DNA of 64,000 nt from Rhizobium acidisoli (lineage in GTDB: Bacteria; Pseudomonadota; Alphaproteobacteria; Rhizobiales; Rhizobiaceae), in NCBI RefSeq assembly GCF_002531755.2, contig NZ_CP035002.1:62001-126000 (forward strand), written 5' to 3'. Position 1 is the first letter of the stretch; each line of letters begins with the position of its first letter. This document shows, piece by piece, positions 1 to 64,000 of this stretch. A program made the translations under genes and the position numbers. The notes under the pieces were generated by a model, which ran no database searches, was not told where the DNA came from, and was given only the letters and a program-made list of their open reading frames with translations.

Positions 1-289
1 ACCGACCGCCCAGGCTATCAGGGATTTCATCCCTCGACAGTCCTGCCGGCTCACGCCGGAAACGGTCGCGGCCCCTTCGAGCCGCGGGTCTCTTCTCTCT
101 ATGACGTCCTATTTTACTCCAGCAAATCCGGCGTCAAGGACGGCGCGGTCTCCCCCAATTTTTCCGCCGCTGCGTTACACTTCGCTACCAAAAAATCGGT
201 TCCCCCGCTTGCGAGCCGCGTGCCGCGGTCCTTGACCCCTCTTTGCAACAGAGTGGCCGATCTCCGTCATCAACGAAGGAGATCACATC
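1..289. other. Upstream stretch, no gene recognised
   Basis: I see no convincing coding frame here. A well-spaced ribosome binding site (AAGGAG) lies at the right edge and serves the gene starting at 290, so the stretch probably holds that gene's promoter and leader. It may also hold the end of a gene lying outside the window. Confidence 0.4.
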
Positions 290-769
290 ATGACAACGGA
301 TCAGAACCTCATGCTCTACACAAAACTTACCGGCTTCCGGCTCGTCGTCCTCGCAAACCACTTCGGTTGCGATAGTGAGTTCTCGCGAGAGCTTCACGAC
401 CGCCTGGCTGAAGGACTCGAGGCGGCAATCGCGCAAATTCAGGCCATCATGGCATTGGAGAGCAGCCTTCTTACAGACAACGACGAGTTCGCCGCATATC
501 AGTTGGAGGGCGCGGTCGAGATTTTCGGGCGCTTTACCATCAATATGCTGGACGAGCTTGAAATCGATTATGAAACGCACGAATACCGCATCAATGGCGG
601 CGGCTGGAGGAACGCCTTGACGGCGGATGACAATGAGGTCGAGGTCAACTATCCCAAACTAGTTGCGTTGAGCGATAACGAGCTTGGCTCGCTGGCGCTG
701 ATCGCAAGGGAAATCACGCTAGAAACTGGAATTCCGGTTCATGCGGCTCGCGCTAATTATATTCTCTAG
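290..769 (+). CDS. Hypothetical protein, 159 residues
   Basis: An acidic, soluble-looking protein of 159 residues with no signal peptide or membrane segment. The ATG is preceded by AAGGAG at good spacing, which makes the start convincing. The first half is predicted helical, and the middle is rich in Asp and Glu. I recognise no family or catalytic motif. It sits beside an antitoxin-like gene and the conjugation block, where plasmids often carry small accessory genes, but no function can be assigned. Confidence 0.65.
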   Translation: MTTDQNLMLYTKLTGFRLVVLANHFGCDSEFSRELHDRLAEGLEAAIAQIQAIMALESSLLTDNDEFAAYQLEGAVEIFGRFTINMLDELEIDYETHEYRINGGGWRNALTADDNEVEVNYPKLVALSDNELGSLALIAREITLETGIPVHAARANYIL

Positions 770-909
770 GTTGAATATAATTTCGCAGCAGAGTCAGTCA
801 GCTCGAGGCGGCGCTCTCCGCTTCGGCGCCACCATCATTGTTTATGCGGCGTAAACGCGGCAAATCGCCTGCGTGGACCTGTGATTTGCCGCAAGATATG
901 GAGATGGCT

Positions 910-1185
910 ATGTCCCGATCCCCTCGATCTTATTCCACGAGCGACCTGTCCCGGAAATCCGGCGACATTATCGCTGAGGCGCTTCGCCATCCGGTCATAA
1001 TCACCCAGCGCAACAAGCCCCGCCTCGTCCTCCTCACTATCGAAGACTACCAGCGACTGCTAACACGGTCTGCTCGACGCACTGCCGGAACCATCGAAAC
1101 GATGTCCGATGAGTTATTCTCCGAGTTCGGAAACGCTGTTGAGACCTATGCTGACGACAGGGAGACGCCACATCGACCGTCATAG
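910..1185 (+). CDS. Phd/YefM-family antitoxin-like protein
   Basis: About 91 residues from the ATG at 910. In-frame ATGs also occur at 838, 898 and 904, but GGAGA sits six bases before 910. The N-terminal half has the Phd/YefM layout: a Ser/Asp-rich start, then a segment ending in PVIITQRNKPRLVLLTIEDY, which matches the family pattern of a beta strand with N-x-P and a hydrophobic strand before a Y-x-R-L helix. Family members bind DNA and neutralise a toxin encoded just downstream. Here the next gene is traG on the opposite strand, overlapping tail-to-tail by six bases, so no toxin partner is present. It may be an orphan antitoxin or a plasmid regulator. Confidence 0.65.
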   Translation: MSRSPRSYSTSDLSRKSGDIIAEALRHPVIITQRNKPRLVLLTIEDYQRLLTRSARRTAGTIETMSDELFSEFGNAVETYADDRETPHRPS

Positions 1186-3096
1186 CGTCGGTTTGACGAA
1201 GCGGTTCGCCTTGGCGACCCTATCCATCTCCTTGCGCCGGAAGTAGATCGCCCGTCCGCAACGGATCGGACGATGGCCCTGCACGATGATGATCTGCTCG
1301 TCCTTGCGCATCGACTGGGTGATTTCATGCGGCATGATCAACGGCCTCCGCTGAAAACTGAGGCTCTCCGATTTCCGCGTGCCGCCGTTCCGGCTGTCCC
1401 AGCCGAGATTACGTGAGCTGCCTTTTACCTCGACGGTCATCTCGCCACATTGGGCCGAGACGGTGCGCGCGGTGTCGAGCGCTTTGATCGCCGCGTAGCT
1501 TGCAAAGGCGCAGCCCTCGATCCACGACGTCGCCCCATCTTTTCCGAAGTGCCGTTCCAATTGGCCGACAGATTGGTACATCAGCATTATGCTGATTCCA
1601 TACTTGCGGCCGCGGTCGCGCGCTTCCTCCAGCACGCGCATGTAGCCAAGAAGGTCGACCTCATCCAGCATAAACAGCGCCCGCCGCCGGAAGACGCCGT
1701 CGGCCTGCACCATGGCGTTGATCAACGACCCGATGATGACTCGGCCGATCCCAGGATAGGAGCGCAGGATGGAAGCCGGTATGTTCAGGAAGACATCTTT
1801 CCTGCCGCTGACGATATCGCTCGGTTTGAAGGCTTTGCCGCAAACCAGCGCGGCGTAATTGTCGAGCGAGAGCCACTGCGTGTCTTTCGATGCTGTGGAA
1901 TAGACGCCGCTGAAGGTCTGCTCGGTCATGTTGGTGAAGACACCCAGAGTTTCGCGGATGAAGTCCGATTGCGAGTTCTCCTGAATGTCGCGCAGCATGG
2001 CGAGCACCGAGGGCTCCGGCTCGGAAACGATCTCCCTCAAGCTTCGCAGATTCCGCCGGCCGGCATATTCCGGCGACAGCAGCACATGGGCCAGCAGCCC
2101 CGTCAGCAGATTGTGTGCCTGGCTCTGGAAATAGGAGCCGGTCGAGCTTTCGAAGCGCGCGCTCTCCGACAGCAGCATATGCGCGATGCCGACAATATCC
2201 TCTTCCTTTTGGCGCGACGTCTCTATCCCATCCAGTACGTTGAAGCCCATGATCGGGTTTGTGGGATCGAGCACCATCACCTCGCGCCCGAGCGCATGGG
2301 TGCGATGCTCGACGACCATAGGCGCCACCTCGGTGGAGGGGTCAAGGCAGATCAGAGGCCCGGTATATCGTAACGCCGTCGGCACGACGTTGCTGGTGGT
2401 CTTGTATCCGCCGGATCCTGCGAAAAACAGCATATGGGTAGAATCGAAGTCCTGCTTGTAGGTGAGCAGCGGCGCCTTGCCACCCTGTCCCCACGTGCTG
2501 CGATCGTTTGCATCGAAGGGGAGCTCATGGACGATTTCCTTGTCGACCCGATAGCGCTCGCCGACGACGATCTCCCCATCGGGCGGAAACAGTTTTGCGG
2601 CCGCCGCCATGGGCAGCCAGTCGGCGTCCCCGAACGTTCCGCGCCGGGCGCGTTTGATGTCATCCGGCACGACGACGGAGATGCGAGCCGCCACCGCCAC
2701 CGCCAGGAATCCCGCGACGGCGCCGATGACTGCGACCATATCAATATAGGATAGCGCTCGATCCCATGTGATGATCCCGGCCTGCACCGATGGTCCAAGC
2801 CGGGCGAATTCGCGCAGGGCATAGAAGGCGGCGATGCCCAGATAACACAGAAGGCTTGTCATCGCGACCGGCCTTCGCCGATGCAGCGGCAAGGCCCAGA
2901 CGGCCAGCAGCCCGGCGAGCGGCCCGAGCAGCAGCGCCGGCACAGGTGCAGCCCGCAGGAACCAGTATTCCATCCTTCCCGGCATGCCGGCGGCGAGCCC
3001 AGGCCAACGCCAGCCCGCAATGTAGACCGCAATTGCGGTGACCACGACAGGCGCGAAAACTAATAGGCTCGGATGCGGCTTCCCTCTCGCTATCAT
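1180..3096 (-). CDS. traG: Ti-type conjugal transfer coupling protein TraG
   Basis: A VirD4/TraG-family type IV coupling protein of 638 residues, normal for the family. It is an inner-membrane ATPase that brings the relaxosome to the mating channel. Several hydrophobic segments occupy roughly the first 140 residues. A Walker A motif (GSGGYKTT) lies near residue 227, and a Walker B motif (LFMLDEVDLLG) near residue 475. The start overlaps the traD stop (ATGA), so the genes are translationally coupled. The order traC-traD-traG, divergent from traA across oriT, is the known Ti/rhizobial plasmid arrangement. Confidence 0.95.
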   Translation of the reverse strand: MIARGKPHPSLLVFAPVVVTAIAVYIAGWRWPGLAAGMPGRMEYWFLRAAPVPALLLGPLAGLLAVWALPLHRRRPVAMTSLLCYLGIAAFYALREFARLGPSVQAGIITWDRALSYIDMVAVIGAVAGFLAVAVAARISVVVPDDIKRARRGTFGDADWLPMAAAAKLFPPDGEIVVGERYRVDKEIVHELPFDANDRSTWGQGGKAPLLTYKQDFDSTHMLFFAGSGGYKTTSNVVPTALRYTGPLICLDPSTEVAPMVVEHRTHALGREVMVLDPTNPIMGFNVLDGIETSRQKEEDIVGIAHMLLSESARFESSTGSYFQSQAHNLLTGLLAHVLLSPEYAGRRNLRSLREIVSEPEPSVLAMLRDIQENSQSDFIRETLGVFTNMTEQTFSGVYSTASKDTQWLSLDNYAALVCGKAFKPSDIVSGRKDVFLNIPASILRSYPGIGRVIIGSLINAMVQADGVFRRRALFMLDEVDLLGYMRVLEEARDRGRKYGISIMLMYQSVGQLERHFGKDGATSWIEGCAFASYAAIKALDTARTVSAQCGEMTVEVKGSSRNLGWDSRNGGTRKSESLSFQRRPLIMPHEITQSMRKDEQIIIVQGHRPIRCGRAIYFRRKEMDRVAKANRFVKPTL

Positions 3097-3326
3097 TCAG
3101 CCGCCTCCTCGATGCGTGACGGAATGCCGTCTAACGAAGTGGCTTTGAAAGCGTCTTCTCCGATATCGCATAGCCGCTTGTGCTCGGCGGAGCCGGGGGT
3201 GAGCTTTGCCAATTCTGTGAAGCCGCCAAGCAGGAACGCCCGATCCGCCTTCGACAGTCCGGCTCGGATGACGATGCCGCCCAACAGGATTTTCTCGCGC
3301 GTATCGCGCTTGCGTTCAGCCGTCAT
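3093..3326 (-). CDS. traD: Conjugal transfer protein TraD
   Basis: A small basic protein of 77 residues from the ATG at 3326. It begins with the family's RKRDTREKI...GG...KAGL-like pattern (here RKRDTREKILLGGIVIRAGL). TraD is a conserved accessory protein of Ti-type DNA processing, encoded between traC and traG. Its exact role is poorly known, but it is probably part of the relaxosome. An alternative TTG start at 3392 with a GGAAAGGGG site upstream would add 22 residues (KRVDQQIAALERR) that also look family-like, so the true N-terminus is uncertain. It overlaps traC by 11 bases and traG by four. Confidence 0.85.
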   Translation of the reverse strand: MTAERKRDTREKILLGGIVIRAGLSKADRAFLLGGFTELAKLTPGSAEHKRLCDIGEDAFKATSLDGIPSRIEEAAE

Positions 3327-3603
3327 TTGGAACCTGCCCCTGCGCTCCAGCGCCGCTATCTGCTGGTCGACGCGTTTGAGGAGCAGGGACAACGACCCCT
3401 TTCCTTTCCTCCTTGCGAAACCGCGCGGCGATCTCCTTGACGATCCGATCGACCTCCTCATCGGCGATCTCCATCTCGGCCAGGCCGGATTTGGTGACAG
3501 CGCGGGCAAACCGTTCCGCCGATTTGACGATCAATAGACGTTTGCGTTCGCGCAGCCTCTCGATCTGGGCGTCGAGATCGGCGATCGATGATTTGGTCGA
3601 CAT
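3316..3603 (-). CDS. traC: Conjugal transfer protein TraC
   Basis: A 95-residue protein that opens with a charged coiled-coil-like helix (DLDAQIERLRERKRLLIVKSAERFA, split around residues 8-32) and ends in a flexible, Pro/Gly/Gln-rich tail. Its size, position next to oriT and divergence from traA match TraC of Ti-type plasmids, a small relaxosome protein. The ATG at 3603 follows GGAAAGGAA. It is the first gene of a traC-traD-traG operon transcribed away from oriT. Confidence 0.85.
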   Translation of the reverse strand: MSTKSSIADLDAQIERLRERKRLLIVKSAERFARAVTKSGLAEMEIADEEVDRIVKEIAARFRKEERKGVVVPAPQTRRPADSGAGAQGQVPNDG

Positions 3604-3714
3604 TCGCGGTTCCTTTCCGTTTCGGACAATCGAAGCGATGATTATACTGACTAGCATAAGATAGTAAAGTCCGCTACCCTGCAACCGGAACAGCGGCATC
3701 GGCCCTACGGTCCG

Positions 3715-3760
3715 ATCGGTTCGAGGGCGCAATATACGTCGCTGTCGCGACGTGCCTGGT
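3715..3760. other. oriT: Origin of transfer (oriT), Ti/RSF1010-type nick region
   Basis: The 173-bp gap between the divergent traC and traA genes contains a GGGCGCAATATACGTCGC stretch (3725-3742). Its complement carries the TTGCGCCCT-like nick region of Ti and RSF1010 origins. It continues into a perfect inverted repeat, ACGTCGC at 3736-3742 and GCGACGT at 3747-3753, with a four-base loop. The position is exactly where Ti-type origins lie. The relaxase TraA would nick here. The precise nick base is inferred by analogy. Confidence 0.85.
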
Positions 3761-3776
3761 CAGTCTGGAGATACCA

Positions 3777-6700
3777 GTGGCGATCATGTTCGTCAGAGCG
3801 CAGGTGATCAGCAGGGGAGCCGGACGCAGCATCGTCTCGGCGGCTGCCTATCGTCATCGCGCCCGAATGATCGACGAACAGGCGGGAACGTCGTTCAGCT
3901 ATCGCGGCGGCGCCTCCGAGCTGATGCATGAGGAACTGGCGCTGCCGGGTGAGATCCCGGCCTGGCTGCGATCGGCGATATCAGGTCAGTCCGTCGCCCG
4001 GGCGAGCGAAGTGCTGTGGAATGCCGTCGACGCTTTTGAGAAGCGGGCGGATGCACAGCTCGCCCGCGAACTGATCATCGCCCTGCCGGAGGAGCTGACG
4101 CGGGCGGAGAACATTGCGCTGGTCCGCGACTTCGTCCGCGACAATCTCACCTCGAAAGGAATGGTCGCCGACTGGGTCTATCACGACAAGGAGGGTAACC
4201 CGCACATCCACCTGATGATGACGCTGCGGCCGATGATCGAGGAGGGTTTTGGACCGAAGAAAGTTCCGGTCCTCAGTGAAGAGGGCAAGCCGCTGCGTGT
4301 CGTCACGCCGGATCGACCGAATGGGAAGATCGTCTACAGAGTTTGGGCGGGCGACAAGGAAACGATGAAGGCCTGGAAGATCGCCTGGGCGGAAACGGCC
4401 AATCGGCATCTGGCGCTCGCCGGCCATGAGATTCGCCTCGACGGTCGCTCCTATGCCGAACAGGGCCTCGGCGGCATCGCACAAAAACACCTCGGGCCGG
4501 AGAAGGCGGCACTCGCCCGGAACGGCAGGGAGCTCTACTTCGCACCGGCCGATCTCGCCCGGCGCCAGGAAATTGCCGACCGGCTGCTGGCCGAGCCGGA
4601 CCTCTTGTTGAAGCAGCTCGGCAACGAACGCTCCACCTTCGATGAGAGGGATATCGCCAAGGCGCTGCACCGCACTGTCGACGATCCCGGCGATTTTGCC
4701 AACATCCGCGCCCGGCTGATGGCGTCGGACCAGTTGGTCATCTTGAAGCCGCAGGAGATCGATCAAGAGACAGGGAAGGCGGCCGCGCCTGCCGTGTTCA
4801 CCACGCGGGACATCCTGCGTATCGAATATGACATGGCGCAGTCGGCACGGGTGTTGTCGAAGCGTGGCGGCTTCGGTGTTTCCAGGCGGCACGTTGAAGC
4901 GGCGATTGATCGCGTCGAGAGCCGTGATCCCAAAAATCCATTCCGGCTCGATGCGGAGCAGGTCGATGCTGTCCATCATGTCACCGGTGATAGCGGTATT
5001 GCCGCCGTCGTCGGCCTGGCGGGCGCCGGCAAATCGACCCTGCTTGCCGCGGCGCGGCTTGCCTGGGAAAGCCAGGGACGCCGGGTGATTGGTGCCGCCC
5101 TTGCCGGCAAGGCGGCGGAAGGGCTGGAAGACAGTTCCGGCATCACGTCGCGCACGATCGCCTCCTGGGAACTCGCCTGGGCCAATGGGCGCGACGCACT
5201 CCATCGCGGTGATGTGCTGGTCATCGATGAAGCCGGCATGGTCGCCTCGCAGCAGATGGCCCGTGTATTGAAGATCGCCGAAGAGGCTGAAGTGAAAGTC
5301 ATTCTCGTCGGCGACGCGATGCAGCTGCAACCGATCCAGGCGGGTGCTGCCTTCCGGGCAATCACCGAACGGATCGGCTTTGCCGAGCTTGCCGGCGTGC
5401 GCCGCCAGCGTGAGGCGTGGGCGCGAGATGCCTCGCGGCTCTTTGCTCGTGGTGACGTCGAGAAAGGTCTCGACGCCTATGCTCAACAGGGCCATCTGGT
5501 CGAGGCGGGCACGCGCGAGGAAACCATTGATCGCATCGTCTCCGACTGGGCTGCTGCGCGCAAGCAGGCAATCGGTCGGTCGATCTCGGAAGGTAGAGAT
5601 GGCCATCTTCGCGGCGACGAACTGCTGGTGCTCGCCCACACCAATGATGACGTCAAACGCCTGAACGAGGCGCTGCGTGAAGTGATGGCTGGGGAGGGGG
5701 CGTTGAGCGACAGCCGCGCTTTCCGGACCGAGCGCGGGACGCGAGACTTCGCCGTCGGCGACCGCATCATCTTCCTGGAAAATGCTCGCTTCCTCGAGCC
5801 GCGGGCCAAGCACTCCGGGCCGCAATACGTCAAGAACGGCATGCTCGGCACGGTCGTCGCGACCGGTGACAAACGCGGCGATCCGCTGCTGTCGGTTCTG
5901 CTCGACAATGGCCGCAAGGTCGTCTTCAGCGAAGACAGTTATCGCAATGTCGATCACGGCTATGCCGCAACGATCCACAAATCGCAAGGCGCCACCGTCG
6001 ACCGCACCTTCGTGCTCGCCACCGGCATGATGGACCGGCATCTGACCTATGTGTCGATGACCCGGCATCGTGACCGCGTCGACCTTTATGCAGCGAAAGA
6101 AGATTTTGAGCCGAGACCGGAATGGGGACGCAAACCGCGCGTCGATCACGCCGCCGGCGTCACCGGCGAGCTTGTCGAAACCGGCGAAGCCAAATTCCGG
6201 CCCGAGGACAAGGATGCCGACGACAGCCCCTATGGCGATGTCAGGACGGATGATGGAACCGTCCACCGGCTGTGGGGCGTGAGCCTGCCGAAGGCGCTCG
6301 AGGATGCCGGCATCTCCGACGGCGACACCGTCACGCTGCGCAAGGATGGTGTCGAGCGGGTCAAGGTTCAGGTTGCTATCGTCGACGAGGCGACGGGTCA
6401 GAAGCGTTACGAGGAGAGGGAAGTCGACCGCAACGTCTGGACGGCCAGCCGGATCGAAACCGCCTATGTCCGCCGGGAGCGCATCGCGCAGGAAAGTCAT
6501 CGGCCGGAGGTGTTCGAGCAGCTCGTCGAGCGATTGTCGCGTTCCGGCGCCAAGACGACGACGCTCGATTTTGAAAGTGAGGCCGGCTATCGCGCTCAGG
6601 CGCAAGACTTCGCCCGGCGCCGCGGGCTTGATCATCTTTCGCTCGCCGCAGCCGAGATGGAGGAAAGCCTTTCCCGGCGCTGGACGTGGATTGCCGCAAA

Positions 6701-8414
6701 GAGGGAGCAGGTGGAAAAGCTCTGGGAAAGGGCAAGCGTGGCGCTCGGCTTTGCCATCGAGCGAGAACGGCGGGTCGCCTACAACGAGGCGCGAACTGAA
6801 CCCCACATCGTCTCGGGCGCAAGCGCTGGCGAAGCACACTATTTGATCCCGCCGACCACTTCGTTCGTCAGGAGCGTCGAGGCGGATGCGCGGCGGGCGC
6901 AGCATTCGTCGCCGGCCTGGGCGGAGCGGGAAGCAGTCCTTCGGCCGCTGCTTGATAAGATCTACCGGGATCCGGATGCAGCACTTGTTGCCCTGAATGC
7001 GCTCGCCTCGGACGCCGGCACTCAACCCCGCAGGCTCGCCGACGAGCTTGCCGCAGCCCCCGACCGGCTCGGCCGGTTGCGTGGCTCCGAGCTGATCGTC
7101 GACGGACGCGCGGCGCGCAACGAGCGCAAGGTCGTCATGGCGGCTGTGAAGGAATTGCTTCCCTTGGCTCGCGCCCATGCGACCGAGTTCCGCAGAAACG
7201 CCGAACGGTTCGAACTCCGTGAACAGACGCGCCGCTCCTATATGTCATTGTCGATCCCGGCGCTCTCCGAACGCGCGACGGCGCGTCTTATGGAGATTGA
7301 GGCGGTGCGCAGCCGGGGCGGGGACGACGCCTATAAGACGGCCTTTGCGCTCGCCGCCGAGGACCGCACCATCGTCCAGGAAATCAAGGCGGTCAGCGAA
7401 GCATTGTCCGCCCGCTTTGGCTGGAGTGCCTTCACCGCGAAGGCGGATACGGTTGCTGAACGCAATATTGCTGAGCGTATGCCGGAAGATCTGACGGCCG
7501 GCCGGCGCGAGGAACTGACCGGGCTGTTCGAAGCCGTGAAGCGTTTTGCCGGAGAGCAGCATCTCACCGAGCGCCGGGATCGTTCGAAAGTCGCCGCCGG
7601 CGCGAGCGCCGATTTGAGCAAAGAGTCAGGAAAGGAAAATGTCACCATGCCGCCCATGTTTGCCGCCGTCACCGAGTTCAAGACGTCGGTCGACGATGAG
7701 GCTCGATTGCGAGCGCTCTCTAACCCTCTCTACCGTCAACAGCGGCCCGCATTGGCCAACGCCGCGACGACCGTCTGGCGCGATCCGGCGAGCGTCGTCG
7801 GCAAGATCGAGGAACTGCTCGGGAAAGGTTTTGCCGCTGATCGCATTGCCGCAGCAGTGACCAACGATCCGGCCGCCTATGGTGCGTTGCGCGGCTCCGA
7901 TCGCCTGATGGATCGGATGCTGGCGTCCGGCCGGGAACGGAAAGAGGTGATGCGGGCCGTGCCCGAAGTGGCAGCCCGCCTGCGGTCGCTTGGGACCGCC
8001 TATGCAAACACCCTCGAAGCCGAGCGTCAGGCCATCATCGAAGAGCGCCGACGCATGGCGGTTGCTATTCCCAGTCTGTCGAGAGCTGCGGAAGAGGCCC
8101 TGCTGCACCTAACGGCGGAGGTGAAAACGAATGGTCGCAAACCGCATGTTTCGGCGACTCCCCTCGATTCGAGCATTCGCCGAGAGTTCGCCGACGTCAG
8201 CCGGGCCCTCGACGAGCGCTTCGGGCGAAATGCCATCATCCGCGGTGACGAGGATCTCATCAGCCGCGTGCCGCCGGCGCAGCGGCCGGCCTTCGCGACG
8301 ATGCAGGACAGGTTGAAGGTGCTGCAGCAGACCGTACGCCAGGAAAGCAGTGAACAGATTATCGCGGAACGCCGCCAGCGCGCTTCGCAACGCAGCCGCG
8401 GCATCGGGCTGTGA
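3777..8414 (+). CDS. traA: Ti-type relaxase/helicase TraA with C-terminal BID-like modules
   Basis: A relaxase-helicase of 1545 residues that nicks oriT and unwinds the transferred strand. The N-terminal MobA/MobL-type domain has Tyr25 (SAAAYRHR) as the likely catalytic tyrosine and a metal-binding HIH at 143-145. A RecD-like helicase follows, with Walker A GLAGAGKST around 413-421 (Lys419), Walker B IDEAG at 483-487, and a late helicase motif YAATIHKSQG near 730. Ti-plasmid TraA proteins are nearer 1100 residues. The extra C-terminal part, from about 1030, contains two related modules (about 1031-1288 and 1297-1545). Each carries an LRGS block, a basic ERKEVM/ERKVVM helix and an IPxLS motif, resembling the BID secretion-signal domains known from TraA proteins of some rhizobial plasmids. 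The start is GTG at 3777, with an ATG at 3786 as the alternative. No traF/B/H genes follow. Confidence 0.93.
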   Translation: MAIMFVRAQVISRGAGRSIVSAAAYRHRARMIDEQAGTSFSYRGGASELMHEELALPGEIPAWLRSAISGQSVARASEVLWNAVDAFEKRADAQLARELIIALPEELTRAENIALVRDFVRDNLTSKGMVADWVYHDKEGNPHIHLMMTLRPMIEEGFGPKKVPVLSEEGKPLRVVTPDRPNGKIVYRVWAGDKETMKAWKIAWAETANRHLALAGHEIRLDGRSYAEQGLGGIAQKHLGPEKAALARNGRELYFAPADLARRQEIADRLLAEPDLLLKQLGNERSTFDERDIAKALHRTVDDPGDFANIRARLMASDQLVILKPQEIDQETGKAAAPAVFTTRDILRIEYDMAQSARVLSKRGGFGVSRRHVEAAIDRVESRDPKNPFRLDAEQVDAVHHVTGDSGIAAVVGLAGAGKSTLLAAARLAWESQGRRVIGAALAGKAAEGLEDSSGITSRTIASWELAWANGRDALHRGDVLVIDEAGMVASQQMARVLKIAEEAEVKVILVGDAMQLQPIQAGAAFRAITERIGFAELAGVRRQREAWARDASRLFARGDVEKGLDAYAQQGHLVEAGTREETIDRIVSDWAAARKQAIGRSISEGRDGHLRGDELLVLAHTNDDVKRLNEALREVMAGEGALSDSRAFRTERGTRDFAVGDRIIFLENARFLEPRAKHSGPQYVKNGMLGTVVATGDKRGDPLLSVLLDNGRKVVFSEDSYRNVDHGYAATIHKSQGATVDRTFVLATGMMDRHLTYVSMTRHRDRVDLYAAKEDFEPRPEWGRKPRVDHAAGVTGELVETGEAKFRPEDKDADDSPYGDVRTDDGTVHRLWGVSLPKALEDAGISDGDTVTLRKDGVERVKVQVAIVDEATGQKRYEEREVDRNVWTASRIETAYVRRERIAQESHRPEVFEQLVERLSRSGAKTTTLDFESEAGYRAQAQDFARRRGLDHLSLAAAEMEESLSRRWTWIAAKREQVEKLWERASVALGFAIERERRVAYNEARTEPHIVSGASAGEAHYLIPPTTSFVRSVEADARRAQHSSPAWAEREAVLRPLLDKIYRDPDAALVALNALASDAGTQPRRLADELAAAPDRLGRLRGSELIVDGRAARNERKVVMAAVKELLPLARAHATEFRRNAERFELREQTRRSYMSLSIPALSERATARLMEIEAVRSRGGDDAYKTAFALAAEDRTIVQEIKAVSEALSARFGWSAFTAKADTVAERNIAERMPEDLTAGRREELTGLFEAVKRFAGEQHLTERRDRSKVAAGASADLSKESGKENVTMPPMFAAVTEFKTSVDDEARLRALSNPLYRQQRPALANAATTVWRDPASVVGKIEELLGKGFAADRIAAAVTNDPAAYGALRGSDRLMDRMLASGRERKEVMRAVPEVAARLRSLGTAYANTLEAERQAIIEERRRMAVAIPSLSRAAEEALLHLTAEVKTNGRKPHVSATPLDSSIRREFADVSRALDERFGRNAIIRGDEDLISRVPPAQRPAFATMQDRLKVLQQTVRQESSEQIIAERRQRASQRSRGIGL

Positions 8415-9082
8415 AAATCAATGAACACGCGAAGTGGTCGGGCTTCAGACGGCGCTGTCCACCGGCGCGGTTAGTCAACTTCGTGAATAAGCGGCGATCA
8501 AAGACTGTTGGCTGTCAGGTCTCACGCTCGAGCCGCAGCAGTCTCCTCTGCGTTCAGATGTTTGAAAACCCTCACCCAAAAGCTGAAGTCACCGGCACGG
8601 CCGTCGGAGCGCGCGCCTAATGCGCACCAGGCCGCCGCCGTTTTCGCATTTAGTCCGTAAAGCGATCGAGCGGCATCACTTGTATCCCCAACATCTCTAT
8701 CACTCCAAATATCAGGCGTGGCCGCGGCGGCGCAGCCGCGTGAATACTCTTCGAATATTTCGCGCATTGAAAAACCCCGTTACCGTCCGGAAACAGGTCG
8801 TCAAGATATGCCGGACGTTGATCCCATCAAATGGGCCACGATCACGTGCCGTCCCTGGCAAATATGCGCTTCGGCGCGAAATTCCTTCCGCATTCAACAT
8901 TATGTTGTAACAAAATAAAAAGGCAAGCTATAAAAATACCCGGAATGAGAGCGCTTTCGTGACTCGTTCAAGCCAAGTGCGAAGCTAATGCGTGAGGTTC
9001 CCATGAAAGTGACATATCCTGGCGAATATTTTGTGGTATCAAAATCCATCTTGATAAGGGTCTCGGATTGCGGGGCCAGCAG
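8415..9082. other. Intergenic stretch between traA and the regulator gene
   Basis: About 670 bases with no coding frame I can support. The composition falls from GC-rich to AT-rich toward the right. The right part holds a probable operator (8900-8915) and is the likely promoter region of the regulator starting at 9083. It marks the boundary between the conjugation block and the metabolic island. Confidence 0.5.
8900..8915. promoter_or_regulatory. Putative GntR-type operator, left end of island
   Basis: TTATGTTGTAACAAAA differs at one position from TTTTGTTGTAACAAAA, the complement of the perfect site at 16114-16129. It lies about 170 bases before the regulator gene at 9083. The same palindrome family occurs beside gntR, which suggests that the regulator at 15369 also controls this end of the island. 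A looser relative, GTTGCATAAACAAAA, lies at 9829-9843 before the oxoamine synthase gene. Confidence 0.55.
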
Positions 9083-9766
9083 ATGAGCGAACTTCTCGCG
9101 ATCGTATCCCGAGACGCTGACTATTATTTGATGCTCGAGCATATTTTGAAGGAAGGCGGATACAGGACAATGCTCATCGATGTTCCGAGCGAAGCCGTCC
9201 CGACAGTCGAGGAGTTAGACGCCGCAGCGATCATCGTCGACTGCCAGCCGGGTTCGCAAATTTTGTCTGATATCGCCGCCAGCCTCAAGGAGAGAGGGCT
9301 TGCCAGCGAGGTCACCCTCATCGCGCTGGTCGCCGAAAAAACCGCCTATCTCGACATTTTGAAAGCCAATGTCGATGAGAGCTTTACAAGGCCCATGCGG
9401 CCGGAACGCCTCTTGTCTTACCTTCACGGTGCAATAGGGAATTCCGCCGACAACGTGCGTCGCCGCCTCCTTCCAATATTCGACGATATGAAATTGGACA
9501 CCAAGGGTCGGCGTGTTCTGGTACGGGGCACGCCGATCAACCTTAGTCCGATCGAGTTTCGCCTGTTGAGCGCCCTGATGGGGGACGTGGGACGAGTTCT
9601 CAGCCGGGTCGAGCTGATAGGTATCGCTTGGCCGCAGGGAGCATTCGTCGAGCCGCGGACGGTCGATGTTCATATCGGCCGCCTCCGGCGGGCTTTGAAG
9701 CGAGCCCTTGGCCGCGATGTGATCCGGACGGTGCCAAAGGTAGGATATGCGATGAACATCGTCTGA
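9083..9766 (+). CDS. OmpR/PhoB-like regulator with degenerate receiver
   Basis: About 227 residues from the ATG at 9083, with GCGGGGCCAGCAG upstream; an in-frame start at 9068 is possible. The C-terminal half is a clear OmpR-type winged helix, with a LSPIEFRLLSAL entry and a TVDVHIGRLRRAL recognition helix followed by an IRTVPKVGYAM wing. The N-terminal receiver is altered. The acidic pocket is IVSRDADYY instead of two adjacent acids, the switch Thr is lost, and the conserved Lys is replaced by Arg (TRPM), although an Asp remains at the usual phosphorylation position (IIVDC). It may therefore work without phosphorylation. No sensor kinase gene is adjacent. It is paralogous to the gene at 20057. 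Confidence 0.85.
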   Translation: MSELLAIVSRDADYYLMLEHILKEGGYRTMLIDVPSEAVPTVEELDAAAIIVDCQPGSQILSDIAASLKERGLASEVTLIALVAEKTAYLDILKANVDESFTRPMRPERLLSYLHGAIGNSADNVRRRLLPIFDDMKLDTKGRRVLVRGTPINLSPIEFRLLSALMGDVGRVLSRVELIGIAWPQGAFVEPRTVDVHIGRLRRALKRALGRDVIRTVPKVGYAMNIV

Positions 9767-9889
9767 CCTTGTGAACCTAGTTACATTCACATCTTCACCG
9801 AAAATTCCTTAAAACTTACCGTCGCGTTCGTTGCATAAACAAAAGACTCGCGGTTAGCGTGCAGTCTGTCCAACGTTTGGGAGCACAAA

Positions 9890-11131
9890 ATGCAAGAGGC
9901 CGCTTCGGGTGCCGGGTCGCCCATGATATCTCACAGAAACACAGCCAGTTTGATCAGGCATGCCGCTCCTCACTTCGCCGCAGCCCATCTCGATGGCCTG
10001 ATGGCACTTTATGTCCATCCGGCGGATGGTCGAGCCGTGACGATGCCAATATCAGAAAGCCGATCGCAACGTGTCATCGACTTCGTTCGCTGCTCCTATC
10101 TCGGGCTCGACAATCATCCCGCGATCATCGAGGGCGCTATTGAGACCGTTCGGCGCTACGGAACGCTACACTGGTCCTGCGCCCGCACGCGGCTCAATTT
10201 TGCAGTCCTGGGAGATCTCGAGGATGCGCTCTCTGACCTTTTCGCCGCAAGGGTCATTACCTACACGACGGTTCTTGCCGCCAATATGAGCGCTCTTCCT
10301 TTGATTGCGTCGGGAGTCCTGACTGGGGGCAAAAAACCTGTGATGGTGTTCGATCGCCTCGCTCATGCGACGCTCGCATTTAACAAGCCCGTCGTCGCCG
10401 AAGAATGCGTGGTTCGCACCATAGGCCACAACGATCTTCAGGCGCTGGAAGACATTTGCCGTCAGAATGAGACGGTCGCCTATGTCTGTGATGGTGTCTA
10501 TTCCATGGGCGGTTGTGCGCCGATCAAGGAATTGCGCGAGCTTCAGGAGCGATACGGCCTTTTCCTCTATATTGATGATGCTCATGGCATATCGCTCTTC
10601 GGAGAAAGGGGCGAGGGTTTTGCCCGTTCGCAAATGCCCGAGGGTCTCGAAGAGCGGACCATAATCGCGGCCTCACTCGGCAAGGGCTTCGGCGCCTCAG
10701 GCGGCATGTTGATGCTTGGAACGTCGTTTCAGGAAGAAATTTTTCGCCGCTTTGCTCTCGCCCATGCCTTTTCGGCCTCGATCAATGTTGCGGCGATTGG
10801 TGCTGCCCTCGCCTCCGAGGTAATCCATCGCACACCGGAACTCGGCGTGCGGCAAAGGGCATTGGCCGAATATATTTCTCTGTTCGACGAACTGGTGCCA
10901 ACCGCACAGGCGGGATCCCGACTTCCTATCCGCACCGTTGTCGTCGGTGACGAGCTGGCGGCAATCGGTGCCGCCAGAGTCGTGCTCGATGCCGGTTACT
11001 ATGCATCGGCCATATTCTTCCCGACGGTGGCCAAGGGGAGGGCAGGGCTGCGCATATGTCCGACTGCCAGCCACACGGCCGCGGAAGTGCGCGAGGTCGC
11101 CGCTGCCATCAATCGTGCCCTCAAGGGCTAA
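9890..11131 (+). CDS. Alpha-oxoamine synthase-like PLP enzyme
   Basis: A 413-residue fold-type I PLP enzyme of the family that includes AONS (BioF), KBL, ALAS and CqsA. These enzymes condense an amino acid with an acyl-CoA to give an alpha-aminoketone. Visible motifs are the cofactor Asp-Ala-His (YIDDAHGISLFG) near residue 225 and the Schiff-base Lys265 in ASLGKGFGASGG. The loop that usually reads GSGGSR is replaced by LHWSCARTR, so substrates probably differ from BioF. The ATG at 9890 follows GGGAG. It converges with the ABC transporter operon. No biotin or heme genes lie nearby. A CqsA-like role in making a signal is possible but unproven. Confidence 0.8.
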   Translation: MQEAASGAGSPMISHRNTASLIRHAAPHFAAAHLDGLMALYVHPADGRAVTMPISESRSQRVIDFVRCSYLGLDNHPAIIEGAIETVRRYGTLHWSCARTRLNFAVLGDLEDALSDLFAARVITYTTVLAANMSALPLIASGVLTGGKKPVMVFDRLAHATLAFNKPVVAEECVVRTIGHNDLQALEDICRQNETVAYVCDGVYSMGGCAPIKELRELQERYGLFLYIDDAHGISLFGERGEGFARSQMPEGLEERTIIAASLGKGFGASGGMLMLGTSFQEEIFRRFALAHAFSASINVAAIGAALASEVIHRTPELGVRQRALAEYISLFDELVPTAQAGSRLPIRTVVVGDELAAIGAARVVLDAGYYASAIFFPTVAKGRAGLRICPTASHTAAEVREVAAAINRALKG

Positions 11132-11177
11132 GGATCGGTCTTCACCCCGGACGCTTCTTCTCGCTCGGGGATGGTCG

Positions 11178-12236
11178 TTATCGGATCCAGGCATTCCAAC
11201 GCTCGAGCATCGTCGCGGAATTTTCATTGATCCATTTGGCGTCCGGAATGACGATGTAATCCCTGATATCATCGTCGCTTGGCAACGCTGCACGTGCTGC
11301 CGGCGACATCAATGCGATCGCCTTGCGACTGGGCGGCGTGCAAAGGAGTTCCTCGCAGACTTTCGCCTGCGCCTCGGGGTGATCAAGCCAGTAGCCGACC
11401 AGCTTTAACGCATTCGCCCGGTTCGGCGCGCCCTTGATGATGGTCAAGCGATCGCCAACTAAGAAAGAAGCCTGCTTGGACCAGGCGATCTGGCGGCCTT
11501 CAGCCTTCAGAGTATTTGCCCGCGTCAGCCAGATCTGGCCGATGCTGTAGTCGCCGTTGCGAAACCCTTGAACGCTCTGATCACCGGTCTTCCACCAGAG
11601 CGATATTGCTGGACGGATCTCGTCAAGCTTTTTGAGTGCGCGGTCGACGTCGAGCGGAAAGAGCTTGTCGCGCGGGACACCATCGGCCAGCAGTGCAGCG
11701 GCCATGACCCGCCACGGATCGTCGAAATTCGGAAAAGACCGACCACCGGGAAATTTCGCCTGGTCCCACATGTCAGCCCAGCTCGACGGGCTTCCTTCCT
11801 TGAAGCCGGTAGGGTCGTAAGCCATGAGCGTTGCGGTCGAAAAAAGCCTGGCCCCGGCAGTGACACAGGCATCGTCGACCAAGTCTGGTCGGCCTTGAAA
11901 GGGTTTGCAAAATTCGGTGAGGTCTTCAGACGTCAACCGATGCGTTTCAGCGCTCGCCTGGATCTCGCCATCCGGATAGAGGTCCCAGGTCACATTGCCT
12001 GTCTTGACCATCGCCGATGCTTTCGCTCGCATCTCCGCATTTGTTGCCGCGACCGAGACGACTTTGATGCCGGTCTCTTCGGTAAACGGCTCGAACCAGA
12101 ATTTTCGCAGCGCCGCATCGTAGGCGCCGCCAGTGGTCGCAATGACCACCTGCTCCTCAGCATGGGATACCCCCGCACCAACTAGCGTGAGGCAAGCCGC
12201 AAGCAGCAAGGGCCTGATCTCGATTCGTTTTGTCAT
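11178..12236 (-). CDS. ABC transporter substrate-binding protein, PotD-type
   Basis: A periplasmic binding protein of 352 residues. The signal peptide covers residues 1-26 (core LLLAACLTLVGAG, cleavage after SHA). The mature part starts with the VVIATTGGAYDAAL strand-loop typical of the polyamine/opine/iron-type class and contains LMAYDPTGF and SSWADMWD segments found in PotD-like proteins. The ATG at 12236 has GAGGAAA upstream; longer in-frame extensions overlap the permease gene and look non-coding. It is last in a four-gene importer operon (ATPase, permease, permease, binding protein). The ligand cannot be read from the sequence. Confidence 0.9.
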   Translation of the reverse strand: MTKRIEIRPLLLAACLTLVGAGVSHAEEQVVIATTGGAYDAALRKFWFEPFTEETGIKVVSVAATNAEMRAKASAMVKTGNVTWDLYPDGEIQASAETHRLTSEDLTEFCKPFQGRPDLVDDACVTAGARLFSTATLMAYDPTGFKEGSPSSWADMWDQAKFPGGRSFPNFDDPWRVMAAALLADGVPRDKLFPLDVDRALKKLDEIRPAISLWWKTGDQSVQGFRNGDYSIGQIWLTRANTLKAEGRQIAWSKQASFLVGDRLTIIKGAPNRANALKLVGYWLDHPEAQAKVCEELLCTPPSRKAIALMSPAARAALPSDDDIRDYIVIPDAKWINENSATMLERWNAWIR

Positions 12237-12270
12237 CGCGTTTTCCTCTGTCCGGATGAATATGGCCACG

Positions 12271-13122
12271 TTAGTCCTCCCCGCGGCCTGTAAGGAGATA
12301 GATGGAGCCCATGAGGACGAGTGATATCGCGACGAGCAGCGTCGAAACCGATGCAATGACCGGGGTGAGATTGAAATCGATATCCTCGAACATTTTGCGG
12401 CTGATCGTTTTGCCGCCGGTATCGGAGATGAAGAATGCGACCGTTGCCTCATCGAATGATGCTAGAAACGCAAAAACCGAAGCAGCTGCGACCGCCGGTG
12501 AAATGTTTGGAAGCACGATGCTGAAGAAGGTGCGGCTGCGGCTTGCCCCGCAATTCAGTGCGGCAAGTTCAAGTGACGGGTCAAAGCGCTCGAGTGCTGC
12601 CGATACGGTGATGATCACGTAGGGGACCGAGAGCACGGTGTGCGCGACCAGGAAACCAGCAAAATTGCCTGTCAGGCCAAGCGGCGACAAAATCAGATAG
12701 AGCGCAACGCCGAAGACGACATGGGGGACAATCATCGGCCCGAGCGACAGCGCCTGCAGAAGGGCCTTGCCCGGCAAATTGCCGCGAACGAGTCCGATGG
12801 CGGCCATTGTTCCGATTGCCGTCGAAGCGATGGTTGTCGATAGCGCAATCTTCAGGCTGAAAATCGTCGCCGCGCGCCAGTCCGGATCGGAGAGAAATTC
12901 GCTATACCAGCGAAGCGTCAGGCCCTTCGGCGGGAATTGGATATAGCTGCTGTCATTCAGCGAAATCGGAATAACGAGCAACGTCGGCAGCACCAGGAAG
13001 AATAGGATTGCGCCAATCAGCAATCCCCCGAAGAGCCGCAAGACTGCCTTGCCATAAGGTCGATGGCTGCTGTTGACGCAAGAGGCGGCGCTTGCCGTGG
13101 CGGTTGCTGACTCAGTTGGCAC
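12271..13122 (-). CDS. ABC transporter permease, PotC-type
   Basis: A 283-residue inner-membrane permease with about six hydrophobic segments. The binding-protein-dependent transport signature (EAA loop) lies at roughly 190-210: ELAALNCGASRSRTFFSIVLP, written here with its key residues E, A, G and P. It overlaps the upstream permease gene by 11 bases. With the other permease it should form the membrane channel of a PotABCD-type importer. Confidence 0.9.
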   Translation of the reverse strand: MPTESATATASAASCVNSSHRPYGKAVLRLFGGLLIGAILFFLVLPTLLVIPISLNDSSYIQFPPKGLTLRWYSEFLSDPDWRAATIFSLKIALSTTIASTAIGTMAAIGLVRGNLPGKALLQALSLGPMIVPHVVFGVALYLILSPLGLTGNFAGFLVAHTVLSVPYVIITVSAALERFDPSLELAALNCGASRSRTFFSIVLPNISPAVAAASVFAFLASFDEATVAFFISDTGGKTISRKMFEDIDFNLTPVIASVSTLLVAISLVLMGSIYLLTGRGED

Positions 13123-14020
13123 TGTTCATTCCTTTGCTGACGGAAAGGGCCTTGCGGAACACAAGGACAAAGATGAGCGTCGTGGTAAGAAGGACCGTCG
13201 CGAGCGCTGCGGCGAATGGCCAGTCAAGCAGGACGATAGTTTGCTGGCCGATCAGCGTTGCCATCATCAATGCTCCCGGTCCGCCAACAAGGGCTGGCGT
13301 GATATAAAAACCGATCGCCAGGATGAAGCACATGACGCACCCGGCAAAGATTCCAGGCAGGCTGAGGGGCAAGGTCACGCGCAGGAAGGCGCCCATCGGG
13401 CCGGCGCCGAGATTGCGGGCGGCCTGGCTATACTCGGCAGGAATTGTGCGAAGAGCATTGCAGATGGGCAGGATCATGAAGGGCATGAGAACATGTGTCA
13501 TCGCGAGGATGACGGCGCCCTCGGTATAAAGGAGCTTCAAAGGACTGGTGACGACGCCGGTTTCAATGAACAAGCCATTGATAACCCCGTTTCGCTGCAG
13601 CAGCACGATCCAGGCGTATGATCGCACCAGCACTGAGGTCCACAGCGGCACGAATACTGCCGCCACGACGATCATTGCAGCCTTGCCTCTGGCGCGCGCC
13701 ATGAGAAAGGCAACCGGATATCCGAGTAGCAGGCTCGCCACAGTGACAATTGCACCCGTCTGCAGCGTGCGAAGTAGGACGTCGATGTAAAGTGGCTCGG
13801 TTACAATCCGCCGGTAATATTCGAGCGTGAATTCCGGCGCCATAACGCTCAAAGAGATGAGCCGGCCAATCGGATAGAGGAAGCCTGCGGCCAGTAGGAG
13901 CATCAACGGGGCAACAAGCACGAGCGTCAGCGCATGCGAATAACGCCGTGCCGAGTATGAGAATAGCCAGCTTGCAGAAACGGTCGGTGTCGGTGCGAGA
14001 TTGTCGACGGTCGCAGTCAT
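13112..14020 (-). CDS. ABC transporter permease, PotB-type
   Basis: A 302-residue permease starting at the ATG at 14020, three bases past the ATPase stop. It has a cytoplasmic N-terminus of about 25 residues, then about six membrane segments. The EAA-loop is at AARNLGAGPMGAFLRVTLP, with the conserved Ala-Gly-Pro pattern. A longer reading frame exists upstream but overlaps the ATPase gene entirely and is not supported. It is the partner of the PotC-type permease. Confidence 0.9.
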   Translation of the reverse strand: MTATVDNLAPTPTVSASWLFSYSARRYSHALTLVLVAPLMLLLAAGFLYPIGRLISLSVMAPEFTLEYYRRIVTEPLYIDVLLRTLQTGAIVTVASLLLGYPVAFLMARARGKAAMIVVAAVFVPLWTSVLVRSYAWIVLLQRNGVINGLFIETGVVTSPLKLLYTEGAVILAMTHVLMPFMILPICNALRTIPAEYSQAARNLGAGPMGAFLRVTLPLSLPGIFAGCVMCFILAIGFYITPALVGGPGALMMATLIGQQTIVLLDWPFAAALATVLLTTTLIFVLVFRKALSVSKGMNSAN

Positions 14021-14021
14021 C

Positions 14022-15131
14022 TCATGCCTCCGCATCGGCAAAGAGCCGCAGGCCGTCGCGCTCGGCAATGACATCCACGGGGGTACCCGTCGCAAAGCGC
14101 GCTCTCGTCCCATCGGTGGAGATCTGCACCTGAATGATTTCTCCGTTCCCGAAATCGGTGCGAACGAGATGAAGATCGAAAGAGCCTGCAAAGACCGAGG
14201 TCTCGATCCGGCCGGGCAGGGCGTTCTTTCCCCCTGCGCCGCGCGCCGCAAGACCAAGGCGCTCGGGTCTGAGCGCAAGACGAACGCGATCCCCGATCTT
14301 TGCCGAACCCTCGAAACCCGGAAAAGCGCCCGGCGTATCAATGACCACATCATCACCCAGTCTGATCGTCTGGCTGCCGGCGATGTCGCCCAGGTATTCT
14401 CCAGTCAGGAAGTTCATCTTGCCGATGAAGTCCGCAACAAAGGCACTCTGCGGATTGCAGTAAATCTCCGCCGGGGTTCCGAGTTGAGCGAGTTGCCCCT
14501 TTGCCATAACGGCGATCCGGTCGGACATGGTCAACGCCTCCTCTTGATCGTGCGTCACGTAGATGACCGTAGCGCCGAGCCGCTGCTGCAACTGCTTGAT
14601 CTCGAGCTGCATGGATTCGCGCAGCTTCTTGTCGAGTGCCCCGAGCGGCTCGTCCATCAGGAGAACAGGCGGTTCGAAGACAATTGCTCGCGCGACCGCC
14701 ACACGCTGTTGCTGGCCGCCGGATAATTCGTGGGGATAGCGCCTGGCGTAGTCCGGGAGTTGGACGAGGTCGAGCGCCCGGCCGACGCGTTCGGCTCTGA
14801 GGTTCTTGCGAATGCCGCGCATCTTCAGTGGAAAGGCTATGTTTTCAGCGACGGTCAGATGGGGGAACAAGGCATAACGCTGAAAGACCATCCCGATATT
14901 GCGGCGATCGGGCGACATGGTGGTGACATCGCGCCCGCCGATAATGATGCGCCCGGCAGAAGGGCTTTCGAAGCCCGCGATCATTGTCAGGAGCGTCGTT
15001 TTCCCCGACCCGGATGGACCAAGGATCGACAGGAATTCGCCGGCGGGAATTTCCAAGGTCACTGCGCCAACGGCAGTCTGGCTGCCATAAGCCTTGCCAA
15101 TGCGATCGATGAAAACAGGCGCACCAATCAA
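14022..15131 (-). CDS. ABC transporter ATP-binding protein, PotA-type
   Basis: An ATPase of the PotA/FbpC group, 369 residues from the TTG at 15131. AGGGAGA lies eight bases upstream of that codon, and the homologous part starts just after it. An in-frame ATG at 15212 would add 27 unrelated-looking residues. Visible motifs are Walker A GPSGSGKTT, the Q-loop VFQRYALFPHL, signature LSGGQQQR, Walker B VLLMDEP and the H-loop VTHDQEEA. A C-terminal TOBE-like domain begins near residue 285 (LRPERL). It is first gene of the minus-strand importer operon, divergent from gntR across a palindromic operator. Confidence 0.92.
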   Translation of the reverse strand: MIGAPVFIDRIGKAYGSQTAVGAVTLEIPAGEFLSILGPSGSGKTTLLTMIAGFESPSAGRIIIGGRDVTTMSPDRRNIGMVFQRYALFPHLTVAENIAFPLKMRGIRKNLRAERVGRALDLVQLPDYARRYPHELSGGQQQRVAVARAIVFEPPVLLMDEPLGALDKKLRESMQLEIKQLQQRLGATVIYVTHDQEEALTMSDRIAVMAKGQLAQLGTPAEIYCNPQSAFVADFIGKMNFLTGEYLGDIAGSQTIRLGDDVVIDTPGAFPGFEGSAKIGDRVRLALRPERLGLAARGAGGKNALPGRIETSVFAGSFDLHLVRTDFGNGEIIQVQISTDGTRARFATGTPVDVIAERDGLRLFADAEA

Positions 15132-15317
15132 AATGATATCTCCCTTTCGCGTGTTGAACGTGTTGGAACCTCCCCGGCCGCTTGTGTGGTGCGGGGTTGC
15201 TGTGGGCATCATGCCGGGGGACGGCAGGTCGTGTGGATACGGCCTTGCGCGGCGAGGCGTTGCTACTATTCACGATCCCGTTATGCTGTCACATTAGAGG
15301 ATCGTTTCGGTCTCATT

Positions 15318-15339
15318 CATTTTTGTTGCAACAAAAATG
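15318..15339. promoter_or_regulatory. Perfect palindromic operator between importer operon and gntR
   Basis: The core TTTTGTTGCAACAAAA (15321-15336) is a perfect palindrome, extended by CAT and ATG to 22 bases. It lies 30 bases before the gntR start in the divergent promoter region. This placement suggests autoregulation and joint control of the importer operon. Matching sites occur at 16114-16129 and, with one change, at 8900-8915. Confidence 0.75.
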
Positions 15340-15368
15340 TGAAGAAGTCAACGCTTGGGGGATAAGAA

Positions 15369-16067
15369 TTGAGCAAAAATACAACCTTGAAGGAATCGCA
15401 GGCGCCTGAGGCGCAGGTGGGGCGCATCAGCGACTTCGCTTACGCCTCCATCAAGGAGCTTCTCGCACGCGGCACTTACAAGCCCGGTCACAAGCTGCCG
15501 ATCCGCTCAGTGGCCGAATTGCTGAACGTTGGCTCTACGCCGGCGCGCGAGGCGATCAACCGATTGGTCTTCGAGGGCGCGCTCGTAATGGTGGGCCCTA
15601 AATCCGTCATCGTCCCGCACCTCGATCTCGCCGCCCTGTATGAAGTCACGCAAATGCGGCTTGCGCTTGAAGGGTTGGCGACTGAGAAGGGCGCATTGCT
15701 CGCGACGGAAGAGACAATTGATAACCTATTATTTCTGCAAGGGAAGATAACGAAGGCGCTTGATGAAAAGCGCTATGCGGACGCCCTTCACGACAACAAG
15801 GAATTTCATTTTACGATCTATCGACTTTGTCGGATGCCGCATCTCCTTTCAACGATCGAGGCGTTGTGGTTGAGGGTCGGAGCTTCGTTTCATAACCTCT
15901 ATCCTGACTTCGCTGAGACCAAGCATGGCGTGCGCAACCACATGGCCGCGATAGAGGGGCTTGTCGACAAAGATCCATCAGCTGTCCGTGCCGCGATGGA
16001 AAATGATATCCGTGACGGCTACCGGCGCTTGAAGAAATCTGCGCAGAAGCGGCTCAACCAGGAATGA
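15369..16067 (+). CDS. GntR-family (FadR/FCD-type) transcriptional regulator
   Basis: A 232-residue DNA-binding regulator. The N-terminal winged helix carries GntR hallmarks (YKPGHKLPIRSVAELLNVGSTPAREAINRL, in pieces), and the C-terminal helical FCD domain carries its metal-binding pattern: the NKEFH helix, ASFHNLY and RNHMAAI. FCD regulators usually sense small organic acids or related metabolites. The likely start is TTG at 15369, with GGGGGATAAG upstream. It sits between the divergent importer and the aminotransferase operon and is the best candidate to bind the TTTTGTTGCAACAAAA-type sites. Confidence 0.92.
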   Translation: MSKNTTLKESQAPEAQVGRISDFAYASIKELLARGTYKPGHKLPIRSVAELLNVGSTPAREAINRLVFEGALVMVGPKSVIVPHLDLAALYEVTQMRLALEGLATEKGALLATEETIDNLLFLQGKITKALDEKRYADALHDNKEFHFTIYRLCRMPHLLSTIEALWLRVGASFHNLYPDFAETKHGVRNHMAAIEGLVDKDPSAVRAAMENDIRDGYRRLKKSAQKRLNQE

Positions 16068-16084
16068 TCATGCCGTTTGACTTT

Positions 16085-16129
16085 TTTTGTTGCAACTTCT
16101 TCTCCTTCATGATTTTTGTTACAACAAAA
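16085..16129. promoter_or_regulatory. Two operator-like sites before the aminotransferase operon
   Basis: TTTTGTTGCAAC at 16085-16096 keeps only the left part of the palindrome. TTTTGTTACAACAAAA at 16114-16129 is a nearly perfect full site. Both lie between the gntR stop and the aminotransferase start at 16175, so gntR and the downstream three-enzyme operon probably have separate but co-regulated promoters. Confidence 0.65.
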
Positions 16130-16174
16130 TTATGAAGGGTCGCGCCGCGGCCCGCGTTGGCCGGAGAAGATCGC

Positions 16175-17536
16175 ATGTTTCACCCAGATTTATCGCGAAC
16201 CGGCCGGGGGTATTCCCGGTCGAGGTCCGAACATTTCTTCAAAAGGGGGCGCCGGGTATTTCCGACGGGGATCACGCGGGTCACTGTGGATCACGAGCCC
16301 AGCCCGCTCTACATCTCTCGCGGGGAGGGAGCCTATCTCATTGACGTCGACGGCAACCGGCTGCTCGATCTCAACAACAATTTCACGACGCTAATCCACG
16401 GCCATGGTTTCCTTCCGGTCGCCGATGCCGTTGCAGATCTTCTTCATCGCGGCACGTGTTTCTCCAACCCAACCGAGCACGAGATCACGCTGGCCGAGCT
16501 ATTGATCGAGCGCATTCCGGCCGTTGAGCATATTCGTTTCGTCAACAGCGGCACCGAGGCTGTGATGTTTGCGATCAAGGCCGCCCGAGCATTTACCTGC
16601 CGGCCAGGCGTTGCACGCATCGAAGGCGCCTATCACGGTGCTTACGACTGGGCGGAAACGGGGCAGACGGTGTCGCCGGCTATCTGGAGCGACCCGCAGC
16701 GATCGTCGGCTGTACCCGCCTATCGTGGTATGCCGCCCTCGGTCGCCGACGAGGTGACCGTTATCCGCTTCAATGACGTCGCGGATCTCGAGCGTCGGAT
16801 AGCTTCTGCAGCCCCTTCACTCGCCTGTATCCTCATTGATCCGATGCCGAGCCGTGCCGGGCTGGTTGCGCCGGAGCCGAGCTTCCTTGCTGCCGTCGGT
16901 GCCATCGCCAAGCGATATGGGATTCTCGTCGTCGCCGACGAAGTCCTCAATCTGCGACAGTCCTATGCCGGAGCTTCGGCCCGCTACGGTCTGCAGCCCG
17001 ACCTGATCGCGGCAGGCAAGATCATCGGCGGAGGTTTTCCGGTCGGGGCAATTGGTGGGCGCGAGGAGGTCATGCGGGTCTTCGCCAGCGACAGCGGCAA
17101 GCCGCTTCTTCCGCAAGGCGGCACGTTTTCGGCAAATCCGGTATCTATGGTCGCGGGCCGGGTGGCAATGGAGGCGATGACAGAGGCCGCATTCGGTTCG
17201 CTGGAAAGCCTTGGCGATACCATTCGGGCAGGTCTTCGAAAGGAAATCGAGCGCCGTGGCGTAGCTTTCAGCGTGACGGGGGCCGCATCATTGTTTCGGA
17301 TCCATCCGAAAGGCAAGGAGCCAACGGACTTCCGCGAGGCCTATCTCGTGCCGCAAGAGGCCGACTTAATGGCTCGCCTTTCCAGGCATTTCCTCGATTG
17401 CGGCATCCTGCTTCCAAATGGCGCCGCCGCGTGCCTATCCACGGCAATGACCGACGCTGACGGTGATGCGGTCATTTCGGCCTTTGCTGACTTCCTTTCA
17501 ATCCTCGAAGCAAATCCAACAGAAGCAGGCATCTGA
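16175..17536 (+). CDS. Class III aminotransferase, glutamate-1-semialdehyde aminomutase-like
   Basis: A 453-residue PLP enzyme. The ATG at 16175 has GGAGAAG six bases upstream, better than the TTG at 16157. Family motifs are RVTVDHEPSPLYI, the phosphate-binding FVNSGTEAVMFA, the cofactor Asp in VVADEV, and Schiff-base Lys282 in AAGKIIGGGFPVG. The layout matches HemL-like mutases and transaminases, but no heme genes are present and the context is catabolic or secondary metabolism. It is first of a three-enzyme operon, with two bases separating it from the ThDP gene. Confidence 0.85.
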   Translation: MFHPDLSRTGRGYSRSRSEHFFKRGRRVFPTGITRVTVDHEPSPLYISRGEGAYLIDVDGNRLLDLNNNFTTLIHGHGFLPVADAVADLLHRGTCFSNPTEHEITLAELLIERIPAVEHIRFVNSGTEAVMFAIKAARAFTCRPGVARIEGAYHGAYDWAETGQTVSPAIWSDPQRSSAVPAYRGMPPSVADEVTVIRFNDVADLERRIASAAPSLACILIDPMPSRAGLVAPEPSFLAAVGAIAKRYGILVVADEVLNLRQSYAGASARYGLQPDLIAAGKIIGGGFPVGAIGGREEVMRVFASDSGKPLLPQGGTFSANPVSMVAGRVAMEAMTEAAFGSLESLGDTIRAGLRKEIERRGVAFSVTGAASLFRIHPKGKEPTDFREAYLVPQEADLMARLSRHFLDCGILLPNGAAACLSTAMTDADGDAVISAFADFLSILEANPTEAGI

Positions 17537-17538
17537 TT

Positions 17539-19248
17539 ATGGCAACCGATGTTTTCACCGTCGCCGAGCGTATCGCTCATTCTCTCAAGAGGCACAACGT
17601 CACCCATATCTTCGCTCAAAGCCTGCCTTCGGCGGTGATCCTCGCCGCCGAAGCGATCGGAATCCGCCAGGTCGCCTACCGCCAGGAAAACATGGGCGGG
17701 ACCATGGCTGATGGTTATGCGCGTTTGTCCGGGAAGGTTAGCGTCGTCGCAGCGCAAAACGGCCCGGCCGCTACGCTTCTCGTCCCACCGCTTTCCGAGG
17801 CGCTGAAGGCCAGCGTACCGATTGTCGCTCTCGTCCAAGACGTTGAACGAGATCAGGCTGATCGCAATGCATTTCAGGAGCTCGACCATCTCGCATTGTT
17901 CCAATCCTGCACGAAGTGGGTGCGCAAGGTAATCGTTGCGGAGCGGATCGACGATTATATCGATGCTGCATTTACGGTAGCCGCCTCGGGCCGGCCGGGG
18001 CCGGTCGCTCTCCTGCTTCCCGCCGACCTGTTACGAGAGCAGATAGCGCCGTCACCATTTCGGCGCGAGGCTGCCCTGGGTCACTGGCCGCTCGATCGGT
18101 TGCGCCCGCGCAATGACGACATCGAGCGCGCAGCCTCGATGATCGCGGCAGCTCACGGTCCCATCATCGTCGCGGGAGGCGGCGTTCATGCGAGCCGCGC
18201 CGCTAGCGAACTGTCGGCGCTACAGGACGAGGCCTCGCTTCCCGTCGTCACGACCAATATGGGCAAAGGCGCGGTCGACGAGTACCATCCGCTGTCGGCA
18301 GGCGTTCTTGGCGCACTCGTTGGACCGAAATCGCTCGGACGACACACGGTTGCGCTTGTCGAGGAAGCCGATCTTGTTATTCTCATTGGGACGCGAACCA
18401 ATCAGAATGGCACCGATAATTGGCGTCAAATCCCCCCGTCCGCGTCAGTCATTCACGTCGATGTCGATCCCGCCGAGATCGGTCGTACATACGAGGCCGT
18501 CAGGTTGGCGGGCGATGCTGCCGAGACTATTCGGGCGCTTCGAAGCGAGCTCGCCGGAAGCGATCTCTCCTACCGCACATCGAAGCGTAATCAATTGACT
18601 GACAGGATCGCCGGGTTCTGGCGCTCGTTTGACACGGAACGGCAATCCGTTGTCCGATCGGACGCCAGTCCGATCCGCCCCGAGCGCATCATGTTCGAGC
18701 TGCAACAGTTGATGACGGCAGATACGACCGTTGTTGCCGATGCGAGCTATTCCTCAATGTGGGTCGCCGGCCAGTTGCGGGCACTTTCGCCCGGCATGCG
18801 CTTTCTCTTGCCGCGGGGCCTTGCAGGTCTCGGGTGGGGCCTGCCGCTTGCGCTCGGCGCGAAAGCGGCAGAGCCCGACAGGCCGGTCGTTACGATCGTC
18901 GGGGACGGCGGCTTCGCCCATAGCTGGGCGGAACTGGAGACTATGGTGCGTAGCAAGCTTCCTATCCTCATTATCGTGTTGAACAATGGCATCCTCGGTT
19001 TTCAGCGTGACGCGGAAACTGCCAAGTTCGGCAGATTCACGACTGCCTGCGGCTTTGCGGATGTCGACCATCAGAAAATTGCGGAAGCTTGCGGCTGCCC
19101 GGCAGTTCGCATTTCCGACCCCGCCGATCTTCCTCGTTACCTCGAGCGCGGTCTCTCTGGAGAGGGCCCTCTGCTGATCGAAGTCATGACAGACCCTGGC
19201 GCCCATCCCCCGCTGTCGCTGTTTGCTGCAATGGATCAAGCGGCATGA
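17539..19248 (+). CDS. Thiamine-diphosphate-dependent acetolactate synthase-like enzyme
   Basis: 569 residues, normal for the acetohydroxyacid synthase / decarboxylase family. The catalytic Glu is Glu50 (AYRQENMGGTMADGYA). The ThDP/Mg site is the GDGG motif at Asp456 followed about 26 residues later by LNNGIL. A central Rossmann-like domain (IIVAGGGVHASRA) starts near 205. Such enzymes join or cleave 2-oxo acids through a ThDP carbanion. It is not a housekeeping ilvB by context, since no small subunit follows. It sits between an aminotransferase and an SDR, and its stop overlaps the SDR start (ATGA). Confidence 0.85.
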   Translation: MATDVFTVAERIAHSLKRHNVTHIFAQSLPSAVILAAEAIGIRQVAYRQENMGGTMADGYARLSGKVSVVAAQNGPAATLLVPPLSEALKASVPIVALVQDVERDQADRNAFQELDHLALFQSCTKWVRKVIVAERIDDYIDAAFTVAASGRPGPVALLLPADLLREQIAPSPFRREAALGHWPLDRLRPRNDDIERAASMIAAAHGPIIVAGGGVHASRAASELSALQDEASLPVVTTNMGKGAVDEYHPLSAGVLGALVGPKSLGRHTVALVEEADLVILIGTRTNQNGTDNWRQIPPSASVIHVDVDPAEIGRTYEAVRLAGDAAETIRALRSELAGSDLSYRTSKRNQLTDRIAGFWRSFDTERQSVVRSDASPIRPERIMFELQQLMTADTTVVADASYSSMWVAGQLRALSPGMRFLLPRGLAGLGWGLPLALGAKAAEPDRPVVTIVGDGGFAHSWAELETMVRSKLPILIIVLNNGILGFQRDAETAKFGRFTTACGFADVDHQKIAEACGCPAVRISDPADLPRYLERGLSGEGPLLIEVMTDPGAHPPLSLFAAMDQAA

Positions 19249-20021
19249 GCGCCGACTGCAGCGCGCACGTTGCCGTTATCAGCGGGGGCACGACCGGGAT
19301 TGGTCTTGCCACCGCGTTTCGTCTGCTCAAAGCCGGCCATCGGGTTGCCGTCTTCAGTCATGGTCGGGAAAGCGTCATGGCCGCCGGCGCAGCACTTGCC
19401 GAGGCTTTCGGGCCAGAACGCTCAATTGTGAGACAGGTCGATCTCCGTGAGCCGGCGGCCGTCGAACAGTTTTTCCGCGAAGTCGCCGATGTCTTGGGCG
19501 CGCCTGGGATTCTCGTGTGCAACGCGGGGATCTCGCCAAGAGGTCCCAACGGCCCTCTCGACATCGCCGACCTTGGCCTTGAGGAGTGGAACGACGTGCT
19601 CGCCGTCAACCTGACGGGCACGATGTTGTGTTGCCGGGTCGTTCTGCCCGGCATGAAGGAAAGAGGTTATGGGCGCGTCATATTGGTTGGATCCCTCGCG
19701 GGCCGGACGAGACCGCGGATTGCCGGCCCGAGCTACGTGGTGTCAAAAGCTGCCCTTTCAGGGTTATCTCGCGTCCTGGTCTCTCAATATGGCCCCTACG
19801 GCATCACATCGAATGTCGTGGCGCCAGGGCGTATCCTCACACCACTGACCGGATCCCCGGAAAGCAAGACAAACATCGAGGCGCTTGCCCGCATTCCCGC
19901 GGGTCGGCTCGGTGTTCCGGGCGATGTCGCTGCCGTGATCGCGTTCCTGGCATCGGAAGATGCCGGGTTCGTCAATGGAGCCATTATAGACGTCAATGGC
20001 GGCGAGTTCGCACCGAGCTAA
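19245..20021 (+). CDS. Short-chain dehydrogenase/reductase
   Basis: A 258-residue classical SDR. The nucleotide-binding motif is GGTTGIG (residues 14-20), with CNAGIS and the catalytic Ser in VGSLAG. Tyr164 and Lys168 form the YxxxK pair, and the C-terminus ends DVNGGEF as in 3-oxoacyl-ACP reductase relatives. It would reduce a ketone or oxidise an alcohol with NAD(P). ATGA overlap with the ThDP gene indicates coupled translation, so its substrate may be that enzyme's product. Confidence 0.9.
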   Translation: MSADCSAHVAVISGGTTGIGLATAFRLLKAGHRVAVFSHGRESVMAAGAALAEAFGPERSIVRQVDLREPAAVEQFFREVADVLGAPGILVCNAGISPRGPNGPLDIADLGLEEWNDVLAVNLTGTMLCCRVVLPGMKERGYGRVILVGSLAGRTRPRIAGPSYVVSKAALSGLSRVLVSQYGPYGITSNVVAPGRILTPLTGSPESKTNIEALARIPAGRLGVPGDVAAVIAFLASEDAGFVNGAIIDVNGGEFAPS

Positions 20022-20056
20022 AGTCGACGTTTTCAAGCGACAAAGGGGCGATCGAC

Positions 20057-20728
20057 ATGACACCACTCATTCTGGTTTGCTCGCAGGACGCCGAGCTTTA
20101 TTTGCTGCTTGCGCATATCCTGCGTTGCGAAGGCTTCGAGGCTCGTCTCGGAGCAAGTGAAGACGATGTAGTGGACGCTTGCACCTCGGCGGAGATTTCC
20201 GCAGTTCTCCTGGATTGTGTGGAGTGGCCAGGTGATGTTGCATTCCTATGTGCGCTGCTGAAGGGCGCCGGGCTTTCCGTAGGAGCGCTCATCGGCGAGG
20301 ATATGGGTGCCGAGCACCTGCAGTTGATCAAGTCGGGCCTCGACGAAGGCATCATGCGTCCTTTGTCGCCGTCGAAGCTTCTTGCCTTTTTGCACGGAAT
20401 AGGAACGCGGTCGGAGGTTGTGACCCGGCCAAGTTTCGCTATCGACCCCGAGTTTATATTCGAGCGGCACGCTGTTGTCGTCGGGGGCAAGAGAATAGCC
20501 CTTGCACCTATGGAGGCGAGAATCCTGAGATTCCTGCTAAAAAAGCATGGCCAAGTCAGCACCCGCGAACAACTCATTGAGGCCGTTTGGCCCGATCGGC
20601 ACGCAGTGATGAACAGGACGGTCGATGTGCATATCGGTCGACTGCGAAAAGCGGTCGCGGGACTCCGCAATCTGCGGGTCCGCACCGTATATGGCGCAGG
20701 TTACGCTCTTGAATTTCAAGATGGTTGA
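20057..20728 (+). CDS. OmpR/PhoB-like regulator with degenerate receiver (paralog)
   Basis: 223 residues. It has the same plan as the regulator at 9083: an N-terminal receiver lacking the acidic pair (LVCSQDAELYLLL), an Asp kept in VLLDC, and the switch Lys changed to Arg (MRPLSPSKLL). The C-terminal winged helix contains LAPMEARILRFL and TVDVHIGRLRKA. The two proteins share an unusual S-x-D-A-(D/E)-x-Y-L-x-L-x-H-I-L pattern at the N-terminus, which indicates duplication. It lies 35 bases after the SDR gene and is probably co-transcribed with the enzymes. No histidine kinase is nearby. Confidence 0.85.
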   Translation: MTPLILVCSQDAELYLLLAHILRCEGFEARLGASEDDVVDACTSAEISAVLLDCVEWPGDVAFLCALLKGAGLSVGALIGEDMGAEHLQLIKSGLDEGIMRPLSPSKLLAFLHGIGTRSEVVTRPSFAIDPEFIFERHAVVVGGKRIALAPMEARILRFLLKKHGQVSTREQLIEAVWPDRHAVMNRTVDVHIGRLRKAVAGLRNLRVRTVYGAGYALEFQDG

Positions 20729-21280
20729 AGTCGGCACGTGGTTGCCTCTGACTGACTTCGTCCCGACACCGCGTTCCGGATTCGACATGTACACGCCGGG
20801 CTATAGGTCATGCTTTGAAGATAACGGCTCTGGCCCAACGAGACGCCCTCGGGGCAACGCAGCGCCCACAAGGCGATTTGCAATGGCCGGAACACACCTG
20901 ATCAGTTCGATACCGCACGGAAACAAAGGGGAAGCGGCATTGTTACTGAGACGCCGCCTGACGCAAGAGCCTTCCGTGACCTGCGTGGGGCGCATCCGGT
21001 ATGGGAGCGTGAATGATGGACACAGCAACGCAATGGGCACTTCTTCTCGGTGTACTGACGTTGGCGAGCTGGATAGCAGGTGGCCTGGCAACCGTCCTCG
21101 GAAACGGGGGGGGTCGGCCAACACAGGCAAAAGGCGGTAGAATATCTGAGCCTCGGGCCAAACGGAATCGAATGCTTCGGAATTGCCGGGAACCCTCTCC
21201 CGGTTTGGTTGTTGGAGACGCGTTCGGATGCCGGCGGCATCCGCCGCTGGCCCACAACGAGATCCCAATAGGAGAGAGTG
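20729..21280. other. Intergenic stretch with a doubtful small membrane ORF
   Basis: About 550 bases between the regulator and the catalase remnant. A frame starting at 21016 (GGGAGCGTGA upstream) encodes a plausible membrane helix (ALLLGVLTLASWIAGGLATV). It then meets a run of eight Gs at 21106-21113 and continues as Arg-rich, unlikely protein. It may be a frameshifted small membrane gene or chance. The right end carries the catalase ribosome binding site (AGGAGAG). Confidence 0.35.
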
Positions 21281-22055
21281 ATGTTTTATACGGATGGAAA
21301 GCTGCAATTTCCTGTGCGCGTCGAAACACCCGATCCGCAGTTTGCCCGAGCGTTGCAACAGGCTATCGGCGGCGTCGAAGGCGAAATTCGCGTGCGGTGA
21401 CCTGCTGATGAACACCGCAGCGGAGGAACTCGGACATATCGAGATGCTAGCGACTGCCGTGGCCCTGAACCTCGAAGGCGCGCCCGTATCAGTTAAAGAT
21501 GCGGTGGCGCGGGACCCGGTGGCAAGCGCAGTCCTAGGCGGCTTGAACATGAAAAATCTGCTTTCGGCGGGGCTTTCGGCCATGCCCGTTGATTCCGACG
21601 GCGTTCCCTTCGGCATGTCGCACATTTATGCCAGCGGCAATATCGCAGCCGATATGACAGCGAATGTCGCGGCCGAGTCCACCGGGCGTGTCTTGGCGAC
21701 CAGGCTGTTCAACCTCACTAATGATCCCGGCATGAAGGAGATGCTGTCCTATCTCATCGCCCGCGACACAATGCACCAAAACCAGTGGATGGCTGCCCTA
21801 GAAGAACTCGGCGGGCCAGCAAAGGTCTTCCCGATCCCCAACAGCTTCCCTCAGGAGCAGGAGTTGCAGGACTTCAGCTACGCCTATCTCGGTTTTCAGC
21901 AGGATGGCAGCGAGCCGGTTGCCGGACGCTGGTCCGAAGGCAGGTCAATCGACGGTAAGGGAAGTTTTGTGACTGTGGTGCCGAAACCGATGGGGCAAAA
22001 GCCTGTTCTCGGGCCGGCAAAGTCTAATAGCGGCGCACAAGCCGAACAGATCTGA
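21281..22055 (+). pseudogene. Manganese (non-heme) catalase, broken by internal deletion/frameshift
   Basis: The ATG at 21281 starts a typical manganese catalase N-terminus (MFYTDGKLQFPVRVE), but the frame stops at 21398-21400 after IRVR. The rest of the protein continues from 21399 in the next frame (LLMNTAAEELGHIEMLAT) to 22055. Family members have about 18 more residues between these points, including the conserved helix after the first Glu ligand. A loss of about 50 bases would explain both the gap and the frame change. Metal-ligand candidates Glu (GGVEGE), Glu/His (EELGH) and the later Glu and His are still encoded. The enzyme normally dismutates hydrogen peroxide at a di-manganese site. 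A product starting at the internal ATG 21408 would lack a ligand. A sequencing error is less likely because so many bases are missing. Confidence 0.85.
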
Positions 22056-22114
22056 GCGGCTAACTGGAGGGCATTGTTCGCCCGCCATCACTCAAGGCAT
22101 CTGGAGGAACAAAG

Positions 22115-22612
22115 ATGAGATTGATATTCAAGGCGTGCCTTCTATTTGTGTTTGCGGCGCCTGCTTTTGCTGCCGATGAAGCCGCACGTCAGAAGGCGAC
22201 CGATTTCGCCTTCCGCGCCGCCGCGTCGAATATGTTCGAGCTCAAGGCTGCCGAGATTGAGGTCGCAAAAGGCGCGGCCGAAGATGCAAAGCAGTTCGCC
22301 ACCGACATGCTGAAAGATCACGGGCGCGCTGGCCCGATTTTGGCGGTTGCCGCCAAGGAGGATGGCGTTGAACTGCCGTCAGCTCTTGACGAGGAGCATG
22401 CAAGGAAGCTTGACGCGCTGCAGGAAAGCGATCGCGAGAATTTCGACCAAGCGTATCTTTCGACTCAAATGACTGCGCACGAGGAGGCCGTGTCACTCTT
22501 TACAGACTATTCGCAAAATGGCCCCGATGGTGCCCTGAAGCGAGCATCGCAGAAGATCCTGCCGGACCTCAGGATGCATCTGACGAGGATCAAGGGGCTG
22601 ACCTCAAAGTGA
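22115..22612 (+). CDS. DUF4142 family periplasmic protein
   Basis: A 165-residue protein with a signal peptide (cleaved near residue 20, after AFA) and a helical ferritin-like DUF4142 domain. The visible elements are FAFRAAASNMFELKAAEIEVAKG and the later DMLKDHGR, with key charged and His residues. The SD GGAGG precedes the ATG. Function is unknown. In rhizobia such genes often sit with catalase and other stress genes, as here. The stop overlaps the next gene's GTG (GTGA). Confidence 0.85.
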   Translation: MRLIFKACLLFVFAAPAFAADEAARQKATDFAFRAAASNMFELKAAEIEVAKGAAEDAKQFATDMLKDHGRAGPILAVAAKEDGVELPSALDEEHARKLDALQESDRENFDQAYLSTQMTAHEEAVSLFTDYSQNGPDGALKRASQKILPDLRMHLTRIKGLTSK

Positions 22613-23589
22613 GGGAAGCGGCAACAAGGAATGCAGCAGGCGAGCACCTCACGCCGTTTACCAGAAATGAACTCTGCCGCGCTCGACGGCTCAATGCCTT
22701 TCTTGATCTTCTTCCTCGCTACCACACCGACAGACGCTGGAATGCCAAAACGGTTCAGAGTCTGGTTCGGGCTGTACAGTTCCTCGTTCCGGATAAGGTG
22801 ACCCGCTATAACGAAATTGCCACCCGCCCCGCAATGTCCAACGGCGGGCGCGTCGGCGTAAGGTGGATCGTCCCGGAGGGAGCGCGCCGCGGTCTCTACG
22901 TTCACTTCCATGGCGGAGCCTGGGTGGTAGGCAACGCGCGCCTCGATGACGGTATCACGTGTCCCATCGCGAGGCATTGCGGGATGCTGGTAGCGGGCGT
23001 CGATTTCCACAATGCTGTAGACGACCGCCTCGATTTGACGCTTCAAGACTGCAAAGCCGCGATCGAGTGGCTGGTCGAACATCTGGCTGAGCTTCAGGTT
23101 GAGCAGATCATCCTCGGCGGCGAGTCGTCCGGCGCACATCTTGCTGCGGAGGCGCTTCTTCATCTGCGGGAGCGCGGCTGGGCGAGGTTAATATCTGGCT
23201 TCGTCTCCGTGTGCGGTTGCTACGACCTGACGGGATCGGAAAGCTTACGGAGGTCGAGCCGGAAGAGCCTAGTGATCAACGGGCCATCGGCGCTGCGCAA
23301 TCTCCAGCGGCTGACGCCCAGCCTATCAGGGCGTGAGGCGAGAGGCCCGATATTTGCCGATCTCTCCGGGCTCCCGCCCGCCTTGCTGATAGCCGGAGCA
23401 CTTGACCCGATCGTCGACGACAGTCTTTCGATGGGAACGCAATGGCAGCAGCAGAGCGGCAACGCTGAGTGCGTCGTCGTACCCGAGGCGCCGCACGGCT
23501 TTAACCGCTTGCCGACAGCGCTTGCCGCAAGGGCAAACGGCCTTGTCCGTGAATGGATGAGGAAGACAATTGCAAAAGGCGTGGGTTAG
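22609..23589 (+). CDS. Alpha/beta hydrolase, HSL-type carboxylesterase
   Basis: A 326-residue esterase of the hormone-sensitive lipase (family IV) type. It has the oxyanion motif HGGAW, nucleophile Ser173 in GESSG, Asp266 in ALDPIVDD and His296 in APHGF. It has no signal peptide, so it is probably cytoplasmic. The GTG start overlaps the DUF4142 stop, so the two are co-translated. The natural substrate is unknown; such enzymes hydrolyse short-chain esters. Confidence 0.88.
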   Translation: MREAATRNAAGEHLTPFTRNELCRARRLNAFLDLLPRYHTDRRWNAKTVQSLVRAVQFLVPDKVTRYNEIATRPAMSNGGRVGVRWIVPEGARRGLYVHFHGGAWVVGNARLDDGITCPIARHCGMLVAGVDFHNAVDDRLDLTLQDCKAAIEWLVEHLAELQVEQIILGGESSGAHLAAEALLHLRERGWARLISGFVSVCGCYDLTGSESLRRSSRKSLVINGPSALRNLQRLTPSLSGREARGPIFADLSGLPPALLIAGALDPIVDDSLSMGTQWQQQSGNAECVVVPEAPHGFNRLPTALAARANGLVREWMRKTIAKGVG

Positions 23590-23629
23590 GAGACGTCTTT
23601 ATGTGCTGGACCGCCGAATTTCGATGGCA

Positions 23630-24820
23630 TCATCGATCCACCTCGCCGAAAACGATGTCAAGCGAGCCTAGAACGGCCGATATATCTGCCAGCTGGTGGC
23701 CGCGGCACATAATGTCCATTGCTTGCAGATGGGTAAAACCCGGTGCCCGAATCTTGCAACGATACGGCGCATTTGTGCCGTCCGCGACCAGATAAACGCC
23801 GAATTCGCCTTTCGGCGCTTCCACAGCCGCGTAAACCTCACCTGCAGGGACTCGGAAGCCCTCGGTATAAAGCTTAAAATGATGGATCAGCGCTTCCATA
23901 GACCGCTTCATCTGTCCACGTTTGGGTGGCACCACCTTGCCGTCGCTCGACGTAACGGGACCCGTGGCGGCATTGCCGAGCAGCCGCTCGACGCACTGCA
24001 CGATGATCCGCACCGACTCCCGCATTTCCTGAATCCGGATGAGATAGCGATCGTAGCAGTCGCCATTCTTGCCGATGGGGATGTCGAATTCCATCTCCGA
24101 ATAGCACTCGTATGGATTCGCGCGCCGGAGATCCCACGCAGCTCCCGAGCCCCGGATCAGCACTCCGGAAAAACCCCACGCCCAGGCGTCTTCTAGTGAG
24201 ATTACACCAATGTCGACATTACGCTGCTTGAAGATGCGGTTATCGGTGAGAAGCCCGCCGATATCAGCAAGCGTCTTTGGAAAGGTTTTGCACCATTCGC
24301 CAATATCCTCGACCAAATTGGCGGGGAGATCCTGATGAACGCCGCCGGGCCTAAAATATGCAGCATGCATGCGTGAGCCCGACGCACGTTCGTAGAACAC
24401 CATCAGCTTCTCCCTTTCTTCGAAGCCCCACAGAGGCGGCGTGAGGGCGCCGACATCCATGGCCTGAGTAGTGACATTCAGCAGGTGGGAGAGGACGCGG
24501 CTGATCTCCGAATAGAGAACTCGAATAAGCTGTCCTCGATAAGGCACCGCGACGCCGAGCAGCTTTTCAACCGCCAGGCAGTAGGCATGCTCCTGGCACA
24601 TCGGCGCGACATAATCGAGCCTGTCAAAATAGGGTAATGCCTGAAGGTAAGTTTTTTTCTCGATCAGCTTTTCCGTGCCACGATGAAGCAGCCCGATATG
24701 GGGATCGACCCGCTCAACGATTTCACCATCCAATTCCAGCACCAGACGCAGGACCCCATGGGCGGCAGGGTGCTGGGGGCCGAAGTTGATGTTGAAATTT
24801 CTAACATCGTGCTCTGTCAT
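23630..24820 (-). CDS. nuoD: NADH-quinone oxidoreductase subunit D
   Basis: 396 residues, the normal length of NuoD, the 49-kDa-type subunit of complex I that helps form the quinone site in the peripheral arm. Family blocks are [25 protein letters not shown], the CQEHAYC loop and the C-terminal DIVFGEVDR. The reading frame is intact. It follows a broken nuoC and is not followed by nuoE, so it is an orphan of a second-copy nuo cluster, like the extra nuo operon known from some rhizobial symbiotic plasmids. Confidence 0.93.
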
Positions 24821-24851
24821 CGATCTGCTCCTGAGCGTTCAAAACGCTTCC

Positions 24852-25308
24852 CTACTGCTCTGGTGGCTCGACGGTCGTTTTCTCGTCGCCAGGCAGATGA
24901 GTCCCCTCCCACGGCGAGAGAAAATCGAAGTGCCGATATTCCTGCTTCAGTTCCACCGGTTCGTAGATCACGCGCTTGGCCGCATCGTCGTAGCGCACCT
25001 CGACGAAACCCGTCAGCGGAAAGTCCTTACGCAACGGATGTCCTTGAAACCATAGTCCGTCAGGAGGCGGCGCAGGTCAGGATGACCCGTGAAGAGGATG
25101 CCGTACATGTCCCAGGCTTCGCGTTCGTACCAGTCCGCACAGGGAAAAAGCACGCAAGCGGAGGGGACGGGCGTGTCCTCGTTGGCGGAGAGTTTAACCC
25201 TGACTCGCAGGTTTTGAGTGGGTGACAGAAGATGATAGACGACGTCAAAACGTTCCGTCCGAGCTGGCCAGTCGACGCCGCAGATGTCTAGGAGACAACC
25301 GAAAAGGC
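24852..25308 (-). pseudogene. nuoC: nuoC, 3' part, frameshifted and cut by IS66
   Basis: The C-terminal part of NuoC (30-kDa-type complex I subunit): [13 protein letters not shown], then [14 protein letters not shown], the family signature. Near 25046 one base appears to be missing. The frame passes through GFKDIR to an early stop, while the expected [18 protein letters not shown] continues in another frame to 24852. The left edge is the IS66 insertion point. Joining this to 27870-28043 across one copy of the 8-bp duplication restores an open frame ([14 protein letters not shown]), so the gene was whole before insertion, apart from the point deletion. Confidence 0.9.
25301..25308. repeat. Target site duplication, left copy
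   Basis: GAAAAGGC, identical to 27870-27877. Eight bases is the normal IS66 duplication length. It lies within nuoC coding sequence. Confidence 0.93.
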
Positions 25309-25333
25309 GTAAGCGCGATTTTCGCTGCACGTT
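25309..25333. repeat. IS66 left inverted repeat
   Basis: It starts GTAAGCGCGATTTTC, with the first 15 bases identical to the complement of the right end. The match then weakens (GCTGCACGTT against CCCGCACCTT) for about ten more bases. Confidence 0.9.
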
Positions 25334-25382
25334 GACGCCAACCCGTTGATTGGTTCGGATCAACGTTTGGAACCGTATTGTG

Positions 25383-26973
25383 TCAGGCGGCTTCGGTTCT
25401 GGCGAAGTTGAACGGCAGCAGGTCGACGATGTCGGCCCTTTCGTCCCGCTGCGCCAACTCAGTGAGCACGTAGCGCAGCCAGGTGAGTGGGTCGACGCCA
25501 CAGGCGCGGCAAGTGAGCATCAGACTGTAGATCACTGCGCTGGCCTTGGCTCCGTCGGCGGTGTCGCTGAACAGCCACGATTTTCTTCCGGTGGCAAAAA
25601 CTCTGATATCGCGTTCCAGAATGTTGTTATCGATCGGCATCCTGCCGTCGCTGGTGTAGCGTGTCAGGTAATCCCATTGGTTCAGGGTGTAGGACACGGC
25701 GTCGCCGAGCTTGGTATCCGGCACGACCTTCGGCGCGATGGCGTCGAGCCACGCCTTTAGGGCGTTCAGGACAGGCAAGCTGTGCTGTTGGCGGAAACGG
25801 CGAATGCAATCAGCCGTCGTCTCACCGGCATCTGGGGTTTTGTCTCTTGCCTGCTTTTCGATCCGGTAGAGCTGCTCGAAGAACCGGAGTGCCTGTTCCG
25901 GCGGTCCGCCTCCATTCTTCCGGGTTTTGAGAGCCTCGACGAAGCGCCGTCGTGAATGAGCCATGCATCCGACATGGGTTGCGCCATGCAATGTGCGCCA
26001 CGCGGTGTAGCCATCGGTCACCAATATGCCGCGGTAGTCACCGAGGAAGGTCTGGGGGTGGATCTGGCCTCGGCCGGGCTGATAATCGAGCAGTACGATT
26101 GGCTGTTCACTATCCTCGCCACTGCGATAAGCCCACATATACGATGTGCTGGTGGCCTCCTTGTCCTTTTCCTTCAGGACCTGGACTGTGGTCTCATCGC
26201 CATGAATGAGAGGCTGTGATCGCAGCCGCAGTTTCAGAGCGTCATAGATGCGATGCAGATGCTTCTCGCTTGAACCGATGACCCAGTGAGCGAGAGCGCC
26301 GCGGCTGATCGGCACGCCGGCCCGCTCAAATGTCTGCGCCACGCGGTAGAGCGGTGTGCCATCGACGTATTTGTGGACGAGCGCGAAGGCTAGCGTCGAA
26401 GCGGTAGCGATGCTGCCCGGCAGGGGCTGCGTCGGCATCGGCGCGATCACGACGGGTGTGTTGATCCCGGTGCGGTCGCAATGGCGGCAGGCATATTTGA
26501 ACCGGACGTTCTGCAGGACCTTTGCCTTGACTTCGATATGAAGCTGCTCGGTAACGGCCTCGCCCATGCGATGCATTTGACTATCGCAGCACGGGCAAGC
26601 CTTCTGATCGTCGGGAAGGTCATATTCGACACGCTCACGCGGCAGATCTTCCGGCAGAGGTCTGCGGCCGCGCTTTTTTCCCACGGCGCTCGCGACCGCC
26701 GGCAGGCCCGTGTCCGGGAGATCGACAACGTCATCACCGTCGCCGCTGTCATCTTCGTCGACAGCCTCTTCGGCTTCGTTGAAGAGGCGATCAACGTGCT
26801 TTTCGCTGCGCGGTGCAAAGCGATGCAGCTTTGCAAGCGCCAGCTCCTCCTCAAGGCTTTACGACCCGCTGCGAGAGCGCTTCCTTCTCGGCTTTGAGCG
26901 CAGCGATTTCGGCAGCATTGGCTGCCAATTGCGCCATCAGTTCTGCAATGCTCGGTTCGCCGGTGCGAGTCAT
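25383..26973 (-). pseudogene. tnpC: IS66 transposase TnpC, frameshifted near its N-terminus
   Basis: The transposase of IS66 is normally about 510-540 residues. Here an ATG at 26973 opens MTRTGEPSIAELMAQLAAN and a coiled helix (IAALKAEKEALSQRV), but the frame stops after VVKP near 26850. The expected continuation (LEEELALAKLHRFAPRSEKH) lies in the next frame, which stays open to 25383. The main part has the zinc-finger-like CPCCDSQMHR, then LIHGDETTVQVL with a likely catalytic Asp, and the C-terminal IDNNILERDIRVFATGRKSW typical of TnpC. A GTG inside (26684) could start a 433-residue product lacking the N-terminus. Natural frameshifting here is not known for IS66. Confidence 0.85.
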
Positions 26974-27024
26974 CAGATTCTTGAATCTGAACTGCCCCTG
27001 CACGTCAATCGCTATTCGCCATCC

Positions 27025-27378
27025 TCAGCCGGCGACCTGATACTGCCGCACCGGATGGCGGATCATCGCATCGATATCGATGCCGTCGAGAATCCAGTGG
27101 AGCTGTTCTGTCGTCAGCACAACGACCGGCACCTCGCGGCGGGGCCATCTGAACTTGTCCTCGGTCAACCGCTTCAGGATCAGCACAAAGCCGGACCGGT
27201 CGAAGAACAAAAGCTTCACCCGGTCGCGACGGCGATTGCAAAAGGCAAAAACCGCAGGAGCAAAGGGATCCAGCGCCATCGTCTCCTGGACCAGGACAGC
27301 AAGGCTGTTGATGCCGGCCCGAAAGTCGATCGGCTCGCGATGCAGGTAAACCTTGAGATCAGCGCCAAGTCTGAACAT
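27025..27378 (-). CDS. tnpB: IS66 accessory protein TnpB
   Basis: 117 residues with the family block VYLHREPIDFRAGINSLAVL, then VFAFCNRRRDRVKLLFFDRSG and a GFVLILKRLTEDKFRWP segment. It is required with TnpA and TnpC for IS66 transposition. It overlaps tnpA by 20 bases, as is usual, and is intact. Confidence 0.95.
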   Translation of the reverse strand: MFRLGADLKVYLHREPIDFRAGINSLAVLVQETMALDPFAPAVFAFCNRRRDRVKLLFFDRSGFVLILKRLTEDKFRWPRREVPVVVLTTEQLHWILDGIDIDAMIRHPVRQYQVAG

Positions 27379-27787
27379 GACCCAGCGCTCCGATGATTGC
27401 CGTCAATGCATCTACGTCACCGCATTCCAACGTCAGCTTCACGCCGTTCGGCAGTGACGCGCTCACCTTCGCTGGAGAGGGCAGCGGCCGGTTCCTCTCT
27501 GCTTTCCGAGGCAGCTCTTCACCGAACCCAAACTCGTCTCTGGCCGCGGTGATTTGCACCGGAATAAAAGACGATGTCGAAGACGGCGGCGACGCAAGCG
27601 GCTGGGTGTGCTTCCGTATCCATTTCCAAACGAGGTTCGCGTTGACCCCGTGTTCGCGCGCGAGTTTCGATACCGATACGCCAGGTTCAAGGCAGGCCGC
27701 AATAAGGCGGTCTTTCGAACTTTGATCGAAACGGCGTCTCCCATTCCGACCGACCAGCCGCACGGCAAGTTTTTGACTTTCTTCCAT
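27359..27787 (-). CDS. tnpA: IS66 accessory protein TnpA
   Basis: 142 residues from the ATG at 27787. It has a helix-turn-helix start typical of IS66 TnpA (KLAREHGVNANLVWKWIRKH) and a Pro/Ser-rich middle. A TTG at 27838 would extend it through a hairpin and is less likely. First gene of the element; it overlaps tnpB. Confidence 0.9.
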   Translation of the reverse strand: MEESQKLAVRLVGRNGRRRFDQSSKDRLIAACLEPGVSVSKLAREHGVNANLVWKWIRKHTQPLASPPSSTSSFIPVQITAARDEFGFGEELPRKAERNRPLPSPAKVSASLPNGVKLTLECGDVDALTAIIGALGHVQTWR

Positions 27788-27792
27788 GACTT

Positions 27793-27818
27793 GGTGTCCA
27801 CCTATTTTGGTGGACACC
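27793..27818. promoter_or_regulatory. Perfect hairpin just before tnpA
   Basis: GGTGTCCACC and GGTGGACACC form a perfect 10-bp inverted repeat with a TATTTT loop, five bases upstream of the tnpA ATG on the transcribed strand. In mRNA it would hide the ribosome binding region, or it could be an operator. It may limit transposase expression. Confidence 0.7.
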
Positions 27819-27844
27819 TCATGCCAAAGCTCACTCAATTGCAG

Positions 27845-27869
27845 AAGGTGCGGGGAAAATCGCGCTTAC
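27845..27869. repeat. IS66 right inverted repeat
   Basis: It ends GAAAATCGCGCTTAC, the complement of the left end over 15 bases, with an imperfect extension inward. Confidence 0.9.
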
Positions 27870-27877
27870 GAAAAGGC
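27870..27877. repeat. Target site duplication, right copy
   Basis: GAAAAGGC, the second copy of the duplication made when IS66 entered nuoC. The perfect match suggests a fairly recent insertion. Confidence 0.93.
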
Positions 27878-28043
27878 AGCGGTCGTCGTCGCGCAGGAAG
27901 CTCAAAAGCTCAATCAGGTGATCCTTGTCTGTTAGGAGAGTGAGTTCTCCGCATTTGAACTGGCGGGCGCGAACCGCATCCGGGCGCATTGTGAGGATGT
28001 GTGATGCGAGATCAGTTAGCTGCTCGGTCAAAGGCTTCTCCAT
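27870..28043 (-). pseudogene. nuoC: nuoC, 5' part
   Basis: It encodes the NuoC N-terminus (MEKPLTEQLTDLASHI, then FKCGELTLLTDKDHLIELL and SFLRDDDRCLF) up to the IS66 insertion. Upstream there is no nuoB, which would normally precede nuoC, so the cluster was already incomplete. An in-frame ATG at 28100 is possible, but the homology begins at 28043. Confidence 0.88.
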
Positions 28044-28191
28044 CCGCTCGAAACAAATGCCGACCCCGAACTCGCCGCGGATCATCGGGTTCCCGGTCAT
28101 GTGAATAAACTGGCTGCTCGCTGCTTGGAGGAAGGCCTGCCGTAGCAGTCAGAGATAACGGCCCTGCCCTGGATATCGCAATCTGAGACGC

Positions 28192-28620
28192 TCAGTCTCT
28201 AGCTCTTCGCTCCGCTTCCGAAGCGTGCCACTCGGCATCGATCCTGCCCTCTGCGGCTTTATGGAAGAACTGCGAGCAAACGAGCCATCCCTTGAGCGGG
28301 CGCAGAAGGAGGACGCACGCAAGTACGGTAGCCGGAAGCGTGACCAGTAGGTGCACCCAGATATGCGGTTCAAATGCAAATTGGATCCAGAGAGCGGAGG
28401 CGAGGGCGGGCACGGCCGCGATACTCATCGCGAAGAACGCCGGACCATCGGCTGGGTCGGCAAAGGAATAATCCAGATCGCAGACGTCACAGCGGGTGGC
28501 AAGCTTCAGGTAGCTCGCGAAAAGATGGCCGCGCTGGCACCGCGGGCAGCGCCCCAGCAATCCGGTGAGTGCGGGGTTCGTCGTTACTTGAAATTGGCTG
28601 GTCTCGTCGCTGGGTTCCAT
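28192..28620 (-). CDS. DUF983 family protein, zinc-ribbon membrane protein
   Basis: 142 residues from the ATG at 28620. A zinc-ribbon-like CPRCQRGHLF with a second CDVCDLDY pair is followed by two membrane helices (around 70-90 and 95-115) and a charged tail. DUF983 proteins are small membrane proteins of unknown function common in alphaproteobacteria. A longer reading frame to 28905 is not supported by family length. It is transcribed toward nuoC. Confidence 0.85.
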   Translation of the reverse strand: MEPSDETSQFQVTTNPALTGLLGRCPRCQRGHLFASYLKLATRCDVCDLDYSFADPADGPAFFAMSIAAVPALASALWIQFAFEPHIWVHLLVTLPATVLACVLLLRPLKGWLVCSQFFHKAAEGRIDAEWHASEAERRARD

Positions 28621-28893
28621 TTTCACCGAACTGCGCCCAGCGCATCGAGTTCCCAAAGTCATGTCGTTTGGACCGTCAGTGATCAGCTCGAATCCGACGA
28701 AATGTTTGATCGGCAGCGATCCCACGCCGACACCGTATTTTCTTCGGCCCGCCGAACCTGTCCGCGTGCGTTGTTTTACTCCGCTGGCGATCAAGAATAT
28801 GCGCGGCGACCAGGATACGTACGCTTCCGTACCCGCGGTTGAAATCGGAAATACGACGGTTAGGATCGGCTGACGTAATGGGGAGGAATGCGG

Positions 28894-29184
28894 ATGATCC
28901 AGCATTCAGGGATTACGAAGCCTGCCCTGCAGCCTGATGACGTCGCTATGCTAAAAACGGTGCTCAGGCAGTGGTGTCAGGAAAAATCGTGCGACATTTG
29001 CAGCCCTGCGGCGCAGCACGTTGCACGGGAGCTCGTCTCCTGGTTCGAATGCGGCATTCGCGACCAGCATAAGCTGAGCGGCCTAATGCGGCACATGCAT
29101 CTGGAGGTGAGGAGTTTCCCGCATAGGCCCGTTGGCCCGCGGCGAGCATCGCAACCCGCACTATTCGGGGGGTATAATGATTAA
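28894..29184 (+). CDS. Hypothetical protein, 96 residues
   Basis: The start at 28894 has GGAGG seven bases upstream; an ATG at 28888 is also in frame. It is helical and contains Cys pairs and Trp (RQWCQEKSCDICSPAAQ), then VARELVSWFECGIRD. It resembles small uncharacterised rhizobial proteins, but I cannot name a family. It overlaps the next gene by eight bases, so the two are probably co-translated. Confidence 0.6.
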   Translation: MIQHSGITKPALQPDDVAMLKTVLRQWCQEKSCDICSPAAQHVARELVSWFECGIRDQHKLSGLMRHMHLEVRSFPHRPVGPRRASQPALFGGYND

Positions 29185-29476
29185 AAGTAGCCGTATTGCT
29201 TCGATGGCCGCGGACACGTCCGGTCTGAGTTTTCCAGATCGGCAGATTGCCCTTAGGCAAATCATCGATGACCTTCAAGATTTACGCGACAACGTCGCCG
29301 GCGTCTCTTCGGATCGACGCCCGGCGCTCGATCGTCTGCTTCCGATGATCCGCGCCTCAATTGAGTCAATTGCGAATGCCGACGACGATTGTTGGAGAAA
29401 CATTATTCGAGAACTCCTCCAGCTCCGCGCGACGTTGCTTCGCCTCAAGGCTGACGCAACTGGGACCCGCCATTGA
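29177..29476 (+). CDS. Hypothetical protein, 99 residues
   Basis: Starts at the ATG at 29177 inside the end of the previous gene, with GGGGGG upstream. The sequence is predicted all-helical (LRQIIDDLQDLRDNVAG; IIRELLQLRATLLRLKAD). It has no membrane segment and no known motif. Paired with the 28894 gene. Confidence 0.5.
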   Translation: MIKSSRIASMAADTSGLSFPDRQIALRQIIDDLQDLRDNVAGVSSDRRPALDRLLPMIRASIESIANADDDCWRNIIRELLQLRATLLRLKADATGTRH

Positions 29477-29531
29477 TCCTCCTAGTGTGGGCGCTGAGCG
29501 AACATTTGGTCGAGGCCGCGGTATAATCGCG

Positions 29532-29774
29532 CTATCTCATCACAAGCCGGTGCGACCGGCCTTGCCATTGCTTGAAAGGCCGCATCATCTGGCCGGGAAA
29601 TCGTCTTTCGATGGCGCTTTCGATCAGCACGATCTTTGCGAAGACCTCGTCCGCCGGCCAATCCGCTTCGCCGCAGGCTTCGAGGTCAGCCATAAGTTCA
29701 AAAAGCTCATCATTCGTCATGGTCACAAGAGCTGAGGCGAATTCTTGCTCCGCGACAGCCGCAAAACGGGTCAT
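29532..29774 (-). CDS. Hypothetical protein, 80 residues
   Basis: Starts at the ATG at 29774 with AGGAGG upstream, a strong site. An acidic helical N-terminal half (MTNDELFELMADLEACGEA) precedes a basic end. The family is not recognised. It converges with the 29177 gene. Confidence 0.55.
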   Translation of the reverse strand: MTRFAAVAEQEFASALVTMTNDELFELMADLEACGEADWPADEVFAKIVLIESAIERRFPGQMMRPFKQWQGRSHRLVMR

Positions 29775-29839
29775 AGTGCACCTCCTGCCCAATAGAAACT
29801 ATAGTTTCATTCGCAGCACGCTCACCGGCGACTGTCGCG

Positions 29840-30100
29840 TTACCTTCCCGGTAGATCCTTTACGGTCGTCGCAGCCGCCGGAAGCTTGTTTTGTGATCCC
29901 TCCCTATCGGACGCACGCAAGGGCGCGGTTGGCGCATTGCCGACATAAAGGCCCAGCCCCAGCGCCCCGAGGGCAACGACAAAGGCGCCGGCAATTGCAA
30001 GGACCGAGTGCCGGCCATCCTGTTTGATCATGCCGAAAGCGAGAGCAATTCCGAGAAGTGCTGCTCCTCCCGCGACCGCAAAAAGCCAAAGATAGTTCAT
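29840..30100 (-). CDS. Small membrane protein, 86 residues
   Basis: From the ATG at 30100. Two hydrophobic helices, LWLFAVAGGAALLGIALAFG and LAIAGAFVVALGALGLGLYVG, are followed by a short polar tail, so an inner-membrane protein. The function is unknown. A longer frame to 30157 exists but adds no recognised part. Confidence 0.6.
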   Translation of the reverse strand: MNYLWLFAVAGGAALLGIALAFGMIKQDGRHSVLAIAGAFVVALGALGLGLYVGNAPTAPLRASDREGSQNKLPAAATTVKDLPGR

Positions 30101-30347
30101 CATCGTGCTCCCGATATCCGCGCGCCAAACCGGGAAAGATGACGAAGGTTCCCACACGACGTCGACAAACGGCGCACCGTACCCTCGGTCGAACTCTTAT
30201 TCTATTTGTTTCGCACCAGGAGCCGCATGCGCGCCTCACCGTCAATCGGTGGTACGCGTTCTTGCGGCTCCGGCCAGCCAACGGCACATCAAGTCCTCGA
30301 TGCCTGCGCAAATGAGGATCCAATGGGAACCGGTCCGACCTATTAGA

Positions 30348-30479
30348 CTATCTGTGCAATAGAGCGACAAGCGACATCGGTATGTCGACCGCGAAGAAAT
30401 CCATTGCCGCACCGATAATCACCGCCCACACGACTATCAGGAAAATGAGCGCTGCAATCCTTATTTCTACTGGTTGCAT
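30348..30479 (-). CDS. Very small membrane protein, 43 residues
   Basis: The ATG at 30479 is preceded by GGAG nine bases upstream. The product begins MQPVEIRIAA and has one long hydrophobic helix (LIFLIVVWAVIIGAAMDFF), then IPMSLVALLHR and a stop. The positive residues before the helix suggest a cytoplasmic N-terminus. The length and clean hydrophobic pattern argue for a real gene. Function unknown. Confidence 0.55.
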   Translation of the reverse strand: MQPVEIRIAALIFLIVVWAVIIGAAMDFFAVDIPMSLVALLHR

Positions 30480-30574
30480 TATCTGCTCCATCCCAGCAAA
30501 TGCGTCCCCCCGGACAAAGCTTTTTATTCCTCGCGCTAGTTCGCTATGCGCGGGTAAGCAACCGTAGCAAGCGT

Positions 30575-31612
30575 CTAAACGTGCAGCGCCGAAGTCTCGG
30601 CTCTCTCCAAATCGATGTCGTTTCGCCCCATCACGTCTCCGGCCATAAATTCGTTGCTGCTGCGTTCGAGATAATGGCCATCCAGGAAGGAGCGATAGGC
30701 GTCTTCGATGCCCTCCTTCAAACCTATCTTGGGAAACCAGCCGAGCGTGCGAAGCTTGTCGACGCTCATGAGTTTACGCGGCGTGCCGTCTGGCTTGGTG
30801 AGGTCGCGCCTGATCTTGCCCTTGAAGCCAACGACCTTGGAGACGAGATGCGCCAATTCGAGGATGGTAATGTCTTCGCCGGAACCGACGTTCACATGAC
30901 TTTCGGCGGAATAGGTCTTCATGAGATGGACGCAGGCGTCGGCGCAATCGTCAACATGCAGGAATTCACGCCGCGGTGTGCCCGTACCCCAGATGCATAT
31001 CTCTTGCTGCCCATTGATCTTGGCCTCATGCGCCTTGCGTATGAGCGCCGGCATGACATGGCTGGATCCGAGGTCGAAATTGTCCTCTGGACCGTAAAGA
31101 TTGGTGGGCATGGCCGAGATGAAATCTCTACCGTGCTGTTTGCGATAGGCTTGGCAGAGCTTCAGTCCGGCGATTTTGGCGATCGCATACCATTCGTTCG
31201 TCGGCTCAAGCGATGCAGTCAGAAGTGCGTCCTCGACGATCGGCTGGTCGGCGAATTTCGGATAGATGCAGGACGAGCCCAGAAACATCAGTTTTTCGAC
31301 GTCAGCTCTATGGGCCGCGTGGATGACGTTGGCTTGGAGAATGAGGTTATCGTAAAGGAAGTCGGCCGGATAGGTCGCGTTGGCGAGAATGCCGCCGACC
31401 CTTGCAGCAGCCAGGAAGACAGCGTCGGGACGATTCTTGCTCATCCAGGCTTCCACCTGCTCCTGCCGCCTGAGGTCGGCCTCGGCACGGGTCGCCGTCA
31501 AAATCTCGCAGCTCTCCGAAGCAAGACGCCGCACGATCGCAGAGCCGACCATGCCGCGGTGGCCCGCGACATAGACCCTTTTTCCAGCAAGGCTGTAGAT
31601 CATCTCAGGCAT
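30575..31612 (-). CDS. fcl: GDP-L-fucose synthase
   Basis: A 345-residue SDR-type epimerase/reductase that makes GDP-L-fucose from GDP-4-keto-6-deoxy-mannose with NADPH. The nucleotide motif is [13 protein letters not shown], followed by the family [10 protein letters not shown], catalytic YAIAK (Tyr and Lys) and [12 protein letters not shown]. The start at 31612 has AAGGG upstream and overlaps the gmd stop; 31603 is also possible. It pairs with gmd in an operon, giving the fucose donor for the polysaccharide. Confidence 0.93.
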
Positions 31613-32708
31613 AAGCAAAACCCTTGGTTACACCTGCCGAGGGAACATTTCGTGCCATGACTTTCAGGTCCTCGCGAACCATTTCGGCCACCAGCTGATC
31701 GAGACTGCTCTCATGTTTCCAGCCAAGCTTCGTGTGCGCCTTCGTCGGGTCGCCGATCAAAAGGTCAACTTCAGTCGGACGGAAATAAGCGGGATCGATC
31801 TCCACCACACACCGACCGGATGTCTTGTCGTATCCCTTTTCCTCAACGCCGGTCCCACGCCAATCAATTTGCATGCCCACCTTGGCAAAAGCCTTGTCGA
31901 CAAAGGACCGAACCGAGTGCGTTTCGCCGGTTGCAAGGACATAGTCCTCCGGTTCGTCCTGTTGCAGCATCAGCCACATGCCGCGGACATATTCTCGTGC
32001 ATGTCCCCAATCGCGCTTGGCATCCAGATTGCCGAGATAGAGCCTTTCCTGCAGGCCAAGATGGATCGCCGCCGCCGCCCGGGTGATCTTGCGGGTCACG
32101 AATGTTTCGCCGCGGATCGGGCTTTCATGATTGAACAAGATGCCGTTCGAGGCGTGCATGCCATAGGCCTCGCGATAATTGACCACGATCCAATAGGCGT
32201 AGAGCTTGGCGGCCGCGTAGGGTGATCGAGGGTAGAAAGGCGTCGTTTCGCTCTGCGGGACCTCCTGGACCTTGCCGTAGAGCTCCGAGGTGGACGCTTG
32301 ATAGAAGCGGGTCTTCTTGGTCAGCCCCAGGAGGCGAATGGCTTCGAGCAGCCGAAGGGTGCCGGTTCCATCCGCGTTTGCTGTATATTCCGGCGTCTCG
32401 AAAGAGACTTGAACGTGACTCTGTGCGGCGAGATTGTAAATCTCGTCCGGCTGCGTTTCCTGAACGACACGGATGAGATTCGTTGAATCTGTCATGTCGC
32501 CGAAATGCAGGATAAAGCGAGGGCTCTCGATGTGGGGATCCTCGTAGAGATGCTCGATGCGACTGGTGTTGAAGGACGATGAGCGGCGCTTCAGGCCGTG
32601 AACGATATAGCCTTTCTCCAGCAGCAGTTCGGCCAAATACGCGCCGTCCTGACCTGTTATGCCCGTAATCAGCGCAACTTTTCGGTTCTCTCTCATTCCC
32701 GTATCCAT
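31605..32708 (-). CDS. gmd: GDP-mannose 4,6-dehydratase
   Basis: 367 residues. It converts GDP-mannose to GDP-4-keto-6-deoxy-mannose, the first step to GDP-fucose or rhamnose. Motifs are [13 protein letters not shown] at the start, [14 protein letters not shown], the catalytic pair in [13 protein letters not shown], and [16 protein letters not shown]. The start has GGAGG upstream. It lies 64 bases after the co-polymerase gene and is probably in the same operon. Confidence 0.96.
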
Positions 32709-32772
32709 GGTTCCTCCAACTCGATACCAATCCAGAAGAAAATTGAGCGTTTAAACATCATGTATGATGTAT

Positions 32773-34977
32773 TCATGCTTTGAATTTGTAGTATTTCATC
32801 AGGGATTTCGAAAATAATTCCGAGTCGCTGAAATTATACAATGCGTGCTTTTCGGGGTTTACGTTGTTGATCGCGACGATGATTTCCGAATTTCGCGAGC
32901 TTTTCATTTGCTGCAGGCTGAACTCGAATGCGCGGCGGCTCGTCTTTCCCCATCTAACGATTGCCAGCGTTCTTTCCGCTAGGGCGGTCAAATGCACGGT
33001 ATCCGCCGAGGCGAGCACAGGCGCGCTGTCGAAGATGACAATCTGGCCGGCCGCGACCGCCATCTCGATGATTTCTGCCAGGCCGTTCGGACGGACCCGC
33101 CGCTGGAGACTGAATTTTCCAGATGGAATGAAATCGATGCCGCTTGGATGGTGGTAGACGATGTCGCGGAAATCGGCCTGACCGTTCAGGAATTCGTTCA
33201 GTCCGCACATGACCCCCGACCTGAAAAACGCATCGAGTTTTCCCCGTCGGAGGTCGCCATCGACCAGCAGCACCGGAATCGCGGCAGCGGCAAGTTCCAT
33301 GGCCAGCGATCGCGCGACAAGCGACTTGCCATCTCCGCTGTGAGCCGAAGTAACGACAATACTGTTCGGCAACTTGCCGCCATTGGACTGTTTGAGTGAA
33401 AGCACCACGGTACGGATTGCTTCGTCAAACATCGGGACCGGCATATGTGCGAATATCGTCTTCGAATTTTCACTTCGCGCCAGACGCGGGATAAGTCCAG
33501 CCGGTATGGTGCGTGCAATTCCAGCAAGCTGGTCGAAACTGCGGACCGACCGGTCCCACATTTCGATCACGAAAGCAGCCGTCACGGCTGCCGAGACTGC
33601 AGCCAGGAGGGCGCCTATCAGATAGGAAAGCCGTCCACGTCCCTGTGAGACGAGCGGCACTGAAGCCGGTGAGAAAACCTCCAATTCCGCCCCAGGCAGC
33701 ATGGCCTTGGCGGCAAGGTCACGGCGCTGGTCTTCGAGTTTGTCGAGCGCCGCTTGCTCCTTTTCGGCAATACGCTGCAGTCGCGTCAATTCATTCTGCG
33801 CCAGGGCATCGCGTGTGCGTTTTTCCTGAGCGCCAGCCAGGATGGACTGCACGGCGTTGGCTTCATGTTCAAGTGCGGCGAGCTTGGCACGCATTGCCTG
33901 CAGATATTGTTTGGTCGCAAGGTCGAGATCGATACGGGATTGTTCGATCTTCTTACGCAAATCCACGACGGCCTCGGCATTGCCGTCATATGTCTCAAGA
34001 AGACGGGCGAGATCTTGTTCTTGTCCGTGAAGATCGCGTTGCTTTGAGGTAATGCTGTCCGGGACAATGGTGTTCTGCACCGCGACCGAAGCGTTATCCG
34101 TTGCCTCAAGCGCTGAAATCGTCGCCTTTACCTCAACCCGGCTTTCCTCGATTTTCCCTTCGCGGCCGGTGAGTTCCAGGAGTGTTTTGATACGTTCATC
34201 CTGAGCGTCCTCTTTCGAGACGATGTCCATCGATTGTTGGTAGTTGCGGGCAGCGTCGCGAGCAATATCCGCGCGAACCTGCTGTTCGGTGATGCGCTGT
34301 CGGATCCATTCTTCCGCTAAAACCAGGCGGCCACTGACACTACCCTTCCGCTCATCGAGGTAAATGCTGACGAGCCGATTCGGAACCGCTGCAGCGAGTT
34401 CAGCGTCACTCGCAGTGAAGTTGATCTGGATCACTTCACTCTTGTCATCGTGCCACACGCCGAGCGCCTGATAATATTCCGGGATTGTGGCGTCGATGCC
34501 GTCTCCCACCGGCAAAGCGGGTTTTTTCGTGTCGAATAGGCTGCGCAGCTTTGCCCGGATCCTTTGAATGAACGAGACCTTCCGTAGCGCTGGATTGAAT
34601 TCCGGCTGCATGTTAAGCCGCATTTCGCGAACGACTCGCTCTGCGATGCTTCTGGATAAGAGCCGCTCAGTCTCCGATTTCACGTCGAGCGCATCACCGC
34701 GGCTGGTATCGTCCCCACCAAGTGATGTCGCGAGAGGCTGGTGGACAATCAATCGGGCCAATCCCTGATAGGTGGGCTTCAACCCGGAGATCGTCGTCAC
34801 CGCGGGCACCATCAGCAGCACGGTTATCGTGATGATCACGATCATTCTTCGCCTGATGAGACCGAGGATGGATGCCAGATCGAAGGTATCCGCCTTGGTC
34901 TCAACCTGAAAGCGAGGATCATAGCGCATCGGCGAGATCGGAAGATTGCGGTCCGGCGGAAGAGTGGAAATCGTCAT
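32773..34977 (-). CDS. Polysaccharide co-polymerase with tyrosine kinase domain (Wzz/BY-kinase, ExoP-like)
   Basis: 734 residues. The N-terminal Wzz part has membrane helices near 45-65 and 449-473 and a long periplasmic coiled-coil between them. The C-terminal kinase has Walker A HSGDGKS (Lys551), A' VLLVDGDLRRG and B VIFDSAPVL. The tail MKYYKFKA supplies two adjacent Tyr near the end, a short tyrosine cluster. The family controls chain length and export together with an OPX protein. The Walker A has Asp where many have Glu. It is in the minus-strand operon with the glycosyltransferases. Confidence 0.92.
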   Translation of the reverse strand: MTISTLPPDRNLPISPMRYDPRFQVETKADTFDLASILGLIRRRMIVIITITVLLMVPAVTTISGLKPTYQGLARLIVHQPLATSLGGDDTSRGDALDVKSETERLLSRSIAERVVREMRLNMQPEFNPALRKVSFIQRIRAKLRSLFDTKKPALPVGDGIDATIPEYYQALGVWHDDKSEVIQINFTASDAELAAAVPNRLVSIYLDERKGSVSGRLVLAEEWIRQRITEQQVRADIARDAARNYQQSMDIVSKEDAQDERIKTLLELTGREGKIEESRVEVKATISALEATDNASVAVQNTIVPDSITSKQRDLHGQEQDLARLLETYDGNAEAVVDLRKKIEQSRIDLDLATKQYLQAMRAKLAALEHEANAVQSILAGAQEKRTRDALAQNELTRLQRIAEKEQAALDKLEDQRRDLAAKAMLPGAELEVFSPASVPLVSQGRGRLSYLIGALLAAVSAAVTAAFVIEMWDRSVRSFDQLAGIARTIPAGLIPRLARSENSKTIFAHMPVPMFDEAIRTVVLSLKQSNGGKLPNSIVVTSAHSGDGKSLVARSLAMELAAAAIPVLLVDGDLRRGKLDAFFRSGVMCGLNEFLNGQADFRDIVYHHPSGIDFIPSGKFSLQRRVRPNGLAEIIEMAVAAGQIVIFDSAPVLASADTVHLTALAERTLAIVRWGKTSRRAFEFSLQQMKSSRNSEIIVAINNVNPEKHALYNFSDSELFSKSLMKYYKFKA

Positions 34978-36116
34978 CGTGCGCCAACCATTGCTTGAGG
35001 TTTCGCGGAAACGGTTTCGTATAGTTTCTCGAGCGACCGCATATAGGCCTTCATGCTGAAATGGTTGAGGTAATGCATGCGCCCCTGCACTGAGAGGCGG
35101 ATGCAGGTTTCCGGATCGGTCACCAGTTTTGCCAAGGCTGCAGCCAAAGCATTCGGATCTCCGACAGGGACGAAGATCCCGGTTACACCGTCGGTAATGA
35201 CTTCCTCATGCGCCCCGACACGCGTGGTGACGACGGCGAGCCCGTGGGACAGCCCTTCGAGCACGGCCATTGCCAGACCTTCGGCGTGCGAAGGTAAGAC
35301 CAGGATATCTGCACGCGCACACAGGGCTCGCGCCTCGGCGGCGTCGAGCCAGCCGGGCATCTCTACCAAATTGGAAAGCGCCATGGCGTCAGCCTGACGG
35401 CGATAATCCTCGACGGGCCCGTCGCCTGCCAATACAGCCCTCCACTTGAGGTCTTTCATGACGGGGTGGCTGAGGGCCAGCAGAAGCTCCGTGACGCCCT
35501 TGCGTTCGCTCAACCGGCCAAGGAATATGATCACCGGTGTCTGGCCGGCGTGAATATCGTGCGCCCCGGGATCGGGAACGCAATTATGGGCAATGACCGT
35601 GCGTCGCTCGTCAACGCCCAGAAGGGTCGTCAGCGTCATGCGATCCCGCTGGCCCAGCGCCACAACACAATCGGCATTCTGAAACATCCGACGGATGAGC
35701 CGTTGTTGGCGCGGCGAGCGTTGCGCAAAGTCGCCGGCATAGTCGTAGTCGTGCAGATGCAACATGTGGCAGCATCCGAATAATCGGGCAGCCTCCGTCA
35801 GGATCAGTTTTCGCGACGTGCTGCCGCGGCCGGCGATATGGATATGGTGAATGCGGTCGGGTGCAACGATTCGGTCCTTCGCCATCGTCAGGATGGCGCC
35901 GAACAGGCGCGCCGGCGACGTCAATTTCGACCATCGCGCCCCTCTCGTATCGGTGACGAAATGTTTCGCGCCGGTCTCTTTCGCCGTCTCTGTTATATAG
36001 CCGACCAGCCTGCCAATGCCGCCGCCGTTTTCGCAGCCGCCCGGAACATAGTGGCGGACGCTAGCCGCGCTCCGTGGCGCCAGCCGACCTCTGTCCGTGA
36101 GGGTTTCCATCAGCAT
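34974..36116 (-). CDS. Glycosyltransferase family 4
   Basis: 380 residues from the ATG at 36116 (AGGTGG upstream); the ATG at 36110 overlaps the previous stop. A GT-B fold with the C-terminal nucleotide-sugar block VIIFLGRLSERKGVTELL, then ILVLPSHAEGLAMAVLEGLSHG containing the E-x7-E-like motif. It adds a sugar to the lipid-linked repeat unit at the inner membrane. Donor and acceptor are unknown. Its stop overlaps the start of the co-polymerase gene. Confidence 0.9.
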   Translation of the reverse strand: MLMETLTDRGRLAPRSAASVRHYVPGGCENGGGIGRLVGYITETAKETGAKHFVTDTRGARWSKLTSPARLFGAILTMAKDRIVAPDRIHHIHIAGRGSTSRKLILTEAARLFGCCHMLHLHDYDYAGDFAQRSPRQQRLIRRMFQNADCVVALGQRDRMTLTTLLGVDERRTVIAHNCVPDPGAHDIHAGQTPVIIFLGRLSERKGVTELLLALSHPVMKDLKWRAVLAGDGPVEDYRRQADAMALSNLVEMPGWLDAAEARALCARADILVLPSHAEGLAMAVLEGLSHGLAVVTTRVGAHEEVITDGVTGIFVPVGDPNALAAALAKLVTDPETCIRLSVQGRMHYLNHFSMKAYMRSLEKLYETVSAKPQAMVGAR

Positions 36117-37210
36117 GCCCCGACCACCTCCCGATAAACGGCCGCGGCCTGGCCGCCGACCCGTTCCGGCGAATTCGGTCCTTTGGCCCATTGAAGCGCA
36201 TTGGTGCCGAACTTGTTTCTAAGGTCGCCGTTGTCTGCCAATGTGCTGATCGCTGCCGCGAGCTCTTTGGCATCTCCGGGAGGGACCACCATTCCCAACC
36301 CGTTGGGCTGAACGGTGCCGCCCAACTCGCCGACATCCGTAACGATGACCGGTTTGCCAAATGCGGCTGCAAGGTTGAGCACGCCGCTTTGGGATGCTTC
36401 CGTATAGGGAAGCACGACGATGTCCGTGTCGAGGAATAGCTGGGCGACCTCCATATCCTCGATGAAACGATTGCGAATATCGTAGCGGCCGGCATCCCCC
36501 ATAAGCGCCTGGAATATCCGCGGGTCGTCGCCGCGGCCCGCGACCGTGATGCGCAGGTTGGGGAGCACGTCCTTGAGCATCGCTTCGGCCCGGACCAGAT
36601 GTTCCAGGCCCTTATAGGCAAAAATCCGCCCGAACAGCAGCACGCGAATGGTTCCATCGGCTTCGCGCGGCGTCATCTTCTGTCGCCGGGCCAGTTCCGC
36701 GTAGCGAAGGATAGAGGGATGCGACAGGACATGGACGTGATCGGCGGATTTCGCGTATCGATCGAGAACCAGTTGCTTCAGTCCCTCTCCGTGGACGACA
36801 AGATGTCCGGATTGCCTCACCATCAGTTCGGGAGCCCAGCCGGGCAACGTACGCGTCTCCATATCGCCGGGATGGATTTCCACGTCATGGATGGTCGTCA
36901 CAAGCGGGATCGGGCGCCAGAACGGCACGGCGAGGTTCAGCCAAAGCGTCGAATTGCTAAGGAGATGAATAAGGTTCGGCTGTTCCCGGCGGATCAAACG
37001 CGTCAGCTGGTATAGAAACCAGGGATTGGAGAGAGAACGATGTCTCGGCCAGTCGAGAAGGTGCAGGTCGACAGCCGGATCGAAGGAAGAGGCGAGATGT
37101 GCATAGCGCCGGCGCGGCACGGCAAGCACAACGTCCAGGTGCTGGGCAACGCCGCTGGCGAAGGAGATGGTATAATCTTCCAGTTCGGAAACCAATAACA
37201 GCGCCTTCAT
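36110..37210 (-). CDS. Glycosyltransferase family 4
   Basis: 366 residues. A GT-B enzyme with IRVLLFGRIFAYKGLEHLV and DIVVLPYTEASQSGVLNLAAAFG, a GT4 donor-binding block in which the first Glu of the usual E-x7-E is kept. It overlaps both neighbours by a few bases, so three transferases are co-translated. The specific linkage is unknown. Confidence 0.9.
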   Translation of the reverse strand: MKALLLVSELEDYTISFASGVAQHLDVVLAVPRRRYAHLASSFDPAVDLHLLDWPRHRSLSNPWFLYQLTRLIRREQPNLIHLLSNSTLWLNLAVPFWRPIPLVTTIHDVEIHPGDMETRTLPGWAPELMVRQSGHLVVHGEGLKQLVLDRYAKSADHVHVLSHPSILRYAELARRQKMTPREADGTIRVLLFGRIFAYKGLEHLVRAEAMLKDVLPNLRITVAGRGDDPRIFQALMGDAGRYDIRNRFIEDMEVAQLFLDTDIVVLPYTEASQSGVLNLAAAFGKPVIVTDVGELGGTVQPNGLGMVVPPGDAKELAAAISTLADNGDLRNKFGTNALQWAKGPNSPERVGGQAAAVYREVVGAC

Positions 37211-38157
37211 TCCGCTGCCTCCGACAAGCCTACATCAAGACCGAGCCGTGAGAGGCCGCGCGCCGAGCGCAGACTATCGCGCGTGCGCCTGAGCAGGTTC
37301 GGTTCGCCGGCAAAGAAGAGGCCTTCGATCGCAAGCTTGAACCGGCTGAGAGCATCGGCGCCCTGCAGCTTCGCCGACGCAACGCGATAGGGATAGTGAT
37401 CTGCCAGATGCAGTCTTGCCGGCAGTTCATGGGTTGAGAGAAACAGGTTCGTTACCTCAACGATATGCCGCCAGTGCGTCATCCGCCGCCGTAGCGTGGT
37501 GGCATCCTCGGTCGAGCGATACCAGTTGTTGTTGTGGATGCGGTAGAATCCAAGCGGATCCGGCATGGCAATCACGTCCCCCAGAAACGGATAAATGCCC
37601 ACGAGCCAGGCGTCGGCTGATATGCGGAACTGTTCTGGAATGCTGCCTGCAGCATCCCATGCGCTTCGACGTACCGCGACGGCCGACGTCATCGGAAACG
37701 GCCACCAACCAGCAGATCGTGTGAGTCGTGGCGACAACGCGCCGGAACACAGGGTTCGAGGGATCGGCTTGGAAGTCGGTGTGCCATCGACAAGCGTCGG
37801 CTGCAGTCGATGATAAACCAGCGATGCCTGAGGATTGGCGCGGAACGCAGCAGCCGTCGCTGACAGCTTGCTCGGCGCCCACCAATCGTCGGCATCCAGA
37901 AAACACAGGATCTCGCCCACGCTTGATCTCACAGCGGTATTGATCGCAGCGGCCTGTCCTGCGTTCTCCTGAAAGATCACCTTTACTCGGTCGTCATAGG
38001 CTTCCAGAACAGATCGCGACTTATCGGTCGAGCCGTCATCGACGACGATGATCTCGACGTTGCGTGCGTCTTGGCTCAACACGCTATCTAGCGCCCGCCC
38101 GACGAAGCGAGCGTAGTTGTAATTATTGATAAGAACACTGAGGGCGGGCCGCTCCAT
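37207..38157 (-). CDS. Glycosyltransferase family 2
   Basis: 316 residues with a GT-A start (LSVLINNYNYARFVGRALDS), the EIIVVDDGSTDKS loop and the metal-binding FLDADDWW, all GT2 hallmarks. First gene of the minus-strand polysaccharide operon (37.2-30.6 kb), overlapping the next by four bases. Confidence 0.93.
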   Translation of the reverse strand: MERPALSVLINNYNYARFVGRALDSVLSQDARNVEIIVVDDGSTDKSRSVLEAYDDRVKVIFQENAGQAAAINTAVRSSVGEILCFLDADDWWAPSKLSATAAAFRANPQASLVYHRLQPTLVDGTPTSKPIPRTLCSGALSPRLTRSAGWWPFPMTSAVAVRRSAWDAAGSIPEQFRISADAWLVGIYPFLGDVIAMPDPLGFYRIHNNNWYRSTEDATTLRRRMTHWRHIVEVTNLFLSTHELPARLHLADHYPYRVASAKLQGADALSRFKLAIEGLFFAGEPNLLRRTRDSLRSARGLSRLGLDVGLSEAAE

Positions 38158-38776
38158 GACGCGCTCTCAGGCGGGCTGCCGCGATGCACCGCTGTGCAGC
38201 GCAACTTTGCTTAAGAGGTCGCCCTTTGCGAAGCCATCGCGGTTTGGAACGGTGATATCCAAAATACCTTTTCGGCGGAACCACATTCCGCGCAGAGCCG
38301 ATGAGATCGCTGCTGACAATGCCACGACGAGTAGAGCGCCCGTCGTGTTGCATAGAGAACTAGGATCATGACGCAGAAACATAGCAATCCTAACCTTCCA
38401 GGCTTCGACTGCAGAGATAGACTCTGTCAGAATTGTTGCCTCATTGCAGTGGAACCGCGGCTTACCCACCACGCTTCATAAGACATTCATCGCAACGGTA
38501 GCGATGAACGGACAAGCGCAACATCTGCTCTTAAGGGCAATTCGCGGACATGAAGACCCGCCTTTTGGGTAAATACCGGCTGAAAGCTTAGGCCCAACAT
38601 CGACTTTGGGTGGAGGCAGGGTGCATTAGGCGTAGCCCGCCCTTCACTAGGACAGGTTGACCGCGGATGTGGCTGGATGATTGCTTGAGAGCAGCGCAGC
38701 CACCAAGGCCGACAGCTGTTTTTTGATCTGCCGCGATCGACAGTCGCTTGTCTGTTCAATTCAGTCGGGACGGATA
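38158..38776. other. Divergent promoter region of the two polysaccharide operons
   Basis: About 620 bases between the GT2 gene (minus) and the polymerase gene (plus). No coding frame is convincing. A minus frame at 38167-38472 lacks homology and a good start. The region should contain both operon promoters. I see no clear operator. Confidence 0.5.
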
Positions 38777-40096
38777 ATGAGAGTAGATAGCCTTAGAACT
38801 GCCAGCGGACCAACCATCAGTTGGCGGGTCATAGAATGCTGGGGCGCCGGCATATCCCTTTTTGTTCAGGCAGGCGCCTTTCTGCCTCTTGTCCTTTCAG
38901 ATGCGGACGGAGCGCTCAGCGACTCTGCCAGATCCATCCTGCGTCTTCCTTGCCTTCCTATATATGCATTTACAGCCGTGATCCTGATACGCAATTTTCC
39001 GCAGTTTCTAACGGCGCTCAGGCGAAATCTGATTGTTCCCCTGATGCTTGCCTTGCCGTTTTTGTCGACCCTGTGGTCCATAGAACCGCCAACGACCTTG
39101 AGGCGCGCAATCGGCCTTTTGTTTTGCGTGCTTCTTTCCTATGTCCTGGCGATACGTTTCACGCCAAGGCAGCTGTTGTTCCTGGTATTTGTAACGCTCG
39201 GAACCTGTATCGCCCTCAGCGTGGTTATATCAGTGGTGTCACCAAGCCTCGCCAGTATGCCGGATGGTGCTATGCGGGGCGTCTTCATTCACAAGAACGT
39301 GCTTGGCTGGTACGCGTCTTTGATGATCTTGGTGGCGACGGCCGTGCTGATCGACGGGACGTTCGGCCTGCGGCGAACCGCGTTAGTCTTGTTGGCGGCG
39401 GGTGTGATTTGCCTGGCAAGCTCCGGATCGATGACCGCGATCATTGCAACGTCGGTGGCGTTTTGCCTGATCGGCTTTTATTCCCTGCTGCAAAGAAGCA
39501 GCAGCATTGGCCGCGTCGTCATTGTCCTGTTTTTCGTTCAGCTGTCTCTCGGCATTCTGATTTCGCTTCACGAGTTCCTGGTTCCGGCCCTTGAAGCGCT
39601 CGGCAAGGACGCGACGTTGACGGGTCGTGTGCCATTGTGGGAGCTGGTTGATCGCGAAATATCCGACCGCTGGATGCTTGGCTACGGTTACCAGGTGTTC
39701 TGGACAGTTGAGAACCCGGAAGCGACGCATATCTGGCTACTGCTCGGATGGGCGGCGCCCCACGCGCATAATGGGTACCGCGATATCTTGTTGAACTTTG
39801 GAATCATTGGAATGATTCTGTTTGTTCTGATGGTTCCCTATGCAATCCGCCAGGGCGGGTTCCTTCAATGTCATGATCCGCAGTACGGGTGGCTCTGGCT
39901 CAATGTCCTTACGATCATGATTGTGGTGATGAACCTGACCGAAAGTATTTTTTTCGTTCAGAATGACGCCATCTTCATCCTGTTTACCACAGCCATCATC
40001 ATGTTTTCGCTGTACGCGCCCGTCGTTTCGGTTAGCCATTCACCATCTTGGCAGGCGCCCAAGCGTGCCCTTACCAGCGGGTTGCAGACATCATGA
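38777..40096 (+). CDS. O-antigen ligase/polymerase-like membrane protein (Wzy/ExoQ type)
   Basis: 439 residues from the ATG at 38777, with about ten to twelve membrane segments and a large periplasmic loop after GYGYQVFWTVENPE. The loop includes AHNGYRDILLNFGIIG, the HNGY-type motif of the Wzy_C/ExoQ family. It polymerises lipid-linked repeat units at the periplasmic side. It overlaps the next gene (ATGA). Confidence 0.9.
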   Translation: MRVDSLRTASGPTISWRVIECWGAGISLFVQAGAFLPLVLSDADGALSDSARSILRLPCLPIYAFTAVILIRNFPQFLTALRRNLIVPLMLALPFLSTLWSIEPPTTLRRAIGLLFCVLLSYVLAIRFTPRQLLFLVFVTLGTCIALSVVISVVSPSLASMPDGAMRGVFIHKNVLGWYASLMILVATAVLIDGTFGLRRTALVLLAAGVICLASSGSMTAIIATSVAFCLIGFYSLLQRSSSIGRVVIVLFFVQLSLGILISLHEFLVPALEALGKDATLTGRVPLWELVDREISDRWMLGYGYQVFWTVENPEATHIWLLLGWAAPHAHNGYRDILLNFGIIGMILFVLMVPYAIRQGGFLQCHDPQYGWLWLNVLTIMIVVMNLTESIFFVQNDAIFILFTTAIIMFSLYAPVVSVSHSPSWQAPKRALTSGLQTS

Positions 40097-42216
40097 GACG
40101 GCGTTTTGGACCGATCCTGAGCATTTCTGTCATGCTCTTTCCGCAGTCCAGCAATCCGGCTCCAGTTGGGGCAGAGATAGATGCGCCCGAGCGCCTGCAG
40201 ATGCTCGTCAGGGAGGCGACTTGCGCAGAAGCTTCCGCGGCTATGTCAGCCAAGTTGAATGGGACCTCCTTAAGCGACGTATTGAGCAGCAGCACCGGGG
40301 CGCGGACGATATTTTACGTTTCTCCCGATGGCAAAGACAGCTGGAGCGGTCTCCTTCCCACCGCAGATCAGCAGGGTGGCGACGGTCCTTTCTCCAGCAT
40401 TGAAAGAGCCCGTGATGCTGCCCGTGAAAAAGGCGGCGCCAACACCATCGCGTTGGGGAAAGGCGATTACTACCTTACTCAGCCGATCGTTTTTGACGCC
40501 CGCGATGCGGGCTTGATCCTGACGGCGAGATGCGATGAAGCGCCGATTTTGCATGGGGGGCTGCGCGTTGACAACTTTGCGCAGCAGGGCGATGGCCGGT
40601 GGACAGCGCCACTGAAATTGCCGCCGGATGAAGGGGTCGGTGACCTTTTCGTCAATGGGATACGACAAACCAGGGCTCGATTCCCCAACGCCCCTGTAGA
40701 TGGCGATCCGCGCAAGGGATGGTTGTTTGCCGCAAAATGCCAGCCTCCGATCGACGTGTCGCAAGCAAACACGCGCTTTTGTTTCCATGCCGGCGATCTT
40801 CCGGCAGTGGACGATATAACCGGACTAGTCGCAGACATCGTTGGCGGGTATCAACCCGGAAGCCAGTGGGGCAATGATACGCTTCCAGTTGTATCCATCG
40901 ATGGCGCCGGCCGGACTGTCTATACGAAAGGCACAAACTATTTCTTTACCGCGGAAGGTAGCCGCTATTTCCTTGCCGGAGCGAAGGCCTTGCTCGATGC
41001 GCCCGGAGAGTGGTGGTACGACCTTGTCGCGGGCCAGCTTCATTATATCCCTGTCGATCAATCATTGCCCAATTCCGTGGTCGTTGCTGGCATCCTGCCG
41101 ACATTCTTCAAGTTGGATGGGGCCAATGGGATGGTCGTCTCAGGGCTCGAGTTTAGAGACGGAGCTCCTGCAGGCAGCGGCAAGTTCTATACCGAAACCA
41201 GAGGATTTGGCGCCATACGGATCGAACACGCTGATGGCGTCAAGGTCCTCGGCAACAGCATCGAGAATGTCGGAGTCGGGATCCATGTGACGGAAAGCAA
41301 GGATGCGTTGATTGCCGGCAATGTGATTGCGGATGTGGCTGGCAACGGAATATACGTCGGCACAAATTATGGCACATTCGGCAAGTCGAACGGGGCCAGG
41401 ATCCTGTCAAACCATATCCATGACATCGGAACGGTTTACATTGAAACGGCCGGAATATGGTTCCAGGCGGCTGATAATGTCAGGATCGCCGATAACCTCA
41501 TCGAAAACACGGCGCAGTTCGGAATTGCCGGCGGATCGCTGTGGGGTTCCAATGACGCCGTCTATAACGCTGTCATCGAGCACAATGTGATCCATAACGC
41601 CAATCAGCAGACGGCAGATGGCGGCGCCATCAAGATGATGGGCGAGCAGGGCGACCCTCTGAACAGCACCATCCGCTCCAATCTTGTGACCGGGACCGGT
41701 CATCTCATGAACAGGGCTGATGGGACGTTCTGGCCTCCCGGATATGAGAATACCAGTGAATGGCCGTCTCCAATCAGTTGGGCGATCTATACGGATGGGA
41801 AGGCGAGTGGGCTGCGCATCGAGGGAAATACCCTCTCGGGCAATGTCGCGGCGATCGGTATCAACGGCGGTTGGAGCAACTTGGTGGCGGGAAACGTCAT
41901 CACACACGGATCGGGCGCGGCTTTTCGCGTTGATGACGGCACCGGCAGGGGTTGGCGTCCGGCATGGGCACGCCCTAATCGTATCGAGGAGAATATTGTA
42001 TCGGTTGACAGTGACAGCGGCATTGTCGCGGATGTAAACGCTCCCGATCTTGGGCTTGGATTTGTGCAATTCGCGCGCAACCGCTACAGCGGCAACTTGA
42101 ACAACCAGAGCTTCCGAATAGATCCGAGGATCATGCGTTCAGGAGAATTTGGCAGCCTGGGCGATCTTCAGAAGGCTGGAACGGACACCGGGAGCGTGGT
42201 CGCGCCGCCCGAGTGA
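40093..42216 (+). CDS. Right-handed parallel beta-helix protein, possible polysaccharide-modifying enzyme
   Basis: 707 residues. The N-terminus is basic with a weak hydrophobic stretch (FGPILSISVMLFP), a possible signal. An initial domain (ARTIFYVSPDGKDSWSGLLP) is of a type often found before carbohydrate beta-helix folds. The C-terminal two thirds show repeated short strands with Asn/Gly turns (VKVLGNSIENVGVGIHVT; NVIADVAGNGIYVG; RIADNLIENTAQFGIAGG), typical of pectate-lyase-like and PbH1 helices. It could be a lyase, epimerase or trimming enzyme for the polymer, but no catalytic set is certain. Its coupling to wzy suggests it acts on the same polymer. Confidence 0.8.
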   Translation: MRRRFGPILSISVMLFPQSSNPAPVGAEIDAPERLQMLVREATCAEASAAMSAKLNGTSLSDVLSSSTGARTIFYVSPDGKDSWSGLLPTADQQGGDGPFSSIERARDAAREKGGANTIALGKGDYYLTQPIVFDARDAGLILTARCDEAPILHGGLRVDNFAQQGDGRWTAPLKLPPDEGVGDLFVNGIRQTRARFPNAPVDGDPRKGWLFAAKCQPPIDVSQANTRFCFHAGDLPAVDDITGLVADIVGGYQPGSQWGNDTLPVVSIDGAGRTVYTKGTNYFFTAEGSRYFLAGAKALLDAPGEWWYDLVAGQLHYIPVDQSLPNSVVVAGILPTFFKLDGANGMVVSGLEFRDGAPAGSGKFYTETRGFGAIRIEHADGVKVLGNSIENVGVGIHVTESKDALIAGNVIADVAGNGIYVGTNYGTFGKSNGARILSNHIHDIGTVYIETAGIWFQAADNVRIADNLIENTAQFGIAGGSLWGSNDAVYNAVIEHNVIHNANQQTADGGAIKMMGEQGDPLNSTIRSNLVTGTGHLMNRADGTFWPPGYENTSEWPSPISWAIYTDGKASGLRIEGNTLSGNVAAIGINGGWSNLVAGNVITHGSGAAFRVDDGTGRGWRPAWARPNRIEENIVSVDSDSGIVADVNAPDLGLGFVQFARNRYSGNLNNQSFRIDPRIMRSGEFGSLGDLQKAGTDTGSVVAPPE

Positions 42217-42740
42217 CAAAAGACGCCGCGACGAGAGGCGTTTGTGGCGATAAAGCCGGCAAAAAGGCGTGCCGATCCGCCGAATGATCGTTCACGTCAA
42301 GGTAAGCCGCCGCCAAATCCGAGACCGTGCTAGGCTCCCGTCAACCAGGGTCGGCATTTGTCCGGCATGTTCGATCCGCACATCAATTGACGGCATCCCC
42401 CGGTCCGGGTTCGTATACTCTCTACCAGCCCCTGCGATGAGCTTTCGGTCGAACCTTCAATTCGCTGACCGGGCTTCATTCTGTTCATGGAAATAGAGCG
42501 CGATCCTCTGAGGCTTTGTACGCCGCGAGGGCGAATTTCTTCTGCGGCTCTGTGGTCATCAAAAGGAGTGCAACATGGCAAGCCGGGGGTACGCAGACTT
42601 ACTTCGAATATCGTACGTCATCTCGGCGTAAGACGTAAACATGAAGTCTCTTCTACGTCCAATAGCTGGAGCGGCAAGTATGGAGGCAATCGACCTGCCG
42701 GGATATTCTGATGACAGTTTCAGTCGCGAAAGCGTAGGTC
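42217..42740. other. Intergenic stretch with weak hairpin and a short leader-like ORF
   Basis: About 520 bases. A weak hairpin (ACGCC/GGCGT, followed by TTT, 42223-42243) may end the upstream operon. At 42575-42631 an 18-residue ORF (MASRGYADLLRISYVISA) follows a strong AAGGAG site but lacks any other support. The GT26 gene starts at 42741, probably from its own promoter here. Confidence 0.4.
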
Positions 42741-43598
42741 ATGAGAAAACAACCGGTAGGCAACAGCCCAACTTCAGTTCTTCATCCGGAGGGCTCCTTC
42801 GGATGGACGAATGTCCTTGGTGTTCGCGTCTCGGCAGTCAATCTCAAAAGCGCGACCGGATTTATTCAAACAGCTATCGAAGACGGCAGGAAGGAATATG
42901 TCTGCGTTCGCGACGCGCATGGCATCGTCCGATGTCAGGATGATCCCGAGCTGCGGTCGATCCATAACCGGGCGTTCCTCGTAACCCCCGACGGCATGCC
43001 GCTTGTTTGGGCGCTGCGGAAGGCTGGTCATGCGGAAAGCGACAGAGTCTATGGACCTGATCTGATGCTATCCGTTTTCGATGCCGGCAGCGCCAAGGGC
43101 TTGCGCCATTTCCTTTATGGTGCAACGGCCGAAACGCTCGAACAACTGCAGGCGCGCCTTCTCGCAAAATTTCCGCAAGCGCAGATCGTCGGCTCCTATG
43201 CGCCGCCTTTTCGCAAGCTGTCGACGCAGGAGGAGGCAGATATTGCCGACCGGCTCAATCGGTCGGGCGCCGATATTATCTGGGTTGGGCTGAGCAGTCC
43301 CAAGCAGGAACTCTGGATGGCGCATATGCGCGACCGTCTGGAAGCATCGATGCTCATCGGCGTCGGAGCTGCGTTCGATTTCCATGCCGGCCTCAAGCGG
43401 CAGGCTCCGAGGTTCATTCAAAGAAGCGGCTTCGAATGGGCGTTTCGTCTTCTGTGCGAGCCGCGGCGGCTGTGGCGGCGCTATGCGCTCGTCGTGCCGA
43501 CCTTCATCTCACTGTCAGCATTCCAGAGACTGGGACTTCGGAAGTTTCCGATTGAAGACGCCATTTCTGGATCGGGCGTGTCGGGACAAATGCAGTAG
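42741..43598 (+). CDS. WecG/TagA/CpsF-family glycosyltransferase (GT26)
   Basis: 285 residues. The family core TNVLGVRVSAVNLKSA, the FLVTPDGMPLVWALRK segment and IIWVGLSSPKQELWM, then IGVGAAFDFHAG, are all diagnostic of GT26. Such enzymes add N-acetyl-mannosaminuronic-type or other sugars to a polyprenyl-linked acceptor. The start lacks a strong SD. Confidence 0.92.
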   Translation: MRKQPVGNSPTSVLHPEGSFGWTNVLGVRVSAVNLKSATGFIQTAIEDGRKEYVCVRDAHGIVRCQDDPELRSIHNRAFLVTPDGMPLVWALRKAGHAESDRVYGPDLMLSVFDAGSAKGLRHFLYGATAETLEQLQARLLAKFPQAQIVGSYAPPFRKLSTQEEADIADRLNRSGADIIWVGLSSPKQELWMAHMRDRLEASMLIGVGAAFDFHAGLKRQAPRFIQRSGFEWAFRLLCEPRRLWRRYALVVPTFISLSAFQRLGLRKFPIEDAISGSGVSGQMQ

Positions 43599-43612
43599 AG
43601 GGGTAAAGCGTC

Positions 43613-45106
43613 ATGTCCATATTTGTGCCGTCAGCCATGACACGGGGTCCGTCGAAGGCATCCGCATCAAATGACATGACATCGCGGGCGATTCCGGCAG
43701 GGTCGGTGCCGCCCATAGCAGCCAAGGCCACCGATGTCTTTGTACCGGCAGGGCTGAATATGCCCGTCGCACTGCGGCGCTGGCTTCCACGGCTTGCAAC
43801 GTCGTCCTTACTGGTCGCCGGCGACACCGTCAGCTATTTGATTGCCTATTTCGTTCTCCTGTCCTTTCTTCCCAGCGGTTCGGAGGGCACGTTCGTGGAA
43901 CGTGCGTTCACGGTCGCCGCACTGGCTGCGATTGTTCTTTACGCATCGGCCGGCCTCTATCCCGGATATCGGCTGCACGACCATGAACATCTGCGGCGAC
44001 GCACTTTAGCTGCCGTCAAGGTGGCTGTCCTGGCGGCATTCGGGGCAATTATCCTGCCGGAGGGGGGATGGCTGCTGTTTGCCATCATCGCGTTCCTCGG
44101 TCTCGGGCTGATTGTTCAGCCATTTGTGCATTGGCTTGCACGAGGTCTATGCTGGAGACTTGGAATTTGGGGGGAGCGCGCGGTTGTCATTGGGGGACGA
44201 AACCTTGCTCCGGCGCTCGTGGCACATTTCACCGATCATTGGCAGTATGGCATCAGGCCGGAGCCATTTGCCCCCGATACCTTGGACGCATTGCCGGGTG
44301 GCGGGCCATCCATTGCCTTGATCGCGGGCGACACGGGCTCGCTGGCGTCCGGCTTGCCGGCGCTGCGTCGGAAGTTCGCAGAAGTGATTTTGCTGTCCGA
44401 CACACCGAACCTCAAGGTAAGTGGATTGCGACCTGCCGATATCGGCGGAGAGATCGGCATTCGCCTGACCACCGGTGGGAGTTCGATCAACTCGGATCCG
44501 GTTCGCCGGATCCTTGATCTCGCAATCGCCATCCCCGCAACGATCGTGGTCGCGCCATTCATCGCGATTGCAGCGGCCGCAATCTACGCCATCGATCCAG
44601 GTCCTGTCTTCTTTCGGCATGCCAGGGAAGGGCGGTCCGGCAGGCCGGTGCACGTCCTGAAATTGCGGACGATGTACCAAGATGCAGAACAGCGCCTTGA
44701 AGCACTATTCCGAGACAACCCCGCCATGCGCGCCGAGTGGTTGAGCCACTTCAAGCTTAAGGACGATCCGCGCATCCTTCCGATCATCGGACATATGCTG
44801 CGCTCATCGAGCATCGACGAGCTCCCGCAGTTGGCGAACATCATTGCGGGCGAGATGGCCTTTGTGGGACCACGGCCGTTCCCGGAGTATCACCTTTCGG
44901 CGATGGACGGCGAATTTCGGGACAAGCGGCGTTCCGTCACGCCGGGGCTCACGGGCCTTTGGCAAATATCGGAACGAAGCGATGCGGATATCGAGCTGCA
45001 GCAGCAACTCGACGAGTTCTACATCGACAACCGGTCCCTCTGGTTCGACTGCCAAATTCTTCTCGGCACAATCCCCGCGGTCTTCAAGCGCAGGGGAGCC
45101 TGCTGA
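43613..45106 (+). CDS. Undecaprenyl-phosphate sugar phosphotransferase (WbaP/WcaJ type)
   Basis: 497 residues. The N-terminal half has about four to five membrane helices, followed by a cytoplasmic Rossmann-like section. The C-terminal catalytic domain (from about 295) has VHVLKLRTMYQDA, SSIDELPQLANII and AFVGPRPFPEYH, as in polyisoprenyl-phosphate sugar-1-P transferases. It starts the repeat unit by moving a sugar-1-phosphate onto undecaprenyl phosphate. The sugar, often glucose or galactose, is not determinable. Confidence 0.93.
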   Translation: MSIFVPSAMTRGPSKASASNDMTSRAIPAGSVPPIAAKATDVFVPAGLNMPVALRRWLPRLATSSLLVAGDTVSYLIAYFVLLSFLPSGSEGTFVERAFTVAALAAIVLYASAGLYPGYRLHDHEHLRRRTLAAVKVAVLAAFGAIILPEGGWLLFAIIAFLGLGLIVQPFVHWLARGLCWRLGIWGERAVVIGGRNLAPALVAHFTDHWQYGIRPEPFAPDTLDALPGGGPSIALIAGDTGSLASGLPALRRKFAEVILLSDTPNLKVSGLRPADIGGEIGIRLTTGGSSINSDPVRRILDLAIAIPATIVVAPFIAIAAAAIYAIDPGPVFFRHAREGRSGRPVHVLKLRTMYQDAEQRLEALFRDNPAMRAEWLSHFKLKDDPRILPIIGHMLRSSSIDELPQLANIIAGEMAFVGPRPFPEYHLSAMDGEFRDKRRSVTPGLTGLWQISERSDADIELQQQLDEFYIDNRSLWFDCQILLGTIPAVFKRRGAC

Positions 45107-45145
45107 CCACTTCCACGAGGCAATCATCAACAACGGAGCACATCA

Positions 45146-46186
45146 ATGCACGGACACAAGAGAATTATGGTTACAGGCGGCACCGGATTTCTGGGATCAT
45201 TCCTGTGCGAAAGGCTTTTGCGAGAGGGCAATGACGTCCTCTGCGTGGACAATTACTACACCGGTTCGCGCGACAACGTGCTGCACCTTCTCGACGATCC
45301 ACGCTTTGAGATACTTCGCCACGACATTACCTTCCCGCTTTATGTGGAGGTCGACGAGATCTACAACCTCGCCTGCCCGGCATCTCCGGTCCACTATCAG
45401 CACGACCCTGTGCAGACGGTGAAGACCAATGTGCACGGCGCCATCAACATGCTCGGCTTGGCAAAACGCACCAAGGCGAAGATCTTCCAGGCCTCCACCA
45501 GCGAAGTTTATGGTGATCCGGCCGTCCACCCTCAACCCGAGGAGTATCGAGGCAGCGTCAATCCGATCGGCCCGCGGGCATGTTATGACGAAGGCAAGCG
45601 GTGCGCCGAAACATTGTTCTTCGACTATCATCGTCAATACGGTGTGGAAATCCGGGTGGCGCGAATCTTCAATACTTATGGGCCGCGCATGCAGACCAAT
45701 GACGGCCGCGTCGTCTCGAACTTCATCGTTCAGGCGCTTCAAAACCAACCGATCACCATCTTCGGCAACGGCACGCAGACGCGCTCCTTCTGCTATGTAG
45801 ACGATCTGATCGAGGGCTTCATCCGCCTGATGGGGGCGCCAGCCGGCGTTACGGGTCCGATCAATCTCGGTAACCCGGGAGAATTCCAGGTCCGGGAACT
45901 GGCCGAAATGGTCATCGAGATGACGGGATCGAAATCAAGCATCGTTTACAATCCTCTGCCGATTGACGATCCGACACAGCGCAAGCCCGACATCAGTCGC
46001 GCAAAGCAGGACCTGGGCTGGCAGCCGACGGTGAACCTGCGAGAGGGGCTCGAAAAAACGATCGCGTATTTCGAGTGGAAGCTTTCAGCCGGAGCCAAGA
46101 GCGCGCCTGTCCGGTCCTCGCGAAAGGCTTACACCTATCTGCCTACCCCGGCCGTCGGCCTTCCTGTTCAGGAAACCACACGATAG
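45146..46186 (+). CDS. uxs: UDP-glucuronate decarboxylase (UDP-xylose synthase)
   Basis: 346 residues, an SDR of the UXS group. It has [11 protein letters not shown] at the N-terminus, then [16 protein letters not shown], a catalytic Tyr-Lys in YDEGKR and [19 protein letters not shown], all conserved in UXS. It makes UDP-xylose from UDP-glucuronate. It is 40 bases after the phosphotransferase gene and probably co-transcribed. Confidence 0.93.
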
Positions 46187-46190
46187 GCAC

Positions 46191-48020
46191 ATGGATAGCA
46201 TCGTCGATCATCGCAAACCAAGGCTGGTATTCTTCCAATGGGACCATCAGCCCAATGCGAACGCCGCCGGTTATCTGCTGCTGCATATGCAGCAGCAGGT
46301 CAAATGCCTCGCCACACACTTCGATGTCGTCGTCATAAACCGCGACTGTGATTATGCAGAAATATGCGATCGGTACGAACCGGATCTGACGCTGTTTGAA
46401 AGCGGCTACCGGTCACACGGGTCACAGCGGATAAAAATTACCAACACCAATGCCGAAGTTCCGAAGCTTGGCCTTCACAACGCAGATCCATGGTGCGACC
46501 GGCGCAGTGGTTTCCTTTCCGATATGGAGCAATGGGGTATCGAGACATATTTCTCGATTGGAACCAAGACGCCCGAATACATGCCGGAGCTCAAGGATAG
46601 TCTATTCGTCTGGCCAAACTTCATCGACCCCGAAGTCTATCACGACTATGGCCAGCAGAAGATCATACCGGTCACGCTCACGGGCCAAGTCTATGGCCTT
46701 TACCCCTGGCGGCAGAATGTCTTCCCAATAATCCGCGACCGCTATCCCTGCCTCGTCTCGCCGCAACACACCTATGAGAGCAAGCTTGCTTCTCAGTTGT
46801 TGTCGGGAGAAGCCTATGCACGCGTCCTCAACGCGAGCTTCGTCGTCCCCACATGTGGTACTGCGGGAGGCGAGGTTGTGCGGAAGCACTTCGAGATCCC
46901 CGCGGCAAACGCCTGTCTATTGACGGAACGAACGCCAGCAGTTGAGGCCGCTGGCTTTTCCGATATGGAAAACTGCGTCTTTGCCGATCAGCATAACGTG
47001 GTTGAACGGTTGGAATACCTCTTTGCTCATCCCGATGAGATAAAGCGTATCGCGAAAGCTGGCTACGATTTGGTCCACTCACGCCATACGCTGAAGCATA
47101 GAGCGCAAATATATCAATGGTATATGCTGAACAGGAGCCTGCGATCCGGTGAAAAGATCGTCCAGCCCGGGCCCTTCGATGATCTTATAAAGGTCGAAAG
47201 CATCTCACAGCGAGGCAGCGTCCATGTTGTTGGTGCGGCGGGCGATCGCGCTTTGCTGAAGCAGGGCGATTTGTTTCTTGAACAGGGCAGGGTAGAGGAG
47301 GCCAAGAACTGTTATGACCGCTGCCTGGACTATGTGTCCTACCTGCCTGAAGCCAAACTCCGTCTTGCCATCTGCGCATTGCGCGACGGCGATGCTGATC
47401 GCGCCTATGACCTTTTGGTGAATCTAGTCAAGATAACGATGATCGACTATGGGGCAAGCGACCCGGATCCGGTCGAATGGGCATATTTTCTGCTTGCTTT
47501 GGTCTGCAAAGGGCACTTTGAGCAGGCGCGAAGGTTGCGGCACTTTTATCCGTCTCTGTCCCACGACGAACTCCGGCGCGTGTGCCTTATCCTCGATCAA
47601 CCGGGTCGCGAAAGCAATCGGGTTGCCGCGGAACGGCACTGCAGCGATCGAAAAAGCATTCACCAGATTCCCAAGCGGAGCGATCACGAGTGGCTTTCAT
47701 GGGTTGCCGATATTCTTGAGCGTTGTCAGAAGTCAGATCTTGCGAATGCTCTTCGTTACGTCCCACTTCCCGTGAACAAAACCGGCGGGCGTGAGGCACC
47801 TTTACGCGTCAAAAGTCATCTTTCTTGGCGCCCGCGATTTTATCTGGGCATTGATGGCCTATTGATCAAAATGGGTCTGAACAGCGTAAGGCCCAACGTG
47901 CCACCTCTGCCGGAGTTCGGATATCTTCGGCAGCTTGCACGAGGTCTGGTTCCCCGTTCGCAAAGAGGTCAGTTACGCAGGATCCGAATGGTGCTCTCCA
48001 AGCCTACAATTGGACGTTAG
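46191..48020 (+). CDS. Glycosyltransferase-like protein with TPR region
   Basis: 609 residues. The first 320 resemble GT-B glycosyltransferases of the CgeB-like type: a RLVFFQWDHQPNANAAGYLL start, then CGTAGGEVVRKHFEIPAAN and a GT1-like C-terminal FADQHNVVERLEYLFAHPDEI. A TPR-like helical repeat follows (AKNCYDRCLDYVSYLPEAKLRLA), then a basic tail. The gene begins five bases after uxs. It may modify the polymer or recruit partners through the TPR. The donor is unknown. Confidence 0.75.
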   Translation: MDSIVDHRKPRLVFFQWDHQPNANAAGYLLLHMQQQVKCLATHFDVVVINRDCDYAEICDRYEPDLTLFESGYRSHGSQRIKITNTNAEVPKLGLHNADPWCDRRSGFLSDMEQWGIETYFSIGTKTPEYMPELKDSLFVWPNFIDPEVYHDYGQQKIIPVTLTGQVYGLYPWRQNVFPIIRDRYPCLVSPQHTYESKLASQLLSGEAYARVLNASFVVPTCGTAGGEVVRKHFEIPAANACLLTERTPAVEAAGFSDMENCVFADQHNVVERLEYLFAHPDEIKRIAKAGYDLVHSRHTLKHRAQIYQWYMLNRSLRSGEKIVQPGPFDDLIKVESISQRGSVHVVGAAGDRALLKQGDLFLEQGRVEEAKNCYDRCLDYVSYLPEAKLRLAICALRDGDADRAYDLLVNLVKITMIDYGASDPDPVEWAYFLLALVCKGHFEQARRLRHFYPSLSHDELRRVCLILDQPGRESNRVAAERHCSDRKSIHQIPKRSDHEWLSWVADILERCQKSDLANALRYVPLPVNKTGGREAPLRVKSHLSWRPRFYLGIDGLLIKMGLNSVRPNVPPLPEFGYLRQLARGLVPRSQRGQLRRIRMVLSKPTIGR

Positions 48021-48234
48021 CAATTGCCACATGTATGCGAGGCTTAAAACTGAAGGTGCACGTCACAATTTCCGCTGAATTCGGCCGCTACCGCAAGGGG
48101 TGCTGCCGTGTCACGAAAGTTGCATCGGTGGCCGATTTGCTTTGCGGCCACCAACGAGATTTAAGGTCGTCTTTGCTTGTGCAGTGAAGAAAGATTTGCC
48201 CAACAATGGTGTCAGGACAACGTCTTATTCACAC

Positions 48235-49029
48235 TCACGCCGGAAGACTAGTTTGGAACAAGTCGTTAAGCTTGAACACAACTTCCGTCCTGTTCGTTGC
48301 CTTGACCTTTTTCATGATGTTGCGGACATGCACCTTTACGGTGCTTTCTCGCAGGTTGAGTTCATAGGCAATAATCTTGTTCGCCTTTCCGCGCCGCAGT
48401 GCCGCGACGACTTCGGCTTGGCGATCCGTGAATATCCCGGCCAGCGGATGCGTTGTCGGGTTGTTCGACTGCAGCAAGTGACGCATGGCGAACAGAGCGC
48501 TTGCGGGCACGAAAAGTCCTCCTGCTACCGATAGCGCGATCAGCTCCATGCAGACGCTAATGCTGACGGAGGCGGGTATGTAGCCCTTTGCTCCGTAATC
48601 GATCGCCCTCACGATCTGGGCGAAATCGTCACTATCGGACAATATGATGACCGGTGTCGACACGAATTCCGACGAAAGACTCTTGATCTGCTCCGAAACG
48701 ACAGGGTCGTCGACCGTCTTGCCGCCGACGTTCAAGAGTATTGCCGAAAGCGGAGGGTATTCTTCACGCTTTTGCTTCCACTCTTCAATCGATCCGAACG
48801 CCAGAATCACGAAATCCGCTGTGTGGGCGGCCATGCATTGCGCAAGGCAATGCCGATCTAGTTCCCTCTTGTCAAGAATGACAAGCGAGTGCTTTGACTT
48901 TGACGCTCCGGCAAACGCTGTCGAACCATCGTCTATCTCTAACGGAAGAGATATGTTTTCCTGCCTGTGGCTTATATTTATTGTATCCAACGCCCCATCC
49001 TCCCAGCCTTTTTCTACGCGGTACTTCAA
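48235..49029 (-). CDS. LuxR-type (NarL-like) regulator with altered receiver
   Basis: 264 residues. The C-terminal HTH has the LuxR signature (TDRQAEVVAALRRGKANKIIAYE, then LRESTVKVHVRNIMKKVKATN). In the receiver the phosphorylated Asp appears replaced by Asn (AILLNVGGK), and the conserved Lys is absent (GAKGYIPASV), so phosphorylation is unlikely. It sits between two polysaccharide operons, facing the opposite way, and is the obvious local regulator, though its targets are unknown. Confidence 0.85.
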   Translation of the reverse strand: MKYRVEKGWEDGALDTINISHRQENISLPLEIDDGSTAFAGASKSKHSLVILDKRELDRHCLAQCMAAHTADFVILAFGSIEEWKQKREEYPPLSAILLNVGGKTVDDPVVSEQIKSLSSEFVSTPVIILSDSDDFAQIVRAIDYGAKGYIPASVSISVCMELIALSVAGGLFVPASALFAMRHLLQSNNPTTHPLAGIFTDRQAEVVAALRRGKANKIIAYELNLRESTVKVHVRNIMKKVKATNRTEVVFKLNDLFQTSLPA

Positions 49030-49554
49030 AGTCGAATATCAAACTCCTCTGTAAATAAGGGAGTTTAATTACCAGAAGTGCTAATTTAATACCACAGTTC
49101 CAAGGATGTTAAACTAATTAATAGTGGTTACCCCAACACATAGGTTCCACGGACAGATACAAATGGTTACGTCGTTGAAACTGATCGATCTGTGGCTAGT
49201 TCATTTGTATGTCGACCCATCAGGTTGCTACATATATTCAGTTGTACTCGCTAAACCCATGTAAACTATGCCCGTCCTCGACGTGGAGAATCAGGATCGC
49301 TCGGCGCGTGACCTGTCGCTGCCGATGGTCGATGGTCATAGCTGTTCGCATGCGCTTGTCATCCAATTTTCGTAAGCAGATACGCCTTTTGGTGAATGAG
49401 CTTCAACGTTTTGTTTCTTTACTCAGATGAAGAAAACAATTCTTTTTGAAGGGAAGGAAATATTTGCTCTGACGAAACGAAACCTTGGATGCATTCTTGC
49501 GATGGCCGGTTTCACCCACGTCAGGGCCTGTTAAAGCGTAGGGGGCGAGTTGGG
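49030..49554. other. AT-rich intergenic region before the amino-sugar operon
   Basis: About 525 bases, AT-richer than its surroundings, between the LuxR-type gene and the acyltransferase. It should hold divergent promoters for the regulator and the six-gene operon. I see no definite operator or RNA gene. Confidence 0.45.
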
Positions 49555-50058
49555 ATGATTGCATCGAACGTCAACCTGGGTGACGGCTGCGTTATCCACC
49601 ATCGGGATCTTGTGAATCTATACGGCTGTACGATCGGCTCGGGAACGCGCATCGGCACCTTCGTTGAAATCCAGAAAAACGTCCTCGTCGGAAAAGACTG
49701 CAAGATCTCCAGCCATTCCTTCCTCTGTGAAGGCGTGACGCTGGAGGACGGCGTTTTTATCGGCCACGGGGTCATGTTCACCAATGATACCTACCCGCGC
49801 GCCGTCAATTCGGACGGCAGTCTGCAGACGGAGGCCGACTGGGTCGTCATCCCCACTCTGGTCAAGCGCCACGCATCGATCGGCAGCAACGCCACCATTC
49901 TGCCCGGCGTGACGATCGGAGAGGCCGCACAGGTCGGCGCCGGCGCTGTCGTAACGAAGGATGTGCCTGCCGGCGCCATTGTTGCCGGCGTTCCGGCTAG
50001 AATCACCGGTCGCGTTCATGACCGGTCAGTTGACATGCAAGTGTTGGGAGGAATGTGA
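49555..50058 (+). CDS. Left-handed beta-helix acyltransferase (WbpD/WlbB-like)
   Basis: 167 residues from the ATG at 49555; a longer frame to 49489 is unlikely. Hexapeptide repeats run through most of it (VNLGDGCVIHHRD, VLVGKDCKISSHS, VTLEDGVFIGHGVMFTND, ATILPGVTIGEAAQVGAGAVV). The FTNDTYPRA segment is typical of the WbpD-type N-acetyltransferases acting on UDP-3-amino sugars. The following genes encode a matching dehydrogenase and aminotransferase. It overlaps the next gene (TGATG). Confidence 0.85.
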   Translation: MIASNVNLGDGCVIHHRDLVNLYGCTIGSGTRIGTFVEIQKNVLVGKDCKISSHSFLCEGVTLEDGVFIGHGVMFTNDTYPRAVNSDGSLQTEADWVVIPTLVKRHASIGSNATILPGVTIGEAAQVGAGAVVTKDVPAGAIVAGVPARITGRVHDRSVDMQVLGGM

Positions 50059-51095
50059 TGATCGGCATTGCTGTAGTTGGGTATGGGTATTGGGGCCCGA
50101 ACCTGGTTCGTAACATCTCGGAAGCGGCCGGCGCGCAGCTCCTTTCAGTTTGTGATCTGAACGTCGAACGGCTGGCGGCCGTCAAAAGCCGGTATCCCGC
50201 AGTGACGATCACCGACAATTTCGAGGAAGTTCTGCGCGATCCGAGAGTGGATGCAATCGCCATCGCAACGCCGGTCTCGACCCATTTCAAGCTCGCAATG
50301 CAGGCGATGATGGCCGGAAAGCATGTGTTTGTCGAAAAGCCGATGGCGTCGACGACGGAGGAAGCCGCCCGGATGGTCGAGGAAGCCGCGCGCAGACGCC
50401 TCGTACTGGCCGTGGATCATACCTTCGTTCACACCGGCGCCGTCCGCAAGATGCGCGAACTGGTCGAAAGCGGCTTGGGCGACATGTATTACTACGACTC
50501 GGTCCGGGTCAATCTGGGGCTCTTCCAGCACGATGTCAGCGTTATCTGGGATCTCGCGGTGCACGATCTGTCCATCCTGGACCATGTTGTGCAGGAAAGG
50601 CCGGTGGCTGTTTCTGCGACGGGCATGAGCCATGTGCTTGGCGAGCCGGAGAACATCGCCTATCTGACGCTTTTCTTCGAAAGCAAGCTTATCGCCCACA
50701 TCCACGTCAATTGGCTGGCGCCCGTCAAGGTGCGCCGCACACTGATCGGCGGCAGCAACAAGATGGTCGTCTACGATGATCTGGAGCCCAGCGAAAAGAT
50801 CAAGGTGTACGACAAGGGCATCACGCTGAACCCGAATTCCCAGGCCTACGGCGAAAAGGTGCATCAGATGATGGTCGGCTACCGCAGCGGCGACATGTGG
50901 GCGCCCAAGCTCGATATGACCGAGGCGTTGAAACGCGAGCTGGATCAGTTCGTCGATTGCATCGAGCAGAATTCGCGGCCCATCACCGATGGCCAAGCCG
51001 GGCTGCGCGTTGTTCGCATCCTTGAATCCGCAAGCCGGTCGCTCGCCCAGCGCGGTCGCATCATCGAGCTCGAAGAGGCGAGGCGCATTGCATGA
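50058..51095 (+). CDS. Gfo/Idh/MocA-family sugar dehydrogenase (WbpB/WlbA-like)
   Basis: 345 residues from the ATG at 50058. The Rossmann start AVVGYGYWGPNLVRNI, the GKHVFVEKPMA loop (Lys-Pro) and a C-terminal substrate domain match the WlbA/WbpB subfamily. These enzymes oxidise C3 of a UDP-N-acetyl-hexosaminuronate to give a 3-keto sugar. With the neighbouring aminotransferase and acetyltransferase it would make a 2,3-diacetamido sugar. No UDP-GlcNAc 6-dehydrogenase is seen in the window. Confidence 0.88.
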   Translation: MIGIAVVGYGYWGPNLVRNISEAAGAQLLSVCDLNVERLAAVKSRYPAVTITDNFEEVLRDPRVDAIAIATPVSTHFKLAMQAMMAGKHVFVEKPMASTTEEAARMVEEAARRRLVLAVDHTFVHTGAVRKMRELVESGLGDMYYYDSVRVNLGLFQHDVSVIWDLAVHDLSILDHVVQERPVAVSATGMSHVLGEPENIAYLTLFFESKLIAHIHVNWLAPVKVRRTLIGGSNKMVVYDDLEPSEKIKVYDKGITLNPNSQAYGEKVHQMMVGYRSGDMWAPKLDMTEALKRELDQFVDCIEQNSRPITDGQAGLRVVRILESASRSLAQRGRIIELEEARRIA

Positions 51096-52195
51096 TCCCG
51101 TTCCTGGACCTCAAAGCACAATATCAATCGATCAAGAGCGAAATCGACGCCGCCGTGCTCGGCGTGCTCGGCTCGGGACAATACATACTGGGCGAGGAGG
51201 TCGCCCGGCTCGAGCAGGAATTCGCGGATTATTGCAACGTCAAACATGCGATAGCCGTCAACACCGGGACGAGCGCCCTGCATCTGTCGCTGCTGGCGGC
51301 AGGTGTCGGACCCGGCGATGAAGTCATCACCGTGCCGTTTACCTTCGTCGCGACCGTGTCGGCGATCTGCTACGCAGGTGCACGGCCGGTGTTCGTCGAT
51401 GTCGAGCCCGTGACGCTGACGATGGATCCGGCTCAGCTCGAGGCAAAGATCACTCCCAGAACCAAGGCCATTATTCCCGTCCATCTCTACGGTCAGATGG
51501 CCGATATGGACGCGATCAAGGCCATTGCCGACCACCACCGGATACCGGTCATCGAGGACGCCTGCCAGGCTCATGGAGCGCAGTACAAAGGCGCGCGCGC
51601 CGGCAGCATCGGCGCTTCCGGTTGCTTCAGTTTCTATCCCGGCAAGAATCTCGGCGCCTGCGGCGAGGGCGGTATCGTCGTCACCAACAGCGACGATCAG
51701 GCCAAGACGATGCGCATGCTGCGCGACTGGGGTCAGGAACAGCGTTATCACCATCTGCTGAAGGGCTTCAACTACCGCATGGATGCTATTCAAGGTGCGA
51801 TCCTGCGCATCAAGCTCCGACATCTCGAAGCCTGGACCGAAGCGCGGCGCGCCCATGGCCGCCGCTATTCGCTGCTGCTCGGCGGTTCGCCGAATTTGAG
51901 GACGCCTGTCGAAGTCGCCGACCGGCGCCACGTCTACCACGTCTATGCCATCAGAAGCCGCGATCGCGACGAGCTTCAGCGCGTGCTGAGCGCCGAGGGC
52001 ATCCAGTCCGGGCTGCACTATCCGATCCCCGTTCACCTGCAGAAGGCCCATGCCGACCTTGGGTACCAGGCCGGCGATTTCCCAATCTCGGAAGCCGCCG
52101 CACGGGAGGTGCTCTCGCTGCCGATCTATCCCGAGATGCCGGCGTGGCACGTCGATCAGGTGGCCGCTGCGCTGGAGTACGCCTATGTCAGCTAG
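51092..52195 (+). CDS. DegT/DnrJ/EryC1/StrS-family sugar aminotransferase (WbpE-like)
   Basis: 367 residues. A PLP aminotransferase with AVNTGTSALHLSLLAAGVGPGDEVI, the FSFYPGKNLGACGEGG loop with Lys185 as the Schiff-base residue, and YRMDAIQGAIL. It would transaminate the 3-keto sugar made by the preceding dehydrogenase. ATGA overlap with that gene and with the following acyltransferase shows tight coupling. Confidence 0.92.
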   Translation: MIPFLDLKAQYQSIKSEIDAAVLGVLGSGQYILGEEVARLEQEFADYCNVKHAIAVNTGTSALHLSLLAAGVGPGDEVITVPFTFVATVSAICYAGARPVFVDVEPVTLTMDPAQLEAKITPRTKAIIPVHLYGQMADMDAIKAIADHHRIPVIEDACQAHGAQYKGARAGSIGASGCFSFYPGKNLGACGEGGIVVTNSDDQAKTMRMLRDWGQEQRYHHLLKGFNYRMDAIQGAILRIKLRHLEAWTEARRAHGRRYSLLLGGSPNLRTPVEVADRRHVYHVYAIRSRDRDELQRVLSAEGIQSGLHYPIPVHLQKAHADLGYQAGDFPISEAAAREVLSLPIYPEMPAWHVDQVAAALEYAYVS

Positions 52196-52904
52196 TCGTG
52201 CCGGTGAGGCCCGAGTCGTACAGGCGGTCCATGGCCGTCATGAAAGGCCGGCGGACCCGGCCTACCAGGCTGGGTTGGCCGAAGAACTCAGGCAATCTTA
52301 TGGGCGCGCCGGCCTGATCGAGCTCTACGGTCGTTTTGCGGCCGGGGACGGTGTGATCGATACTCTGATGCGAAAAGCCATCTGGCAAGCCATTGCGCGG
52401 CGCTGCGGCACGGGATTGCAGGTTGCAGGCGGTGCCGGTTTCAAGCATCCGGAAACTTTCGAAATCGGCAATGGCGTGTTCATTGGCGCCCAGGCCTATA
52501 TCCAGGGACGCTTCGACGGCACTTGCGTGATCGGCGACAATGTCTGGATCGGCCCGATGGCCTATTTCGACGCGCGCGACCTGGTGATCGAGGATTGTGT
52601 CGGTTGGGGACCTGGCGCCAAGGTGCTTGGTTCCAGCCACACGGCCCTGCCGGTGGATGTGCCGATCATCCGCACGGATCTCGAAATCAAGCCGGTCCGT
52701 ATCGGCGCATGGGCCGACATCGGCACCAACGCCACAATTCTTCCCGGCGTGACCATCGGCAAGGGCGCGATCGTCGGTGCGGGCGCCGTTGTCGTCTCGG
52801 ATGTCGAGCCGTTTTCAGTTGTCGTCGGCGTGCCGGCGAAGTTCACACGCTGGCGCACGGAGGCTGATCCTGTGCTGGATATATCGCATGGAGGAAGATC
52901 GTGA
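52185..52904 (+). CDS. Left-handed beta-helix acyltransferase
   Basis: 239 residues from the ATG at 52185, overlapping the aminotransferase end. A helical N-terminal part (about 95 residues) is followed by hexapeptide repeats (ETFEIGNGVFIGAQAYIQG, CVIGDNVWIGPMAYFDA, ATILPGVTIGKGAIVGAGAVV). The GSSHTALP loop resembles maltose/galactoside-type acetyltransferases, where this His is catalytic. It probably O- or N-acylates a sugar of the repeat. Confidence 0.85.
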   Translation: MSASRAGEARVVQAVHGRHERPADPAYQAGLAEELRQSYGRAGLIELYGRFAAGDGVIDTLMRKAIWQAIARRCGTGLQVAGGAGFKHPETFEIGNGVFIGAQAYIQGRFDGTCVIGDNVWIGPMAYFDARDLVIEDCVGWGPGAKVLGSSHTALPVDVPIIRTDLEIKPVRIGAWADIGTNATILPGVTIGKGAIVGAGAVVVSDVEPFSVVVGVPAKFTRWRTEADPVLDISHGGRS

Positions 52905-53872
52905 GAAATCAACGGGTGCTCATTACCGGCGGCGCCGGCCTGATCGGGTCGCATATTGCCGATCTCGTCGCATTGGAAAAACCGCGTGAGATTATCATTC
53001 TCGACAACTTCGTGCGCGGACGCCGGGATAATCTCAGTACGGCAATAGCCAGCGGGTACGTTAACATCATCGAGGGAGATATCCGCGACAGAGCCCTTCT
53101 GGCAAAAACCTTCGAAGGCGTCGATATCGTGTTCCATCAGGCCGCCATCCGCATCACGCAATGCGCGGAAGAGCCACGACTGGCTTTTGATGTCCTTGCG
53201 GAGGGCACGTTCAACGTTCTCGAAACTGCCGTCAAGGCAGGGGTTTCGAAGGTGGTCGCTGCTTCCTCGGCTTCTGTTCTGGGACTGGCCGAGAGCTTTC
53301 CAACGACCGAAGAGCATCATCCATACAATAATCGGACGATCTACGGCGCGGCGAAGGTATTCAACGAGGGGCTGATGCGCAGCTTTGCGGAAATGTACGG
53401 CCTGCGCTATGTGGCGCTCCGTTATTTCAACGTCTACGGGCCGCGCATGGACGTTTACGGCGCCTATACGGAAGTTCTGATCCGTTGGATGGAGCGTCTG
53501 GCGGCGGGAATGCCGCCCCTCGTCTACGGCGACGGCAGTCAGACGATGGACTTCGTCGATGCCCGTGACATCGCCCGCGCAAACATTTTGGCGGCGAAAA
53601 GCGATGTCACGGACGAAGTGTTCAACGTCGCGAGCGGCACGGAAATAAGCCTGCTGCAACTCGCGAAAATGCTGAGCGACATTATGGGTTCTTCAGTTGA
53701 GCCGGAGCACAAAGAAGCCCGCACGGTCAACGGCGTGACTCGTCGTCTTGCCGATATCAGCAAGGCCGAACGGCTCCTCGGCTTCAAGACGGAGATCTCC
53801 ATGGAGCAAGGGCTTCGTGATCTCGTTGCCTGGTGGCAAATGCAGACCGACGCAGGGGGGCAGGCAGCATGA
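52901..53872 (+). CDS. NAD-dependent sugar epimerase/dehydratase
   Basis: 323 residues, an extended SDR. It has the GGAGLIGSHIADL start, VFHQAAIRITQC, the catalytic Tyr-Lys in IYGAAKVFNEGL and RYFNVYGPRMDVYGAYTEVL. It resembles UDP-glucose 4-epimerase and related 4,6-dehydratases, with the substrate unknown. The GTG start overlaps the previous stop and the stop overlaps the next start. Confidence 0.88.
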   Translation: MRNQRVLITGGAGLIGSHIADLVALEKPREIIILDNFVRGRRDNLSTAIASGYVNIIEGDIRDRALLAKTFEGVDIVFHQAAIRITQCAEEPRLAFDVLAEGTFNVLETAVKAGVSKVVAASSASVLGLAESFPTTEEHHPYNNRTIYGAAKVFNEGLMRSFAEMYGLRYVALRYFNVYGPRMDVYGAYTEVLIRWMERLAAGMPPLVYGDGSQTMDFVDARDIARANILAAKSDVTDEVFNVASGTEISLLQLAKMLSDIMGSSVEPEHKEARTVNGVTRRLADISKAERLLGFKTEISMEQGLRDLVAWWQMQTDAGGQAA

Positions 53873-55086
53873 GTTCATCTCAATCGACAATTCCTGTCGC
53901 CAAACCCGTCCTCGGCGAGGAAGAGGCTGAAGCTGCGCGCCGCGTCATTCTGTCGGGATGGGTGACGCAGGGGCCGGAGGTCGCCGCTTTCGAGCGTGAA
54001 TTCGCTGCCTTTGTGGGCGCCGCGCATGCTTGTGCCATGTCCAACTGCACCACCGCGTTACATCTGGCGCTGAAGGCGGTCGGCGTATCCGCCGGCGATG
54101 AAGTCGTGACCGTCAGCCATTCTTTCATCGCGACCGCCAATGCGGTTCGATACTGCGATGCGCTGCCCGTTTTCGTCGATATCGAAGACGATGGTTACAA
54201 TATCGACGCCAATCTGATCGAGCGGGCAATCACGCCTCGGACCAAGGCAATTCTCTGCGTGCATCAACTCGGCATGCCTTGTGATCTTCGCGCCATCGTC
54301 GAGATCGGCAAGCGCCATCAGATACCGATCATCGAGGATGCTGCCTGTGCGACGGGAAGCGAAATCCTGTGGGACGGGCGTTGGGAAAAGATCGGCAAAG
54401 CACATGGTGACATTGCGTGCTTCTCCTTCCACCCCAGGAAGGTCGTCACCACCGGCGATGGCGGTATGTTGACCACGGCCAATCCCGAATATGACCGGAA
54501 GTTCCGGCTCTGGCGCCAGCACGGCATGAGCGTCACCGATGCCGTCCGTCACGGCTCGAAGCAGGTGATCTTCGAAGACTATGACGAGTTGGGTTACAAT
54601 TACCGGATGACCGATCTTCAGGCGGCCGTCGGTCGCGAGCAATTGCGGCGGCTGCCGGAGTTGGTTGCCCAGCGCAGGCTGCTTGCCGAGCAATATTGCG
54701 AACGTCTGCAGACGATTGCCGGGCTTTCTCTCCCGGCCGAACCGCGCTGGGCTCGCAGCAACTGGCAGAGCTTCTGTGTGAGATTGCCCGATACGGTCGA
54801 CCAGCGGGCGGTCATGCAGACGCTGCTCGATCAGGGTATCTCGACCCGGCGTGGTGTGATGAACATTCATCTGGAGGGAGCCTATTCAGGTGAGAGCTCC
54901 TACCGCGCTGCCACGAGCTTGATGCGGAGCGTATCTGCGCAGCAGCAAACGATCATCCTGCCGCTTTATGCCCAGATGACGGTGTCCGACATGGACCGGG
55001 TTGTCGAGGCACTTCGCGCCGCCGTTGCCGACGCGACCGTCGGAGCCGTCAACGTGCAACGTGCCAAGGATGTCGCTGTCGCCTGA
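53869..55086 (+). CDS. DegT/DnrJ/EryC1/StrS-family aminotransferase
   Basis: 405 residues from the ATG at 53869. PLP motifs: the AMSNCTTALHLALKAVGVSAGDEVV block, Lys191 in FHPRKVVTTGDGG and YRMTDLQAAVG. Last of the six-gene operon and distinct from the 51092 paralog. With the epimerase upstream it may make a 4-amino-sugar nucleotide. A strong hairpin follows. Confidence 0.92.
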   Translation: MSSSQSTIPVAKPVLGEEEAEAARRVILSGWVTQGPEVAAFEREFAAFVGAAHACAMSNCTTALHLALKAVGVSAGDEVVTVSHSFIATANAVRYCDALPVFVDIEDDGYNIDANLIERAITPRTKAILCVHQLGMPCDLRAIVEIGKRHQIPIIEDAACATGSEILWDGRWEKIGKAHGDIACFSFHPRKVVTTGDGGMLTTANPEYDRKFRLWRQHGMSVTDAVRHGSKQVIFEDYDELGYNYRMTDLQAAVGREQLRRLPELVAQRRLLAEQYCERLQTIAGLSLPAEPRWARSNWQSFCVRLPDTVDQRAVMQTLLDQGISTRRGVMNIHLEGAYSGESSYRAATSLMRSVSAQQQTIILPLYAQMTVSDMDRVVEALRAAVADATVGAVNVQRAKDVAVA

Positions 55087-55108
55087 ACCCGCATTTGCCT
55101 GACGTAAC

Positions 55109-55168
55109 AATCGGCATAACCAACAATGCGCGTATCTTCGGATGCGCGCATTGTTCGTTATGCCGATT
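55109..55168. terminator. Long bidirectional hairpin between converging operons
   Basis: AATCGGCATAAC (55109-55120) and AACAATGCGCG pair with CGCGCATTGTT and GTTATGCCGATT (55145-55168). This makes about 23 base pairs with one mismatch and a loop of about 12 bases. The right arm includes the last codons and stop of the flippase gene. It should stop transcription from both directions. Alternatively it could work as an mRNA end-stabiliser. Confidence 0.8.
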
Positions 55169-56666
55169 TCGTGATCCATTCGCGGATGGTTGCCGGCACG
55201 GATTCCGGCGGAAGCAGGTCGATCAGCATGCGCAGCGAATAGAGCCCGCAGAGAACAACGGCGACACAGCCAACTACCGTCGCCGACCATGGCGATAAGA
55301 ACAAAAAGGCCGAGACGACCAATCCCGATACAGGCAGGAAGAGAAGCGCGTGCCTGCGATTGGCGGGCGACCAGCGAAAGCCGGTGAGCCGACGCACGAT
55401 CACGTAAATCAGAATACTATGCCAGACGTAGAGGCCGAAGAACGCCATGCCGGCCCCTGTCGTGCCGAATTCTGATACGAAGAGCCACGCCAGCCCCACA
55501 TGCACCAGCGTTGCTGCGACCTCGGTCCAAAAGAAGATCGTCTGCGCACCCTTCGCGAGCACGATGAAACCCATCGGCCAAGCGACGATCCTGAGCATCA
55601 TTCCAAGGCAGATCCAGCGCAGAAGCTCCACGGCCCCGTGAAACTCCGCCGAATAGAACAAACTCATCACGAGCGGTGCCAGGGTCAGGGTGGCGAGCAG
55701 TCCAGGGCCGGCCAGCAGCAAGCTGATTTCCGCCTGCTCATTGACCAGCCGGTTGCACTCAGCATTATCGTGCGCGATTGCGGTCAAGCGCGGATAGAAG
55801 TCCGTTCCCATCGCCTGCAGGATAAAGCCGGCATAGAGACCGCCAAGCGCCCAGGCTGCCTGATACAATCCCGCCGCGACGACGCCCCCTTCATTCAGCA
55901 CGATGATGCGGATGGCATAGGCCGCGCCGAAGGTCAGAAGCCCGCTTGCCATGAAAGCGACGCCGAGTCTGAACAGGGATTTCGCTTCCTGGCCGAATTG
56001 GCGCGCCGACATTGGCGGTGGGTGCCTGGATATTTGTTTGCTGTACCACCAGGTGGGAAGGACCGAGACGGCCGCGATCGCCACGAGAGAGGGTACGATC
56101 GCCTGCTCGCCGAACAGATAGATTAGCGGGATGCTGACGATCGTGCCAAAGAGCCCTGAAAGCACATTGATGCGGGCAAGATTTGCAATGCCCCGCAAGC
56201 CCTGGATCAATGCAGCTTGCCCGGCAGCTACGATCCGACAGAAGACGGCCAGGGAGAGCAGCGCAACGCCGCCGGTGTGCTGGTAATCGCCGAAGGTGAA
56301 TTTCGAGACCGGAAACGCCAGCATCGCCAGCAAAAGCCCGCCGAGCAACCCGAGCACCAGCGAGATGCGCCTGAGCACTGCCGCCGACCGCGCGATCTTC
56401 TCTCCGTCGCCGCCGCCCGCCGCCTCGGCGACCCGGCGCACACCGCTGCTGCTCACACCAAGACCGGCTATCGCCTGCGCGATATCGAGGATTGCCCCGT
56501 AAAGGCCGAGAAGCCCGACGCCTTCAGGGCCGAGCAGAAGGGCGAGCGCCTTGTTGCGGATGATGCTCAGGGCGACATTGACCAGCGAGGAACCGCCCAT
56601 CAGCATCGTCGACTTGAGGATCTGAGTATAAGTCTGGCCGCTGGGTGGGATCATGCGCACAGTCAT
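55158..56666 (-). CDS. Wzx-type oligosaccharide flippase
   Basis: 502 residues with about 12 membrane segments, as in the MATE/MVF-like Wzx superfamily. The start QILKSTMLMGGSSLVNVALSIIRNKALALLLGPEGVGLLGLY is typical of the WzxE-like group. It moves the undecaprenyl-linked repeat unit to the periplasm. It is coupled to the small ORF upstream (CGATGA). Its stop codon lies in the stem of the terminator. Confidence 0.92.
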   Translation of the reverse strand: MTVRMIPPSGQTYTQILKSTMLMGGSSLVNVALSIIRNKALALLLGPEGVGLLGLYGAILDIAQAIAGLGVSSSGVRRVAEAAGGGDGEKIARSAAVLRRISLVLGLLGGLLLAMLAFPVSKFTFGDYQHTGGVALLSLAVFCRIVAAGQAALIQGLRGIANLARINVLSGLFGTIVSIPLIYLFGEQAIVPSLVAIAAVSVLPTWWYSKQISRHPPPMSARQFGQEAKSLFRLGVAFMASGLLTFGAAYAIRIIVLNEGGVVAAGLYQAAWALGGLYAGFILQAMGTDFYPRLTAIAHDNAECNRLVNEQAEISLLLAGPGLLATLTLAPLVMSLFYSAEFHGAVELLRWICLGMMLRIVAWPMGFIVLAKGAQTIFFWTEVAATLVHVGLAWLFVSEFGTTGAGMAFFGLYVWHSILIYVIVRRLTGFRWSPANRRHALLFLPVSGLVVSAFLFLSPWSATVVGCVAVVLCGLYSLRMLIDLLPPESVPATIREWITKSA

Positions 56667-56803
56667 CGCTCAACCCTAGCTGTCAGGTTCGGTTCAGACC
56701 GGACCATATCAGAAGCGATTTCTTCCAGGCCGGCGGCCTGAGCGCCTTGATGACGCTCGAACATCCGCTCCAGCAGTGTTGAGAACACGGGCGTGTCGCT
56801 CAC
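56663..56803 (-). CDS. Small coupled ORF, 46 residues, between OPX gene and flippase
   Basis: The frame starts with GTG overlapping the OPX stop (GTGA) and ends overlapping the flippase start (ATGA-type), so both junctions show translational coupling. The product begins (V/M)SDTPVFSTLLERMFERHQ and continues with GAQAAGLEEIASDMVRSEP. It is acidic, helical and not membrane. I recognise no family. The exact nesting argues for a real gene over chance. Confidence 0.6.
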   Translation of the reverse strand: MSDTPVFSTLLERMFERHQGAQAAGLEEIASDMVRSEPNLTARVER

Positions 56804-58110
56804 TGGCCGGCCCGATCTGCAAGCGTTTGGGACTCGAAAGACGGGGCTGTGTTGGCCTGAGGCGAATTATCCAAGATATGCGGCTGAGCGACTCTCACCA
56901 CATCGCCCGGTGCCAACGTCGTCGTTTCCGAGGCTTCGATCTTATTGATCTGTCCATCGCTGCGACGGGTCACGCTAAAGGTAAGCGGGAGGTCCTCGAC
57001 AAGGTTCTTGACGCCGTCATTGCTCCCAAGGTCCGCGATGAGCAGCTTCTGCAGTGTTTCGCGCTTCAGCTTGAATTGATCGAGACTTGCTCGTTCGGAC
57101 TGCGCTTCGGTCGCCACTTCGCTCCGACGTGCATCGTAAAGTCCCTCGAGGTTCCGCGTCGTCTCGCTGACCGCCTGGCGGCCCCGCATGACGGCGGTGA
57201 GAAGGTCGAGCTTGTCGGAGCGGTAAGTCGTCAGCAGCCGTTCCAGATCCATCTGCCTTGACGAGATCGTCAGGCCTTTCTGGACCAGGGACTTGACGCT
57301 GACCAATTGGTCCTCGACGGATTTGATATTGTCGTCCGCGCCTGTCAGTTTCTCTTCCAACGTCGATATCTCAGTGGTCAAAAGATCGCGTAATTCGGTG
57401 AACGCCCTTGCCTGCCTCTCCAGCGCATTGGCGCGAGCCCGAAAGATGATCCTTTCCTCGTTGAATATGCCGGCCGCAAATTGCTGATCGGCGCCGGTCG
57501 CCTGATCGAAGATAATCTCCTGAGCCCCATCCATCTCCGCCTGGAGCCGTGCCAGCCTCGCGGTGCTGCGCAGGATCGAGTGATCGATTTCGCGCAATTC
57601 CCCGACGATCTGGATCGAATGCGTTTGCTGCTCATCTTTGGCACGACGCGGCCCGCCGCTCATTGCCAGCGATTGCAGGACGGTCAGCCCGGGGCGGAAG
57701 CTGTACTGCCCAGGCGTGGTTACGTCTCCCACGACGTAGATCGGCGGGTATTCGAGAATTTCGATGCTGACCGCTGGCGGCTGAACCAACCCGATTTTTT
57801 CCTGCAGACGCTTGCCGATCTCGTTTGTGAGGTCGGTGTCTGTGCGATTGCCGACGGAAAGGGACCCAAGAAACGGCAAAAAGACCGTGCCGTCATCCGA
57901 GACCCTGTATTCGCCGCCAAGCGCATCCCATCGTTCATACTGGCCCCTGGACTGCATCCATTGGACGATCGTCAGGCGGATTTTCGTTTGTGGCGCCAAG
58001 GACGCGTTGTCGGCGAGAGCCGGCGGCGCAGTTCCGGCAAGAAAGAAGAGTGCGCCGAGGATAAACGTCGCGCGGAGGAACAGATGGGGGGCGCGGTGCG
58101 ATGAAATCAT
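56800..58110 (-). CDS. Polysaccharide export protein (OPX/ExoF-like)
   Basis: 436 residues from the ATG at 58110 (GGCGAG upstream; 58116 is less likely). A signal peptide of about 33 residues ends in APPALA. The poly-export/SLBB region follows (VFLPFLGSLSVGNRT, then PPIYVVGDVTTPGQYSF). A long helical coiled-coil occupies about 180-350, and a C-terminal domain ends with PGDVVRVAQPHI. It would span the periplasm and export the polymer with the co-polymerase. First gene of the operon with the small ORF and wzx. Confidence 0.9.
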   Translation of the reverse strand: MISSHRAPHLFLRATFILGALFFLAGTAPPALADNASLAPQTKIRLTIVQWMQSRGQYERWDALGGEYRVSDDGTVFLPFLGSLSVGNRTDTDLTNEIGKRLQEKIGLVQPPAVSIEILEYPPIYVVGDVTTPGQYSFRPGLTVLQSLAMSGGPRRAKDEQQTHSIQIVGELREIDHSILRSTARLARLQAEMDGAQEIIFDQATGADQQFAAGIFNEERIIFRARANALERQARAFTELRDLLTTEISTLEEKLTGADDNIKSVEDQLVSVKSLVQKGLTISSRQMDLERLLTTYRSDKLDLLTAVMRGRQAVSETTRNLEGLYDARRSEVATEAQSERASLDQFKLKRETLQKLLIADLGSNDGVKNLVEDLPLTFSVTRRSDGQINKIEASETTTLAPGDVVRVAQPHILDNSPQANTAPSFESQTLADRAGQ

Positions 58111-58642
58111 GTACATATCTCGCCTGCAAAACATCCTTAAACGGATGTCAGTCCAATGCCTTGACGCCATTCGGCCGCCGAACGACAGGTCCGAAGCCGC
58201 ATCGCTAGTGTGCAGTCTGGCGAAGCCTTGAGGAAGGTGAAGGCCGTTTGCTTTGCCTCATCATTATTGATGAGGCGGGGGCGGGGCCTCAGCCTAATCG
58301 GGCAGGAGCACATATCCCGCGTAGCGCAGAGGTATCATCCCGGAAGATCAAAGGTTTGCACGGAGGGATAGGCGCGCTGGCCGAAAAGAACGGCGACCGG
58401 CTGCGGCGTGGGACCAAGTCGTGTCCGATCGAAGATACCGCAATTCCAACGGCCTTTGCCATCGCTCCAATAGTCCAGTGCGCGACTTCCTGTCCGGCAA
58501 CACGGCCGCCTGCCCAAAGGATGCCGCCAGTAGAGCGAAAGGCGTAGGATATACTCTTCTGATTTTGGACTATACTTCAGAACTTCGCGTTTAAGCGATT
58601 CTCATAGATTCGACCCTGACAATCTCGCGAGAGGTACCTGCC
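58111..58642. other. Intergenic region between divergent OPX gene and giant gene
   Basis: About 530 bases with no supported gene. It must contain the promoters of the export operon (minus) and of the giant secreted protein (plus). An AGAGG site lies before 58643. Confidence 0.45.
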
Positions 58643-61600
58643 ATGTATCGCCACGCTCGCCGGTGGACTTCGCGCTCACTCCTGCTGGATTCGTTGGTTC
58701 CCCGATGGTTGACCGTCGGCGGAAAGGAAAGGCCACGCAAGCCTGGAAAGCACGAAGATGGCGCGCAGCTTGCGGTAGCGGTGCAAACCGTGGATGGAAA
58801 CAAGCAGGCCCCCCTTGTCGACGATCCTCATAAGGACGTTGCGCTCAACGAGCATGATGCTCGGCAGAACGCGGCCGTGAATGGCGACGCGGACCGCCGG
58901 GCTGACGACAGCCCCGCAGCGCCGCCTTTGCCTGACGCTTTCACAATCAATCGCGAAATAGGGGAGCGAAGCGGTGAGATAACCCGGTCCGTGCTCTCCG
59001 CTCAAACGCCGGATTTTGCCCATTTCGCGCCTGACGCAAACAGGGCTGCGTTCGCGGCCACATCGTCTCTTCCGCGCACCTACGCTGGGATGAGCGCCAT
59101 AGGCGACGATCCTCTGGCTTCTTACCTGCCGCAAGGCTCTGCACCGACAGCTTCTGGGCAAGCTTCCGCTGCGGTGACGGCTGAGCGTACGAACTCGGGC
59201 AAGGTCGTCATTCTCGAATCGGCGCCGTCAGCGCAGTCGGCCGGGCAGCATGCTGGAGCGAATGCGCTGGCATTTGGCATGCCCTTTGGCGTGTGCGGGT
59301 GCGGCTACTATACGTCCCCCACGCGGATTCTCGATTGGGCCCATGGCGGCGCCCTGCTTCAGCAGGATGGCCAGTTGCCGGGGACCAAATTTACCGACGG
59401 GCCGGATTATGTGTCGACCGCCAAGAAGGCCATCGGCGCCTCGGTCAGCGATCCGCTTCTCGATCGTGACGTATCCCCGTTCGCGGGCTGGCGCGCAACC
59501 GCGGCGTTGACGGATTCGGCGCTCTTGAACGGATCATTGCCCGGCGGCGGAGAGATGGGAACGGGAACCGGCACCAAGGGTAGAGCTGTTCTTTCCGGCT
59601 CGGTGACGACGCCACCTCAACCTTCTGCGCAGCGGTCGTTGGCAACGCAAGATCTGGCGGCCGCCGCGGCGGTGGCGAGCAACGCGATCGTGCTGGAAAA
59701 CCAGAAGCAGGGCAATCCGGAGAGCGAGTGGGGCATCGACACTGCCAGCACGAACATCGAAGGGTTTGCGACCGACATCAGCGTCGACAACGGCAGCACG
59801 ATCAACTTCAAGATCAATACCAATTCCACCAACTATCGTATCGATATCTATCGGCTCGGCTATTATGGCGGCATGGGCGCCCGCAAGGTCACGACCATAC
59901 AGCATACCGGATTGCAGACGCAGCCCAATCCGCTGCGCAATGCCACGACCGGCACGGTGGACGCCGGCAACTGGGCGGTCTCGGCGTCCTGGGCCGTACC
60001 TAGCGATGCCGTCTCAGGCGTCTATATCGCCAAGCTCGTGCGTCAGGACGGCACCTTCGGCGAAAATCAGATCCCGTTCATCGTGCGCGACGACGCCAGC
60101 CACAGCGATATTGTCTTCCAGACCGCAGACGAGACCTGGCAAGCTTACAACGGCTGGGGTGGTGCAAACTTCTATGGTGGCAACGGCCCGGCGACGGGGC
60201 AGGGGGCAGGCCGCGCCTATGCGCTCAGCTACAACAGGCCGATTGCGACCCGCGACGGGGTCGGCACCTATGCCGGCCCACAGGACTATTTGTTCGGCGC
60301 CGAATATGCAGGCATCTACTGGCTGGAACAGAACGGCTACGACGTCTCCTATCTGTCGGGCGTCGACGTCGATCGCTATGGCAGCCTGTTGCTCAATCAC
60401 AAGACCTATGTTGATGCCGGGCACGACGAATACTGGTCGGGACAGCAGAGGACCAATGTCGAAGCCGCACGCGATGCGGGCGTCAACCTGATGTTCTGGA
60501 GCGGTAACGAGGTCTACTGGCGTACCCGTTGGGGCAATGCCTACAGCGCCGACGGAACGCCTTATCGCACCCTGATCTCCTACAAGGAAACATGGGGCCC
60601 CGCGGGAACCAGCCTCGATCCTTCCAACGAATGGACGGGCACCTTCCGCGACCCGCGCCTCAGCCCGCCTGCCATCGGTGGCGGCAATCCTGAGAATTCG
60701 CTGACTGGCCAACTCTTCAAGGTCGACGACGTCGGCGGCAACCTCGCCGCAATCACGGTTGGCTCTGATGATGCCAACCTGCGTTTCTGGCGCAATACGA
60801 GCGTCGCAAACCTTCAGCCCGGCCAGACGGCAACGCTTACCAAGAATTATCTTGGTTACGAATGGGATGAAGCGCCTGACAATGGCTTCGATCCGGCCGG
60901 GCTCGTGAAGCTCTCGTCAACGACGCTGCCGGTCAACACCTATCTGCTCGACTATGGAAACACGACCGGCAGCGCGACTGCGACCCACAACCTGACCCTC
61001 TACCGCGCCCCCAGCGGTGCGCTGGTGTTCGGCGCCGGTACGGTCTACTGGACATGGGGCCTGAGCAACAATCACGATAACGAGGCGACCCCCACCGATC
61101 CTCGCGTGCAGCAGGCAATGGTCAATCTGCTTGCCGACATGGGCATTCAGCCGGGGACGCTGCAATCCGGGCTTACCGCCGCGACCGGTTCCACCGATAC
61201 TGTTGCCCCGACCTCGGTCATCACTGTGCCAGGGACGGTGGTCGCTAATTCAACCGTGACGATTTCAGGCACCGCTGCCGATACGGGCGGCGGGGTCATC
61301 GCCAGCGTCGAGGTTTCGACCGACAACGGTGCGAGCTGGCATCCGGCGACGGGCGACGAGAACTGGACCTACTCATGGACGCCGGCGATTGCAGGCACCT
61401 ATACCATCCGGTCGCGGGCGGTGGACGACAGTATCAATCTCGAGACACCCTCCGCGGGGCGCACTGTCACCGTCACCGGACCGACTTTTACATCACTCTT
61501 CGGTGGCGCGACGCCGGCCGTCGTCAACACTGACGATAATTCAGCCGTCGAGCTCGGAGTCAAATTCCAGTCCTCCGTGGCGGGCACGGTGAGCGGTATC

Positions 61601-64000
61601 CGGTTTTACAAGAGCAGCCTGGATACGGGCACCCATACCGGGTCACTCTGGTCAAGCACGGGTACGCGGCTTGCGACCCTCACCTTCACCAATGAGACTG
61701 CAAGCGGCTGGCAGAGCGCTACTTTCTCGAGCCCGGTGACGTTGACGGCCGGGCAGACCTATACGGCCTCTTACCATACGAATGTCGGCAACTATTCGAC
61801 GACCGCCAACTACTTCCTCTCCAATGTGACGAGTGGTCCGCTGACGGCGCCGGCAAGCGGCAATGGCGTCTATAATTACAGCAGCGCGAGCGTGTTCCCG
61901 ACGAACAGCTTCGACCAGACGAACTATTGGGTCGATGTGATGTTCAACCCCACGAATGCGAACAACACGACGCCGACGGCGGTTGCCGATGCGGGGGATG
62001 CGACGGAGAAGGGCGGCGTTGCCAACGGTTCGGGCGGCGCAGTTGCCAGCGGCAACGTGCTGACCAACGACACCGATCCGGATGCCGGCGACACCAAGAC
62101 GGTAACCGCAATCAAATTCGGGGCGACGTCAGGCACGCTCGGCACGGCACTCGCCGGCACCTATGGCAGCCTCGTGCTTAATGCGTCGGGCGCCTATACC
62201 TATACGATCAACGAGACCAATACCGCCGTGCAGGGGCTTCGCCTGTCGACCAACACGCTGAGCGACGTCTTCAACTATACGATGCGCGACACCGCCGGGG
62301 CCACCGCCACGGCGAACCTCACCGTCACCATTCATGGCGCCAACGACGCGCCGGTGCTCGCCGTCCAGACGGCGACCCAGAACGCCACCGTCAACTCGGC
62401 CTTCTCCTTTGCAGTGCCGACGACGACCTTCACCGATGTCGACAGCGGTGAGACGCTGACCTATTCGGCAACGGCTGCCGACGGCACGGCACTGCCTTCC
62501 TGGCTCTCCTTCAACGCTTCGACGCGCACCTTCTCCGGCACGCCGACGACAGGCGGCACTTACGGCGTCAAGGTCACGGCAACCGATATCGGCGGCCTCG
62601 CCGCCAACGAGACCTTCAACATTGCCGTGTCGGTTCCCGGCAACACGACGCCGACGGCGGTCGCCGATGTGGGGGACGCGACTGAGAAGGGCGGTGTCGC
62701 CAATGGTTCGGGCGGCGCGGTTGCCAGCGGCAACGTGCTGACCAATGACACCGATCCGGATTCCGGCGACACCAAGACGGTGACGGCGGTCAACTTCGGC
62801 GCGACGTCGGGCACGCTCGGCTCAGCACTGAACGGCACCTATGGCAGTCTCGTGCTCAACGCATCGGGCGCCTATAGCTATGCGATCAACGAGAGCAATG
62901 CCACTGTCCAGGGGCTTCGCCTGTCGACCAACACGCTGAACGACGTCTTCAGCTACACGATGCGCGACACCGCCGGCACCACCGCCACGGCGAACCTGAC
63001 CATCACCATCCATGGCGCCAATGACGCACCGGTGCTCGCCGTCCAGACGACGACCCAGAACGCCACCGTCGGCTCCGCCTTCTCCTTCGCAGTGCCGACC
63101 ACGACCTTCACCGATGTCGACAGCGGCGAGACGCTGACCTATTCGGCAACGGCTGCCGACGGCACGGCACTGCCCGCCTGGCTCTCCTTCAACGCCACGA
63201 CGCGCACCTTCTCCGGCACACCGACGGCAGCAGGCACCTATGGCGTCAAGGTCACGGCGACCGATATCGGCGGCCTCTCGGCCAACGAGACCTTCAACAT
63301 CGCTGCCGCGGCAGGGCCATCAACCTACAGCCTGTTTTCCGCCTCGAGCACGCCGGCCCAGACCAACCTCAACGACGGCCAGCAGCTCGAACTCGGCGTC
63401 AAGTTCACCTCGAACGTCGCCGGCGACATTACCGGCATCAGGTTCTACCGCAGCGCCAACGACAACGGCCAGAACGTCGTCGACCTGTGGAGTTCCACGG
63501 GCACCAAACTTGCCACCGCTACCTTCACCAACACCACGGCAAGTGGCTGGCAGACGGCGAACTTCACAACACCCTTCACCATTGCCGCCAACACGACCTA
63601 TGTCGCCTCCTACCACACGACCGGTGCCTACGTCGCGACCGACAGCTTCTTTACGGCTGCCGTCACCAACGGTCCGCTGACGGCGCCAGCCAGCGGCAAT
63701 GGCGTCTACCGCTATGGCGGCTCTGCCACCGCCGGCATTTTCCCAAATGCCACGTTCGGTGCTACCAATTATTGGGCCGATGTGGTCTTCCGCCCCACGA
63801 ATGCGAACAACACGACGCCGACGGCGGTTGCCGATGCGGGGGATGCGACGGAGAAGGGCGGCGTTGCCAACGGTTCGGGCGGCGCAGTTGCCAGCGGCAA
63901 CGTGCTGACCAACGACACCGATCCGGATGCCGGCGACACCAAGACGGTAACCGCAATCAAATTCGGGGCGACGTCAGGCACGCTCGGCACGGCACTCGCC
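58643..64000 (+). CDS. Giant repeat protein with DMFase-beta-like, DUF4082 and VCBS/Ig domains (3' end outside window)
   Basis: An unbroken frame of 1786 residues runs from the ATG at 58643 to the window edge. Residues 1-340 are Ala/Ser/Gly-rich with no clear signal peptide. Residues 350-840 resemble the C-terminal domain of the N,N-dimethylformamidase beta subunit (YRIDIYRLGYYGGMGAR; GVDVDRYGSLLLNHKTYVDAGHDEYWS; NLMFWSGNEVYWRTRW). About 855-944 is an Ig-like domain, 948-1106 DUF4082, and 1107-1559 two VCBS plus He_PIG/cadherin-like units. About 1560-1722 is a second DUF4082, followed by the start of a third VCBS unit. This makes a surface or secreted adhesin-like protein likely, perhaps exported by a type I system, but the C-terminal signal is not visible. 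It lies next to the export genes. Confidence 0.9.
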   Translation, partial: MYRHARRWTSRSLLLDSLVPRWLTVGGKERPRKPGKHEDGAQLAVAVQTVDGNKQAPLVDDPHKDVALNEHDARQNAAVNGDADRRADDSPAAPPLPDAFTINREIGERSGEITRSVLSAQTPDFAHFAPDANRAAFAATSSLPRTYAGMSAIGDDPLASYLPQGSAPTASGQASAAVTAERTNSGKVVILESAPSAQSAGQHAGANALAFGMPFGVCGCGYYTSPTRILDWAHGGALLQQDGQLPGTKFTDGPDYVSTAKKAIGASVSDPLLDRDVSPFAGWRATAALTDSALLNGSLPGGGEMGTGTGTKGRAVLSGSVTTPPQPSAQRSLATQDLAAAAAVASNAIVLENQKQGNPESEWGIDTASTNIEGFATDISVDNGSTINFKINTNSTNYRIDIYRLGYYGGMGARKVTTIQHTGLQTQPNPLRNATTGTVDAGNWAVSASWAVPSDAVSGVYIAKLVRQDGTFGENQIPFIVRDDASHSDIVFQTADETWQAYNGWGGANFYGGNGPATGQGAGRAYALSYNRPIATRDGVGTYAGPQDYLFGAEYAGIYWLEQNGYDVSYLSGVDVDRYGSLLLNHKTYVDAGHDEYWSGQQRTNVEAARDAGVNLMFWSGNEVYWRTRWGNAYSADGTPYRTLISYKETWGPAGTSLDPSNEWTGTFRDPRLSPPAIGGGNPENSLTGQLFKVDDVGGNLAAITVGSDDANLRFWRNTSVANLQPGQTATLTKNYLGYEWDEAPDNGFDPAGLVKLSSTTLPVNTYLLDYGNTTGSATATHNLTLYRAPSGALVFGAGTVYWTWGLSNNHDNEATPTDPRVQQAMVNLLADMGIQPGTLQSGLTAATGSTDTVAPTSVITVPGTVVANSTVTISGTAADTGGGVIASVEVSTDNGASWHPATGDENWTYSWTPAIAGTYTIRSRAVDDSINLETPSAGRTVTVTGPTFTSLFGGATPAVVNTDDNSAVELGVKFQSSVAGTVSGIRFYKSSLDTGTHTGSLWSSTGTRLATLTFTNETASGWQSATFSSPVTLTAGQTYTASYHTNVGNYSTTANYFLSNVTSGPLTAPASGNGVYNYSSASVFPTNSFDQTNYWVDVMFNPTNANNTTPTAVADAGDATEKGGVANGSGGAVASGNVLTNDTDPDAGDTKTVTAIKFGATSGTLGTALAGTYGSLVLNASGAYTYTINETNTAVQGLRLSTNTLSDVFNYTMRDTAGATATANLTVTIHGANDAPVLAVQTATQNATVNSAFSFAVPTTTFTDVDSGETLTYSATAADGTALPSWLSFNASTRTFSGTPTTGGTYGVKVTATDIGGLAANETFNIAVSVPGNTTPTAVADVGDATEKGGVANGSGGAVASGNVLTNDTDPDSGDTKTVTAVNFGATSGTLGSALNGTYGSLVLNASGAYSYAINESNATVQGLRLSTNTLNDVFSYTMRDTAGTTATANLTITIHGANDAPVLAVQTTTQNATVGSAFSFAVPTTTFTDVDSGETLTYSATAADGTALPAWLSFNATTRTFSGTPTAAGTYGVKVTATDIGGLSANETFNIAAAAGPSTYSLFSASSTPAQTNLNDGQQLELGVKFTSNVAGDITGIRFYRSANDNGQNVVDLWSSTGTKLATATFTNTTASGWQTANFTTPFTIAANTTYVASYHTTGAYVATDSFFTAAVTNGPLTAPASGNGVYRYGGSATAGIFPNATFGATNYWADVVFRPTNANNTTPTAVADAGDATEKGGVANGSGGAVASGNVLTNDTDPDAGDTKTVTAIKFGATSGTLGTALA
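61963..62640 (+). repeat. VCBS/Ig repeat unit 1 (226 codons)
   Basis: A unit of 678 bases: a VCBS domain (TPTAVADAGDATEKGG... GSLVLNASGAYTYTINETN), then an Ig/He_PIG domain (PTTTFTDVDSGETLTYSATA). It is highly similar to unit 2, which begins exactly 678 bases later. The first 193 bases (61963-62155) are identical to 63808-64000. Confidence 0.9.
62641..63318 (+). repeat. VCBS/Ig repeat unit 2 (226 codons)
   Basis: The same two-domain plan and length as unit 1, with scattered substitutions (for example AGD to VGD, DAGDTK to DSGDTK). It is followed by a second DUF4082 domain and not directly by unit 3. Confidence 0.9.
63793..64000 (+). repeat. Start of VCBS repeat unit 3, exact copy of 61948-62155
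   Basis: 208 bases identical to 61948-62155, offset 1845 bases (615 codons). The match runs into the window edge, so the true length is unknown. Such perfect identity suggests recent duplication or gene conversion. Confidence 0.93.

Follow-up and report, generated by a model that had tools for sequence, protein, structure and literature searches.

The closest described systems are the rct circuits that control the transfer of symbiotic plasmids. In S. meliloti, the regulators are said to act in the order RctR-RctC-RctB-RctA; a neighboring multi-enzyme operon is under repression by RctR, and rctC activates rctB (PMC13274422, available in part). In the same partial text, RctR is said not to repress rctB directly, and pAtC58 is said to be without an rct circuit. 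The signal that induces rct-type transfer is described there as unidentified. R. etli p42d is described in partly available sources as controlled by RctA/RctB, with a regulation said to differ from that of pSymA. Further background is found in PMC4992315, PMC9601222, PMC7403402, PMC4231840, PMC4051167 and PMC10589169 (each available in part). In a limited literature search, none of the papers listed showed a tie between the synthase or the att importer described below and rct control.

The window analyzed here is a stretch of 64,000 nucleotides from Rhizobium acidisoli (contig NZ_CP035002.1). It carries a block of 11 genes (Table 1), one more than the ten counted by the first-pass annotation, and ORF and family searches found every claimed ORF in its place and in its family. 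The traA gene directly upstream of the block and the match of the gene order to the rctR/rctC/rctB circuit had been missed. By this order we infer that RR1 is rctB-like, RR2 rctC-like and the GntR protein rctR-like; these names were assigned from the gene order and from the summary of Nogales 2013 given in PMC13274422 (available in part).

Table 1. Features of the block and its neighbors, in window coordinates.
Feature	Position	Strand	Evidence
traG-like coupling-protein gene, neighbor	1180..3096	-	ORF; position of annotated traG in CP007645, NZ_CP022568
traA relaxase (Dtr) gene	3777..8414	+	ORF; TraA annotated at that position in CP007645, NZ_CP022568
Operator-like site 5' of rctB-like gene	8900..8915	.	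2 mismatches to palindrome
Operator-like site 5' of rctB-like gene	9029..9044	.	3 mismatches to palindrome
RR1, orphan OmpR-type regulator	9083..9766	+	Family search; rctB-like by position
Alpha-oxoamine synthase, PRK07505 subfamily	9890..11131	+	Curated model; nearest solved relative Alb29
Solute-binding protein, AttC orthologue	11178..12239	-	Family search, comparison with AttC
ABC permease, AttB-like	12271..13122	-	Family search; Att name by gene order
ABC permease, AttA2-like	13112..13996	-	Family search; Att name by gene order
ABC ATPase, AttA1-like	14022..15212	-	Family search; Att name by gene order
Perfect palindrome TTTTGTTGCAACAAAA	15321..15336	.	Importer/GntR divergent promoter
GntR/FCD regulator	15369..16067	+	Family search; rctR-like by position
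Operator-like site, GntR-aminotransferase gap	16114..16129	.	1 mismatch to palindrome
Class III aminotransferase	16157..17536	+	Family search; nearest solved relative 6K8H
ThDP enzyme, PRK06112 subfamily (acetolactate-synthase-like)	17539..19248	+	Curated model
SDR oxidoreductase	19239..20021	+	Family search
RR2, second orphan OmpR-type regulator	about 20057..20728	+	rctC-like by position

All eleven block genes are present in one stretch of S. meliloti 1021 pSymA, where 534-542 kb holds the genes matched to rctB/rctC/rctR. Identities to the window were 58% for GntR, 66% for the aminotransferase, 73% for the ThDP enzyme and 57% for the SDR. The order there is GntR, enzymes and a regulator, followed by a regulator and the synthase, with the importer divergent. 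The window thus shares with pSymA the GntR gene, the enzyme operon ending in a regulator, and a second regulator followed by the synthase. The GntR gene beside a multi-enzyme operon reproduces the layout of the rct circuit, and repression of that operon is predicted. Unlike pSymA, the contig of the window carries neither rctA nor virB4, and the parts of the published pSymA description that we found mention neither an operator nor what the synthase and importer do.

A megablast search with window positions 9000-21000 matched 59 plasmid records, of which 42 covered at least 80% of the query. Among the 40 matches listed, the matches started at 9029-9082 and stopped at 20703-20730. Because the block was found end to end in 42/59 matching plasmid records, its grouping is not due to chance; staying together had been named as a check on the first proposal. 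CP007645 and NZ_CP022568 carry the same block, with TraA and traG annotated beside it. A broader comparison drew on 80 loci, the best among 134 confirmed relatives. This set is biased to the synthase subfamily since its members were retrieved with CSYLGLDN and HWSCARTR as peptide patterns; its gene calls are heuristic, and the loci are related to one another, so counts across them are not independent. In these 80 loci, a regulator lay directly 5' of the synthase in 65, GntR was followed by the aminotransferase in 52, and a regulator was the last gene of the enzyme operon in 32, as in the window. No importer or enzyme gene exceeded the identity limits in 9 of the 60 loci with full flanks, and the synthase was still paired with the regulator in all nine. 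Across 148 genomes of the genus, the synthase co-occurred with rctA (35/40 versus 37/108, Fisher p = 6.5e-9), and all 35 genomes with the binding protein also carried the synthase.

Other genes occur around the relatives. A KNTase-HEPN gene was present in 30 loci; it was left out as a part of the block because the window block has no such gene. An EamA exporter gene followed the synthase in 6 loci, with a transaminase gene ahead of the exporter gene in 4. One representative each of the LuxR, LuxI, EamA, GNAT, amidohydrolase, M81 and KNTase-HEPN groups was assigned by Pfam, and the other members by clustering.

The three promoters of the block carry one palindrome. In the best 80 of 134 relatives, a site with at most 3 mismatches to TTTTGTTGCAACAAAA was present at 50/50 importer/GntR promoters, in 52/52 GntR-aminotransferase gaps and at 45/65 promoters of the rctB-like regulator-synthase pair; the pattern for this count was derived from the same loci and was checked by a test on the window and by a whole-genome count. 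Just 1 of 174 palindrome sites lay away from these genes, and 1.2 were expected in mononucleotide shuffles. Because one palindrome marks all three promoters, the importer/GntR unit, the enzyme operon and the rctB-synthase pair are, judged by sequence, one regulon, which is new here. The GntR protein is predicted to bind the palindrome. Uptake plus sensing is likely, since the importer, GntR and the paired regulators carry the common operator sequence. To this extent the signal system first proposed stands in outline, but not as a free-standing signal or metabolite system.

The two bracketing regulators are paralogues, as had been claimed, with about 34-36% identity. The receiver of RR1 has neither the first acidic residue nor the Lys. 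In 99 regulators, counted by alignment to one canonical regulator, the first acidic position was Asp in none, Ser in 67 and Thr in 24; the Lys position was Arg in 85, Ser in 9 and His in 5; and the phospho-acceptor Asp was kept in 89. Judged by the acidic pair and the Lys, the RR1/RR2 group was rejected as canonical two-component response regulators. Family searches found no sensor kinase among the eleven proteins of the block.

The synthase scored 523 bits against NCBIfam PRK07505 (cut-off 342). As the first-pass annotation had left open, it could have been an ordinary BioF or KBL; it fell far below the cut-offs of both (163 bits versus 426, and 131 versus 460 for the best KBL model), and also below those of ALAS (121 versus 339) and SPT (105 versus 500). 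The loop LHWSCARTR, noted earlier as unusual, is a trait of the subfamily as aligned here: HWSCARTR was invariant in 23/23 sequences (the window synthase and 22 chosen out of 120 listed homologues), and the preceding Leu was Val in one. The closest solved relative is the albogrisin oxoamine synthase Alb29 (8XHA, 269 bits); the next different enzyme scored 115 bits. The substrate of Alb29 is L-glutamate (PMC11906848, available in part). Loop residues Arg99 and Arg101 of the window synthase match 8XHA and not ThAOS, so that the Arg pair of the substrate loop is common to both enzymes, whereas Val79 of ThAOS corresponds to Leu in Alb29 and to Cys97 in the window synthase. Alb29, in contrast, serves a natural-product pathway of Streptomyces. 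The rctB-like gene and the window synthase are probably expressed together.

Sequence comparison makes the importer an orthologue of the attA1-A2-B-C system found on Agrobacterium pAt plasmids: the binding protein matches at 62% and the gene order is kept. In pAtN33_94 the att importer adjoins the same regulators and enzymes as in the window block. The pAt genes beyond, up to blcR and attKLM/blcABC, are in contrast missing from the window block. In the PDB, the binding protein matched AttC best (486 bits), then two chains without a named ligand, then 4EQ7 (130 bits), 9D57 and 6DGV; MotA scored 91 bits. The PDB labels 4EQ7 as polyamine and 6DGV as a GABA sensor; 4EQ7 is, we assume, a GABA-binding protein. 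Trp237, Arg240 and Asp263 of the binding protein were invariant in 29/29 sequences and align with 4EQ7 Trp200, Arg203 and Asp226. The closest solved relative of the aminotransferase is 6K8H, a beta/gamma-amino-acid transaminase active on beta-amino acids and 4-aminopentanoate, in which Arg36 is believed to bind the carboxylate; the window enzyme keeps this residue as Arg41. These relatives point to a small gamma/beta-amino-acid-like compound as the ligand.

Transfer genes accompany many of the relatives. In the best 80 of 134 relatives, tra, virB or rctA genes lay within the fetched flank of 32 loci, 4 of which rest solely on distant virB matches of 31-37%. Seven loci carry the regulator, the synthase, rctA, virB1-6 and virB8-10 in a row. 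No transfer genes were found in 20 control windows, a weak control, as these were placed by hand with the tra/virB positions known. In the genome of the window itself, a search of the contigs found traA but no match to rctA or virB4 on its contig, C5; traA paralogues are on C2, C3 and C4, and the putative rctA, named for its place beside virB in p42d, and virB4 are on C2 and C4. The switch would therefore act on the C2/C4 systems or on Dtr genes alone. A regulator at C5:494749 was rejected as RctA, since it has an ordinary receiver and C5 has no virB4. The purpose of the block is probably plasmid transfer.

Gene content, conservation, the common operator sequence and the link to tra, rctA and virB genes were observed directly. 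On the whole, we believe it reasonably probable that the block acts as the activating branch of a plasmid-conjugation switch of the rct type, built as one operator-defined regulon. The AttABC importer would take up a small amino-acid-like compound, and this compound or its product would free the GntR repressor from the common palindrome. Expression of the importer and of the aminotransferase-ThDP-SDR operon would then begin, and their products would use up the compound. The rctC-like gene, last in the enzyme operon, would raise the rctB-like regulator, which would antagonize RctA, and the transfer genes would be freed. Several points count against this, among them the missing rctA and virB4 on C5, the nine loci with neither importer nor enzyme genes above the identity limits, the published statement that pAtC58 is without the circuit, and the assignment of the rct names from gene order. 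A site lies 5' of 45/65 rctB-like genes, although direct repression of rctB by RctR is denied in print (PMC13274422, in the part available). Plasmid p42d is rct-controlled in print, yet the whole plasmid (371 kb, in eight stretches) has no block and no RR1- or RR2-like protein, with weak or partial hits at most; in genome G383, where rctA has the coordinates seen in p42d, the regulator profile matched best to a canonical regulator beside pst/pho-type genes.

The inducer could come from outside or be made by the cells. We give an even chance to a conjugal-nutrient switch, in which a plant or soil compound induces transfer, much like the opines of Ti plasmids, while the operon encodes a catabolic pathway with the synthase as its side or salvage enzyme. 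An importer with GntR, a transaminase, a ThDP enzyme and an SDR is an ordinary catabolic set, and the binding protein falls in the opine/polyamine/GABA group. The trigger of rct-type transfer has been called an environmental signal (PMC13274422), and conjugal opines are said to raise the transcription of rctA and rctB in strain C58 (PMC7856919; both available in part). Where the genes are separated, however, the synthase goes with the regulator and not with the catabolic genes. Catabolism of mannopine or another mannityl-opine is very improbable. An AttC chain is labeled mannopine in the PDB, but MotA scores below both AttC and 4EQ7, on which order mannopine was set aside as the ligand, and AttC reportedly does not bind it.

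It seems doubtful that co-expression of the synthase with rctB closes a positive loop and places plasmid conjugation under a quorum-type control that works without AHLs. The nearness to the glutamate-using Alb29 with its loop Arg pair, the GABA-type relatives and kept residues of the binding protein, the conserved carboxylate Arg of the transaminase, the pairing of synthase and regulator in the nine reduced loci and the EamA gene in six loci all argue for it. On the other hand, similarity to Alb29, one characterized enzyme (four near-identical chains), does not fix the substrate, the window block has no exporter, and a GntR system that serves catabolism can do without a ligand made by the cell itself. 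It is unlikely that, in full, the rctB-linked synthase makes a glutamate-derived GABA-like aminoketone which AttABC re-imports, RctR senses and RctR-controlled enzymes degrade, with LuxR/LuxI replacing this input in some Mesorhizobium-type loci, as a second quorum-type conjugation control of rhizobial and agrobacterial plasmids. In such loci LuxR/LuxI genes lie beside the regulator-synthase pair, which recalls the LuxI/LuxR-controlled type II transfer of A. tumefaciens pAtP4. The palindrome was missing there in 6/6 loci with LuxR beside the pair, whereas the window has it 5' of the pair; no LuxR/LuxI genes were found in the window block. A hydroxyketone signal system like that of CqsA in Vibrio, as first suggested, has almost no chance of being right: the enzyme superfamily is the same and an SDR is nearby, but the CqsA model gave 61 bits against a cut-off of 428, the PDB CqsA chains gave just 26 bits, and the eleven proteins include no sensor kinase.

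Should a common operator indeed join the importer, the degrading enzymes, the synthase and the switch into one regulon, a direct search for the missing rct signal becomes possible. The ligand of the binding protein and the substrate of the transaminase should then be the same or neighboring molecules. If true, this would also give a concrete role to the attA1-A2-B-C genes of Agrobacterium.

The source genome (7.5 Mb, five contigs, the window being G000:C5:62001-126000) carries a block of eleven genes at 9083-20728 of the window, with traA directly upstream. RR1 and RR2 are paralogous orphan OmpR-type regulators, and the synthase is an α-oxoamine synthase of the PRK07505 subfamily. The block is kept as a unit in plasmids: there were 59 matching records (57 Rhizobium, 1 Sinorhizobium and 1 Phyllobacterium), 42 of which match the block query over at least 80% of its length. 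Outside Rhizobium, its parts recur as two modules. A second synthase-GntR-regulator set lies on contig C2 of the source genome near 540 kb.

Features of the block and its surroundings (window coordinates; units by strand and gap)
Feature	Position	Strand	Remarks
RR1, synthase	9083-9766, 9890-11131	+	one unit
Importer: ATPase, two permeases, binding protein		-	one unit
GntR, class III aminotransferase, ThDP enzyme, SDR, RR2	RR2 at 20057-20728	+	one unit
Perfect palindrome TTTTGTTGCAACAAAA	15321		divergent importer/GntR promoter
Palindrome copy, one mismatch	16114		between GntR and aminotransferase
Weaker site, two mismatches	8900		upstream of RR1
Weaker site, three mismatches	9029		upstream of RR1
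Mn-catalase, DUF4142 and alpha/beta-hydrolase genes, then a plasmid copy of the complex I 49-kDa subunit gene (nuoD-like)	21402-24820		neighboring genes
GDP-mannose dehydratase, Wzz, Wzy-type ligase, glycosyltransferase	31605-48020		polysaccharide genes

The best 80 of 134 confirmed synthase relatives were compared. In 65 of the 80 loci, a regulator gene precedes the synthase on the same strand by no more than 600 bases (the pair). Counted only above set identity limits and within the available flank of each locus, at least three of the eight importer and enzyme genes were present in 55 of the 80; among the 60 loci whose flanks reach 9 kb in both directions, the figure is 45. GntR was followed by the aminotransferase in 52/80, the aminotransferase by the ThDP enzyme in 51/80, the ThDP enzyme by the SDR in 42/80, and the SDR by a regulator in 32/80. 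Seven of the 15 loci without an upstream regulator are Bradyrhizobium loci with other partner genes. In L101, L108, L116 and other Bradyrhizobium loci, a synthase of the same subfamily without the upstream regulator has a different context, several being near a second transaminase, a CoA-transferase family III gene and a luciferase-like monooxygenase. A nucleotidyltransferase-HEPN fusion gene is near the pair in 30 loci (e.g., L098:11478-12425 and L118:7750-8691), and none was found in the window block. Four loci (L077:11761-13419, L081, L088 and L091) have an M81 metallopeptidase (MlrC-like) gene close to that of the binding protein. In another genome, a synthase match in two frames (G370:C1:698151-699388) adjoins the binding-protein gene.

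All eleven genes sit in one stretch of S. meliloti 1021 pSymA. PMC13274422 (2026) describes for S. meliloti a circuit in which the transfer genes are repressed by RctA, RctB acts against RctA, and rctB is activated by RctC; RctR represses a neighboring multi-enzyme operon, but not rctB directly. It reports this activation circuit in 13 of 30 pSymA-like plasmids, and its activation signal as still to be identified. Because pSymA 1021 has all eleven genes and the published circuit, GntR would be rctR, RR2 would be rctC and RR1 would be rctB, names that rest on gene order. R. etli p42d has been described as RctA/RctB-controlled, yet a search of all 371 kb of it found no RR1-like or RR2-like protein, nor the remainder of the block. 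In G383, a genome with rctA at exactly the p42d coordinates, a regulator profile of nine rows was matched best by a canonical regulator beside pst/pho-type genes. These two results speak against the rct reading, and are in part allowed for by the published statement that pSymA regulation differs from that of R. etli. Also against it, the same 2026 report has RctR not repressing rctB directly and gives pAtC58 as without the circuit. The importer of A. fabrum pAtN33_94 is adjoined by GntR, enzymes, two regulators and a synthase; therefore, at least one related pAt plasmid has these genes.

For counting links to conjugation genes, rctA was taken to be a 123-aa gene transcribed divergently from virB1 on R. 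etli p42d, chosen because its position fits the published description. The fetched flanks hold tra, virB or rctA genes in 32 of these best 80 of 134 loci, four of which (L071, L073, L099 and L100) have only distant virB matches (31-37%). When the 79 of 80 loci with a usable synthase frame were grouped by synthase identity, at least one of these genes was present in 8/17 groups at 75%, 13/32 at 80% and 16/52 at 90%. The regulator, synthase, rctA, virB1-6 and virB8-10 stand in a row in seven loci (L058, L059, L063, L064, L065, L069 and L070). Among 148 genomes of the genus, 72 carry rctA, 40 carry the synthase and 35 encode an AttC-like protein, in all 35 together with the synthase. rctA occurred in 35/40 synthase genomes and in 37/108 others (p = 6.5e-9). 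In 15 of these 40, rctA and synthase share a contig and are at most 30 kb apart (closest, 374 bases), many of the contigs being drafts; distances were tabulated for 33, and none of the other seven was that close in its match rows. No match to rctA or virB4 was found on contig C5; the source genome carries both on C2 (at 187-191 kb) and on C4 (at 485-489 kb). Therefore, either the block works in trans on other plasmids or its targets are the adjoining DNA-transfer (Dtr) genes. The traA matches at G000:C3:33167-37793 (two overlapping frames) and G000:C4:224588-229203 (a stop near the start) are possibly broken relaxase genes.

The palindrome, a putative operator whose shape presumably fits the consensus of GntR-type operators, has four matches in the window with up to three mismatches (0.12 expected; 0/100 shuffles reached four). 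In the whole source genome, the exact palindrome with a free center base occurs at 15321 and 16114 only. Among the best 80 of 134 loci, the site (up to three mismatches) was present in 50/50 importer/GntR promoters and 52/52 GntR-aminotransferase gaps. In the 80 loci, 173 of 174 sites were in these two places or beside the pair's regulator, and 45 of 65 pairs had one just upstream. The phospho-acceptor Asp is kept in 89 of 99 aligned regulators. At the first acidic position, 91/99 have Ser or Thr and 0/99 have Asp, and at the position of the receiver Lys all 99 carry Arg, Ser or His. Phosphorylation by the usual route is unlikely for these regulators.

The importer binding protein matched 5L9S (labelled mannopine), which we take to be AttC, with 486 bits over 326 residues. 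Its next matches were 3RPW and 4I1D (no ligand named), then 4EQ7, 9D57 and 6DGV at 130, 128 and 125 bits; 6DGV is labelled a GABA sensor, and we assume that 4EQ7 binds GABA. MotA and the agropine proteins scored lower (91 bits). Trp237, Arg240 and Asp263 are invariant in 29/29 binding proteins and align to Trp200, Arg203 and Asp226 of 4EQ7, which presumably hold GABA. The importer order in pAtN33_94 is attA1-A2-B-C, upstream of blcR and attM. A role of attKLM in attachment has been refuted, attachment being described as largely chromosomal (PMC4231840), and PMC4051167 still places att genes under attachment.

Among solved enzymes, 8XHA comes closest to the synthase (269 bits, against 115 for the next different enzyme); it is Alb29, reported to use L-glutamate with several acyl-CoAs (PMC11906848). 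Read from the alignment, the position of ThAOS Val79, which governs amino-acid choice there, is Cys97 in the window synthase; Arg99 and Arg101 match 8XHA, not ThAOS. The aminotransferase is nearest to 6K8H (383 bits), described as active on β-amino acids and 4-aminopentanoate. The 6K8H paper suggests Arg36 as a possible carboxylate holder, and this residue is Arg41 in the window enzyme, conserved in at least 95% of 58. Thus, three lines, from relatives of the synthase, binding protein and aminotransferase, point to a β- or γ-amino acid as the compound. The ThDP enzyme is PRK06112, with BbmA as its nearest solved chain. As the inducer, we give the higher chance to a plant or soil nutrient and consider a self-made signal from the synthase unlikely.

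A LuxR-type gene is near the pair in seven loci, six of which also have a LuxI-type gene (L034, outside the 80, and L086, L087, L092, L095 and L105; e.g., L095:6769-8150). The site upstream of the pair was absent in 6/6 LuxR loci among the 65 pairs; the chance of drawing all six from the 20 site-less pairs is 4.7e-4, these loci being related. An EamA exporter gene lies 3' of the synthase in L034, L087, L092, L095, L105 and L106, in four behind a transaminase gene, and GNAT and amidohydrolase genes come next in several. This arrangement looks like a make-and-export cassette. RctA-RctB and RctA-quorum-sensing subclasses have been proposed in PMC4992315; in the loci compared here, the pair of regulator and synthase itself stays in place with either input.
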